A stretch of DNA of 64,000 nt, taken from positions 74,133,348-74,197,347 of the forward strand of contig OX344764.1 of NCBI GenBank assembly GCA_947034895.1, read 5' to 3'. Position 1 is the stretch's first letter; every line of letters starts with the position of its first letter. The notes below the pieces were generated by a model that was not told where the DNA came from, ran no database searches, and saw only the letters and a list, made by a program, of their open reading frames with translations. The stretch is from Rhytidiadelphus loreus. Taxonomy: Eukaryota; Streptophyta; Bryopsida; Hypnales; Hylocomiaceae. This document shows positions 1-64,000 of the stretch, piece after piece. The translations under genes and the position numbers were made by a program.

Positions 1-97
1 CAAAACGGCATCAATAACGGACAAACAGCAATCACTAGCTGCAGACGTGCACAGGGATGGAGGGTTCGTAATTCAAAAGGGAAACTGAGAGGAGCAC

Positions 98-610
98 CTT
101 TCCCTGTTGGTAGGCCTGCGTGCTCGCAATCTGAGCCTCAGGTGGTAAGCTGAAGAAATTCGGAAGCCAAGCCAACGGGGAAAGTTTCAGTCCCAGCTCT
201 TCTTCGATGGCTGCAATTTCGGAACACGCTTGTGGTTTCACTCTGCGCACAAAAGGAAAGAATAGCAGCTAGGGTTATTACACTTCAAGAAAGGATACCA
301 GCCGGGAACGAAGAAATTCTATGCGGTCGGAATATAACCATATTCTCCCGTCAAACGGAATTGCGAATTCATGAAATTCAGAGGGTGCGCAGTGAGATTG
401 ACAACAGAAGAGCAGTGCAAACTAAAAAAGAGTGCACCTAACGTAACGCGGCAGCTTGGCAGCGGCAGCGTAGATGGAGGCATCGAGGCCATTGTGCCGG
501 AGAAACGCCAGGAACGCTGGAGGCAATGCAGTCGGAAGCTCGCCCGCCACGGCCATGGCACGCGAGCAGGCTTGTGGCACGCTCAAGCTTGCCATGGCCG
601 CCGCAGCCAT
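98..610 (-). CDS. NSUN-family RNA (cytosine-C5) methyltransferase, first two exons (partial)
   Basis: The gene is read on the minus strand and runs off the left edge. Exon 1 (610 to 438) starts at an ATG and encodes an alanine-rich leader followed by FLAFLRHNGLDASIYAAAA and PRYVR. It ends at a donor, TTAG/GTGCAC. Exon 2 (242 to 98) follows an acceptor, TGCGCAG/AGTG. It encodes VKPQACSEIAAIEEELG and then LAWLPNFFSLPPEAQ and AYQQGK, ending AAG/GTGCTC. The two exons join in phase (318 nt, 106 codons). This arrangement (NGLD.S.Y, PRY.R.KP, WLP.F..LPP..QIA....YQ.GK) matches, from memory, the N-terminal part of the plant NOL1/NOP2/Sun group that includes Arabidopsis At5g26180, which methylates RNA cytosines using SAM. 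The catalytic Rossmann domain should lie left of the window. The family call is fairly firm; the RNA substrate is unknown. Confidence 0.72.
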
Positions 611-2163
611 GGCCGACGAATCCGACGCAACCTATCGAGAGATTACCCTCACTACCCTACCGAGCACGCGGCCCACACCGCACACGAACCCTAAAACTCC
701 AACGGAGTGATCCGACGGAAGACGCTCTCAAGCACGGTTCACAGACGTGGCTAAATTTAGCAAAACTTCTACAGTACCCAACAAAAGTTTCTCGCTACGA
801 AGAATTGGGAATACAGAAATTGTTAAACTTGAGTGATTTATTAGCACATTTAACAAGGATTTCACAAGTACTGAACTACAGTACTTGTGAAAATTACATT
901 ACTGCTACAATAGTCTCAAGCCCACTCAAAGAAGATTTGGGCGTACTGACAAAGGTGGAGATTCAGGACACGCATGCGTAGTCGTGACTACTGAGGCAGC
1001 GTGCCGCAACCCCAACGATTGGTGGGTGGGGTCAGACTTCAGACTTTCTGAAGAGCGAAGGAGACACAATAGTACGTGGCAGGCTCCTCCGACTGAATTA
1101 TACCTGACGGACAGGCTGGTTGTGAAGACGGAGTCCCGAACTTTCACGAGACCGGAATGCAAGTTAGAAGTAAGCTTAAAGTGTCTGTGTGGGTGTTTGA
1201 TCTGCACAGCTTGCGATAACACCCAAATTACTGACCTGCCATGTGCCTGGGGCTCCCGATAAATTAAAAACCCTCTCCCTCTCACACTCGTACTTCCCTA
1301 ACACAACCTGTGCGCGATCCTTGCTCGCTTGCCTTCTTAGGTTTCTTAGAGCTGGAGTGGTTTCACTTTTCCTCTATCTCGTCAGCCTGGCAGCATTACC
1401 GGTAGCCTAGTAATCGTCCGTCGTCGGAGCCTAGGAATAGTAAAAGTAGTAGTGTTGCAGCCAATTTCTCCTTCCCGCATGGATGCTCCTGCTGAGTTTC
1501 CTTTCGAGTTCCCCGCCCCAGCTGACTCTTCTGTTGCACGTTTGGAAGTGGTTATCTTTGCTTCGGCCTTTTGGGGGGCCGCCCTCTTGTGCCCCAGCCG
1601 TTGCTCGTGGTCGCTTCACCTTCTGACTGAGTCTGCCTGCCATAGTACTCGTGATAACGAGGTTTATCGGCTTTTGGCAACATTGCATTAGGGAGAGGCT
1701 GCTGCAGCACTCGGCCGCTTCGTCGCCGTTGTTTTCCGCGGCATGCTTCTCTCAAGATCGGATCCCACGCTTCCGAGATCTGCTCCCTAGCCCTTGCTTC
1801 CTTTTCCCCCTAGCCTGAGAGACGTGGTGTGCCCTGCCTCGATTTGATTGTATCACGGCACTCTTGCTTTCTGCTGCTTCACCATGTTTCGAGTCCGTCG
1901 TCACGGATAGGGCATGATGGCATGCAATGCCCGTCCAAGGTCTCTCGGATTCTCTATGCGTTGTAGCAACCCAGGTGTCTGTAGTCCTGCTCGTCTTTCC
2001 TCTTTCGTTTTACTTGAAGCTTGCACCTGAATAATTGCCTTGTCGAATTACGGCTTTAATTCTATCGGTTGTCCGCGTCGTTTCAATTCTCGTCGAACTG
2101 TGCGTGAGCGTTCGGGATTTGCTCTTCGGGTTTCTTTCATCATCGTGATGTTATGAGGTGCAC
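611..2163. promoter_or_regulatory. Divergent intergenic region between the NSUN-like gene and the 402-aa gene
   Basis: This 1.55-kb GC-rich stretch separates two head-to-head genes. It probably holds both promoters and the long 5' leader of the plus-strand gene. A pyrimidine-rich run near 1265-1300 resembles a plant transcription start region. Several short reading frames occur on both strands, but none shows family similarity or convincing splice sites. No individual promoter element can be assigned with confidence. Confidence 0.4.
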
Positions 2164-3372
2164 ATGGCGCTGGGGGCTGCTGTGTCAAGGCCACCTGGAA
2201 AGCCGAAGCTGCGTTCCAAACTCGATGGAAGGCTGGAATTGCCCGCCGTCTACACTGCCCGCAATTTAGATAGTTGCACCCAGCAGCTGGGCCATTGGAA
2301 TCCATTTTCCAGCTCATCTGCTGCCAGCCCGGAGCCCAATCTTGGTGATCCTGTGACCGACGACGCCAGAGTCGTCAGGAATAATGTTGGTTTGCAGCCT
2401 GAGAAAAATCCTAACTTGGGCTCTGGCCCTGACTTCGCCCATCCCATTCCAGCCTCGGCGTTTCGAAGTGTCACAGTGAGCCCGGAGGATTGTAGCCACT
2501 TTCCCGTTGGCCTCCAACTTCACCCGCGGTCCGAAGGTCCACGAGGTTTCGACTCGTTGCCTGAACCGTTAGCAGAGGCGCCTTCAGTCGCCTGGTTCCA
2601 TCATGTCGCCCACTCGGGCTCCGACAAAGGCGTTTTCGAATTCGGAAAGGTCTCGACTGCAGCAGAATGTGATGTTCGAGTGGTGCAAGGGCAAAGGGTG
2701 CACGGCTGGAGCAAGCGCAGGAAGCAGCTCTCGCATGCGCTCGCTCGAGGCTTGTGGCGATGGAAGAATGGCTTTCACGCGCGCAAACGGATGAAACGAT
2801 GTGGCCCCGGCGGCGGTCGCAACTCCGGCTCGGACAGGAGCAGTGACCGAGCGCCCTACGGAGTGCACGCGTCCGATCCCTCGACGGCGCCCACGTCCAA
2901 GGCCGGCCCCTTCAAGTGGTCAGATTTCCCCGTCACCCCGACCGACTCCAGCGGCGAGCTCTTTGGAGGCGGCACCAGCAATCTGATGATGGTAGAGATG
3001 CACGCTCTGGGCAAAGATTGGACCGCCTGTGGCTGCTCGCGCACAGGGGATGACCCAAGTGGAAGTCGACCTACCGATTGCGATCAGTGTTGGCTGGGCA
3101 GTGAGAATCCGCACGCCATGGAGTCCGGCTATGGAAGCGAACCCGGGTACAGGGGAGACGAGGAGCTGGAATTCGGCGACATCGACGAAGAGCAGGACGA
3201 AGAGGAAATCGAGCCCAAGCATCTGCGGATGTGGACGCAAGTCATGGCCCGCAGCAGTAGCAGCAGGAATCACACCATGGGGTCGGTTCCGCTGGAGAAT
3301 CACGACATGCACGAGGTGAATGGTCAAGCTACATCATTCACGCCACCAAGTCTACAAAGTGCTTCAACCTAG
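2164..3372 (+). CDS. Uncharacterised 402-aa protein with basic patch and acidic C-terminal segment
   Basis: This is a single open frame starting at the first ATG (2164) and ending TAG at 3372. I do not recognise a catalytic domain. The N-terminal half is rich in Pro, Ser and Gly. Residues about 180-212 form a strongly basic stretch (WSKRRKQ, then KNGFHARKRMKR) that could be a nuclear localisation signal. A short Cys cluster (CGCSR, then DCDQC) lies near residues 288-310. Residues about 320-350 contain ESGYGSEPGYRGDEELEFGD followed by an acidic run, then PKHLRMW. GC content and codon use match the neighbouring NSUN-like exons rather than the transposons. It lies head to head with the NSUN-like gene. 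The start is the first ATG of the frame; an upstream 5'-UTR intron is possible. Function is unknown. Confidence 0.55.
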   Translation: MALGAAVSRPPGKPKLRSKLDGRLELPAVYTARNLDSCTQQLGHWNPFSSSSAASPEPNLGDPVTDDARVVRNNVGLQPEKNPNLGSGPDFAHPIPASAFRSVTVSPEDCSHFPVGLQLHPRSEGPRGFDSLPEPLAEAPSVAWFHHVAHSGSDKGVFEFGKVSTAAECDVRVVQGQRVHGWSKRRKQLSHALARGLWRWKNGFHARKRMKRCGPGGGRNSGSDRSSDRAPYGVHASDPSTAPTSKAGPFKWSDFPVTPTDSSGELFGGGTSNLMMVEMHALGKDWTACGCSRTGDDPSGSRPTDCDQCWLGSENPHAMESGYGSEPGYRGDEELEFGDIDEEQDEEEIEPKHLRMWTQVMARSSSSRNHTMGSVPLENHDMHEVNGQATSFTPPSLQSAST

Positions 3373-4600
3373 TCGAGTGTGCACATGATGAAATGTTACA
3401 CAAGCATTCTTCCGAGCGGTAACGTCTGGGTCTCTGTCCTGCCTGCCGCTTTCTGGGTCTTTGCCTTGGTACCCACTCCCTCCCTCCATCTGCTCTTTCA
3501 GGTGATTCCATTTGCGTACTACGAAAACTGTAGTTCTTCTTCAATCTTGACCTAATCCACATTCGGGGGTTCAGAGTATAACCTTGTGGCTTCTCGCTGA
3601 CGAAGTAAAGACTCCTATGCGTTTTATGCTGAAACAATGGAGTGGAGGACGGAGTAGAGACATTATGTATCAAACGATCAGGAACGCTGCCTCGGAATTT
3701 GATGCAGTTTCTTGAGCTCAATACCGTAAAAGTGTCTATATGAATCAGGCGTTTCTGGATTGACAAGATCAACCGGAGGACCGACGGAAGGGAGTCCGCT
3801 GATTTGGGCGGAGACTTCATATGGGTTTACTTCCAGTTTTCTGGTCAACGAGAATGTTTTGCAGGGTTAGCACGTTGCGGTGATCTGGTTATGAAGAGAC
3901 GAGGAATTCTTGCAGTAGTCACCGTAGCCAGTGGGGCTTCTCTCCAATTCTAGTTGGGAGAAGGCTTGTGTAACATTTCATCTCCAGATGGAGCACGTGA
4001 ATACGAGCCGAGTAGACAGAAGCGATACTGCTGCAAGCAAATTTTGGATTGTAACTTGCCTTCAAGTTGGGCCTTCACTGACTGGATGCATTGACATGCT
4101 TCAGCAGCGGAGCAGCGCCACGAACGGAGACCCGCTGCCATGGGCATTGTCTTAAACCTCAGACAATGCCCACGCTAGCTCGATCGCCGTGCAATCTTAA
4201 TGCTCAAATTGCTGTGTCCGTTCAGCTAGCGCTCACTTCGACCAACTGACTTCGATCCCAGGACAGGAGTACGTTGTTGCAGATGTCTCTCGTGACGAAG
4301 CAGTCCAAGCTCATAGAATGATGATTCAAGGGATGTAATCTGCAGATGCTGCTGCTGCAACAAGAGTCTCCAACTTGGGCAATGGAGAGGCTTGCTTTCA
4401 AGTCAAGCCGGCTTTCCTGCGAGCTCTCCTTGAGAATCCATGCAAGTGTGGCATGCACAGTACAGCAGCAGCAACAGCAACAGGTCACTTTTGACGATGG
4501 TATCCACGAAGTAGATCGAGTAAGTTCCTTGCTGCATTGATACCGAAGTATCGGAGCTCAAGCTTCTGCTCTTTGTGCCGATGGAGCCACCCGCTGCTGT
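3373..4600 (+). other. 3' flank of the 402-aa gene, no further gene seen
   Basis: The stretch is probably 3' UTR and intergenic sequence of moderate GC content. A short glutamine-codon-like CAG/CAA run occurs at about 4460-4482. Open frames on either strand are short and show no recognisable domain or splice-site context. Confidence 0.3.
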
Positions 4601-4814
4601 GATTTCAACATGTTTTGTCTGTCTATTTGTTTAAACAAGCGTGTTCAAGAAACACACTGCAAGCTGCAAGGGGTTTTCCGTCAGGAGGAGAGGCTGATTT
4701 CACACAAGGGAAAGACCCTATCGCCACCAGGGATTGAACTTGCAACCACGTCATTCAGTTTGGGTACCTTACCTCCATCACCTGGTAGTTTAGGGTTGAT
4801 TTCAACATGTTTTG
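4601..4814 (-). mobile_element. tRNA-related SINE with 18-bp target-site duplication
   Basis: A 178-bp insert (4619-4796) is flanked by perfect 18-bp direct repeats, TGATTTCAACATGTTTTG, at 4601-4618 and 4797-4814. Read on the minus strand the insert contains GGTTGCAAGTTCAATCCC, which resembles the polymerase III B box of tRNA-derived SINEs (GGTTCRANNCC). It ends in an A-rich tail (TTTAAACAAATAGACA) beside the duplication. A long TSD, small size, B-box-like sequence and A-rich end together support LINE-mobilised insertion of a SINE. I could not place an A box confidently. Confidence 0.7.
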
Positions 4815-4887
4815 ATGTAGGTGCTGAGTGAAGTCATTCTTGTCAAGGTGTCTATATTATAGAAATCTTTCATGATTATAGTGTAAT

Positions 4888-5220
4888 TGTTGGATGTGAA
4901 TAAACCATAGCATTGAATGATCTACATTTGTGTACCAAAACACACACCAAATTGGATTATGATGAGCCAATGCATCATCAGTTTGAAAATGGAAGTTGAA
5001 CCATCAAGGCTCTTCTTGAAGTACGTAGTACTAATTGATCCTCTCTCTCCAACCTTGCATAGGGGGAGGGAGTTAACTCCAACATTATAGCTTAAGAAAC
5101 TCTCTTTTGTATGTGTGTCACGTTGAGTGAAGTATGAGCTCCTATAATCTTTTATAGGCAATATTTAGTATGCTCTGAAGTCAAGCATGGCTTCGAGAGA
5201 TATGTACGTGGATATACTCA
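4888..5220 (+). repeat. Copia 5' LTR
   Basis: It aligns over almost its whole length with 25623-25970, with scattered substitutions. It begins TGTTGGATGTGAATAAACC. Its 3' end is less clear than that of the downstream LTR: similarity fades after GAGAGATATGTA at about 5205, and the terminal TTCACATCCAA is not present here. No clean tRNA primer-binding site was recognised after it. Confidence 0.75.
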
Positions 5221-5424
5221 TGTATAATACATGCCTTTATTCATTGCTTAGAATGTGTAACTATGCAAGTGTCCGCTATTAAGTGAGGTCATGAGGAGCC
5301 TTGAATGTTGTGTCAACTTGCTTAGTTTTTTTGTTACAATAAGTTATAGGCCCTTCTTTTTTCTAACTGAGTTTTTTTTAGAAACCTCTACATTACGTAT
5401 TACTAGATCAAATTCTTTGTCATC

Positions 5425-6110
5425 ATGGGAGACATCAATCGTGACCTTGGTGGCATTTCCCGTTTTAAAGGAACTAACTTCTACATATGGAAATTTCAGA
5501 TGTGTGTCATATTACTTGGTAGAGAGCTAATGGACATAGTGGATGCTTCAAAAGCAAAATCGGTAGATACTGCAAAAGTCAATGTTAGAACCGCTTGGCG
5601 CAAAAAAGACAACCAGGTTGTAAGCCTCCTTTACCAAGCAATTGACTAAAGCATGCTAAAACACGTCACAAGTTGTATTACCTCCAAACAAATCTGGGAT
5701 AGGCTTAAACTTTTTCATGAACAGAATGCCTCAAAGAACATTTATACCCTACAGCAGGAGTTTTACATGTGTTCTATGACACAAAGAGAAAGCGTAGCTA
5801 ATTTTGTAGGGAAATTAGATGTCATTGTCTAGTAGTTAGCATCACGGGGGGACAATATGTTTAATGAACACGCTATAATCTCTGAGATTTTGTGTAATCT
5901 TCCAGAGGACCTTGATAGTCTCATTCTTGCATGGCGCATACAACCAGAGGTATCTAAGACTCTAAATAACCTCTGACTTCAACTACTCCAAACTGAGAGT
6001 ATGATTAGGACCAGAGTCAATTAAGTAACTACGACAACAGCTTATATTGCTTCAACACATAGCAAACCTTCCAAGTACACAACAAAGCAACGCGCTGTCA
6101 GGTAAAAAAG
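5425..6110 (+). pseudogene. Copia gag relic (UBN2-type)
   Basis: The frame opens with an ATG and MGDINRDLGGISRFKGTNFY, followed by the WKFQM motif region typical of plant copia Gag. It continues past a stop at 5647 with IWDRLKLFHEQNASKN and the LPEDLDSLI segment. At least four in-frame stops interrupt it, including TAG/TAG near 5830, so it cannot make full-length Gag. This is the RNA-binding capsid region of the retrotransposon. The zinc knuckle that should follow directly is displaced by about 2 kb. Confidence 0.75.
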
Positions 6111-8165
6111 AATGTGCTCTGGGAATACGTAGGGTATTTGGCTGCAACTAGGAATAGTCCGCTATGAAGCTCAGTCGAATCTTTTAATCTTCAATCTCTT
6201 GTCTTTTATCTTCAATTCTTCCGTCTTCAAACTTGTCTCTGTTGGCCTATCTTGTAGTGGCTCTATAGGGATAAGGGTAAAGGTGTGTGATAAAAAACAA
6301 GACCTCGAACGGGTAGGACGGGATGGCCAATCCGCGAGTTGGCCGTCCGAAAAATTGAATCCTAAACCTCAAATCCACGGTGACCAAGAAATGCCTTTCA
6401 CTAGTGAGAACAACATAGAACATCATCCATGTGGGTGATCAATCCCACTTCGTCGCCACAAACATAAAACGGGGCTATTATTGGATATCCACATAATCCG
6501 CAACAAGACTCCAAAATCGGTTAAAAATAACAATAAAAACACAATGAGCCTCCAAAACCGGCTAAGAATAACAAGCCACAAGTCACAAATTACAACACAC
6601 AAATTTTCACTCTTCTTGTTTTCAAATGTTGAATTCTTCAAATATCTTCAAACTCTCTTCAAATCTCCTTCAACTCCAACTCCAACTCCTATTCTTTGAT
6701 CGAATTTTGATTTAGTGCCACAAATGCTCTACAAACTCAAATGAGATGTGTAATAGCTTTTTGAAAATCTTACACAAATCTCTACTCCTCCTCCAAAACT
6801 CAACTCAAACCAAAATTTTGTTCATCTTTTATAGCCACTCAAAATTTGAGGGCAGTAGACCCTCCTTCACTTTCACACTCACAATTTACTCATAAATGCT
6901 CCAAATACATCGAATTATAGCTTCATAGAAAGCTCATAAAATTTCCTACATCCTCTTTAAGTTTCAATGCAAACTAAAGACCTATTTGTCTTTTATGATC
7001 AGTCGAAGTCTCTGCCCCTTCAATAAAGAGGCAACAGACCTTCCTCCACTCAAACTAGCACAAATCTCAACTCACAACTTCAATTTAAACAAAAGAGGAC
7101 GTTTTGAAAAGACAACAACATGATTTCAAACTCCACCAATTTCCATTCCAAATTTTGTAAAACTCAATACATAATAGACTTCCAAACATTCGGATCCTTC
7201 CTAACTATCGCGAGAGAGAAGATGAATAGTGTTCACCTTTTCCTTTACCTTATTAACAACTCTTCACCACATAAGCAAGTGGACATCAACCCTTAACTTG
7301 CTCCTAAGGCTAACTTCCAACTATTGGCCTTTATATTTGGCCCCACAATAATTTTTTTATTTTTAACTAAGAAAGAAAATCACTTCAAAGTCCACTTAGA
7401 AGGCAAACTACATCCATATTTTCCTTTCACAACTATAACTATACAAATCATTTTTCTATAAAATACTCCAAACATGAATATAAATACTAACATCAAACCA
7501 ATGCCTATTAGAGGTAAAAAAAATTAGAATTTCAAGACAAACTTCACTCCATCTACAAAAATTTGAAAATGTGTTTGATAGTTGCAATGACAAATTCAGC
7601 ACGATCTGCCTTTGTTAAAGGATTGACCGGCCCCTCTAACCATCGTTGGTGGCCATGACTTCCCTTGATCGACTTGACCATACAATAGTATTAGTCGTCG
7701 TTTAAACCCTCAAAACACCCTTCAAATGTTACTTCACGACTACCGACTTCAACACGTTCAACTTGTAACAAGATTATCAATGCACAAACATCCCGTTGAA
7801 GGTTCCCGTACCATCGCTGCTCAATACGAAATTGTTTTGGTGGTCAAGAAGGCCCAATTTCATCTTGTGAACGTATAAATGGCAATGACAAATCTCGTGG
7901 CAGAAGCGGCTCATCCGGCAATTGCGACAATGAAAGTTCAAATTCAGCCTCTAGTTGAGGCTCTTCATCTTAAAACTTAGAAAAAATCCTCTAGTTTGAC
8001 ATTCTAAATCTAAAGCGAAAAACAAATGACAATATCTCGATTCGATATAATTCTCATATGGATTTCCCTTCTTATATAGATGATTTACACCTCCATAACA
8101 AGGCGTCACCTTCAAGCTACACAAATAATGTATAACAAATATTTTTTTATACTATGTATGTATGT
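6111..8165. other. Noncoding AT-rich insert within the copia gag region
   Basis: Gag homology stops near 6110 and resumes with the zinc-knuckle segment near 8170. The 2-kb stretch between has no recognisable domain on either strand, many stops, and short CTTCAA/CTCCAA-rich runs (6600-6700). It is probably a separate insertion or deletion-rearranged DNA. I found no clear terminal repeats or TSD. Confidence 0.45.
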
Positions 8166-9071
8166 ACAACACGACAACATTGCTAGCCGTCAAGAAATCA
8201 GTGATTATAAGAAGGCCACCAAATGTTGGAAGTGCGGCATTACAACTCATTAGGGGTGCAAATGCACAGCCAACAAAGAAGTCTAGAAAAAACACCAAGA
8301 ATTGTAGTCTAATCAAGAACAAAGCAGCAAGAAACACACAAGCTATAAGGTGTCTATGGCAACGTTAGAAGAAACAACTTCGGACTCGACCTTTTGGTAA
8401 GTTGATTGTGGTTGTACTGAACATATGACCAACAACAAAGTATTCTTCTATACATATCATGATGTGTCCACAGAGAGACGTCCAGTCCAAAGCATCGGCA
8501 GAGCACTGCTTAGTGTAGTAGGAGTTGGTGACATCGACATTCAATTTCAGTATGAACACGGTTTCAACCTCGGCACACTAAATAAAAGGGGTAATCCATG
8601 TACCCTATCTTGATCAAAATTTATTTTCTTAATATGTCGCTGCTCAAAAGAAGATTTACACGCTCCACACCAACACTGGGTATCAATTACTTGAAGATGG
8701 TAACATAGTTATGACAAGAATATCTATAGTCGAATGTATAGACTAAATATCGAAGTCATTTATCCTAAGGTAGCCACTACAGTTTTAGCCACCACGTTTG
8801 ATGTCTCCTTCGGTATACCAACCATTGTTGCAAGTACACAAATCCTCAACGTCTAGCATAAATGTTTAGCTCACCTCAACCATGCTACACTTCAAACTAT
8901 AGCTACTCAGGGCATTGTCAATGGCCTCGTCTTCAATAATAAGAATAAGTCTTTTTGTCCAGGTTGTGCGTATGGCAAATACACAAGAGTGTCATTTCCA
9001 TCTGATACACATAGAGTTCATTCCACTACTCTTGGTGACTTGATCCATTCAGACCTTTGTGGGCTGATGAG
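8166..9071 (+). pseudogene. Copia pol relic, part 1: zinc knuckle, protease, start of integrase
   Basis: Translated pieces show a CCHC-like knuckle (KCWKCGITTH), then DCGCTEHMTNNKVFF, which corresponds to the copia aspartic protease. These are followed by a GAG-pre-integrase segment (HLNHATLQTIATQGI, then CPGCAYGKYTRVSFP) and the integrase start LIHSDLCGLM. Stops and frame changes are frequent, so it is non-functional. The reading stops at the MULE insertion point and resumes after 22797 without loss of bases apart from the 10-bp TSD. Confidence 0.78.
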
Positions 9072-10078
9072 CAACGACGCTACCATGTGAGCGGGGAGCG
9101 GCGAGCGGGGAGCATTGAGCAATGAGCAATTAGATTTGAGCGCTCATAACAAGAATATATATACTAAATATAGACATGTCAGAATAATAAATAGTTTTGT
9201 CAGATCCCAATATAGTAATGTCAGAAATCCAAAAAAGGAAAAATTTAGTAAAAACTTTGTAAATTTTATATTATTTTTTCAACAAAGATTATTACATCCA
9301 TAGACATGTTATATGAATGAACCTTACATATGTCATCCATTTATTATCCATCCATCCATCATCCATCATCCATTTATCATCCATCCATCATCCATCATCC
9401 ATTTATCATCCATCCATCATCCATCATTCATTTATCATCCATCCATCATCCATACAAATAAGTCTTAATTTTAATTTTGCTATATATCCCCCAAAATTTA
9501 ATTTTTTGGTTTAGGTTTATAGTTTATGAATGACATTAATTTATTAAGATTGTTAGGGTTTGTATTGTTCATTTGGAAGCTTTTTTTTATCTAATTTTGC
9601 ACTGCTTCAATGCTCCTTGGAATCCAATAGCCATCTTAGAGGTCATTTGTAGAAATGTAATAATTTATGCAACAACAAAATTTTCCATCATTTAGAGCTA
9701 TTCAGAATCCTAAAGGCCATTATTATTCACTACAAAACTATGCAACAATCACTTCAACAATGTTTTTTGGTCACAATAATGTGTCCCTTGGAACCAAAGA
9801 GCATCTTCCCAAATCATTTGTAAAACTGTAATACTTCATTCAGATTACAACACACTATAGTCTTGCTAAGTTCATCTTTTTTTATGTATTTTTTTTTATG
9901 TTTACGATTTTACAAATGATTAAAATAAGTCCTAGGAGTCCTTGAATAAACTATTCTTCCTTTCAAGTGATTAGCCTTTGAAGTACGTTAGAGCTAGGAC
10001 AATGAATCATTACTTATCCACCTCTAAACAAAATTGGTGGTAATTTCACTATCTACTACTAGATGTCTACACAACATC
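9072..10078. repeat. MULE copy 1 left terminal and subterminal region
   Basis: After the terminal inverted repeat come GAGC-rich iterations (9095-9150). AT-rich DNA follows, then a run of CATC/CATCCATC microsatellite-like units at about 9340-9450. The remainder to 10078 is AT-rich noncoding DNA downstream of the transposase stop. No gene is seen; short open frames through the CATC repeats are repeat translation. The corresponding stretch of copy 2 is 59350-60340. Confidence 0.7.
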
Positions 10079-13000
10079 TATAGATTGCTATTTTGAAGAA
10101 GTAACTTCACTTCATTGAAGCTTAGACTTGGAGCATGGATGTACTTGTCATCTTCAGAATTGGCTTTGCATACAAATCTAAAGACGTAATACAGATGCTT
10201 GCAATTCACCTATGATTTCCTGCTACCAAGTGCAGCTAAACTCATAGTAACAAAGTCTTCACAAGTACAAGTAGGGAAGTCTGAAATTGTAACCCGATAT
10301 ACCTTTTGGTGGGGAAAGATACCTGACATTAAAGTTATGACTCGCCCATATCTAGAGTATAGAATGACAACTACATATTGAATGACAACTTTCAAATTTC
10401 GTGCTGTCTCCCACTTGTTACGGTGGTCAACTGTAGGTGCATTAGGGTTACGCCTGATGGTCCTCCCCAATCGCTTCGTGGGATGCACATTAGAGTCAGA
10501 TGGTTGCATATCTACATCCAGTTGTGGTGGACAAAGAGAAGACACACCTTTCTCTACGTTGTCTTCATTAAAAAGGTGGAATGCTACATTCCCTACCTCT
10601 TCAGTTTGTAGTTGAAACCCTGCTTCCTCTAAGAAAGAATCTCTGATTTGGTGAGATGTGTTCCCTTTGCTACGGGCCATACATTTGGAGGAGCGGGCCA
10701 ATCATGAACCCATTTCACCTTAGATCCTCCTACACAACGGTGAAGGTCATCTGCACAGAACCAGAAATCAAAGTTGATGATGGCTTTTGTACCGTATTCA
10801 GTCATGCGGCCATTGTAGGTAGGTGTTGCCGTTCCACTCTTTTTTGATATATTTATCTTAGCACCGCATTTCTTCTTCATCCCAACTTAAACGGCATGAC
10901 AAGTCTTTCCTTCTTTCTTACACCTTGCAATGTGCCACAGAGAAGGATTACAATCGGTTTCAAAAACCTTGATAGCATGTGGACATGCCAAGCTTGGTTC
11001 ACCTTCATCTCTCACAATTGGCATTGATGCGTTTGCTTCTTTCCTTGCTCTAATTGAACGAGTCTGAACCATTGGTGTAGAGAAGTTAACTGTATCGTGG
11101 CGGTGAGAATCACTGTCCGCCCCTGGTAGGAGATCTAATTTGCGCTTCGTGGATCCAAAAAGTTCTTTGCCTTCCAAATGTGGGACCCGCGTAGCGAATA
11201 ACTGGGCACTAGGAAGTTTGGCAACAATCTCAGCAAACTTAGCTGGATTCTGGCTTCGTCTTGCAGCTCGAAGGCGAAGTTCGTCCAAGTTGGGGCCAGT
11301 GCCAGATGCATATCCTTGAAGGTACGCCCAATAGTTGGTAGATTGTTGAATAGCTCGCATCATGTCATCTGTAGTAGCAATGTACAAGCAAGTACCTCTC
11401 TTTCCGGACATTTGCAACCATTTGTTGTGCACTGTTTCTACTGGTTGCAAGAAGGCATTTCTGCTAGTTCCTCCAAGCTCAAGTTCTGTAGCACAACAAA
11501 CGTTTCAAAACTAGGTTCTGAAATGCCTATTATTGAATTCAAAACTAAATGACAACATGTCTAATTTGTACATTGCTAGAGTTTTGTGAAGAAGTCATTA
11601 GATTTCAAAGACATGAATTTCTAGCTCTTAAGGCATTTGTTCTTTGAATACAATTTAGGTTGTTAGTCTAAAATGTAGGAAAACTGAAGAAGCATATAAC
11701 TTACCAACTCTAGAAATCCACCCCACTGTTGATAGCGAAAGTGCCAAAAACCAAGCCAATCATCAAGAGCTCGGAGAGAATCTTCGGATGCAGCCCTTGA
11801 AGAGTGCAACCATCCCTTAATTGCAAGGTATCTTTCTTCAGCTTTGGTCATTGTTTAGCATCTTTGTATTAACACGATATTCATTATTTTGGGAGTTTTC
11901 CTATCTCCCAATTTCGGTAGGTTTGCGCTGAACTGCATACTCCCAAAATCATGGAATTCTCCCAAAATAACGAATATCGTGTTTATTGTTTACAAAGCCT
12001 TTTGTGAGTTTCTTGGAACTCAGGTTGAATGTGCTTTTCAGTGTGTCTATTTAGTGATGTCGTCCAATGAAGTAAACATGAGCGCTCCCGATCTTGCATA
12101 GGCTCTTGTTTGTTGCCGCTCCCATACACGACACGAACAGCATGCCAATTGGCCATTGCGTTGTCAGCCATGAAGCCCTTAAAATTTGGAGATGGAATAC
12201 CGTGGCGTGCCATAACAGAATTGAGAGATCTCCACATCTGCTCTTGTGACAACGCATCTTCACTCATCATGTCACAAACACAAATGGTGAGAACTCGACA
12301 AAACTCAGCATCATAGACATGTGCAGCCATTGTTGTCCATCCCTTCACCCTTTTTACATGGTCAAACATGCACCAAGATGATTGTAAATCTCCACCCGGC
12401 TGCATTCTCTTCACAAGATCCACTCCACTTGCTGGACCTTCTTCAAACATCTTGAAAAGGTGAACCTTTTCTTTACCTTGGCCTGGAAACACACTATCTT
12501 GGATGTAGGAATATGCACTTCTCTTCTTCAAGGATATGATGTTGTCAACAGGTCCTCCACTTGCAGTGTGACGGAAATTGGAGATTGTATTTCGGATACT
12601 TGGTGAACTGAGTATTCGAAACTTTTCCATCACTGCTTCTAGTGCCTGACCTTTGAGAGGCTTTGGCTCGCCCCCCAATTCTTCATTCTGAAACAACTCA
12701 GATGCAAGGAACTCTTTGCTAGCAGCAAGACTTATGGTTGAATTAGTGGCAGACGGTGTTTTATAAACTTCCTGACTTATCAAAGATGTTGTCCGCTCAA
12801 CAGATGCACGACAAACACCCCTTCCAACAGGATGTTTGTGATAGCCAACATGGATACAAGCTCTTCCAGAACCATTAGAATTGAAGACCCTATACATGCG
12901 ACAAGGGCATAATGACTTGCAAGAAGAGGACACTTTGTAGATTCGACATAGAATAGTGGATTTTGTAGGTGATTCATTCCCTACAACAAAGATGACAGGT

Positions 13001-13946
13001 GATGACCCCTCCCACTCACTCTCATTTTTGTCTCCACCACGTCGCACTTTAGGGCAATCTAAATTCTCGCATATTAGATGTCCAATACAAAAAGAATAGC
13101 GAAACTTCAGACCGAAGTCATTAGCAATATTTGTAGTGTGTGTGTGTGTGTCCACATGTGTCCATCAAACCTACGATCCATGCCTTCTAATAAACGACCT
13201 ACGGTCGAGGAGGATTGCAATCTGGACAAACCAGCAGAGGAAGATGACGGAGACGAAAGAGGAGGCAATTCAAAAAGTACATCTCCATTGAATGATTGTG
13301 GAAGATGAGGGACAGACTCAACTCGAAGTTCATCTAGGTTCAAGAACTTCAACTCATTCCGGATGCGTGGACGACTCTGCATATCCTTGAGGCACTGAAA
13401 GATGCTATGAACTTGCATTGAATTTAGTGTACCTAATGACGGCAAAGTACTACCATGAACATCTTGATTCATCACCAAAATAGTATCTTCGTCGAACTCG
13501 GGTATAGGAGACAACTTTCCAACTACTTCACTAACCAAAACAACGTCGTCATTAGAAGACTCGCTAAGATCGATATAGATAGGATCCAAAGGCTCTACTT
13601 TGACAGAACTTCCCAAAGGCATCTGCGCTGTAGACGTTACAGATTCAAGTGTGACAACATTAGGTGACATTGACCTTGCAATACTTGGGGTCCCGAATGC
13701 ATGGTACTTGTCAGAGGAGAGTCTCCATACATCTCCTTCTTCACTCTTAATCTTCAATTGCATGATAGTTGACACAAGTTGTCCTCCATCAGAATCAAAT
13801 AGCTCCTCTTCCACCCACAAAGACGTCAAGTTGAGGTTGAACCTTATACTAAGAATCAATGCAGATACGCATGCTACACCATCATCGTTGCAAGGAAATG
13901 ATATTGGAATGCTAGACCCATCACCACGAACAAATGCCATGTCCAT
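10079..13946 (-). pseudogene. MULE-type transposase (DDE plus SWIM zinc finger), inactivated copy
   Basis: The gene is read from 13946 down to about 10079. The N-terminal frame (13946-13107) is acidic and Ser-rich. The next frame (13155-11983) carries the catalytic core. Candidate first Asp is in WCMFDHVKRVKGWTT and the second is in FKGFMADNAMANWHAVR, followed by the Cys/His segment RSCLLHWTTSLNRHTEKHI. Candidate introns lie at 11993-11842 and about 11704-11478. The exon from 11477 supplies GGTSRNAFLQPVETVHNKW, with the likely third catalytic residue Glu. A Cys/His-rich stretch follows (CPHAIKVFETDC, HIARCKKEGKTC), then a SWIM finger (CTCEDF, then CKH). Copy-specific lesions are TAA at 10887-10889, a 1-nt loss near 10632 and TAG at 10210-10212. 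A frame change at a (GT)8 tract is shared with copy 2. Confidence 0.82.
11872..11982. mobile_element. 111-bp MITE inside the transposase gene, forming most of a candidate intron
   Basis: The sequence ACACGATATTCATTATTTTG at 11872 is repeated inverted, with one or two differences, at the end (…GAATATCGTGT, 11982). It is flanked by TTA on both sides (11869-11871 and 11983-11985), as in PIF/Harbinger-type MITEs; TATT is an alternative reading. On the minus strand it lies between a donor (T/GTAAAC at 11993) and an acceptor (CAAAG/CT at 11842) whose phases match. It would therefore be removed by splicing. MULE copy 2 has the same insertion at 62135-62245, so it predates the split of the copies. 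Confidence 0.65.
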
Positions 13947-15356
13947 ATAGGCATGTGCATACAGTCTACAAACTTTTACTCATGGTCTTTGCTTGCATGG
14001 TAACATTTAAAAGCTTGTTGATTTGTAGTAGGAGGTAGAAGGCTTTAAAGTAGTTGATTTTGCGAGTAGCCGTTTTTGGCTATTGGCTTTTAGTGATTTG
14101 AAATTCGAATTTGAAAAGGCTTACATTAAAGGATTTCAAATTTGGCCAATGATTGAATTCTTGTATTTGAATTACCATTAGACGATCCTCAGTTAGATTA
14201 TAAATTTTAAATAGTGCCACATGCAAAAGATGGAGGCACATTAAAAGCTAAGAAATGGAGGCTCCCTTATTGTAAGGATGATATGTTCAAATGTAGGAAT
14301 AATTATGAAGTAGGTGAGCGAAGAAGGAATGATCTTAGTAATCGTTGATGTCGTCATAAATAGATGTCCTTCCATTTGATTTGATGAAAATGCATTCATC
14401 AAACTTTGAGAGTGCTATGTATAGGCAAGATGGCAAAGTTGATACCAGATTGAGAAATAGAATTAGTTTCATGCGAGTGTTTTCATTTTGCAGGGATGCC
14501 AAAGGGTTCTTATAGGAAGAGACGTAAGGCAGGTCTTTTGTTTTCTAGTAAGAAGTAGTTAGAGAAATTGAGGATGCTTCGACATTTGCAGAAAGCTAAT
14601 GGAGGTGATATGAGTAGTACTATTCGGACCTTGTCGTATGAAGATGATAGACATATTTAGTGTGGAGATAGTTGTATACAAAGTATAGAAGGAGCGAAGG
14701 TTGCTGAGCTTGATATCGTGGATGAAATGGAAGACAGTGTGTGTCAATCAAGTGTACTAGCAAATATCATGTTGCTTGAAAACATAGAGTTGGTAAGTTA
14801 ATCTATATTTTTGATAGAAGATGAGTCATTAGAAATTTAGAAGGTGAACAATTGAATTTATATGAATTTTTTTTATTAAAGGTGCATTTAGAACAGAATG
14901 TCATTTTGTGTATTTCGAGAAGACGATTCCAATGGTATATAGCATGTAAAAAACGGAGCTTTTTGGAACATTCTACGGCCTAAAAACAAAATCAGCATAT
15001 TGGAATCTTCTCTGAAATCTTCAGAATCAGTAGATTATTTGACCAAATCTTGCCCGCGTAGTTTTTAGAGAAGTTTGCTGATTTTTGTAAAATCACTCGT
15101 GAGTCCAAAAAATTTGGAAAAAATTAGAGTCTGTACTAAGGTTATAATCTATGCATAGAAAAATTTTGGACCCAAAAATCTTCAAGATCAAATATGTTAT
15201 TCAGGAGATTCTCTTGCCCTAAATCTACCAATTTTATACTCTTTTTTTTTTTCTTTCCGTCCAGCGCAACGCACACATCCTAGGGTTTTGCTCTCTTCCA
15301 TACTCTCTTTGTTTTCTTTGTGTGTTGCGTTGTACATTGGTGGATGTTCTTTCACA
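13947..15356. promoter_or_regulatory. Divergent spacer between transposase and cargo gene
   Basis: This 1.4-kb AT-rich stretch separates the transposase start (13946, minus) from the cargo start (15357, plus), so it probably contains both promoters. It also holds the degenerate exon-like segment annotated at 14494-14792. A poly-T tract lies near 15241-15255, about 100 bp before the cargo ATG. No defined promoter motif is certain. Confidence 0.45.
14494..14792 (+). pseudogene. Degenerate exon-like segment, possible remnant of a third MULE gene
   Basis: A plausible acceptor (TTTTGCAG/GG) at 14493 and a donor (AGTTG/GTAAGT) at 14793 bound a stretch that opens with ATG at 14496. It encodes MPKGSYRKRRKAGLLFSSKK, then more coding-like sequence interrupted by two TAG codons. 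The basic start and acidic end (DEMEDSV) look like protein sequence rather than random AT-rich DNA. I recognise no family. It could be an upstream exon of the cargo gene or a separate decayed gene. Confidence 0.4.
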
Positions 15357-18300
15357 ATGAACTTACGAAGTGCAACAATGCAAAAGGTTGGAGAGGCGCC
15401 TCAAGAAGGCAGCGAGGGTGGTGAGGGCGGCAAGGGTTTACCTGATTGCATCGAAGGTGTCCACGCTCTGGAAATCGAAGCCACCGAAACACCACAACAG
15501 GTAACATTTTTTACCCTCTTTGAATACTTCCTAGTGCTATAGCTCATCGCCTCGTTAACGAGGCATCATTTTTGAGTTTTCTTTACTGTTTTTGGGTTCG
15601 CGGAAGTTTAGAAGACATGTTCAAAAAAATTATCTTTTGCTGATTTAGGGTGTAGAAGACCGCCTCGTCAACGAGGTGGCAATTTCAAGTTTTCTACTGT
15701 AGGGTTGCAATCAGCTCCCAAAACATTCAATGACATGTTTCAAATTTTCTTTCAATTGCTGATTTAGGCTGTAGAAGGTCACCTCGTCAACGAGGTGGCA
15801 AATTCAGGTTCTCTATAGTTCTCATTTTTGAATTTAAGCTTGCTCTACATGATGTAGAATTTTTTTTCCAATGACTGATTTTGGTTCTAGAAGACTACCT
15901 CGTCAACGAGGTGACAATTTTAGATTCTTTAGGGTTTTTTATGAACTAGTCAAAGCTTGCTCTACATGTTGTAGAATTTTTTTTTCAAAGGCTGATTTTA
16001 CTTGTAGAAGACCACCTCGTCAATGAGGTGATAATTTCAGATTCTTTAGGGGTTTCATGAACTAGTCAAAGCTTGCTTGAAATGTTGCTGAATTTTTTTC
16101 AAAAGCTGATTTTACTTGTAGAAGACCACCTCGTCAACGAGGTGATAATTTCAGATTCTTTAGGGGTTTCATGAACTAGTCAAAGCTTGCTCTACATGTT
16201 GTAGAATTTTTTTCAAAGGCTGATTTTACTTGTAGAAGACTACCTCGTCAACGAGGTGGTAATTTCAGATTCTTTAGGGTTATGATAAACTACTCAAAGC
16301 TTCCTTGAAATGTTGCTAGATTTTTTGGGACATGGCTGATTTTGCTTGTAGAAGACCACCTCGTCAACGAGGTGATAATTTCAGATTCTTTAGGGTTCTA
16401 GGGAACTAGTCAAAGCTTGCTTGAAATGTTGCTGGATTTTTTTCAAAAGCTGATTTTACTTGTAGAAGACCACCTCGTCAACGAGGTGATAATTTCAGAT
16501 TCTTTACGGTTCTAGGGAACTAGTCAAAGCTTGCTTGAAATGTTGCTGGATTTTTTTCAAAAGCTGATTTTACTTGTAGAAGACCACCTTGTCAACGAGG
16601 TGATAATTTCAGATTCTTTAGGGTTCTAGGGAACTAGTCAAAGCTTGCTTGAAATGTTGCTGGATTTTTTTCAAAGGCTGATTTTACTTGTAGAACACTA
16701 CCTCGTCAACGAGGTGGTAATTTCAGATTCTTTCGGGGTTTCATGAACTAGTCAAAGCTTGCTTAAAATGTTGGTGGATTTTTTGGGACATGGCTGATTT
16801 TGCTTGTAGAAGACCACCTCGTCAACGAGGTGATAATTTCAGATTCTTTAGGGTTCTAGGGAACTAGTCAAAGCTTGCTTGAAATGTTGCTAGATTTTTG
16901 TGGACATGGCTGATTTTGCTTCTACAAGATGGCCTCGTCAACGAAGTGACAATTTGAAATAATCTAGGGTTGTCATCAACTAATCCAAGCTTGCTAAATA
17001 TGTTTCAAATTTTTGTAATGGTTGATTTTGTCTCTAAAATTCCACCTCATCCCACACCTTGTTGATGAAATAGAGCTTCATGGATATTGATGGAGGGCTT
17101 CTCCAAGTGGAAAGATTGGACCTCATCATCAATGATGATTCTCGGCCTACCATTACCATTGCACTGGTAAGATTTGTTTCTAACTCTTTTTGCTTTTATG
17201 CGTTTTTCATTGACTGCTCTTGTTGCACTATTGTGAGTCATTATCCTTTGAGTTTCAATGTAATGCTTTTTACTATTATCTCAATTTTTGGGTTGAATGT
17301 ACCGTTCATTGTAGGCGGATCACATTGTTCATAGTGAAGATATTGATCCAACTTTTGAGGGTCGAACTATGGAGGAGGTGGAACAAGATGTGCGCAATGG
17401 TCAAAAACTTGACTCCAATGCTGTCATCAACAGTATGCTATTCAACGGTGGTGGATCGGGGGATCATGCTTTGATATTCCTTTGTGCAGGATGATAGGAC
17501 TTCCATTAGTTCGCCCCCTCCTTCAGAATCAAGTGAAACGATTGGAGGCCGAGTTTGTCCATGGATACCGACAAGGTGATCGTGTGCTTTATGTGTCTAC
17601 TACAAATGACAAGGGACTATGCAAATTAGTAACCCCGGAGATTGTGGAGACATGGAATGATCATTGGATAGAGGTGAATGACCATTTTGAGGGTTGGTTG
17701 AAGTCTCAACCATCCATCTCACATTTGTCAAACCATATGTTCTTTGTGTGGGATGGCAATCATAGATTGGCAGCTTGGTATGATTACATCAATAGGATGC
17801 ATCGATATGATCGTGAGAAGCATGTACCCGTTGATTGTATGCTTCTGGTATCAGAGGGTCGTACATGCATTCTATTGGAGGCTATGAATGACATCAATTG
17901 GTGAGGTTCAATTTCTATTTCAATTTCTATTTCAATTTTTTTTTTAAACTTCATCACTTCCTTGGGTGTATTGCAGTACTCTATGATTTCAAATTCCTTT
18001 ATCTTACTTTCTATTTTTGTGGCTAATTGTAGGTCTACCGAGCATTCCCATGTCAAGAGCAATTTGGTTCAACAATTGCACAGGATGAGTACTTATGGCA
18101 ACATGAAACTGGAAGAATTTAAAGGTCTTCTAAGCGATGAGGATTACAAAAAATGCGAGAATAGAAAATTCCCAGGTGCTTGGTATCCATTGACATCAAG
18201 CGTCTTCATACAATTTCTTCATTGGGTGAATGTACAATGTTTACAAAAGTTTTTCATTCATTTGCTAAATTTTCTTAAATTTGTTCTACATTGGTTTAAC

Positions 18301-21300
18301 ATTCTTATTTTTCATGTGCAGCAAGAAATTGTTGTTGTTTCAGATGCTGCAATACGAACATACTATGAGAAAACCAAGCCCGAAGACCGAACTCCAAGAG
18401 GAGTACATGATGCCATGACCCTAGCCGCCACTGCAGCTATCAAAGGTTTTCAAACTGAGTTTGATAAACAATCAGCCATTACAAATCCCAAAAATGGCGT
18501 TGGATTTTTGGAAGAGGTATGTAATTTTGATTGCTTGCAAATGAATGAATTGCATGATTTGTATGATTACTTTTGGTGTTGGTTTTCACTATGATTATTT
18601 ATCTTTGAAATTTCAGATCTACTTGCATTACAGCGCCAATGAGAAGTCAGAGATGTCATTGGAAAAACTTCAGAGGATATCTACATGTGTAGTTCAGCCA
18701 CACCACAAGGTTCGTTGGCTTCGTTGGTGGAACTCTAGTGAGACTTCCAGGGAGGGCTTCAGATTTCCTGCCCTTGGTTTCAACACATCAACTTTAGAGA
18801 CTTGGCTCTCTAAGGCTGTTTTTTGGGCTAAGATATATTATGAACCTTCTCTTTCATTCACATGATCAATACTTTCTTTTATAAGCTTCTTTTATAAGCT
18901 TTTATTTGCATTCTTCTTCTATTGTTGTATCATCATATGTTTTACTTGAACAATGTTATATTTACTTTGTTGGAGTTGTTTGTAGTTGGAAGAGGCAGCA
19001 AAAGCAGAATTCACAAGCATCATAAAATTTGAAAATATTATGGTTCAATGGAGTGCCAATGATGAATTGGATACAATTGGAGATTACGTGGAGACATGGC
19101 GTATTGTATTATGGGGTCATGGTTTTTGGTGGCTCTTCAAAAATGATTCTTCATATTCAAGGTCCACTCCTTTCAAAGAGCAAGAGGATACAGATGTTGC
19201 AACAAAAAAGCTTCTATACAGGTAGACCTTTTACTTCAATTTCATTCATTTGTATAAATTTGAATTGCTTACTTCCTTTACAAATTTTTAAAATAATGAC
19301 ACTTGCATCTTCATCATTGCAATGATTTCATTTACTCTATGAATGCAGATATTTCAAACGAGAGTTGGTTCAAAAAGGTGGAATTGAGAGGAGATCCATG
19401 CCCAAACTTTTCAAAGGATGGCTTGACACATCTTTGAAGGGTTGTATGTTCACCTTGACTCAACAGCAGGGGTATTCTATCCAAGAACTTCAAGCTTGTC
19501 CTTGGTACTTGGAGTGTCCAAGGACTTTTGCTCCTGCTCTTGAAGGACTTGAGAAAGAAGCAACCAAAGACCATCCCAAATCAGTCACACAACAAGAGTC
19601 TTTAGATGAAGAAGAGGAGCTTGAGGAGCTTGTACCAGCAAAGAAGGGGCGCAAGCCAAGGGAGAAGAAGATTACAAAGAAGACAAAGAGTGACAATGCC
19701 GCCAAGGATGACACCCCCTCTTCATCTATGCCTACATCTATTGTTGCACCTCCTCTTCCTGTGCCTCGTAGTACAATCGAGGTGATTGACACAGCTCGTT
19801 TGCATTGCCCTCCAACTCTCATGTCTATTACAACAGATATCTTTGCTTCATCTGAATACATTGCCAGATCGACAATTCAACCTGATAGACATGGAATTGA
19901 GCCTCAAGCTCTAATTCTACCATCATCGATTTCTGCAATGCTCAACATCAAGGAGAAGATAGGGAACAATGCACCAACATGGAATGAAATGCTTGATTTT
20001 GCCAAAAAAGTAAGATTTATGCTCCCTAGTCTTATTGAAATTCTTTCTACTTATTTTACAAGTTATAAATATGACATTGCAATTCATTCATACAACTAAA
20101 ATTGTGTTTTTTTATGTTTAGGTTGGAAGGGAGCGGGTGCGAACTCTTGGAGGCAATGAGAAGCCTTCTCCATACTTTGATTTGATTGTTGCAAATATCC
20201 CCGATGGATTACCGGTCCCAAACACCTCAATTTCACCATCTCATATCCCTGCATGGAACATTTTAAATGAAGAAGAGGTTATTGAACCCATCTTTGAGTT
20301 TGCTTCAGAGCACATTCATGATGATGGAGCAATTTTGTTGTTCCATCTAGAGAATGGCAGGGTAAAGGGATTTACACTTGAGCATGCTGATGCATATGGT
20401 TTTCGTCTACTTGATTCATGGACAGGCGTGAATGAGCTAAAGCTTTCCAGTTACAAGAAATCCAAACGTTGGGTAAGTTCTATTGAAATTTCCCTAATGT
20501 TTAGTTTTAAATGTTTGAACCTATTTCTTGCAATTTACATTGTGTTTATCAAGTATTAATTGTGAAACTTGTTTATCCTTGGCAATCGCAACTCTTTCGA
20601 ATCCTTCTTTTTGTACGAAGCAAATGGAAGGAAACATCGGTGGTGTCTAAGTTCTCTATCTATGTGAACCAACAACTTAGCAATGCAAGCACAAACCTTG
20701 AAGAAATTGACCTTCTCCACAACTTCATCTCTTCACAGATTCAACTCATGAATGGTACAGTTCCATAGAGAGGTGCTCATGAGAAGGATCCTTTATTTGT
20801 GCAACTATTGATTGAGGCATTTTCAAAACCTGGCGACGTGGTGCTAGATTGTTATGCATCTACAGGTATGTTCCATTAGCTATCATTTTCTCAACCATCT
20901 TTTAAAAAAATTGTGTGTCACATATTTGTTGCAAATTATAACTAATGACATTCTATTGAATGAACAGGGGCCTCTATTCATACATGCTGCAACATTGGAC
21001 GTCATTTGGTGGCCTTAGAGAGTGATACTAAGATTTATAAAGCTCTTCTCCAACCTTTAAACATTCCTCCTTCCTCTGCCAATGATCAAGTCAAGCGCCC
21101 TATATCTGTAGTGGTGGATGATTCTGATGATGAAGACATTGTGAAGCCTTCTGCAAGGCCCCGAAAGAGACGTTGTTGTAAGTAAGTTGGTTGTTGTTTT
21201 CATGCATGTCTTCATTTTCTTCTATTGTTTGATATCTCAAAATTTTCTTGAACCTTCTAATTGTTTTTTCATTGCATTTTGTAGAGGCAATCTTCTCCGG

Positions 21301-21540
21301 CATCTTGTGCTCTCACCTTCTCCTAGTGCCAAGGGTTTGTCGTGTTACATCGAGATTCTAGTGACAGCTATGGCAGAGGCTCCATCACCCATTCGTATTG
21401 CCAAACATCCTTCATACAATGTTGCTGTTAGAAAGTTTTTAGACCTTGAGGCTAAGGTTGAGACATCAGGACTTATATGCAGTGATAGTAGTGAAGGCAG
21501 TGATCATTCTTCTCCCATATGTGGTATTGGGTCAAATTGA
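15357..21540 (+). pseudogene. ParB-like / N4-N6-type DNA methyltransferase-like cargo gene (13 exons, damaged copy)
   Basis: Exons inferred from splice sites and phase: 15357-15500, 17074-17166, 17315-17900, 18033-18231, 18322-18516, 18617-18814, 18986-19221, 19349-20009, 20122-20472, 20586-20865, 20968-21181 and 21285-21540. The 17315-17900 block may be two exons, giving 13. The undamaged product would be about 1,137 aa. Near residue 225, MFFVWDGNHRLAAWYDYI matches the DGxHRxxA motif of ParB/Srx-like domains. The middle is Lys/Glu/Ser-rich (KKGRKPREKKITKK). Near residue 796, YFDLIVANIPDGLP sits where the [DNS]PP[YFW] catalytic motif belongs. Near residue 975, KPGDVVLDCYASTG and GRHLVALESD match SAM-binding motif I of N4/N6 methyltransferases. 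Lesions: a frame change at 17400-17480, donor GC at 18815, acceptor AA at 20584-20585 and TAG at 20766-20768. Methyltransferase ancestry is likely; activity is unproven. Confidence 0.68.
15541..16950 (+). repeat. Array of 13 tandem units of about 116 bp, each with a CACCTCGT/ACGAGGTG palindrome
   Basis: The palindrome CACCTCGTCAACGAGGTG (8-bp arms, 2-nt centre) or a close variant starts at 15549, 15661, 15780, 15896, 16013, 16127, 16241, 16367, 16471, 16585, 16699, 16815 and 16931. Spacing is 104-126 bp. Between palindromes each unit repeats GATAATTTCAGATTCTTTAG, AACTAGTCAAAGCTTGCTTG and CTGATTTTACTTGTAGAAGA with drift. The palindrome is better conserved than the rest of the unit; the outermost copies carry most variants (GCCTCGTTAACGAGGC at the first). 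The array fills intron 1 of the cargo gene. It could bind a dimeric protein or form RNA or DNA hairpins. Confidence 0.9.
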
Positions 21541-22797
21541 TTTTGTTCTAAACACTATTGTTGTTACTTGGTTTTATAATATGATGTAGTGAGACTAAAA
21601 GGGCCACTACATTCTTGCACCTTATCACATTCTCGAGTTATTTTGCATTCTTGTGATTCTAAGTGTGGTGATAAACGTCATCTTTGTTCTAAAAGAGAGT
21701 CCCCCATTTTAAAAGACTTCTTCATTTTAGATGTAAATTATTAGAAATATTTGTAGCATTACAAGAGAATTGGCCTCTCTAAGAGATTGTTTCAACCTAT
21801 TCCTAATTATGTTCTCACAACAGCAAGGTTGCTGTCTAACCCAAAATTTAAAATTTTTTAAAAAATTAAAAAAAAAAAAATTTGCCTTTGAAATATGAGA
21901 ATAAGGGAGGGGGAAAAAAGTTTAATGACATGGTCGTCACCCAACCACATCAACTCTACTACCAAAACAGCACTACAATACTACAGTAAGTTCTCTAACT
22001 GTTGAAAACTCACAGTCTCCTAAAGAGGTCAAATCTCCCCTAATGATAAAATTATTTCTTGCAATTAGCAACATTTTTTTTTTTTAAATTTGGTTTTATT
22101 TAAAATAAAATAAGTAGTAAACAAATGATGGTATTATATAATGTAATAAATGTTGGAATTAACATAGAAATAAATTTGGTGAATCTCAATTATAATGCTT
22201 AAAAGTAATTATAAATTTTGATTAGAAATGGTACCTCCCTTGAAATAATGTTATAACATTATGTAAACATAGATCCCTAGTTTCCAAAAAAACACCCAAA
22301 ACTTTAGATCTTGAATACTTTATAATTGTCCTTTAGCCTATAGAGTTATTTTATAATCTCACCCATCAATCTTTCAAACCTTTTTTTATCCAATGCGATG
22401 AACAACACATATATTTCATCCAAAAAATCCAAATATAAAAAATTTCATCCAACTCTGTTCATCTCCATTCATCTCCATTCATCTCCATTCATCTCCATTC
22501 ATCTCCATTCATCTCCATTCATCTCCATTCATCGTCATTCATCTTCATTCATCTTCATTCATCCCCAATTCTCCATTCATCCCCAATTCTCCATTCATCC
22601 TCATTAGGCACTTCTATAGCCATATATTTTTATTCAAAACCATTGACATAGGCATATTATGGTGAAAACTTGGAAAAATTTTACAAGTTTAAAAAAAAAA
22701 TTCAATGCTCAATGCTCAACTCTCAATGCTCAACGTTCAACGCTCAATGCTCAACGCTCAACGCTCGTTGCTCCCCGCTCACATGGTAGCAACCCTG
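21541..22797. repeat. MULE copy 1 right subterminal and terminal region
   Basis: Downstream of the cargo stop lies AT-rich noncoding DNA. A CATTCATCTC-type repeat follows at about 22450-22605. A 7-bp iteration (AATGCTC/AACGCTC, read inverted as GAGCRTT) runs from 22702 to 22768 and abuts the terminal core at 22770-22789. The element ends CAACCCTG at 22797. No gene is seen in the stretch. Confidence 0.75.
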
Positions 22798-25510
22798 GGC
22801 TGATGAGCACACCTTCGGTTGGAGGCATTTTATATTTTATAATGTTCAAAGACGATTGCTCTAGGTTTAGAGTCATCGAGTGCTTGCAGAACAAGAAGGA
22901 TACACTTGTTACATTCAAACGTTTTGTTGCACAGCTCCGGCGAGACACAAGCAATACCGTGAAGATCATCAGAAGTGATCGAGGTACAGAGTACAGTGAC
23001 AAAGTTTTCGCCAAATACCTTGAGGATCAAGAAATCAAACAAGAGTTGACCACATCATACACCCCCGAACAGAATGGCGCTTCAAAACGTGACATTCGCA
23101 AGATCATGGAGGCTATGCATAGTATACTTCACTCCTCCAATGTCCACATCCGTTTCTGGGGGGAAGCAGCCCACACTATTGTTTATAATTTGAATTGTAC
23201 TTCAACCAGAACCATTGAAGGACTAATCCCATTCGAAGTTTGGTACAAGGAGAAACCATTTGTTTCACATATACACATTTCTGGGACTACTACATATATA
23301 TACATAATACATCCCCAAAGAGCTTCGCCGCAAATTCACACCAAAAAGCAGAAAGGGCATCTTTATAGGATATTCAGTGACGAGTAAAGCCTACAGAGTC
23401 TGGAACAATGAGCTCAAACAAATAGACAAGAGCCGTGACGTTTTATTCAATGAAGTTATCATGGAAGAATACACAAGTACCGATGAAGCCTACCCATGGC
23501 TCAATGTTGAAGGTGAGACTACACCAACAATACATATAACTAGGGATGCTCCACGTTTTCTACGTGCCTTGATTTTTTTACCAGTGATCCTACAAGCACG
23601 CCCCTAAGAACCTACTCAACTAGCTCCGGTAGTGCTAGACGCTTTTGACTCCAGTCCACCTAATCTCGTCTTTGACGACACTACTAATGACTTCAATGAT
23701 GTTGATACCACTCCAACAACTACTGATGATGTTAGTGAGGATGTCTACCCATTTAATGACCCCTCATCAGATCTCCCCAGTGAGGCAGAACTAGCTAGAC
23801 CAATGGGAGCAATCTTCACAGTAGAATCTCTAGAAACAACAGGACCACGCATCATAGACATTGAACTAGTGGGAGATGTCCGATTGAATGTAGATGATGC
23901 GTCCAACACTCGGGTCCCATGCACAACGAACCCATCCATCCGTTTAGACAAATGGATCTATCCAGTTGACTAAAACTCCTATGCTTGTGTGGCTCGCATA
24001 TAGTTACCCGAAGAACCTGACACTTATGAGGAGGTGATGGCTTCTCCTGAAAAAGAGCACTAGCTGAACGTGATGCGTGAGGAGTATGAGTCACTCATAC
24101 AGAACGACACTTAGACACTCAAAGAAATCTCCAAAGAAAGCAATTTGGTGAAATGTAGGTGAGTGTTCAAATTAAAGTTGGCAGCAGATGGCTCTATAAG
24201 TCACTACAAGGCCCGTTTAGTTGCCAAAGGCTTCACGCAAAGGAAAAGTATTGACTATGAGGAGACCTTCGACCCGTGGTCAAATTTGACTTTGTTCACA
24301 CAAATCTATCCATTGCAACTGCAAAGGACCTTAATCTCACACAATTTGATGTGTGCACTACCTACCTCAACAAACTACTACATGAACTTATTTATATGCA
24401 ACAACCCATTGGATTTGAGATTGGCCATCCTGCAAATTGTTGCCTTGTTTGCCGTCTGAACAAAGCCTTATATGGCTTAAAGCAGAGTGCTAGAGTGTGG
24501 AACTGCAAGTTCATTCATTTCTTACAAGCCTACGACTTAATAGTCTCATGTGCCGACTATTGCATCTATGTAAACAAGACCAATGCCAAGCTTATCTTGT
24601 ACATTTGGATAGACGACAGCATGATATGCAATACTTTTAACGACAACATTGAAGAAATCCTCAACTACATGGGCAAAGATTTTCAAATCACACAAGGTTT
24701 AGCAAAGATCTACGTAGGTCTCCACATCACCAAGGATCGTGATCAAGGCCTCATCCACATTGACCAATGCTAGTACTTTAAAAGAGTTTTACAACATTTT
24801 GGCCACGAAGATTGCCACAACAAGGCAATATCGTCGGATTCTACTAGCGCCACCCACATGCATTCATCTACACCGAATGACTTCCAGATAATTTTTCCTT
24901 ACAGAGAATGCATTGGATGTCTCCATTTTACACAGATTGGCACCCGCTTCGACATCAGCTATGTAGTGAGTAATATGTCCAGATTCAACAATTGTCCTAC
25001 GACAGCCCACGTCTCAAGCGTAAAGTACATCCTAAAGTATTTGAGAAGGACGCTTGACCACACGATTACATATAGACGTGGGCCAAACCCCAATTACCTC
25101 ACTGCCTCTTGTGACGCTGGTGATTACGACGATCGCAAATCTCAATCAAGATTCCTCCTCATACTCAACGGTGGCCCAGTTTCTTGGAACAATAGGAAAC
25201 AAACCTGCACAGCCTTTAGTACCATCAAGTCAAAATACATAGCAGCTAGTTAGCAACACAAGAAATACTTTGGATGTATCAACTCCTCCATAGCATCCAC
25301 TCCCTGCAGACAACACCAATACCATTATTCTATAACAACCAATTAGCGATTCGACTTGTCAAGAACCTTGTCTTCCATCAACGCACCAAACATATTGACA
25401 CAAAGTATCACAAGATTTGAGATGCGGAAGAAGCCGGTGACATCACTCTTACTTATATATGCACGGAAGACCAAGTAGTAGATGTTATGACAAAACCGCT
25501 GCCTTGAGAT
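22798..25510 (+). pseudogene. Copia pol relic, part 2: integrase, reverse transcriptase, RNase H
   Basis: Integrase resumes at STPSVGG with FKDDCSRFRVIECLQNKKDT and IIRSDRGTEYSD. The region that normally reads NGVAERKNR is NGASKRDIRK here, so the usual catalytic Glu is replaced. Reverse transcriptase follows ([20 protein letters not shown], then ALYGLKQSARVWN), with WIDD at the usual YVDD site and a frame change near 24275. RNase H shows SCDAGDYDDRKSQS and then SWNNRKQTCTAFSTIKSKY. The C-terminal tail ends near ICTEDQVVDVMTKPLP in a broken frame. Several stops interrupt the frame (for example near 23605, 24000 and 24773). It is a non-autonomous fossil. Confidence 0.85.
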
Positions 25511-25622
25511 CAATTTGAGCGATTACACACACTAGCTGGACTTCTTACCAGACTCAATGCCATATAGTCATTGTGCTGAGTGGGAGATGTTTTGGTAAGA
25601 TCATCATAGTGCCAAGTGGGAG

Positions 25623-25970
25623 TGTTGAATGTGGATAAACCACAATATTGGATGATTTACATTTGTGTACCAAAACACACCCCAGACTAGATCATGATGA
25701 GCTAGCGCATCATCAGTTTGAAAATGGAAGCTGAATCATCGAGACTCTTCTTGAAATACGTAGTACTAATTGATCTTCTCTCTCCAGCCTTGCACAGAGG
25801 GAGGGAATTAACTCCAACACTGTAGCTTAAGAAACTCTCTTTTATATGCATACGTCATGCTGAGCGAAGTATGAGCTCTTATAGTTCTTTATAGGCAATA
25901 TTTAGTATGCTCTAAAGTTAAGCATGGCTTCGAGAGATATGTAGGCAGGTATACTTTTTCACATCCAATA
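25623..25970 (+). repeat. Copia 3' LTR
   Basis: This 348-bp repeat begins TGTTGAATGTGGATAAACC, directly after a purine-rich tract (AAGTGGGAG). It ends TTCACATCCAATA, the near inverse of the 5' LTR start. It aligns with 4888-5220 with numerous substitutions, which indicates an old insertion. Confidence 0.82.
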
Positions 25971-27190
25971 TAATTACAACAAAGACCTTGAAGTCAAATT
26001 TAGCTGTCAAACTAAATTTATCCATTTATTTAATTGATATATAAAATTTTGTTATTTTATGCTAGTAAAAAAATTATTTTCTATTTATGTGGGGTTTCTT
26101 TCAAAAAAATTGATGGAAAAATCAAATTATTGTGATATTTTTAAATTAAAGGTAGAAATAAAATTATAGCAATTGTAATATATACATTAGAATAATATGG
26201 AATTTTTACCATAAATGAAGGTTAGAATGAAAAAATTAATTTTGTAATTCAAATTGAAAATCCATGTTAAAAGAAGAAAATATAAATGAAAAATCCAACA
26301 TATTGTGTTATTTGGATTTCAATAGATGAAGCTTGCAATTGCAATAATTCTTTGAATTTTTGAATTTTTTCAAAATTTCAAGATGAAAAGAAAGAGATCT
26401 TGTAAAACTTCATTTTTTTATAGTTTAAATCAAATACCAAAAATAATTATATTGAAAGTTACAATCAAGGTTCAGTTGACCAAGGTGCATCCTCTACTTA
26501 GATGTGTAGACATTTATATGAGAAGCACCCCATTCTTGATCAACACCCCCCTTCTATTTTAGCAATATAAGCCACTCTCTTTCTGTGCAAGAAGAGATGA
26601 ACAACTATAAATTATGGCACACTTCTTGGCGTAGTTGTGTCGCATTATGATTGGCTACAAGACCTTCAATATTGCAACCAACCCTTGGTCGAAAATAGGA
26701 AGGTCTATATAACCAATATGGGTCAAATAGAATCTGTGACTAAAAAAATTCATAGTAATTAAGGTGAAGGCACCTAAAAGCGTCCCTGGACCTATTCCTA
26801 TACCTTAGACTACCTCTTAATGTGTCCCAAAACTTTAGTCAATGTGTCCTTCAAATGCTTACCTCTGATTTGCTGACGCATTTGAAGGACACATACTTAA
26901 CTCTGATTTGTTAACTGTTGTTTTTTGCAAATATCGGTTTAGGGTCCACTATGTAACAGTTTAAGTGGTGTAGGGAGTTGATACTTTGAAAAATTGTAGA
27001 AATTACATACCATATCCGAAAAATCTAATTTTATTTTTGAATATTCATGATTTTCACTTGCTCATACTACAAAAATATTGTTTTTAGGAAAAAGTGTCTC
27101 CAACTATGCTGATTTGCGGTTTTGGGTGCTTCCACTTTATGTTTTGAGAAATAAAATTATGAAAAATTATGGAAACCTTCCGAACTCTAT
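25971..27190. other. AT-rich spacer with one small perfect hairpin
   Basis: No coding region is supported. A perfect 16-bp inverted repeat, TGTGTCCTTCAAATGC at 26843-26858 and its complement at 26878-26893, encloses a 19-nt loop. CTCTGATTTG is repeated at 26864-26873 and just after the right arm at about 26902-26911. The rest is simple AT-rich DNA. Confidence 0.5.
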
Positions 27191-28140
27191 TTCTGTACAC
27201 AGAAAAAAAATTCCACTTGAAGAAACCCACCCTCCCTTAGATCGGGGTGGATTGACCCCCTCGCTCGGCTTTACCAAGGGTGCAAGTAAAAAAAATGCCC
27301 CCTATTTTGGGTCGTTCTAAGGTATACTCTTGCCCTCACCGCAATAGCTAATTTGGGGTCTCTGATCACAAAAATGAATTCAAAATTTGCAAAAAAAATT
27401 CATGTGCAGAAAATAAATAATTCCAGGGTTTGTCCGCAGGGCCAAGCGAGGGGGTCACTTCTCCCTGGCCCCCCCAAGCATCCAGGCAACCTCAAGTTTG
27501 AGGGAGGGCTACTTCATCTTGGCCGTTCAGGTAGAGGGACAGTGGAGATGTCACTTAAACCCTATGGAGTGGAGCGAGTAGGGTTTAGGCCTAGAATGGA
27601 GCGCCGTTAGGCGCGGCGTTTTAGTAGTCCACAAAAAGGGTTTTAGGGGTTGATCAACCAAGTTTTTTGGATTTTATTGTTAAAAAAAGAAATTGTTGAA
27701 CATTTCCACTGTCCCTCCACCTGAACGGCCAAGATGAAGGGAGCCCTCCCTCAAACTCGAGGCTACCTGGAGACGAGGCTAGCCCCCTCCCTTAGATAGG
27801 GGTGGATTGACCCCCTCGCTCGCCCTTACCAAGGGTGCATGTAAAAAAAAAGCCCCCTATTTTGGGCCGTTCTAAGGTATATTCTTGACCTCACCAAGCT
27901 AATTTGGGGTCTTTGATCGCAAAAATGAATTAAAATTTTGCAAAAAAACTCATGTGCGGAAAATAAATAATTCCAGGGTTTGCCGAGCAAGGGGTCAGTT
28001 CACCCTGGCCCTTCTTTAGGGCCAGGGTGAATTGACCCCCTCATTGCCCCTCCAGGGCATACCCTAGAATTTTTTATTTGCAAGGCTTAAATTTTTTTTG
28101 AAATTCTGAATTCATATTTGCAATCCGAGGCCCCAAATTA
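27190..28140. repeat. Foldback / MITE-like repeat cluster upstream of SF3A2
   Basis: Two direct copies of a roughly 245-bp unit (about 27228-27472 and 27780-28010) share GGTGGATTGACCCCCTCGCT, TAAGGTAT and AATTCCAGGGTTTG. Between them a foldback has arms at about 27482-27545 and 27706-27772 (shared core CATCTTGGCCGTTCAGGT). A third, inverted relative follows to 28138, so 27903-28138 forms a palindrome centred near 28013 (GGCCCTTCTTTAGGGCC). These are nested or tandem hairpin elements of one family. No protein is supported; the GC-rich short frames are repeat translation. Confidence 0.7.
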
Positions 28141-28537
28141 TTGTAGGGAGATGCAAGAATTACCAAAAAATTGGCACAACGTAGGGGCTTTTTTTTTCAA
28201 ACCTAAGTTGACCGGTCCCTCCGCCTCCCTTAGGGGTGAAGTTATGTCCGCGCTGCTTCACTGTTTCACCTTCGGTAGTTGCCGCCACTCTCATGTGGTA
28301 GCATCGGACGCTTTCTCCTGCGGACCACCGCGACGCCGCCATCGCGTGTTCCCTTGTGTGACTATTATCTTCTTCGTCTCGTTTCTTTCTCGTGTTCCAA
28401 CTCGTGGTGTTTTTCTTGGTTGGGTTTCTTCGTGCTGAACATTTCTTCGCCGGGTTCCGTCACCGGGCCTAAATCTTGAATATTGATTGCTCTGCTCATC
28501 TAGTAGTGGCATCCTTCTTCCTCTACCGGTTTTTACC
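28141..28537 (+). promoter_or_regulatory. SF3A2 promoter and 5' leader region
   Basis: The short GC-richer stretch between the foldback cluster and the SF3A2 ATG contains pyrimidine-rich, TCT/CTT-type leader sequence (28360-28460), as is usual in plant housekeeping gene leaders. No TATA box is obvious. The promoter must be compact or overlap the foldback repeats. Confidence 0.4.
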
Positions 28538-31500
28538 ATGTCAGAATGGGGCAGCAAGCCCGGCAGTGGAGGTGCTGCCTCAGCTCAGAACGAGGCGATT
28601 GATCGACGAGAACGGCTTCGGCGCTTGGCGTTGGAGACTATCGATCTTGCGAAGGACCCTTATTTTATGCGAAACCATCTTGGAAGGTATGTTTCTCTGC
28701 CTCATTTCGAGAGTTTGAGTTTTCAAGAAGTGCTGACTTGACTTCTTAGGATGGCGGAATCCGAGGGGGTAAAAGTGCAACAGATTTAGGGTTCGAATTT
28801 GGGGTTAGTATTTTTAATCTCGGGTTCTGTTTGTTTATTTGGGATTGTGGGGCATTCGGAACCAGACGTCGTTTTTAATTTTAATTTTAGGGTTTAGCTT
28901 TGTATTTTTGCATGACATAGAGGTTTACGGAAGTTTAACCATTGAAGGAGACTTTTTACTCTGAACTTCCTATTTCTTGCTCCTCCTATTACGGCGTAGT
29001 CGATCTCGTAGTTTTTTCAGACCTCATTGTGGTGGAGCTATCGTGAGCAACTTCTAAATCTAAAGGCTTAATTAATTATTACGGTGCGCGATGACCATTC
29101 AAGCGATCGTCCATACTTTCACATAGTCACTGTAGACTTTTGGTTTAGTTCCATTTCCCTTTCGTTTAGCTTTAATTCGTGCTGCTTTGGATTTGGAAAC
29201 TAAATTCGAAACTAAATTCTTCTCTGAATGCAAGTCGTCGTCGATTTTTTGTGCAGCTATGAATGTAAGTTGTGCTTGACACTTCATAACAACGAAGGGA
29301 ATTACTTGGCTCACACTCAAGGCAAGCGGCATCAGACAAATTTGGCAAAACGTGCAGCTCGTGAAGCGAAAGATGCTCCTGCCCAGCCTCAGCCGAACAA
29401 GCGAAAAATTAATCCTCGCAAAACAGGTATTATAACAGCTATTGATTGATGGCTCCTTCATTTCATTACATTGGCTTATCAAGTGTCCTGAGTGCACTAT
29501 TTGTGATGTTCTCGTGCATTATATTTGCTTCAAGTAGAATACAAGTAAGATTGCGGATGAGTTTACTGACTTAATTAATCTGTTTTCAACAGTTAAAATT
29601 GGTCGCCCGGGATATAGAGTCACTAAGCAATTTGATCAAGAGACTAGACAGCGTTCCCTACTTTTTCAGGTAAAGTTTAAATCTTAGTTTATATTTATCC
29701 GATGTACATGTTATGGGAACTCGTTTTCGATAGCTCTTTCTTGAGGGCAGCTGTGCGTGCGGGGTTGCTGAATGTGACTTGGAACCAACTGATAGTCGTT
29801 TCGTTTCTGATAGATTGAGTACCCCGAAATTGAAGAGTACACCAAGCCTCGCCACCGATTCATGTCATCTTATGAACAGGTAATGCCCCGTATTTATTTA
29901 TCTGTGCGAATTTTTGGATTGAAACACGCAATACTGTAATGTAGCAATGTATTTTTTATTCTTATTATCGTGTTGTTTGTCTATAGAAACTAAAAAATTT
30001 TGCACCGTTGAATCCACTTCGTTTTTGAGAGCCTGTAGGGCTTGTTCGCGATTGCTTGGTTGGCTTTTACATTGGGGGATTAAAATTGGTCTTACAGTAC
30101 TACTTTCTTTTGGTTCTAATGAAAGAAGGCAATGGCTCAAACGCTTTTGTTCTTCGCTGCTGCAGAGGGTGCAAGGTTGGGACAAACGTTACCAGTATCT
30201 TTTATTTGCTGCTGAACCGTATGAAATCATTTCTTTCAAGGTCAGTATTACCAGTCTTTGTACTGTGACTTTCATAAACTAGGAATGAATGGCTCTTGCG
30301 TGGTCTTGGCTAGTATTTAATATGTATTTGATGCATGTATTTGTTGGAAATCTTGTATTTTATATAAAGTAACGTGCGCTCTAGCAGTATACATTCTAAC
30401 CATTCTAACCGGTGTAATTGCACCTCTTTGGAAGACCAAATAATCTGACAATTTGGAGTTGTTAAAATATTGACATTAGTATGTGGCATTACAGGGGTAT
30501 AGTGTAAATTCTTTTGCCCCTTAGATCTCACTTTTAGATCCTTTTCTCACTAATATCGTTCATATTATCACATTGTATTGGAACCGTCTGTATTGTATTA
30601 GTAAGAGGTATTGTGTTTTGTAATAGTTGAAAGTATTGAATACAAGAGAAATGATAATATCTCACGAAAGTAATCGCTCTTGAAGTGTTAATTTCCATCT
30701 GACTTTGGTGCATCTCTCCTCAGGTTCCCAGTACAGAAATAGACAAAGTTTCAAACAAATTCTTCACGCATTGGGATCCTGACACAAAAATGTTCACGGT
30801 GAGTAAGCGAAGTCTGTAGCACTTTCCTTGTGACGCAATGCCGGACTGATGTTGATCTGATGGATGGAGTGGGGTCAGACTGATCAATAGCTTGACCGTT
30901 AGTTGAATGTCAGTCCGGTCTGCCGATACATGGACAGTGCCCCTAAACAACATCAATGGTTTGTAACGATTACTGTTTCTGCTATATCTTATCCTTCTAA
31001 CATTAGCGTTGCATGATGAACTACTTGCCTTGCTTTGTGATAAAGTTCAGTTATGATGGTTGAAGTCAGTATTATGATGAAGATAACTGCTGTTGATTGA
31101 TTGCTTAGACCAATTGGAAGTTGGATGTTGTATTGGTATTATTTATCTGTTTGGATGGATGCATTTCCAAGGCTTTCATTCTGATCTTCAGGTTTTTTTC
31201 TGTTTTTTTCTCGTTATTTGCAGCTTCAGTTGTATTTCAAACCAAGACCCCCTGACCAGAAAGTTGGTCCACCTTCTGGTGCGAATGGCCCGGCGGCACC
31301 CCGTGGACCTCCTCCTCCTGGTAGGTCTCTTCCTCCACATCTTATGGGAGGACCTATGTCTGGTCGTCCTTCGATTGTAGGCCCGCCCCAACGTGGACCA
31401 CCTCCCATGGGAGGGCTTCTTCAACAACAGATGGGAGGACCCCCACCCCAGCAGAACGTTAATGTCCCTCATCCTATGATTCCCCCCCACATGGGTCGCG

Positions 31501-31640
31501 GAGGACCACCGCAGATGGGTGCTCTACAAATGGGTGGTGGCCCCCTTCTTGGGTTTACTTCTGGTCCCCGCCAAGGCATGCGAGGGCCTAATTTACCAAT
31601 GGGAGAGGCTCCACCGCTTCACTTTCTCATGCCACGGTAA
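28538..31640 (+). CDS. SF3A2: Splicing factor 3A subunit 2 (SF3A66/PRP11 homologue)
   Basis: Seven exons join in phase: 28538-28686, 29257-29426, 29593-29669, 29814-29879, 30166-30240, 30724-30798 and 31224-31640. They give a 342-aa protein; all introns are GT-AG. SF3A2 is part of the SF3a complex of U2 snRNP and helps form the pre-spliceosome in the nucleus. The N-terminus, EWGSKPGSGGAASAQNEAID, is near invariant in the family. A C2H2 zinc finger follows at residues 52-75 (C53, C56, H69, H75, in YECKLCLTLH and HTQGKRH). Next come the conserved KIGRPGYRVTKQ, YPEIEEYTKPRHRFMSSYEQ and GWDKRYQYLLFAAEPYE segments. The C-terminal third is rich in Pro, Gly and Met, as in other SF3A2 proteins. No lesion is visible, so the gene looks functional. 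Confidence 0.96.
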
Positions 31641-34600
31641 ATAGGAGCATTCTGTTGTACCGGAACGATAGGCTGCAGCATGAACTGAATTGCTTCCTGT
31701 TAAGATAGTGCACGAGATTTTTGGTTCGAATGTGCTCTAGAAATTTTGCTCATGAATCTTCCTTCCCATCCAGGTGTAAAAACCCCAATTCGCTTGAACC
31801 TCGTTCTTGACTTCCTTCTGATCCAGCAGGCCTGTTTGTGACAAATTAATTGGTTCGTGAGACACTTGCATTTGTAGCTCTAGTGCGTCGTTGTATTGGA
31901 TACATGTATACAAATGAGAGTTTGCAAGGCAAGCTATTATATTGCAGGGTTTGAGTTTTTCCACAGGTGATTATTTCAATTTGTAATAATAGACACATTT
32001 GCTCAAATTGATTGGCATATTTTTCAGTAATTGAAGGTTCTTCACATATGGGAGTGGTGGATCCAATAGATTATCTGTCTGTAATGTTCAGGATTGAAGT
32101 TATGAGCTCTTCGTGTGTAAGACTTGAATTTTGTTTGACATAATATCAGATTTTTTGCAAATTTTTACTAGTACATTGCATCGTCTATGGCGCTCAGCAC
32201 CTTCAAGTTTTGCACAAAGCGTGAAACTCATCCAAGATAATTTGAGTTGTTTGTCCATTACTTCCTCTCCTTTGGCAGTAATTGAGAATCAGGTTAAAAT
32301 TTCTCACCAACCCATAGAATGAACATGAAGTTGCTGAGTAGGTTTCTAGGGATGGGGTGAGCATTGCTAAGGGCCAGTTTATAGTTGGGGCATTGAAGGT
32401 TGGCCAGGACTCTCCAAGTTTGAACCAATGGGATCACTCAATTTTTCCAAATCCGGTCCAAGAGCTTTATACTAGGGTTGGATTGATACCACCATGCATC
32501 CTATGTGTTGCCTTAAATGGCATAGTTTGGGTGCCAAACCATCTAGCCCCAAGGGAGCAATCGGGTCAAGGTTTTTGGTGGCCCAATTTCCCATCTAGGG
32601 CCGGATTGGGGTTGGATTGGATTCCTCTGTTGGATTGTACAAATCTCCACCGTCTACCATGCAAAGGCTTTTCTTTTCTTTTCTTTTTTAATATATGTTT
32701 ATTAATTGTGAGTTCAATCCCATTTGGGTGAGTCATATTGTATTATAGATAATGTGATAATGTGATATAGATGTTGTAATACAAGATGTTAATAATTAAT
32801 TTTATTGTTAATAACCAATGTTATTATTATTAGCCATTGCAATTGTAACAATAATGTCTTTGCAATTGTTTTAACATGAGATGTTAATAATTAATTTTTT
32901 TGGTGTAGACACAAATTACATACTATGTAACAGACACTAATTTTGGTAAAGTACATGCTTAATAACTAAATTTTTTGTACGGATACAAATCTGTAAATGA
33001 AAGTCATTGTTGAAGTTATGCCAAAATACTTTGACATCTATAAGATAATGTGTGTTTTTATCAATTTTGATGACAAAAACTTGAAAAAAGAATATGGTAA
33101 GGAAAGATTATGCTACTAGAAATAACATGTATGGTAAAATTTAATTTATGTTTATCATTGAATTCATTCAAGTTTTCATAATAAAAAATTTCATGCTTTT
33201 TAAAAAAATAAATTAAGAATATAGATTTGAAAAAAAGATAAAAAAAAAATGAGATGTTTTCTTGAATTGTGTGTTTAATAAATGACAACTATTATGGGGC
33301 TACAAATCTTTTTTCAATGTCAACTCTAGTTTTAGTGTCAAGAAAAAAAAAAAGGTTCAAAAGATGTTAAAGAACTTTCTTTTTTTCAAATAGAAAAATT
33401 AGGAAGAGAGTAGAAAAGGTTAAAAAAAATTAAGAAACTCTCTCTTCCATTTTGAAATAGCTGAAGTAGGAATAAAAAGGAAAAGTCTAAAAATTTGAAA
33501 TAGAATAAATAGGAAAAAGAAACTCTTTTTTTTTTTAAATAGAAAAAATAATAAGAGAAAGGAAAGGATGCATGTCTTAGATTTTTTTAATTGAGCATTC
33601 CAAAAATCCAAGAGCACATTAATAAAAAATTTGGCCTTAGAATCAGGCCTCAACACTTTACATTACATAGGGCCGAAGTGATGAATTAGGGCCGGATTGG
33701 AGGCAAATCCGGCCGGCCTTTCATCCGGCTTCATGTCATGTATATACCGGCGTTAAAATGGGAACAAACTTGAATGTACATCACTAACATAATTTGGCCT
33801 ATGGTGGGTTTTCCTTCCACTTGGTCTAGAATAGAGGTACTATATGCAGAAATTAGGAAGGGTCAAAGGTTTTTTGGTAATTGTTCTAAAATCTTTTCTT
33901 CAACAAATGTATATATGGATTTGAGTAATTAGAACAATGATGGTGGTTTTAGGTAGGGTGCAATTTAGGTGTACCCATGATAGCATATTTTGAATATGTC
34001 TATCCAATTGAACTAGAATAAGCTAAGAATTTCATTTTATGAAGTTTCTTTTTGAAGAAAGTCCATGAGTCTTTGTACTCAATCTTTTTAGAATGATAGA
34101 CATTTTCATGAGTCTTTATGTTCAATGTCGTTGGAATGTTAGACATTTTCAAACTTTGGCATGAGTTGTAACATTTTGAATCATCCAATTTTTATAAATA
34201 TGAAATAACTTCATATGCATTTTTCCTTAGATTTTTTCCTTGTATGGGGAATTTAGTTACACTTTGGTTGACTAATTCTTGAATATCAAAATAAAACTTG
34301 CAGGAAAATTGGATTAATTTATTACAACTTACAACTTTTGAAAAAATCATGAAGTTTGTAAAATTGTCTAGTGAAATCAATCAATTGCAAAATGAGTAAA
34401 ACTTCATCCAATTTGATGGAAGCAATTTGAGTTCTAATATATACATGTATTTGGGACAAAGATGGAAATGCAACTTGGGTATTAACTTTTTACGTTCTCT
34501 AATTTGGTATTAACTCTTTATGTACTAAGAATTCATGGTTTTTAGTTGCATACTTTGATTGATCATATTGTAGAAAGTTATAATGGAAAGAGAAAATTTT

Positions 34601-35479
34601 ATTATATCATTAGCTTGAGTAAAGAACATTGCATGCATTAGTTTAAGTAAATAATTATTAAAATAAACAAATTTAACCCATATAAATTCTTCAAAATTGC
34701 TTAAAAAATATGAGGCCTAATTTGGGCTTCTCAATCATTAAAGGGTTAATAAAGACTTGAATTGAATCTCTTTACAATAATATTAACCCCTCAAGGCCCA
34801 ATAATTTCTGGACAATAAAGGTTTTAAATGAATTGTTCCACTTTGATATTTTTCTCTCCAATGGATGTGCTTGAAATCTTTAATTTTATATATATGAAAG
34901 TAAAGATTACTTTATCTAGTATGCATGGAGTTCATTGTGGAAAATATTGACCGTTGAATTTTTAAATTATAACAATTTTGGATGATCAACTTTGTAGGCC
35001 AAAAAACATAGTTTTTAGGGAAGAAATTTATAACAAGATGAATAATGCTCCCTTCACCTCCAACAAAAAAAAAGTTGTGTTTTAATCTAACGCAAAAGTA
35101 TTATTTTTTAATTTTAAAAATGAGAAAACGGAAACTCTCTCAAATTTGTAAACATTTTGAAATAGGAGTAGAAAGCCCAAAATTGACCAAATAAAAATTT
35201 TAAAAATTATATAAGTGTCAATTTTTGAAATTTAACAATTGATATTATTAGCACATTGTTTGAAACATCTTTAAAAAAATCGGAATCATTCTAATTGATT
35301 TTTGTATTTGAAATTCCATTGGATTGAACCTTATGTTATTAAAATTGCTAAAAATACAAATTTGAAAAAGAAACACTCGAGCCAAAACCATTTCAAAAAC
35401 TAACATTTCTAGTAAAGTCTGTTTCTAGTAAAATTGTGAAGAAATATTGCATATGATACAAAGTTTTGTTGAAAAGGAA
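31641..35479. other. SF3A2 3' flank and AT-rich intergenic DNA
   Basis: The first few hundred bases are probably the SF3A2 3' UTR. The rest is very AT-rich, with no supported gene. Two short GC-richer islands (about 32340-32660 and 33660-33770) share AGGGCCGGATTGG, at 32596 and 33688, and may be remnants of one repeat. No terminal repeats or domains were recognised. Confidence 0.45.
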
Positions 35480-36760
35480 AATTCAACCCCTAAAGGTCCA
35501 CACACCATTTTAGCAATTTAGCAATATACCAATATACCAATTTGGGGTAGCTCACTACAAAGGAATTTTTATTTTTTTCCTTTGAAATTTTCACACAACA
35601 CTTGCTTGAGAAGTAGCTTGAAGGTGCAACAATTTTCATAACTTTTGAGTACATGTTTAAAAATTATTGGAGGATATGTAATTTTTATTGCTCAACGGCC
35701 AGCTCAAGGAACTTAAAAAAGTCACTTTTTTAAGAAATTAACATTTGAAATTGGTTATCCAGATTTAAGTAAGCTTTGAATGATTCTATTTTTATTAAAT
35801 GGAGACAAAAGTTATAAAGAGTTTTAGTTTAAGAGTAGTTATGGAATCTCTAATCTAAAATAAATTTTGAAGTCCTTTATTTAATTCAATTTTCAATATT
35901 TTTGAAAAAAATAAAAACATTGATTGTAGATTGTTTAGTACAACATTGGAATTGGCATTTTCTAGTTCTAGAACTAAATTCTTAACAATTTAGTATTTTA
36001 AATCATTCTCCGCTTCTTTCTGTGTACTATTTTTTTCAAGCACGAATATGAAACCTTTTTGTTTGAAATCTTTTCTTATGTATTTTCAACTTATTTCTTC
36101 AACATATTATGGAGAATATTAAGTTTTAGTATCTTCTCATTTTTGTGTAAAATGTTTGAAAGATGAAATCCACCCATCTAGAAAGAATTGAAAATAAGTC
36201 TTTTTGAAATTCAAGCAACTTAATTTCGTAATGTTTCATTTTTTGAAATTTTAGGAGGGTGTACTCTAACAAGTTAACTAAAAGATTCTTAGGTTGTATT
36301 TTTTAATGACTAAATGTAGATGAAGATTTTAGCTTTGCTTTGGGTTTAACCCCTAAGGGTTGAAACACCATTTTTTGGCAAAACAACGATTTTGGACTCT
36401 ATACCTAACCGCAAATTAAAACTCCTCATAAATTTCATCTCATTAATCAAAATGGAATGATTCAAAGCTTCCTGCATATATACAAATCTAGAAAACCAAT
36501 TTCAAATTTGTATTTCTTAAAAAGGTGATTATTAACGAAGTTTTTTGAGTTGCCTAGCAACAATGAAAGTAACATATTATGTAATAAATTTTTAATCAGG
36601 TAGTGAAAAGTTTTGAAAATTGTTGGGTCTTAAAGATACTCCTTGGGCACATGTTGTTTGAAATTTTAAAATAAAATAAATAAAAATTCCATTCATAGTG
36701 AGTTGCCTAAAATCTCTATGTTGCCAAAAAATGGTGTTCAGACCTTTAGGGATTAAACAG
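35480..36760. repeat. Diverged large inverted repeat (foldback element)
   Basis: The left arm (about 35480-35810) and right arm (about 36410-36760) are inverted copies with roughly 70-75% similarity by eye. Matching landmarks are CCCTAAAGGTC and CACCATTTT at the outer end, and AAATTGGTT and AAGCTTTGAAT at the inner end. The roughly 600-bp centre is AT-rich and noncoding. A fragment resembling the outer end (CCCTAAGGGTTGAAACACCA, 36352-36371) also lies just inside the right arm. This is probably an old foldback or MITE-type transposon. Confidence 0.6.
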
Positions 36761-39429
36761 AAAGCAATTTTGGGTTTGAAAACATTGAATACCTTTAGGA
36801 GTTAAACTTCAACAATGATCACTTTCAATTGAAGTTGCTTTACCCATCGATGCATGTGACCAACTCACTTTGATGACCATTTTAGCTTTCTCTTTATGTT
36901 TTGTTTGAGTTTGTTATTCCACTACATGCTTGTTCTTTGTACAAAGCCGATCTATTCCAATGACCACCTTCTTTAGGTTTCCACATTTGTATAAGGGCTA
37001 AATTTTGAAATTTGTGCTACCAAGGTCTACCAAGCCAAAAATGAGGGATTGAAACTTTCAATCTCCAAAAGACATTAGTGATAGCATGAAGAGTAGTAAA
37101 TTTACTAGAGCCCTAGTAAATTTTTGTTTGTTGAAATGTGATATGATTTGATGAAAGTCAATATTCAAAATGATGTTTCCCTATTTTCTCTATCCCAAAT
37201 GTGAATATAATTTGTATAATTAGTTCAGCAACATTTATCATAATTAAAATTACAAAGAAAGAAGCAAAACTTTGTTAACACTTAATGTCCACAGGTCCTT
37301 GCATGCGAAAACTAATCTTCATACAAAAACTCAATTATAGCTTTCAATATCTCCATGTTTTTTTAGCTTTTCTAATTTTTAAATTTGAACTAAGAACATG
37401 TACCCTGATAAATTTAGTCTCTATTTTTACTTAAATAATTAGAGAGTTCTAAACTTACAAATATATTCAAGCGAGGTCAATCAACCACATTCAAAAATAT
37501 TTCATCACGGTACACTATCATTGCATGATTTTATAATTTGGAATGTTTGCATGAATTTCTTAGGATGGATGCATTTCAACATAATCTACGTGTAAAGCTT
37601 TGTTTCACGTCATTTCAATAAATATTGCAAAAGTTTAAAGTTTAAAAAAAATTCAATGTCAAATTGAGGAGCAAGAAATATATTCTAAAAAGAATTTAAT
37701 TATTTTTTAGGGAATGTAGATATTGAAACCCACTCAAAAACATTTGAACCATTCAATTCCAAATAATGAGGTAAGAGTTATGAGTAGTTCTTTTTGTAGG
37801 CAATGAAGGTAGAAAAACCATTCAAAGTTTTCTTTGCTCTCTATTATGGGAATTCTCAAATAAAAGTAAAAAATAAAGGATATTAATTGTTTACTAGCAT
37901 ATTTTCATCATTGGAATTAACAATTATCAAATTCTTCCAAAAGTTATTAGTATATCAATTTTATCTTTCATTTAGTAACACCTTCTACTTTACAATTTTT
38001 TTTAAATAGAGATGAAATTTTTTTTGACTAAAATATCTTACATATATTTTGAAACCATTTTCCAGCATATTGACTAAAATGCACAAGTTATAGGACATAT
38101 ATGCTTTTTTTTTAAATGTTGATAAACAAAACTTCACCTTTTGGAAGGGCTAGAAAGGCCTATATTTTGAAGTTTAGGCACATTGAACTTGCAATTGGTG
38201 GGGACAATCACTCAATTTTGGGGGGAGAATTAAGGAAACGATGTGGAGCAGTGCTCACATCCTTTGCTTGTTCCAAGTTTTTGATTGCATATGGTCTTAT
38301 GTTTTCTATTCTCAAACTTTGTGCTTACTGGTGAGATTCCTCAACATAGTATCCTCTTCTTCTCCTTTCTAAGTTAATGTAGTCTTCTCTAAAAGCAATT
38401 GTGTTTTAAAAGAAATCATGACAAAAAGGTAATTTTTTCTTTTTTGAATGTACCAAAAATGTACATTTCAAAAGGGGGTTGCTTTTAGTGACCATTGTGG
38501 CTCAACTTCAAAAATTCATAACTAATTCCACAAAGGTCCAAAAAACATGAAATGACTTAGGTTAGATGCAAATTCCATTTTTCTTCCTCTGAAAATTTAC
38601 TGCAAATTTTTTCAATAAGTTTATCTTCCCCCAAAAGACAACCAACTCTTAAATGGTTGCTTTAAGAGCAAACTACCTTATATCTTTCCAATTTTGTTTT
38701 TTGGTTCCAGTTGTGGTGGTTAATTATGACAAACTCAGTCACTATCATCTTATGGCAGAGGTAGTGAATGAACATGCATTTAACATCTCTTGACTAAGGC
38801 ATATCTAGCTTTTGATGTGCAAGATTTTAACCCCTTAAGGATGTTGCCCTCCAAAAGAATTGATGTATTTTGTCCATATATTGAATTTATTTGATCCTCT
38901 CCAAACACTCAAAAATTTCAAAAAAAATATTAGTTGACCAATAGCATGTTTGTGACTTGGTCTAAAGTTTACACCTTGAATGGGATTCATGTGCTACTCA
39001 ATTTTCCCTTCTATATACAACAAGGGAGAGCATATAGAAAACAACAACTTACATCCTCAAGGGGTTAAAACAAATTTGAAAATGTAAAATTAGAAATATC
39101 TATATATATTTTTAATTTCTAAATTTTACTTTTAAAATTCTTGTTTGAATTTTCTCTAAATCTTTTACTTTGAGTTTTTAATGCTAAATTAGTTTACTAC
39201 AAGCCTTTTTCTCAAGCTTTTACATTAAACTTTTGCTTTTATTTGACCAAATTCATTTGGCTATATAATGTTCCTGGTCTTGCTAATTTTTTCATAAACA
39301 TGTATATTTTTTTGCATAACTTTATATAAAAAATATAATCAAACATTTGAATTTTGTTTCATAATTTCTATTTTTAAAAGTATAAAATTAAATCTTTACA
39401 GACATTTGTATTTAGTAGAGATTCTAAGA
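36761..39429. other. AT-rich intergenic DNA before the PMEI gene
   Basis: No gene is supported. One 72-codon open frame at 38116-38334 has no recognisable motif. The last few hundred bases probably include the promoter of the PMEI-domain gene; the DNA is so AT-rich that TATA-like strings carry no weight. Confidence 0.4.
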
Positions 39430-40167
39430 ATGGCATCAATTAGGTCTAATGATGTGGAATTTGGTCAAGGTCCCAATTTTAATCATCTAAGGGAAGAGCA
39501 AACTTATAGTTCACAAAGAAAAGTGAAAGAATTTTTTATTTGGATATTAATAGCACTTGGAATCTTATTGGCATTAGCATGTCTGGTACTAATTATACTT
39601 ATATTTATCTTGTTTCCAAGTGTGGTATGGAAGATTCCTCAAGATTTGAGTCCACCTTCTAAATCTCTCTATGAACTATCTTCACATGGGACTACATCGA
39701 TTCAAGATGTATGTAGCATTACTACATATCCAAATGTATGTTCTTCTACTCTTGAAGGTTTGAAGGATTTGTCATGGCCGTCCTACATGAAAGTGACATT
39801 GAAAGCATCTCTTCTTGACATTGAAGATGCACATACAGGGTGGAAGGCTAGTCTTGATGCAATGCCTACTACAAATGGCATTCAATATTCAACTATTCAA
39901 CAATGTGTTGAAGATTATGAAAGTGCTCAAAGCCTTATCAAAGACTCACTTTTTATTGTCCAAGATTCCAACATAAAAATACCACTTGTACAATTGGATG
40001 ACTTGAATCAATATATAAGTGCCACTTCTACTTTTCATAGCGATTGCTTGGACACAGTGCAAGATTATGGATTGATAGGTGATGATGACATTCCTTTTGC
40101 ATCCAAATTCAATGGTGAACATCTTACAAAACTTCTATCAAATGCACTTGCTTTGCTTGCAGAATGA
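39430..40167 (+). CDS. Membrane-anchored PMEI-domain protein
   Basis: A single-exon, 245-aa protein starts at ATG 39430 and is intact to TGA at 40165-40167. Residues 35-62 are one hydrophobic segment (FFIWILIALGILLALACLVL onwards) preceded by basic residues, predicting a type II membrane anchor or signal anchor. Residues about 90-243 form a plant invertase/pectin methylesterase inhibitor domain. Evidence is the VCSITTYPNVC hairpin (C95, C104), a second cysteine pair (C159 and C206) and the helical spacing typical of the four-helix bundle. The layout resembles the N-terminal pro-region of type I pectin methylesterases, but no esterase domain follows within the next 1.6 kb. It probably acts in the secretory pathway or at the wall to restrain pectin de-methylesterification. 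A truncated PME gene is the alternative. Confidence 0.8.
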   Translation: MASIRSNDVEFGQGPNFNHLREEQTYSSQRKVKEFFIWILIALGILLALACLVLIILIFILFPSVVWKIPQDLSPPSKSLYELSSHGTTSIQDVCSITTYPNVCSSTLEGLKDLSWPSYMKVTLKASLLDIEDAHTGWKASLDAMPTTNGIQYSTIQQCVEDYESAQSLIKDSLFIVQDSNIKIPLVQLDDLNQYISATSTFHSDCLDTVQDYGLIGDDDIPFASKFNGEHLTKLLSNALALLAE

Positions 40168-41822
40168 AAAACATCCATACAAGTGAGCAATATAAACAAG
40201 ACATGTAAAAATTGATACTCTTTAGACTAAAAGATAAATGGAATATTTTTATACTATCAATAATTTCAATAATATTCTTCTATATTATTGTATAATGTAA
40301 TCAATTCTTTGGAATATAATAAAAAAATACTTTTGCATTTGTTCTATCTTACCAAAATTTTGCATTATTTATTACAGTAATTAGTTTGTTAGTTTTAACC
40401 CCTACAAGCCCATGCAACTATTTTATGGTTGCAATTTGATTATACGGTAGGTAGCTTTCTTAGGCAGAATTTTTTTTCTAATTTTTATTTTTTATGCAAA
40501 CTAGAGAAGATTGTTTTTCAGTTTTTACTTTCAAGACTAATATGGTTGTAGTAAAACAAATTATAATTTTAAAAAAAAAATTGACTAGTATTCGCTTATA
40601 GTTGTAAAATTTACTATTTGATAAAATTATTGATGATCCCATGATTGATTGATTTTATGCCCTTTTCATAGAACCATTGGAACTACAATTTTTACTAATG
40701 TTAAAAATTTTAAATGCTAAAAAAAGAATTGCGTTTTTGATGAATTTTAAGACATAACTTTAGAATTCATTTGAAGCAAATCTATAAATAGTTTTGAAAC
40801 TTTGACTACATGAATACTATGTATTTTTGATGCTTAACTTTGTCACCTTTGATGAAAACTTCAAACATGTAATATAATTCATACTAAATTTTAACATAAT
40901 TGTATTTTGTCCAAACCCCTTGAGCCTTTGGAGGTGAAAACTTGTTGTCAAGAAGAACCCTAGTCTTTGACCATCGTAAATGAAGTCTTGTTGGAGATAG
41001 TTCTACTATCTAAGGCATAAAGGCTTAGATATTTGTTATTTATGTACTTGAGAGTTGAAGAATTAGACTACGTAAACATCTTTCAAGTAGTAAGATTATA
41101 TTTCCAGAAAATGAGCTCTATCAACCTTTCAAAATTGAGTATAAAGCTTTCCAAATGCAACTAAAGTACACTCCTCCAAACTTGTGTCATGCCTTGGAGC
41201 ACCTTTGTAAGATGCTCATATTGTGTACATTTCTTAAATTAATATGTACCTATTTCTATAGATATGGTTTTATAACATCTATAATAAACATTTTGACCTT
41301 TCATAACTTTTGCATATGGTATCCAAATGACGTGTTCCTTGGTGCATTGAAATCTTTTATCAATTAAAATGAAAAAATAAAGAAATTTCAATTGTCAAAT
41401 AATAGAAAAGTGGAGATTTTAGGTGTTCCTACCTTATTCTTCCATCTTAATCATCTTATGGGCTCAATTGCAATTTAATCTTTGCAACATGATTTTTTTT
41501 ATTCATTGTATATCATGCCTACAAAAAGCTTAAATTGTTATAGGTGCACATACAACATCAATCTTGCAATATTAATACACTAGAGCACAAACATTGTACC
41601 CTAAATAATTATTAAAAAAAATGTCAATTTTTTTTTAATGTATATGATTATTTTAGTTTAAAAAAGTGTATGGGAGAAATACAAATTTTGAATGAATATT
41701 TCTAGCCTTTGACAAATTTGATTTTTCAAATTTAATTAAATATTCGGTAATAGCTAAATACAACACCATTGTTGCTATTATGTGAGCCTAAAATCATGAG
41801 CATATGAATCTAAAAGACTATA
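40168..41822. other. AT-rich intergenic DNA after the PMEI gene
   Basis: The stretch presumably includes the PMEI 3' UTR (AATATAATAAAAAA near 40313). No further coding region, RNA gene or clear repeat is supported. Confidence 0.4.
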
Positions 41823-44139
41823 CAGGGTGATTGCAAGAAAGACCGAATGGTTTTGGTAGCATTTTGCCAAAACTGTGATTTTTTGCGCTCAGTACTATGA
41901 GTACTACAATACTACAAAACAAAGCAATCTTAGTCGTTGATCTGAAAAATCAATGGCCAATAGTACTTTTGAGTACTTAATAATATTCAAACAATACTAT
42001 TTGAAAAAAATGACAGTTTGTCACAGAAAGTAGATAAAATTAAATATAAATTAATAATAATTAAAAAATCATGAATTAAAAAAAACTAAAAATTGGCCAT
42101 TTGTAAAGATTACATTTCACCAAAAACTAGAAGTTGAAACCATCATGAATGTTTGGAGCGCTATGCGTGTGAGTGTTTCTAACTCCACCCTTGAGTCAGA
42201 AAGTTACACACAGGTTCTAGCGGCATAAGTTAGTAAATTGTATGGGTGAAATGTAAACTTAGTGTTCTTTGGCCTTCCAAGCAATGGACACTTTGTTTGT
42301 TATGGTTATATCCTAAATTTGACTGTTTCAAATTAATTTAAACGTTAAAAGTTCAAGACTGTGATGAGTAAATAAAATCTAATCTAACCTAAAAATCTAT
42401 CTAGGCTAATGTGTAGAATGCAATTTTCCCTTTCCAGAATGGTAAAGCAAGTTGAATTCCGATGTTCCTACTAGAAGATATTGATGGATGAAATTCGTCC
42501 CTAATTCTACCCTAAAAACTTCATCCGTTGACTGAAAATAGCAAATGAATTCTAAATAAATCTAAATTTCAGGGTTAATTTATTAATTAATTTAACTAAT
42601 GGATTCTTGAGAGTAAACCTAGTTTTGATCTATTTTTAGACTTTTCATCCAAATTTGGGTCAAACTTCATCCATCTTTTACTCCTTTAAAATTAAAGCAA
42701 TTCTTAAAGTAAAAGTTGGTTTTGGAATCTTCAAAAGATTTCCTAAATGATTCTAGTCTCAAAAGATTCCTTAGTTATTCTTTAAAATTATTCCTAATTG
42801 TTCCTTTTTTAATCTTAATTCTAAGTTATAATTCTAAAAATTAGTAGTTTTTTGGGTTCTTTATTATTTTTATGAAGAAAGTGATACATTACCTTTCTAC
42901 CAAGGTAAAAAGTAAGAATTTAGGACTTCTAGGTGAAAACTTTTAAATGGATGAAAATTCCCCTTAGTTGGATGGAATTCGTTCCTTCAATGATTTTCAA
43001 AAGAATAAGGGGATAAACTAGGTTTTAACTTTTCCATATTATTCTTAAGTTCCTAAATTAAGTTAGATTCCTTTTGAAATTCCTTTGGATGAAATTACTA
43101 TTTCCTTTCCAAATTAATTCAAAATTCATCAATTTATTACTTCCACGATTTTAATTAGGGTTATTTAAGAATTTTAGCAATGTTCAAACTTTTCCGTATC
43201 AATTGAGATTCTAAATGTTAATTGTGATTTAAATGAAAAGCAAATTTAAAGAAAAACAAAGTTAGAAATCATACCTCAGTATCGAAGATGTCGGTGGATC
43301 CGTCGTCGCAAAATACCATCATGATTGTATCCATGAAGTCTTCCATTATCTTTCATGAATTCGCAAAATTCTAGTGAGTTTTTGATTAATTGTTGTTGAA
43401 TTGTCATTTCTAAAAACCTATCTAAAAAGTCCAATTTATTAGTTTTGATAATAGTTGTGTTTTAGGGTTTTTATTGTAAATTTATTAATTCATTTTAATT
43501 CTCTAATTCTAATGAATAGTGATATTATTCTTTTGCCAATTGTTTAATAGTTTTTAATTTATTATTCCAAAGATATTAGTTGTTTTTTGTTTTTATCTAT
43601 TTGGCTTATTGGGCCTAATAAAACAAAACACTAACCAACAATTTTGCCAACTAATACATTCGGAATCCTAATTAATAACTAAAACCAACCGAATGAATAG
43701 TAGTCTAATAAAATAATCTTAAATAATCAAAAACAAAACTATCAATGAATAGGGAAAGGAATAAAAGGATGAACAACAATCCAAATGAATAGTAGAAAGA
43801 ATAAAACAATACAAACAATTCCAACTTCAATAGTAAGATGCCAATAAAAAGAATAAAATAATCAAAGCAAATTAAATAGTGAGATGCCTACCTTGATTCT
43901 TCGTCTTCCTTGGCTAGCCTTCTTATAACCCCTTCCTTTCCTTCACTTTTTTTTAATTGTTGTTGATGACAAGCTATGGCTCTTGGAGACACTTGTGATG
44001 TTGTATAGAATTCTTGGTGTTCAATTTTCATCCGAAAACCAAATTTTTTGTGTGTAGCAACAACTGCCTATGCTTGGTTATGGTTTTAATTATGAATTTT
44101 TTTCTTTAAGACCTTGATTTCCTTGTTTAATCACTCCCT

Positions 44140-44395
44140 GCTTAACCGGTCTGACCTCAATTAAAGTCCTCCGAACTGGTCTGTCAAGCTCCTCCGAACT
44201 GGTCTGGCAGCTCTCCTGACCGGTTCCCGCAGCTGGTTCCCTCAGGTGTTCCCACGACTGGTTCCTTCAGGCGTTCCCGTGACTGGTTCCCGCAGCTCTT
44301 GCCTTCGGCTGTCCAAGCTTCGGGCTGTTCCAGCTTTCGGGCTGTCTAAGCTTCGGGCTGTCCAAGCTTTTGGGCTGTCCAAACTTTCTGGTGCC
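44140..44395 (+). repeat. Short imperfect tandem repeats within LTR A
   Basis: Two alternating motif families occur: GACTGGTTCC with GCGTTCCC or GTGTTCCC (44150-44300), then CAAGCTTCGGGCTGTC repeated about five times (44310-44395). They are GC-richer than the surrounding LTR. Confidence 0.7.
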
Positions 44396-44769
44396 TTTGG
44401 CAAATAACACTAAATTTTGATGGACTGAGAATTTTAATTAATTATCGGAATACTTAACTAAAAATCAAACAACCCCAAACTAATAATCAATCATGTAAGA
44501 ATTGAATTTGATGAAGACCAAGAAAATGAATAAAAACAACTACTTTTGATGAAAGAAACAAAACAATTTAAATGAAACAAACAACCAAGGCAAGATTGGG
44601 AACCAAATACCTTCAACACGTATACAACACGAAAAGGGAGAAAATCAACAAAGTTTGGCCTTTAAATACATTTCCAAGGAATCTTATTTTGCTGATTCTA
44701 TCTGGTAAGTTAGAGCTTTTCCGTATGGAAACAACCCTAGTGTTTGAAGGTAAATTTAAATGTTTTTAA

Positions 44770-45250
44770 GCTAAAGCTTCGCTGTGTGGGGGCTACCCCA
44801 GGCAACACGAAGGATTTAAGGGATTTAGAAATTTTTAAAGTACTTGTTTCTAGGCTTTAAAAACTCAAAGCTCCGTCGTGCGGGAGCAATCCCAGGAAAT
44901 AACTGACAATTAAAATTTCAAGTACCCGTTTCCAGGTTTCAAAGTCAAAGCTCCGCCTTGCGGGAGCAACCCATGAAATAACAGACAAATTAAAGTTTCA
45001 AGTACCCGTTTCCAGGTTTCAAAATCAAAGCTCCGCCGTGTGGGAGCAACCCTAGGAATAACTAGTATCCAAGGACCCAAACTAGTGTTTTGAAAACTTA
45101 ATTCTTAAAGGAGGTACACATGACATTGTTTAACCGAACATTAAAAACTAATTTCCAAAATTCCAAACAACGTTTTAAGTTTAATCACTAAAGGAGGTAC
45201 ACATGATAGTGTTTAACCGAACATTAGCAATTATTCAAACCAAACACCCG
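44770..45250 (+). repeat. Tandem repeats of about 110 and 75 bp within LTR A
   Basis: Units sharing AAAGCTCCGCCGTGCGGGAG and AAGTACCCGTTTCCAGGTTT recur about four times between 44770 and 45060. GGAGGTACACATGA plus GTTTAACCGAACATTA occurs twice at 45111 and 45186. Later, AAAGTTTTGGGGCTT with AAGCCTCCAAATTC occurs twice (about 45430 and 45532). LTR C carries degenerate relatives at 57665-57815. Confidence 0.7.
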
Positions 45251-47699
45251 TTATACAACAAGTTTTGGCACGTGGTGATGCTTAAAACCTTTTGGCAAAG
45301 TCCAGCCTTGCCGCTTTAAAGTTTTAAGTTCACAAACTGTTATCAATTCACACAAATAGTTGGTTAGTATCCAGAAGAACAATAAAATCAAATTAGAGTT
45401 TAAGAACTACTCCCACAACTCCCAAAATATCAAAGTTTTGGGGCTTAAAGCCTCCAAATTCAAGAAAGAAGTTAGTTAACTCAAACAACAATAGAGATAG
45501 AGGATTTCCTCCACCTAAACTCTTGAAAAGTAAAGTTTTGGGGCTTGAAGCCTCCAAATTCAAACAAGAAAAGAAAAGAAAGCTTTGAAGGGACCCTCTG
45601 GACCTTCAAAGTACAAAAGAATAGAAAAAAAATTGAAGAAAAGAGCCAAAAATTGGCTTAAAAGTGCTCCGACAAGTGTCGCTAGCACGACAAGAGCAAC
45701 AACAAGAATGAAACAAGAGAATGAGGGCCACGAACAACCTCGAGGAAGGGCCTTATATACTTGCTCCCAGTCCCCCCCGATAAGTTGTTCGTAATTATTT
45801 TTTTTACTTTCAATCTAAATATTTTGCTAAACTACCTAAATGCGTTTTCTAAATAATCTTTGTTTAATGGGAAGGAAGGTTCTCAAGCGAGTTCCTTCTA
45901 GGCCCTAAATGGCCTTAGAATCTTTTCCCAAATCAAATATTAGATTTTCCCAAAAATATTTTGAAAACCTACCTAATTAACTGAGATATTTTGCAAATTA
46001 ATCTAAGGTTAGTTCTAAATTGTCTTTCTTTAGTCCAAAAGATGGCTTCTTACGCAAGACAAGTATCTTGAGCAAATCCAATCTTCGATTTTACAAAAGA
46101 TATTTGCAAAATCCACCTTGATTAATCCAAAATTACCTTTTAAAAGTCAAATTAAGGGCTGACCCTCTCTATCTTTTGAGGGACAACTCGAAACTGAAAA
46201 CAAACTGCGCCATCGCGTTTAGAAGACCCCAATTAGCCTAAGGGATCCCTTACCCCTACCTCTCTAGCCGTTTTAAAGCGCAAATTTGAATCACGGTAAC
46301 TCAAAACAAAAGTTAAAAATATAACTTTTGGAGTTTGCGTTTTTTGATGAAACTGTCAGTCCTGGGTGGTTTAGAATATTTGTGGGAGTTAGAATTGACC
46401 CTTGAATCGCTCCATTCAGACACCGTTAGGTCCTGGTACGTCGGTCAATTTGCCGCCAAGTTGTAAATTTTTGTAAAATTCGCTGTCGGTCCTAATTTTG
46501 GTATTTGGGAATGTCGGAATGTCTTCAAACTTGACATGGCTCTTTATTGGCACACAAAACACTATCCTAATTTTTAGTGAGATTTTACCGCAACATTGGT
46601 AATTTCTAGGAATTTACGAATGCAGTTTTAAGCGGTTGACTTCTCATGGAGTCATTGTGGAGTTTTGTAAAATCCCGAAACTTTTGGGCAATCTTCTACA
46701 AGATGTCCATCAGCTAAGGGCAAAATCAAATCTCCAATAAGGATGCTATTTTTAGCAATTCCTTAATAATTTCCACCTGGGGGGGAAATTATTCTTGATA
46801 TTGGGAGAATCTTGGATGATCGGGCTTCTATTTGACCTCCTGGCATGCTTTGACCTAGAAAAGCACCTCTCTGTATGTTCCCATCATCATTTCCTCCATC
46901 TTGGTCTGTGAATGAATGTATTTCTCAAAATTACCTACAAACAACAAATCTAACTCTTTCGAGTTGGATTTGGACTGACTTTGACTTGACTCTAACTTTT
47001 AACCAGTTTGTTACATGTATACTTATAGCTATTGTATCACATGAACAAGACATTAGGACTGGCTAACTCTCAAATCCTTACTTCACTGGGAATTACTGAC
47101 TTAACTACTTTAATTTTACTAAAAAGACCTAAAATTAGTGAAAATGCTAGGTTTTACATGTTTCACGCATTTAAGGTCATTACACCCCCTTTGGTAGGGA
47201 CTTCTACCAAAATCCACAATAACTGTATTTTTATATGTTTTTTCCTATTTTTCACCCAAAAATTAACTAAAAATCGCGAAAAATAAGTTCAGAGTTCCAA
47301 GTGCCAACTTGAGGGCTCACAATGCGCAAGGGACCTCTATTTGCATGCATGTTGAGGACAAAAAATTGTTTTTTTTTTAATGCGCTTTGGTGGGCACATG
47401 TTCATCTAGTGTGGGAATAGCCTACAAAAAATTCAAGTGAACATCATAATTTTTGGATGCTCTACAGTACTAGAAACCCCTAAACCGCAAAGTGTGACAA
47501 ATTAGCTATATTGACATTTAATTATAAAATTATTTTTCAAAATTTATGAAAAATAATGAATCTCATGATTTCTCAATTAGCCATCTTCAATAAAAATTTC
47601 AAGTCCATCAACTTCACTTTCCGAAAGTTATGATTGATGGCAACTCAATTACTTCAATTGTGATGCCAAATAGGACCGGTCTTTCTTGCAATCACCCTA

Positions 47700-48033
47700 C
47701 ACCTATGTTATAGGTATCTATATCATAGACACCTACTATGATTATAGGGTACCTATGTTATAGATATCTATATTATAGATGTTTATTCTATAAGCACCTT
47801 CAATGGTTGTAGAATATTTACTTATACATATGTTCAAGGCTCATAAGCTCACATTTTCATATTCACATGCTAGTGTCGTTGGATACGACATATGGTAACT
47901 TAGGGTTACCTAATTACAAGAACCAAACTGATCATTTTAAATGCATCCTCAAATCTTGCACATGAGTACATATTGACTTTAACCCCTAATGCCCCAATTA
48001 AAGGGTGTTCTCCTTCCAAAATCACTACTAAAC
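47700..48033. repeat. Short direct repeats of a CTATGTTATAGGTATCTATAT type
   Basis: Between 47702 and 47800 the motif CCTATGTTATAG followed by ATCTATAT and ATAGA is repeated two to three times with drift. The remainder to 48033 is noncoding. Confidence 0.5.
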
Positions 48034-48319
48034 TCAGGGTTGTCATACTGGACGGGCCAGGGTGATCGGACCGGACACTCCGGATGCCTTTCATTTTTGA
48101 AGCTATGGAAATTTTCCAAGTGACAGGTCGCTTCCACACTACTTGTCTACGCTGAAATCAAGGTGTGGACGTGAAAGTCAAGGCGTGGACGATAGAATAG
48201 GGGGCGGTAGGGCGGGGACTTTACTAGGCACGGACGTTTCCATCAAGGCGAGGACAGATTAGTTAGGGCATGGACGTCTTAGAAAGGGCGGGACGCACCA
48301 GTTTAATTCGAATCAAGTA

Positions 48320-49320
48320 GAAGTTGTGTACAATAAGGTGTACTTCATTTACGAATTCTTGCTTTCACAAGGAGAAAAACATTCTTTGCTGCAATCTTTG
48401 ATGCCCTACCTAGGGCTGAAAAATTGTTATTTTAATACATTTTTTTTTACAAGATGATCTCTATGTTATTAACATTTGTGACAAATATTAAGGCCAAAAG
48501 ATTTATTTATAAAAAGATATTCACAATCTACTAACATGTGTAGTTGAGAGAAACAATTCAATGCTACCAACTCTCCAAAATTGAGAAATTAAAATTTGGC
48601 CATGAAATTTTTGGCATGAGATCATCTCTATGTTGGTAATATGTTTGTCAAATTTTAAGTTCAAAGGGGCTTCCCATAAAAAGATATTCAAAATTTACCA
48701 ACGGACAAATGTAGTTGACATAAACAATTTTAGTGGTGCCCACTTTGACACCTTTCCAGGGGCACAATTTTTTTTTTATTATCATAAATTTTTTGTCATG
48801 AGATCACCTCTATGTTGATAATATGCATGCAGAAATTCAAGTTCAAAAGATTTGCCTAGAAAAAGATATTTGAAATCTACCAACATGTGTGGTTGTGAAA
48901 TAATTTCTGGGAACTACTTCTGTTGGTAGATTTTGAGTATCTTTTTATGGAAAAATCCTTTGAGCTTGAAATTTGACAAAATTTTTATCAACATAGACAT
49001 GATCTCATGCCAAAAATTTCATGGCCAAATTTTAATTTCTCAATTTTTGGGAATTGGTAGCATTGAAATTGTTTCTCTCAACTACACAAGTACACATGTT
49101 GGTAGATTGTGAATATCTTTTTTTGTGTAAATCTTTTGGCCTTGAAATTTGTCACACATGTTATTAGTATAGAGATCATCTTGTGAAAAAATTTCATAGT
49201 AAAATAACAATTTTTCAGCCCTCGGGAAGGCGTCAAAGATGATAGCAATGAATGTTTTTTTCCATGTGAATGCAAGAATTCGTAATTGAAGTACACCTTA
49301 CTGTACAACATCTTCTACTA
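48320..49320. repeat. Inverted array of about 180-bp units
   Basis: The left side (48320-48900) has three direct units, each with GAGATCATCTCTATGTT, AAAAGATATTC and ACCAACATGTGTAGTTGA or variants. The right side (48915-49320) has two units in inverted orientation. The outer ends also pair, GTGTACTTCATTTACGAATTC against GAATTCGTAATTGAAGTACAC in sense (about 48348 and 49268). The whole can fold into a long hairpin. It may be subterminal sequence of the hAT or an independent foldback element. Confidence 0.7.
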
Positions 49321-49609
49321 TGCAACATAACTGCACTCACGAATGTCATCTACATGCATGGCAAATGCGATAATTTTGCAAACACAATTGGAGACTTCAT
49401 TATTTCAAATAACCAATAACATTTATATATTTCAAGCATTGTTCAGTACAATAATAAGTTCACAATACAATGAATATACTACTCTCAAGATACGCCTCCT
49501 CTTCTATTGGTTATCTAAGATTTTCCTTCTTGTTCTTATAGATCTTCATTACTTCATGTTTCAATTGGTGCAACTGTCTTGAACTCATGATGAATGAAGA
49601 TCTACAGAT

Positions 49610-52600
49610 GGTGTCGGGTGTCCTTCAATTGTTGAAACGACTTGATCCGTGGATTTCTTATATACCCGGATCCGCTAATGCAGCATCTCGAATGACCACA
49701 TCATCATCTACTGGTGCCTCATCACAATCAAGGTTGTCTTCATCATCACCAACTTCACTGGTTCCACGTTCATCTTTTCCATCGTCACCATATGTAGTCT
49801 AGTGGTTCTCCACTTCCGAGTTCTCATTTCAAAGCTCTATAGCTGTTTGACCATGCCTACGACTGCGTTTAAACCTCTTATGTCGTTGAGCTCTAGGGTC
49901 CTCCGCGTCAGAATTTATAGTACTCGAGAAACAACATACGCTGGAGTGGACAAAGTTGGTCTTGGAACATACGTATTCAAGAATGGCTCTATCACCACAT
50001 TCGGGTTTCGGACCCCAATTCCTAAGGGATGGTGTTTAGAGAGCCTTGGTGATGACACTTTGTTGTTGTTTCGTCCACCTCTAATATCGCGGCCTCCAAT
50101 CGCTGCACGACCCCTTGCTCCTCAAAGGACAGCAGTCCTTTCAAGTCCTTGTTGATATTCACCCATAGTATAGTGAATTGCGGGTTGAGGGGTGGTACAG
50201 GGTCTACCACCTGTTGTAACATTTGAAATGCTTTGAGGTGTCAATTCAACATTTTCCACTGAACCTAGTCCTTCTTGGGAAGGTCGATGAGGAGCATTTA
50301 AAGTTGTGGAAGAAGAAGGGTTAAGGAAACATTGCACTAGTATATTCCGGTTAGAAAGAATAATATGCACTGCAACCGGTGGAGGTATACGGGCTTTGTC
50401 TTCAAGCGGGTCAGTAAACGCAAAAACATCATTGTGATCTAAATGTTCAAGGTCAAAACGCGTTCTTTCCACTACATGAACCCCCATGACATTTCTTATG
50501 ATTGGTCGTGCCATTCTTGTATTTCCAATGTTCTGGCCATGGCGTCCTCCAACAACTCTGTTGCTATTGCGGCCACCCACTCCTCTAGGCCCCCTACTGC
50601 CATTATGATCGCAAATGGATCCTTTAGTATTCTGAGTTGCATTGTTCTTCAGATTCCCACTGCCATTTTCATTTCCCCCTTCGTTTCCCGAAGGGAGATT
50701 GTCGTCATTGTTGGAGATAACATTATCATCATCGACGTCCACCGCAGTTGGGTAATCACTCTCGGAAGACGATGACAAAGGCTGCACTTCAAAAACAACT
50801 ACATTTTGAGCGCTAATGGATGGAGAACTTCGGCGAGGATCGGCTCTCCAAGGGCCCCAACGACCAGGGAGGACTTCCTCTTCCACTTCATCATCATCTC
50901 CGTAGTAATTTCTAGCTTCCTCGAGGTAATTGACCCTCGCCCTTTACAACTTTGGATTTGGTCAGTACTCTCGGGGTGCTCGATTTGCTTCTATATTAGC
51001 CTCTTCCTCTTCCTTAGCTACCAACACGTCAAATTCATGATTGCGTTCAACTATTGGTACAGGGCCAAGGGCATCTGGATTAGAATTCTCCAAGAGGATA
51101 TTAGCATCGTACCAATGAATAAGATCGGCCCCCGGTCTTTGCTGAAGTACACGGCTATTGGTATAAATATGTACCAATGACTTAGCTTTCTCAGGGGCTA
51201 ACTGATTCTGAACCTTATTGTGGACAAACGAATACATATTTCAATTCCTTTTATATGAGCATGTTGAATACATCAATGACATAATATACACGGCACTCTT
51301 AGATAGTGCTCAATCTCCAACCCTGTGCTATTATTGGTGGGGAAGCTTTTGTGTCGCTTGGATGTTGGGTGTCTTTGCTGCACTATATGGCCCCGTGCCC
51401 TCCTCGAATTTTGTTGATTCCGCCAACACGTTATTAAACTCAACACCCACTACATTTTCTATTTTGCGGATGACCCGATACAATGCACGGAGGGCAACTC
51501 CATCAGCCCTAAGCACCGTATTATCCAAGAGATACGGATTCAGAAGGGCCCCAACGTAGTGAATATCCGTTAAAACTATGTCCTACTTGTCTGTAAAAGA
51601 CTCCTCCATGGTGGATTGGTGGTGGCTATGTTATCTCGTAGGTTGAAAGGTGACCCTCTTATAGAAAACACATGAGCTCTCAAATTGTGCATTACGAGCC
51701 ACGCCCGACCCATAGCTGGTTCTTGGCCATCAAATATGCGCAATGCCTTCAACACGTCTTCAATCATGTGCACGTAATTTGCACATCGTTGCCAGAAGCC
51801 CACATCTTCGATAGTTGACACCACATTACATGAAGCTCTAGCTGCTTGCTCCCCATTCTGTCTATCTCGCAGACCATCAAAGTAATTTTGAACGTGCACA
51901 TGGTCTTTTAACTGCAGTAGTACTCCACAATGTTTCTCCAATCGGTGCAACATGAGAAAATTACAAGCAAAGCGGGTTTCATTTGGCACTACAAGTTGAA
52001 GGTTTGGACTCAACTCCTGGAAAACAAACATGGTTGCGTGATGGTTCGAATGTACTGGCACAATCTTCTTGCCCTTTGAATCAAATCTTTGAATTTTGGT
52101 ACTTTGGCCCAATCTTCCAACATGAGATCCAAGACATGTGCTATGCGCCCCTGCTTGAAAATGTGCGGATACGTGCGAACGATGTCATCCAATGCTCCAA
52201 GCATATTTGCTGCATTATCCGTACAAACCTGCATCACGTGTTTTGAACCTACTTTCTCAATGAATACCTTCATTTGGTCCGCTATGTAGCGCATGGACTT
52301 CTTTTGCCCGGTGGTATCAATGGCCCCAAAAATACATCACCGGTAGGGCACGACATCATCACATTCATTAGGGGCCTCCGGTTCACATCATCCCAGCCAT
52401 CAATGCATATTGTCACCCTGTAATGTTTCACTGCAAAACCAACTTTGATTTCGATTTGCTTTTCGATTTGCAACCTCTTGGGTTCAATCAATTTCGTTTT
52501 GAATTGATGATAAGAAGGTGGACTGTATTCAAACCTTGCCACTAAGGTTGCCCTCACAACCTCAATAAAGGCTGAATTTCTTGCTACATTAAATGGCACG

Positions 52601-52860
52601 TTCGCCTCATAAAAAAACGATGCCCACTTGTCATCCAACTCCTTTCTCTTCGCAACATTAAAAACATCCTTCATACGTTGCTGAAGTAATGACCCAGATC
52701 TTGTGGAATTTAATGCAGCGAGACTTTGGGACCTCTGTACTACGTCATTTCCTTTAGGGAGAGTAGCCCCTCCAACTTGGTCTCCACTAGGGCCCCCTTC
52801 CGTCACTTCGTTTTGAAAGGATTGGCTTGAACTTGCGACTGGAGTTGCTTTCGATGGACC
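49610..52860 (-). pseudogene. hAT-family transposase (DUF659), inactivated
   Basis: Read on the minus strand, the N-terminal part (52806-52282) contains VTICIDGWDDVNRRPLMNVM and SCPTGDVFLG of the DUF659/RNase H-like domain. The frame shifts by one base at a G tract near 52326. It resumes with KHVMQVCTDNAANMLGALDD, the second catalytic Asp region, then LDLMLEDWAKVPKFKDLI. The C-terminal half has RFACNFLMLHRLEK, MYSFVHNKVQNQLAPEKAKS and then a long acidic, Gly/Asn-rich tail (50886-49630). The hAT dimerisation motif CERNWS reads CSYKRN followed by a stop. It is therefore at least doubly broken. A hAT transposase would bind the terminal repeats and cut and paste the element. Confidence 0.8.
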
Positions 52861-53040
52861 AGTGGGAATTGATTATCCTTCATACTTGTCCTTGGGGCTC
52901 AATCATTGAGAGGCAAAGTTTGCATAGTTTGCAAATCGGTGGCGCACAACTTGCGGTGCACTACGACAAATTGACCTCTCAGACTTCGCGCCATATCCAA
53001 AGTAAGCAAAAGTGCGCTTGCATTTATAGTTGAATGTCAG

Positions 53041-54519
53041 ATTGTACACTATAAGAACCCCATGTTTTAGGTGACGTTTTGTAATTTTTTCAAACAGATT
53101 TTAGGTGACGTCAGAAAAAACAACTTGTGTTTTGTTGTTTATAATCACTGTCGTACGCGCAGTCTAGGCGTAGGTATTTTTAACACTACAAAAGCGTTAA
53201 GATGACACGAGTTATCATCCCAGGGAATTCCAGACGTTGTCTCGATAGATAGATTTCCGGAGTTACGAATCTACCTAGAATTTACACTCCGCTATACGAT
53301 CCGACACACACACATACACCAAAGTTCCAGAAATACTGTCTTCCGAAAATACTGTCTTCTCGAATCAAATCCGGATCCGTCTTGATCCGGATTTCTACTC
53401 CCACTATCCGTCACACCGGTTTTAGTACCTCTGTTTTACCCTCAGAGGGTCCTCACTTACTCTTTTCCGAGGGGTAGGGAACATCACCACTCAAGTAATA
53501 CACACATCAACTTCTAAACAACAACCATACACATCTGTCTCAAAGTTCTTAGTCCGGTAAGGAGAAAAGATGGTCACCCTTACAATTTTCCGGATGGCCA
53601 CTCGGAAGGTAGGTCACACAGAGATACACCCAAACCCGCCCTTACTACAACGACACCCAGCTGCTTTCTGGATCAAGCTTTCATCTACTCCTAAGGTTGG
53701 CAAACCTTCCGGTGGTTTGGGAATGTTCCACTTGGTGGCTGCTGACTTCCGCATGGAACTACTCTCGAGTTCTAGACTAGCTCCCTGACCACTACCGGAT
53801 TCCACCGGATCACCGTTACGGCAATTTAAAGGCACCGCGCACAGCTCCTCACTTGCAGACTAGACTTATCCACAAGGCCCCCTTAGCCTGGATCCGGATA
53901 CCAACCAATCCGGATTCCTCCCTTGCACATTCTTGCCTACACACCCACACACAAGTAACCAAGACGCGATACGCAAGATAATGATTCCCAAGGTGTTTGT
54001 TCTTGGGTGCTCAGATTGAATGACAGGTCACAAGCCGGCCTGACCTTAAAAAGCAAAACAACACGACCAAACGGTCCAAAGAAATCGCGGCCAACAGCTA
54101 GCTGAAAATCCGGACAACGGCCAAGTGACTGTTCTGGGAAAAGTAGAAAGCGGTTAACGTCCTAGAATTCCGGAACAGTAGGCCCCACATCCGGAAAACC
54201 CGCGCCGGAAACAAAATACCAAGACTACCAAACTAACTGCACTAACTAGTCATCTATCCTTTCGGCCTTCTTCGAGGACGTTGTGCCTCTTGAAATCCGA
54301 GCTGCCGATTTCTGACGGATCTGCTTCGTCAGGTGGACTTCGTTGCGGATTGCGTCCTTGGCGGACCCAGATCCGTCTCCGCATAATTCGATCCGGAGGA
54401 AGAGTTGGTTTCCGCTTCTTCCTCTTCTGACTCCAAGACTTCATCCGAATCGTTGGGAATCTTCTGCCTAGAGGTCTTCTTCGTTAGGTCTACGAACTCT
54501 GTCGGGGTGGTCGGAGGAG
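53041..54519. other. Unassigned GC-richer stretch with a minus-strand acidic open frame
   Basis: The base composition differs from the flanks, with many CCGG/CCGGA strings. A minus-strand frame from the LTR B junction (54519) down to about 54250 encodes TPTEFVDLTKK, DSDEVLESEEEEAETNSSSG and a basic Arg-rich end. It reads through from LTR B without an ATG. It could be part of a retrotransposon gag or of a captured host exon; I cannot assign a family. A repeated TTTTAGGTGACGT (53065 and 53099) lies at the left side. Confidence 0.35.
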
Positions 54520-55975
54520 TGTGAGCCCTCAAGTTAGCACTTGGAACTCTGAACTTATTTTTCGCGATTTTTAGTTAATTTTTGGGTGAAAAATAGGAAA
54601 AAATATATAAAAATACAGTTATTGTGGATTTTGGTAGAAGTCCCTACCAAAGGGGGTGTAATGACCTTAAATGCGTGAAACATGTAAAACCTGGCATTTT
54701 CACTAATTTTAGGTCTTTTTAATAAAATTAAAGTAGTTAAGTCAGTAATTCCGAGCGAAGTAAGGATTTGAGAGTTAGCCAGTCCTAATGTCTTGTTCAT
54801 GTGATACAATAGCTATAAGTATACATGTAACAAACTGGTTAAAAGTTAGAGTCAAGTCAAAGTCAGTCCAAATCCAACTCGAAAGAGTTAGATTTGTTGT
54901 TTGTAGGTAATTTTGAGAAATACATTCATTCACAGACCAAGATGGAGGAAATGATGATGGGAACATACAGAGAGGTGCTTTTTTAGGTCAAAGCATGCCA
55001 GGAGGTCAAATAGAAGCCCGATCATCCAAGATTCCCCCAATATCAAGAATAATTTCCCCCCCAGGTGGAAATTATTAAGGAATTGCTAAAAATAGCATCC
55101 TTATTGGAGATTTGATTTTGCCCTTAGCTGATGGACATCTTGTAGAAGATTGCCCAAAAGTTTCGGGATTTTACAAAACTCCACGATGACTCCATGAGAA
55201 GTCAACCGCTTAAAACTGCATTCGTAAATTCCTAGAAATTACCAATGTTGCGGTAAAATCTCACTAAAAATTAGGATAGTGTTTTGTGTGCCAATAAAGA
55301 GCCATGTCAAGTTTGAAGACATTCCGACATTCCCAAGTACCAAAATTAGGACCGACAGCGAATTTTACAAAAATTTACAACTTGGCGGCGAATTGACCGA
55401 CGTACCAGGAGCTAACGGTGTCCGAATGGAGCGATTCAAGGGTCAATTCTAACTCCCACAAATATTCTAAACCACCCAGGACTGACAGTTTCATCAAAAA
55501 ACGCAAACTCCAAAAGTTAGGTTTTTGACTTTTGTTTTGAGTTACCGTGACTCAAATTTGCGCTTTAAAACGGCTGGAGAGGTAGGGGTAAGGGATCCCT
55601 TAGGCTAATTGGGGTCTTCTAAACGCGATGGCGCAGTTTGTTTTCAGTTTCGAGTTGTCCCTCAAAAGATAGAGAGGGTCAGCCCTTAGTTTGACTTTTA
55701 AAAGGTAATTTTGGATTAATCTAAGTGGATTTTGCAAATATCTTTTGTAACATCGAAGATTGGATTTACTCAAGATACTTGTCTTGCGTAAGAAGCCATC
55801 TTTTGGACTAAAGAAAGACAATTTAGAACTAACCTTAGATTAATTTGCAAAATATCTCGGTTAATTAGGTAGGTTTTCAAAATATTTTTGGGAAAATCTA
55901 ATATTTGATTTGGGAAAAGATTCTAAGGCCATTTAGGGCCTAGAAGGAACTCACTTGAGAACCTTCCTTCCCATT
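54520..55975 (-). repeat. LTR fragment B, inverted copy of the 3' part of LTR A
   Basis: This 1456-bp segment is the reverse complement of 45866-47321 of LTR A, also 1456 bp, with only scattered substitutions. It begins (plus strand) TGTGAGCCCTC, the inverted LTR end. It stops abruptly at CCCATT where LTR C starts, so the rest of B should lie beyond LTR C. The 5 bases before it (AGGAG) are the expected TSD. No primer-binding site follows it in the minus direction, which suggests a solo LTR. Confidence 0.85.
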
Positions 55976-58900
55976 TGTGAGCGCTTTTTTACCCACCCAT
56001 GGTAAACTCATGTTGCACAATCAGGTTCTTAGTATCGGTTTGTAAGTTTTGTCCTAAGGGTGCCTAGCGTCAATCCATTGTGCCTTCCAAGCAATGGATC
56101 TTTTCTAACTCCTACATGTGAAAAATAAACAAAACAACAAGAAATTCTAAATAACTATAAGTTTTACCCTTTTATCTCAACTAACTAAGTTACTGTGGTT
56201 TTTATTCAAAATGAATTCAGTCTTTGATTTATCATTTTCAAGTGATAGAACATATTATGCCATTTCTAAAAATATAAAACTCGACCTCATCCGAGCTTTG
56301 TAACAATAGTTATGGAGGGATGAAGTTTGACCGCTAATCGGTTCATCAAACTTCATCCATTGATTTCTACTAATCTACCTTATAACTTTACTTGAGATTT
56401 GACTTTTGGGCTCTGAACTCTATTTCATTTTTGACTTTCTAATATGGTTGACTTTGGATGATTTATCTAACTTTCATTCATTTTGACCCCTAAACTTCAT
56501 CCTTCCATATCTTGGTTGTTTTAACTCGGTTTTCTAAGTGTTATATGTTTTTGGAATCCCCTAACTAAGATCTACAACTTAAACTACCTGAATTATACAA
56601 AAGTTCTACCTTAGGCACTTTGACTTATCATTTCAATTCGGTCTTAAGCGAGAATGTCTATTTTTGATAATTAACAAGTATGAGTAGAAACTAGTAACTT
56701 ACCTCGGAGTTGGCATCCTCATGTAGGTAGTTGTATACCCCTTTGAACTCCCCATCATTTGCCATGGTTTGAAATCGTTGAGTAGTTTTGCCCACGGCTT
56801 AAAGTAGGGCTGAAAATACAAAGGTAAGGCCTATTCTATTCCTTTTCTTTAACTCTTCTTCTTTCCCTTCTAATCTATTCACCTTTCATTATTTGATTCC
56901 CAAGAGTTGACTTAGGGTTCTCAAATAATTGCTTCAAAATTCTAAACAATAATTGACTTTTGAAATCCTACAAGTCAATTATTATTCTATCCAATTTCTA
57001 ATGGTCTAAATCACTTCCCTAAGATTTCCTCACAATCTTATCAACTTCTAATTTTTGTATAATTACTTGTATTCTTCACTCCCACTTCACACTTCAATCA
57101 CTTTAGGAGTTTGGAAACTCACTGCTAGGCTAGAAGAGAGAAAGAGTAGTGAGCTGGTTTCTAAACCCTCCTCCTTAATCAACTCGTAATCTCTTTCTAA
57201 TTCCTTCACTTCTTCTAATTGCTAAACTTCTATTTTTCCTTCCTAAATACTTTAGCTCTCGGTCTGATTTTTGACAGCTTACTATTTTTAGAAGTTTGTG
57301 ATTTTTTATGGATAGAGCCTCTCAATAGCTTTCCGAAACTATAATACATTTGCAATTTGGACTTTCCTAGCAAAACTTATGCATGGATGAAGTTTACCTA
57401 CTAATTAGTACTTCAAAACTTCATCCACTCATAACTCCCTCATTTCAACTCGGATTTCTACGTGCTTTATGTTTTTGGAAAGCTCTCAACTTCTACCTTC
57501 AGATTTTAAAATCAAATTTATACTGTCACCCCTTTCTAAGGGTCTGACTCCACTCTTGGCCTCGGCTTTAAACTAAACCTTAATACTAACTTGGAATTGA
57601 TACAAGAGGGAAGTTCAAAGCTTTGCCGTAGGATGGAAAACTTGTAAAATTCTACCAAGTTCTAAAAACTTAAAGCCAAAGCTTCGCCGCCGTTTCGGAA
57701 GGTGACTAAATTCTATGAAGGACTTGGAAACCCACAAAGCCAAAGCTCCGCTGTGCTTTGCAAAATACAAAAATTCTATAGACACTTCTAAACAACCGAA
57801 GTCAAAGCTTTGCCGTATTACAAAGAACGAGGAGAATACGAACAACCACGAAGGCTACCACATGTTACTACTAAAACAACTTAAAACAACACTAGAGGTT
57901 TTCCCCAAGCAGCATTGCCAGTCATATGGGAAGGAAACTCTCTAGGATTAGTGCAAGGTTAGTTCACAACACAAGGAAACTTCAACAAAATACAACCTTT
58001 AACAAAAAACAACAACATCAACAACTAAGCTTAAAATATTTCAACAAAAACACAAGAAGAAGATAGCTAAGCTTGAAGGGACCCCAAGTTCTTCAAGAGA
58101 GCTTCGAAAACAACAACAAAGGAGCTTGAAATGCTCCAAAAACAAGAGAATTTGGCAACGTGGCCTAAATGGCCAAAATCCAACTAAATGGATCCAAATG
58201 ATAACAAGGCGGTTCAAAAATGAACCTAAGGGGTGATTTGAGAGAAGAATGAGCCCCCTTATATACTCTTCCAAGGTGGCTCACCCCCTCTCAATTCCTA
58301 AGCCGTAATCTTATCAACTAAGATTTTCATCCTAATCTCCAATTTTTGACTTTCTATGCTGGTGTGAAATTCTAACTTTTGGAGAAATGCTCCAAATCAC
58401 AAATGGATTGCGCCATTGGCTTCATAAGGCCATTTTTAGTCCAAGGACACTCCCCTTTTTCTTACGCTAAAAACTCAATGAATCCTAACGCCAACTTAAC
58501 GACCAAAAAAGGTAAAAACCCAACTTTGGGAGGTTGACTTTTCTATGAAAAGTAACTAGCCTAGGCTCTTAAGTAGGTACAAGGGAGTAAGAAAAGACCC
58601 CACTTTGACTTCATTCCGAACTCGTATGCCGCCAAGACGCCGGTCAACTCCTTGAATTAACTTAAATTTCACCGGTTTCGAGGAATCTTGTTGGTTTACT
58701 ATCTTCTGGTTATCAGAATGTCTTGAAACTTGTTGGAGAATCTTATTATCATAAAAAAACCTATAATAATTTTTAGTGAGATTTTACTGCCACCTGGGTA
58801 ATTACTAGGAATTTCCCATTGTAGGTTTAGGCGGTTGACCGCTCGGAAAAAGATCCTTCAATGATCAGAAAAAACCGAGACTTTTCATGGAGTCTCTCAT

Positions 58901-59349
58901 GGAACTCCATGACCCAAGTACAAGCACATATTCTTACTTTGCACTTCGGGATAGCAACAATAAAATCCCCACTCGTCTTGAATTATCGGTAGTCAGGGAA
59001 TCTTCCACATACAAGGGAATCTTGGCGAATCAAATTCGCTTTTGATTTCCTGGCATGCTTCTAGTCCAAAAACACAATCCAGCAACCCCAGATTCTTTCG
59101 TGGGCCCATCTTGAGAATGTAACTCCTGTAGACTAACCATTGGGATTTCTCCTATTTCGTTGATAAAGTGGGGAAACTGAAACCTCTCTCTGGGAATGAA
59201 CTTAGAACCTTTCTGGACTTCCCTCAGACCAATCTAGCCTTGATGAGTCACAAGTTTGGTGGGTTTTAGGCTATTTTGGTAATATTCACTCAAATCCCAC
59301 TATTTACATTAAATTTGGGGTTTTCCCTATTCACATGTGGGTTTTTGGT
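55976..59349 (+). repeat. LTR C, diverged relative of LTR A, inserted in LTR B and cut by MULE copy 2
   Basis: It begins TGTGAGCGCTTTTTT, immediately after the B sequence CCATT. It is collinear with LTR A in the plus orientation: CCTTCCAAGCAATGGA (56086; LTR A 42272), TATA-like CCTTATATACTC (58257) and ATTTTTAGTGAGATTTTAC (58770; LTR A 46575). Overall divergence from A is high. About 170 bp of its 3' end is missing because MULE copy 2 begins at 59350. Confidence 0.78.
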
Positions 59350-60340
59350 CAACGACGCTACCATGTGAGCAGGGAGTGGCGAGCGTCGAGCATTAAGCAA
59401 TGAGCAATTAGATTTGAGCGCTCATAACAAGAATATATACTAAAAATAGACATGTCAGAATAATAAATAGTTTTGTCAGATCCCAAAATAGTAATGTTAG
59501 AAATCCAAAAAAGAAAAAATTTAGTAAAAACTTTGTAAATTTTATATTATAAATACACACTAAATTTTTTTCAACAAAGATTATTACATCCATAGAAATG
59601 CTATATGAATGAACCTTACATATGTCATCCATTTATTATCCATCCATCCATCATCCATCATCCATTTATCATCCATCCATCATCCATCCATCATCCATCC
59701 ATCATCCATCATCCATACAAATAAGTCTTAATTTTAATTTTGCTATATAACCCCCAAAATTTAATTTTTTGGTTTAGGTTTATAGTTTATGAATGACATT
59801 AATTTATTAAGATTGTTAGGGTTTGTATTGTTCATTTGGAAGCTTTTTTTTATCTAATTTTGCACTGCTTCAATGCTCCTTGGAATCCAATAGCCATCTT
59901 AGAGGTCATTTGTAGAAATGTAATAATTTATGCAACAACAAAATTTTCCATCATTTAGAGCTATTCAGAATCCTAAAGGCCATTATTATTCACTACAAAA
60001 CTATGCAACAATCACTTCAACAATGTTTTTTGGTCACAATAATGTGTCCCTTGGAACCAAAGAGCATCTTCCCAAATCATTTGTAAAACTGTAATACTTC
60101 ATTCAGATTACAACACACTATAGTCTTGCTAAGTTCATCTTTTTTTATGTATTTTTTTTTATGTTTACGATTTTACAAATGATTAAAATAAGTCCTAGGA
60201 GTCCTTGAATAAACTATTCTTCTTTTCAAGTGATTAGCCTTTGAAGTACGTTAGAACTAGGACAATGAATCATTACTTATCCACCTCTAAACAAAATTGG
60301 TGGTAATTTCACTATCTACTACTAGATGTCTACACAACAT

Positions 60341-63300
60341 CTATAGATTGCTATTTTGAAGAAGTAACTTCACTTCATTGAAGCTTAGACTTGGAGCATG
60401 GATATACTTGTCATCTTCAGAATTGGCTTTGCATACAAATCTAAAGACGTAATACAGATGCTTGCAATTCATGCATGAATTCTTGCTACCAAGTGCAGCT
60501 AAACTCATAGTAACAAAGTCTTCGCAGGTACAAGTAGGGAAGTCTGAAATTGTAACCCGATATATCTTTTGGTGGGGAAAGATACCTGACATTAAAGTTA
60601 TGACTCGCCTATATCCAGGGTATGGAATGACAACTACAGATTGAATGACAGCTTTCAAATTTCGTGCTGTCTCCCACTTGTTACGTGGTCAACTGTAGGT
60701 GCATTAGGGTTACGCCTGATGGTCCTCCCCAATCGCTTCGTGGGATGCACATTAGAGTCAGATGGTTGCATATCTACATCCAGTTGCGGTGGACAAAGAG
60801 AAGACACACCTTTCTCTGCGTTGTCTTCATTAAAAAGGTGGAATGCTACATTCCCTACCTCTTCAGTTTGTAGTTGAAACCTTGTTTCCTCTAAGGAAAG
60901 AATCTCTTATTTGGTGAGATGTGTTCCCTTTGCTACGAGCCATACAATTGGAGGAGCGGGCAAGTCGTGAACCCATTTCACCTTAGATCCTCCTACACAA
61001 CGGTGAAGGTCATCTGCATAGAACCAGAAATCAAAGTTGATGATGGCTTTTGTTCTGTATTCAGTCATGCAGCCATTGTAGGTAGGTGCTGTCGTTCCAC
61101 TCTTTTTTGATATATTTATCTTGGTACCGCATTTCTTCTTCATCCCAACTTGAACAGCATGACAAGTCTTTCCTTCTTTCTTACACCTCGCAATGTGCCA
61201 CAGAGAAGGATTACAATCGGTTTCAAAAACCTTGATAGCATGTGGACATGCCAAGCTTGGTTCACCTTCATCTCTCACAATTGGCATTGATGCGTTTGCT
61301 TCTTTCCTTGCTCTAATTGAACGAGTCTGAACCATTGGTGTAGAGAAGTTAACTGTATCGTGGCGGTGAGAATCACTGTCCGCCCCTGGTAGGAGATCTA
61401 ATTTGCGCTTCGTGGATCCAAAAAGTTCTTTGCCTTCCAAATGTGGGACCCGCGTAGCGAATAACTGGGCACTAGGAAGTTTGGCAACAATCTCAGCAAA
61501 CTTAGCTGGATTCTGGCTTCGTCTTGCAGCTCGAAGGCGAAGTTCGTCCAAGTTGGGGCCAGTGCCAGATGCATATCCTTGAAGGTACGCCCAATAGTTG
61601 GTAGATTGTTGAATAGCTCGCATCATGTCATCTGTAGTAGCAATGTACAAGCAAGTACCTCTCTTTCCGGACATTTGCAACCATTTGTTGTGCACTGTTT
61701 CTACTGGTTGCAAGAAGGCATTTCTGCTAGTTCCTCCAAGCTCAAGTTCTGTAGCACAACAAACGTTTCAAAACTAGGTTCTGAAATGCCTATTATTGAA
61801 TTCAAAACTAAATGACAACATGTCTAATTTGTACATTGCTAGAGTTTTGTGAAGAAGTCATTAGATTTCAAAGACATGAATTTCTAGCTCTTAAGGCATT
61901 TGTTCTTTGAATACAATTTAGGTTGTTAGTCTAAAATGTAGGAAAACTGAAGAAGCATATAACTTACCAACTCTAGAAATCCACCCCACTGTTGATAGCG
62001 AAAGTGCCAAAAACCAAGCCAATCATCAAGAGCTCGGAGAGAATCTTCGGATGCAGCCCTTGAAGAGTGCAACCATCCCTTAATTGCAAGGTATCTTTCT
62101 TCAGCTTTGGTCATTGTTTAGCATCTTTGTATTAACACGATATTCATTATTTTGGGAGTTTTCCTATCTCCCAATTTCGGTAGGTTTGCGCTGAACTGCA
62201 TACTCCCAAAATCATGGAATTCTCCCAAAATAACGAATATCGTGTTTATTGTTTACAAAGCCTTTTGTGAGTTTCTTGGAACTCAGGTTGAATGTGCTTT
62301 TCAGTGTGTCTATTTAGTGATGTCGTCCAATGAAGTAAACATGAGCGCTCCCGATCTTGCATAGGCTCTTGTTTGTTGCCGCTCCCATACACGACACGAA
62401 CAGCATGCCAATTGGCCATTGCGTTGTCAGCCATGAAGCCCTTAAAATTTGGAGATGGAATACCGTGGCGTGCCATAACAGAATTGAGAGATCTCCACAT
62501 CTGCTCTTGTGACAACGCATCTTCACTCATCATGTCACAAACACAAATGGTGAGAACTCGACAAAACTCAGCATCATAGACATGTGCAGCCATTGTTGTC
62601 CATCCCTTCACCCTTTTTACATGGTCAAACATGCACCAAGATGATTGTAAATCTCCACCCGGCTGCATTCTCTTCACAAGATCCACTCCACTTGCTGGAC
62701 CTTCTTCAAACATCTTGAAAAGGTGAACCTTTTCTTTACCTTGGCCTGGAAACACACTATCTTGGATGTAGGAATATGCACTTCTCTTCTTCAAGGATAT
62801 GATGTTGTCAACAGGTCCTCCACTTGCAGTGTGACGGAAATTGGAGATTGTATTTCGGATACTTGGTGAACTGAGTATTCGAAACTTTTCCATCACTGCT
62901 TCTAGTGCCTGACCTTTGAGAGGCTTTGGCTCGCCCCCCAATTCTTCATTCTGAAACAACTCAGATGCAAGGAACTCTTTGCTAGCAGCAAGACTTATGG
63001 TTGAATTAGTGGCAGACGGTGTTTTATAAACTTCCTGACTTATCAAAGATGTTGTCCGCTCAACAGATGCACGACAAACACCCCTTCCAACAGGATGTTT
63101 GTGATAGCCAACATGGATACAAGCTCTTCCAGAACCATTAGAATTGAAGACCCTATACATGCGACAAGGGCATAATGACTTGCAAGAAGAGGACACTTTG
63201 TAGATTCGACATAGAATAGTGGATTTTGTAGGTGATTCATTCCCTACAACAAAGATGACAGGTGATGACCCCTCCCACTCACTCTCATTTTTGTCTCCAC

Positions 63301-64000
63301 CACGTCGCACTTTAGGGCAATCTAAATTCTCGCATATTAGATGTCCAATACAAAAAGAATAGCGAAACTTCAGACCGAAGTCATTAGCAATATTTGTAGT
63401 GTGTGTGTGTGTGTCCACATGTGTCCATCAAACCTACGATCCATGCCTTCTAATAAACGACCTACGGTCGAGGAGGATTGCAATCTGGACAAACCAGCAG
63501 AGGAAGATGACGGAGACGAAAGAGGAGGCAATTCAAAAAGTACATCTCCATTGAATGATTGTGGAAGATGAGGGACAGACTCAACTCGAAGTTCATCTAG
63601 GTTCAAGAACTTCAACTCATTCCGGATGCGTGGACGACTCTGCATATCCTTGAGGCACTGAAAGATGCTATGAACTTGCATTGAATTTAGTGTACCTAAT
63701 GACGGCAAAGTACTACCATGAACATCTTGATTCATCACCAAAATAGTATCTTCGTCGAACTCGGGTATAGGAGACAACTTTCCAACTACTTCACTAACCA
63801 AAACAACGTCGTCATTAGAAGACTCGCTAAGATCGATATAGATAGGATCCAAAGGCTCTACTTTGACAGAACTTCCCAAAGGCATCTGCGCTGTAGACGT
63901 TACAGATTCAAGTGTGACAACATTAGGTGACATTGACCTTGCAATACTTGGGGTCCCGAATGCATGGTACTTGTCAGAGGAGAGTCTCCATACATCTCCT
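60341..64000 (-). pseudogene. MULE-type transposase, copy 2 (5' end beyond window)
   Basis: This has the same domain order as the copy 1 transposase: N-terminal acidic part (63370-64000 and beyond), DDE core frame (63418-62246), candidate intron with MITE, then an exon with PVETVHNKW. That exon continues without the copy 1 stop as far as 60910. The SWIM finger is intact here (CTCEDF…CMNCKHLYYVF, about 60450-60520), whereas copy 1 has a stop in it. Copy 2 has its own lesions: TAA at 60907-60909 where copy 1 has a Ser codon, and a 1-nt loss near 60685. The two damage patterns do not overlap, apart from the (GT)8 frame change common to both. Confidence 0.82.
62135..62245. mobile_element. MITE in MULE copy 2 transposase gene
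   Basis: It is identical in position and sequence to the 111-bp MITE of copy 1 (11872-11982), with ACACGATATTC inverted ends and TTA flanks. It was inherited with the MULE rather than inserted independently. Confidence 0.65.

Follow-up and report, generated by a model that had tools for sequence, protein, structure and literature searches.

The locus raises the question of why a large transposon of the moss Rhytidiadelphus loreus should carry, beside its transposase gene, a gene (here termed the cargo) whose predicted product has a ParB-like and a methyltransferase-like part. The window, i.e. the whole stretch of DNA that was analysed, is 64,000 nucleotides long; its features are given in Table 1.

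Table 1. Features located in the 64,000-nucleotide window
Feature	Position	Strand	Remark
Whole transposon, 13,726 bp	9072..22797	.	Ends and target duplication
Left target-site duplication GGCTGATGAG	9062..9071	+	Perfect 10-bp, same as right copy
Right target-site duplication GGCTGATGAG	22798..22807	+	Perfect 10-bp, same as left copy
Left inverted end	9072..9134	+	48/63 positions agree with right end
Right inverted end	22735..22797	-	48/63 positions agree with left end
Transposase gene	10081..13940	-	Frame broken; tblastn with L045 transposase
Cargo exon 1	15357..15500	+	
Array of 13 palindromes CCTCGTCAACGAGG	15550..16946	+	Cargo intron 1
Cargo exon 2	17074..17166	+	
Cargo exon 3/4	17315..17900	+	ParB-like region with DGNHR (17752-17766); frameshifted once in window copy
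Cargo exon 5	18033..18225	+	
Cargo exon 6	18322..18516	+	
Cargo exon 7	18617..18832	+	Donor after exon lost
Cargo exon 8	18986..19221	+	
Cargo exon 9	19349..20009	+	Long charged linker
Cargo exon 10	20122..20472	+	Methyltransferase-like motif IV region; NIPDG in window copy
Cargo exon 11	20586..20865	+	Acceptor lost; in-frame stop 20766-20768; start of motif I
Cargo exon 12	20968..21182	+	Motif I ends here; GRHLVALESD block
Cargo exon 13 (last)	21285..21540	+	Includes stop codon
Second copy, left part	59350..64000	+	4,683 aligned columns, 97.9% identical; continues past window edge

The transposon and its transposase

The transposon is inserted in a copia element, and copia pieces (integrase, reverse transcriptase) lie to its right. 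An earlier note on this DNA had described a 13.7-kb element with inverted ends and a perfect 10-bp target-site duplication, and this element is real, as both its ends and the GGCTGATGAG duplication were located. It begins with CAACGACGCTACCATG and finishes with CATGGTAGCAACCCTG. The inverted ends are imperfect, the 63-nt arms being 81% complementary. A chance origin of these ends is ruled out: the terminal 21-mer has 57 + 61 occurrences in the genome with up to two mismatches, compared with 0 + 0 for its reversed control. The window copy is defective, in that the transposase gene and the cargo gene are both broken. The right half of the second copy was followed past the window edge, as had been proposed, and it also contains the cargo as far as it was read (L040).

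Four elements were read with both ends: the window element, L039 (internally deleted), L041+L042 and L045+L058. Their target duplications of 10, 10, 10 and 9 bp fall within the 9–11 bp of Mutator-like elements (MULEs), and their inverted ends, with 48, 52, 47 and 37 of 63 positions alike, are also of the MULE type. In the window transposase the DDE-like region lies within 11983-13164 and a SWIM-like motif is in the last exon; the reading frame is interrupted at two places at least. The SWIM zinc finger (PF04434) gives E values of 0.17 and 0.073, which are below the cut-off, and a CxC...CxH spacing is visible in the L045 transposase. No Pfam match to the MULE DDE domain (PF10551) was found in the transposase, and the window locus is not among the 30 places of the genome with PF10551. 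Profile comparisons of the transposase with MULE domains from this genome, which had few sequences and low power, gave no match (E 0.18 with a poor alignment, and 0.29). What makes the transposase Mutator-like is thus confined to the target duplication, the ends and a weak SWIM finger.

The cargo gene and its copies

The divergent multi-exon gene described in the earlier note, with its DGNHRLAAW motif and KPGDVVLDCYASTG...GRHLVALESD block, is present. It has 12 exons; the exon numbers run to 13, as 3 and 4 are a single exon. A short intron between these two was dropped from the model, since the region is one continuous exon in relatives. The lesions of the window cargo are one frameshift, one lost splice donor, one lost acceptor and one in-frame stop.

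The cargo is found regularly with the transposon. One or more element ends, at least one in the expected orientation, are near all 13 close cargo copies, and among the matches listed, 14 of the 15 nearest transposases (≥75% identity) have a divergent cargo match at 6.0–13.5 kb. At least 150 cargo matches were scored genome-wide, and the majority of those listed have no stop. In a relative of 16.4 kb, flanked by a 9-bp duplication, the transposase frames are open over 763 and 462 codons and the cargo splices into a frame of 1109 aa with no stop; unbroken spliced cargo frames were seen in two distant members. Other cargo copies are broken, as is the window copy. A first protein database query had no match among 7989 candidates scored, and profile queries gave a single one, Ceratodon purpureus P0001.

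Element copies that lack the gene would speak against a regular association. Among the ends listed, some have no listed cargo match, including the pairs C2:814980-832923, C2:15059977-15069813 and C2:52199994-52209456 and unpaired ends on C1, C3, C4 and C417. Two end pairs with no listed cargo match were inspected, and both have cargo exons: L087 keeps exons 2–7 and 13 with the middle deleted, and L088, read on the transposase side only, has exon 1 and six palindromes. The outcome is mostly in favour of the association.

The cargo is, judged from substitution patterns, under purifying selection between families. For the ParB-like exon, dN/dS is 0.05–0.16 in the 9 of 36 between-family pairs (nine sequences) with computable dS; dS exceeds 2 behind four of these ratios, and is 0.20–1.18 for the other five, whose ratios are again 0.05–0.16. 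Four of the nine sequences (L051, L053, L054, L055) have one stop in the exon. Exon 10 has a median dN/dS of 0.21 in 79 filtered pairs. Comparison of the window cargo with eleven copies of its subfamily, mostly over exon 9, gives 0.64–2.46, which points to no constraint after insertion, selection being seen only between families. The claim that the cargo is a genuine gene therefore stands for the family, where it is a regular and selected part of a mobile element, although the window copy itself is broken.

Cargo and transposase differ in divergence. For the window family compared with its sister family, dS is 0.9 for the transposase core and, for the cargo, 2.9 or not computable (at or near saturation). 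Between the window and C4:31.77 Mb the values are 0.038 (transposase core) against 0.157 (cargo). The cargo thus either evolves faster than the transposase or is exchanged; the pattern suggests that modules may pass between elements.

Predicted domains and palindromic sites

The cargo C-terminus is by its sequence a class-beta N6/N4 methyltransferase-like domain. A match to N6_N4_Mtase (PF01555) in the distant member L043 scores 26.9 bits (E 5e-6), just over the cut-off of 26.7, the PHROGs match has an E of 7e-8, and all three members of set A1 match PF01555 at E up to 5; the single exons of the window cargo gave no PF01555 match. Phage DpnA-type methylases align over most of the domain. They come from 220 phage records at E up to 1, of which 20 cover ≥80% of the query at ~22% identity, with a best E of 0.02.

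Motif I (DCxAxTG) and an RGxxEK motif are conserved in the cargo. The catalytic consensus of class-beta N6/N4 enzymes is (D/N/S)PP(Y/F/W). It occurs in none of 20 sampled members, and L043, L044, L045+L058 and those copies of the window family that can be read lack it too. The cargo motif IV is mostly D-x-P-E/D-G (D-x-P-E-G in 18 and D-x-L-E-G in two of the 20), so that an acidic residue mostly takes the position where a stacking aromatic one is expected; this altered form is largely conserved. The Ceratodon relative has DTPF at motif IV, and methylation elsewhere in the family is therefore possible.

The ParB-like assignment was not confirmed, as there was no significant HMM or PDB match; HMM searches thus bore out only the methyltransferase half of the earlier description. 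At E up to 10, none of 10 members matched a Pfam ParB family, PHROG ParB-like matches appeared in three of 10 (best E 0.12), and a PDB sequence search gave no ParB match. Two AlphaFold models are too poor to be of use (mean pLDDT 35.6 and 38.6). A G-x-H-R type box is a feature of the ParB-CTPase fold, and such a box is present: DGNH is invariant in 10 aligned members and is followed by R or K. The decayed L048 reads NGNHR.

The palindrome array in the first cargo intron is an addition to what had been described. Its units are ~114 bp; the CTCG-N4-CGAG core is unchanged in 10 of the 13 and has at most one mismatch in all 13, and core agreement is 0.98 as against 0.76–0.79 in the flanks. Cargo introns of relatives have a repeated palindrome TCTCGGNNCCGAGA, the commonest form, in place of CCTCGTCAACGAGG, with 1,576 occurrences in the genome versus 16 for its reversed control (~100-fold), and palindromes are enriched relative to shuffles in stretches of the family. 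The palindrome differs between some families (CCTCGTCAACGAGG, TCTCGGNNCCGAGA, AGTCGGATCCGACT), and one motif is common to several. Family-specific motif repeats in non-coding parts are thus present, as in VANDAL/VANC-type elements.

Association of site and gene is incomplete. The TCGG-N2-CCGA palindrome was not found in four of 12 fetched family stretches (L048, L052, L055, L057). The L052 stretch is without the ParB-like exon, and half-sites recur in L057. The listed first 10.2 Mb of C1 contain 14 site clusters, two of them upstream of listed cargo loci. Three further C1 clusters were fetched irrespective of cargo: two contain a cargo gene new to the earlier matches listed, and the third has none within 2.5 kb. 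At two of the four cargo loci listed for C1 below 10.3 Mb (C1:501874, C1:5260771), the 8 kb upstream contain no TCTCGGNNCCGAGA site. C1:5260771 is a window-family locus, whose motif differs from TCTCGGNNCCGAGA. One palindrome lies between transposase exons of the L045 element, and no copy of the motif was found at the termini of any of the four elements for which both ends were read.

Known systems and possible function

Fungal KDZ transposons carry TET/JBP genes; they too are DNA transposons with a DNA-modification-related gene, and differ in enzyme class and transposase. ParB + methyltransferase proteins are also reported in algal transposons, and the brown-algal authors propose a marking role for them (PMC12477816). 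In the available part of that account the protein has the same two predicted domains and nearly the same length, and is encoded in a DNA transposon on the strand opposite the transposase. The transposon superfamily and the host are other ones, and that part of the account mentions neither a site array nor an altered catalytic motif. Neither a ParB + methyltransferase protein of a land plant or a Mutator-like element nor an array of sites came up in a search of the literature.

The VANC proteins are anti-silencing proteins of Arabidopsis VANDAL elements, which are likewise Mutator-like, have an extra gene, and carry family-specific short motifs in tandem repeats, some of them inside the extra genes' introns; the motif and the protein have diverged in concert (PMC5735166). 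The available text of that source mentions no ParB or methyltransferase domain for VANC, and the VANC21 motif YAGTATTAY, unlike the moss palindromes, is non-palindromic and arrayed in one orientation. Fusions of the ParB-CTPase fold with an N6_N4 methyltransferase exist in phages (PMC12704722) and, so far as the available text goes, share the domain pair and the association with mobile elements. These belong to prokaryotic viruses, whereas the moss cargo exceeds 1000 aa and has twelve exons, a long middle part and a putative ParB-like part.

The best reading makes the cargo a built-in accessory gene of a large family of Mutator-like transposons, and perhaps a sequence-specific (anti-silencing) factor of its transposon; jointly these propositions are given a probability of about 45%. 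The cargo protein would bind the intronic palindromes via its ParB-like N-terminal region, the palindromic site suggesting a dimer. The bound product of each element would mark or open that element's own chromatin, whereby transposase and cargo would be expressed. The mechanism is modelled on VANC. The methyltransferase-like domain may then be an S-adenosylmethionine-binding or non-canonical module and not an ordinary adenine or cytosine methylase. Alternatively, the transposase or some factor of the host could be what binds the palindromes. A rather doubtful elaboration is a parS/ParB-like self-system, in which a SAM-binding pseudo-methyltransferase with a ParB-like module would load at the family-specific palindromes of its element, spread along that element and counter silencing by the host, protein and site co-diverging between families and cargo modules being exchanged among elements.

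Other explanations can be weighed against the same data. An active N4-cytosine/N6-adenine DNA methyltransferase, targeted by the ParB-like region and marking its own element for protection, marking or control of transposition, is unlikely given the lack of the catalytic consensus in all 20 sampled members and the acidic residue that mostly replaces the aromatic one. It is favoured by the L043 match above the Pfam cut-off, the conserved motif I and RGxxEK, the phage alignments (best E only 0.02) and the role proposed for the algal proteins (PMC12477816). Just as unlikely is a helper that works with the transposase in end pairing or excision timing, the palindromes being assembly sites with no silencing role. 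The two-gene divergent layout, the regular linkage and the palindrome between L045 transposase exons agree with it, but most sites are in cargo introns, and none was found at the ends of the four elements read from end to end duplication.

It is improbable that the arrays serve as enhancers or insulators recognised by either the transposase or a factor of the host, with the cargo working without them; the cluster lacking nearby cargo and the cargo stretches lacking sites would fit, but the motif varies between some families, which is unexpected of one host factor. Chance capture of a host gene fragment, in the manner of Pack-MULEs, draws on the broken state of the window copy and others; it is highly improbable and was rejected on copy number (most of the listed matches being without stop), the unbroken spliced frames of two distant members and selection between families.

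The protein and its candidate site are now named, as are natural variants of the two, and recognition is directly testable by simple binding assays. The altered yet conserved catalytic motif raises the question of what a methylase fold does without ordinary methylation. If the anti-silencing reading is true, plant transposons would have made another, unrelated invention of sequence-specific self-recognition beside VANC, here assembled out of a phage-like pair of domains and found at no fewer than 150 scored places in one genome.

Ends, copies and genes of the element

The window lies at C4:74133348–74197347 of the genome searched, whose assembly spans 407 Mb and includes five large contigs. 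With up to two mismatches allowed, the terminal 21-mer of the window element, GCTACCATGTGAGCGGGGAGC, is found at 57 forward and 61 reverse places, whereas its reversed pattern has no match in either orientation; together with the flanking duplication, this bears out the proposal of an inverted-end element with a 10-bp target site duplication. The first 100 of these places listed were used for comparing ends with cargo. Both ends were also read in three further elements, all of which have CAACGA at the start and CAACCCTG at the end. Pieces of copia integrase and reverse transcriptase lie to the right of the window element.

The transposase half of copy 2 matches the window element at 97.9% identity and the cargo half at 92–94%, a difference that hints at recombination between copies. 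Its homology stops at about position 6200 of the fetched stretch L040, where copy 2 is therefore either truncated or interrupted. In the genome, PF10551 MULE domains map to thirty separate places, showing that ordinary MULEs coexist with the cargo-bearing family.

Elements of the family and other features of the window
Feature	Position	Length	Target duplication	Remarks
Window element	window 9072–22797	13,726 bp	GGCTGATGAG (10 bp)	Inserted inside a copia element
L039		9,969 bp	GTGTTGTCCA (10 bp)	Internally deleted
L041+L042		12,720 bp	GCGCCGAAAG	
L045+L058		16,428 bp	AGGACTTTC (9 bp)	Distant family member
Copy 2	C4:74192697 onward			
Minisatellites	window 9305–9464 and 22426–22585			Just inside both ends of the window element; CATCCAT-type and CATTCATCTC-type
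Possible hAT-like gene fragments	window 51576–52872 (−)			52282–52872 matches DUF659 (E 2e-9), which we take to be linked to hAT; 51576–52184, no match
Plant host gene piece	window 39298–40167 (+)			Pectin methylesterase inhibitor domain (PMEI, E 3e-15)

The cargo gene has twelve exons; the numbering runs from 1 to 13 since what was first modelled as exons 3 and 4 is a single exon (3/4). The window copy is frameshifted in this exon, has lost the donor after exon 7 and the acceptor before exon 11, and carries a stop at 20766–20768. Its transposase frame shifts at about 13.1 and 10.6 kb, places at which other transposase copies are open (frames of 696 and 710 codons). In the distant member L043, 10 cargo exons with GT-AG junctions encode 1080 aa without a stop (first exons left out), and in L045+L058 10 exons encode 1109 aa without a stop (first exon, near 6589–6999, not joined), alongside transposase open frames of 763 and 462 codons. 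The cargo of L044, another distant member, has one stop; identity to the L043 product is 47% for L044 and 34% for the window.

Linkage of the cargo to the element

The cargo gene is linked to the element. Exons 9–10 gave at least 191 genome matches, and exon 9 identity of at least 83% marks 13 loci, the window included, each with at least one correctly oriented element end. Both ends were listed or seen at 11 of the 13; at seven of these 11 they are more than 16 kb apart, presumably because of nested insertions or ends of other copies. The transposase core gave at least 149 scored matches (of 1,274 candidates), and 14 of 15 transposases with at least 75% identity have a divergent cargo match 6.0–13.5 kb off among the matches listed, the lone exception being C5:39089007, with no divergent cargo among them. 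Exon 10 of the L043 cargo gave at least 150 scored matches (of 1,068 candidates), mostly stop-free among those listed. Seven cargo matches have identical scores (C4:34908940, C1:85978621, C2:69603532, C2:82164738, C4:35148257, C5:37372045 and C5:41195244), which suggests a recent burst.

The earlier note had asked whether the cargo is always inside elements with these termini. This holds at the close loci and for nearly all of the close transposases, but some terminal 21-mer ends and end pairs have no cargo among the matches listed, which counts against a strict rule. Two such pairs with exact ends, L087 and L088, were partly read and both show cargo pieces. In L087, exons 2–7 and 13 remain around a deletion; L088, a reverse-orientation element, has exon 1 and six palindromes on the transposase side, the side read.

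Palindromes in the cargo introns

Palindromes are enriched and conserved in the cargo introns. In intron 1 of the window cargo, CCTCGTCAACGAGG is repeated 13 times with a unit length of about 114 bp, and no copy differs from it by more than one mismatch. The 14-bp core, the best-conserved 14-column stretch of the array, has a majority agreement of 0.98, versus 0.76 and 0.79 for the flanks. Distant families have the palindrome CTCTCGGNNCCGAGAG, frequently outside tandem arrays. At L044, L049, L050 and L051, sites are spaced 96–643 bp apart (one at 4.7 kb) and the flanks are unrelated; TCGG and CCGA (eight bases) are fixed by the search pattern itself, and the two bases on either side of TCGG-N2-CCGA agree 0.6–1.0 per locus versus 0.42–0.51 farther out. 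L045+L058 has AGTCGGATCCGACT five times, one of them between transposase exons. By eye, about 100 bp at L058 3610–3710 form an inverted repeat with AGTCGGATCCGACT at its centre; a more degraded relative lies at about 3385–3450.

Two to eight TCGG-N2-CCGA sites are present in 8 of 12 other-family 4-kb stretches upstream of cargo exon 10 and none in the other four (L048, L052, L055 and L057); shuffling, 60 times per stretch, gave at most 0.03 per stretch. L057, from a sister family, is without full palindromes and has repeated half-sites TTCCGAGGAG in both orientations. Upstream of one equal-score cargo match, L056 has 17.6 tandem 118-bp units, eight with an intact CTCGGNNCCGAG core. Neither palindrome core occurs in the 45.6 kb of the window that lie beyond the two copies, nor in 26 kb around unrelated MULE genes. 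Genome-wide, TCTCGGNNCCGAGA is found 1,576 times versus 16 for the reversed form. Three site places were picked regardless of cargo: two hold a cargo gene new to the earlier listed matches, and one has no cargo within 2.5 kb.

The cargo protein, its possible role and selection

The C-terminal part of the cargo protein is a methyltransferase-like domain. In L043 it scores 26.9 bits against Pfam N6_N4_Mtase, whose cut-off is 26.7, and this family matches all three members of the protein alignment at E up to 5. PHROG DNA methyltransferases match with a best E of 7e-8 (phrog_3008 in all three), and structure 5hfj, a DpnA-type adenine methylase, at E 5e-4. Motif IV lies ahead of motif I, which is the class-beta order. 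In the N-terminal region, DGNH is invariant in 10 of 10 aligned members and is followed by R or K. ParB was not confirmed by Pfam and PDB sequence searches or by AlphaFold models, and PHROG ParB-like matches in three of 10 members have a best E of 0.12. Of the two families expected earlier, the methyltransferase is thus recovered by HMM, and ParB has no Pfam match.

The best explanation we can propose is that the cargo protein is a sequence-specific anti-silencing factor, compared here with VANC of Arabidopsis VANDAL elements. The protein would bind the palindromes, and the outcome of this predicted binding would be anti-silencing. VirB of bacteria is a ParB-family protein. It is described as offsetting silencing and requiring CTP (PMC10653881), and provides a precedent for a ParB-type anti-silencer.

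The main rival is that the cargo actively methylates. Phage ParB-N6_N4 fusions are described in a 2025 survey (PMC12704722). The catalytic position is D-x-P-E-G in 18 and D-x-L-E-G in two of 20 members sampled across the listed L043-exon-10 matches, DMPEG in L043 and L044, DCPEN in L045+L058 and NIPDG in the window copy; ten readable close copies have DIPDG (7), NIPDG (1), DVPHG (1) and VIPNG (1). The catalytic consensus of methyltransferase motif IV is (D/N/S)PP(Y/F/W). DTPF stands at the catalytic position in Ceratodon purpureus M758_1G295400, a protein of 1147 aa and the one relative obtained from the database (E 1e-176; 31% identical across 85%). The words methyltransferase and moss are absent from the main text of a MULE survey (PMC6446971), and among the papers listed by searches of literature mostly outside subscription journals, none was seen to report such a protein for land plants or Mutator-like elements, or a palindrome array with such a protein.

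Between families, the cargo is under purifying selection. In the ParB-like exon (477 nt, nine sequences, four with one stop), dN/dS is 0.05–0.16 in all nine pairs with computable dS, out of 36 of which 27 are synonymously saturated; dS exceeds 2 in four of the nine. Exon 10 has a median of 0.21 (range 0.08–0.67; 79 equal-length pairs, dS 0.15–1.5), and the window versus eleven copies of its own subfamily gives 0.64–2.46. The unbroken L043 and L045+L058 genes and the low between-family values uphold the view of a genuine gene, not captured scraps, with the window copy itself broken. Low dN/dS between families and high dN/dS within the subfamily show that selection keeps the cargo in still-moving lineages and that the gene decays after insertion.
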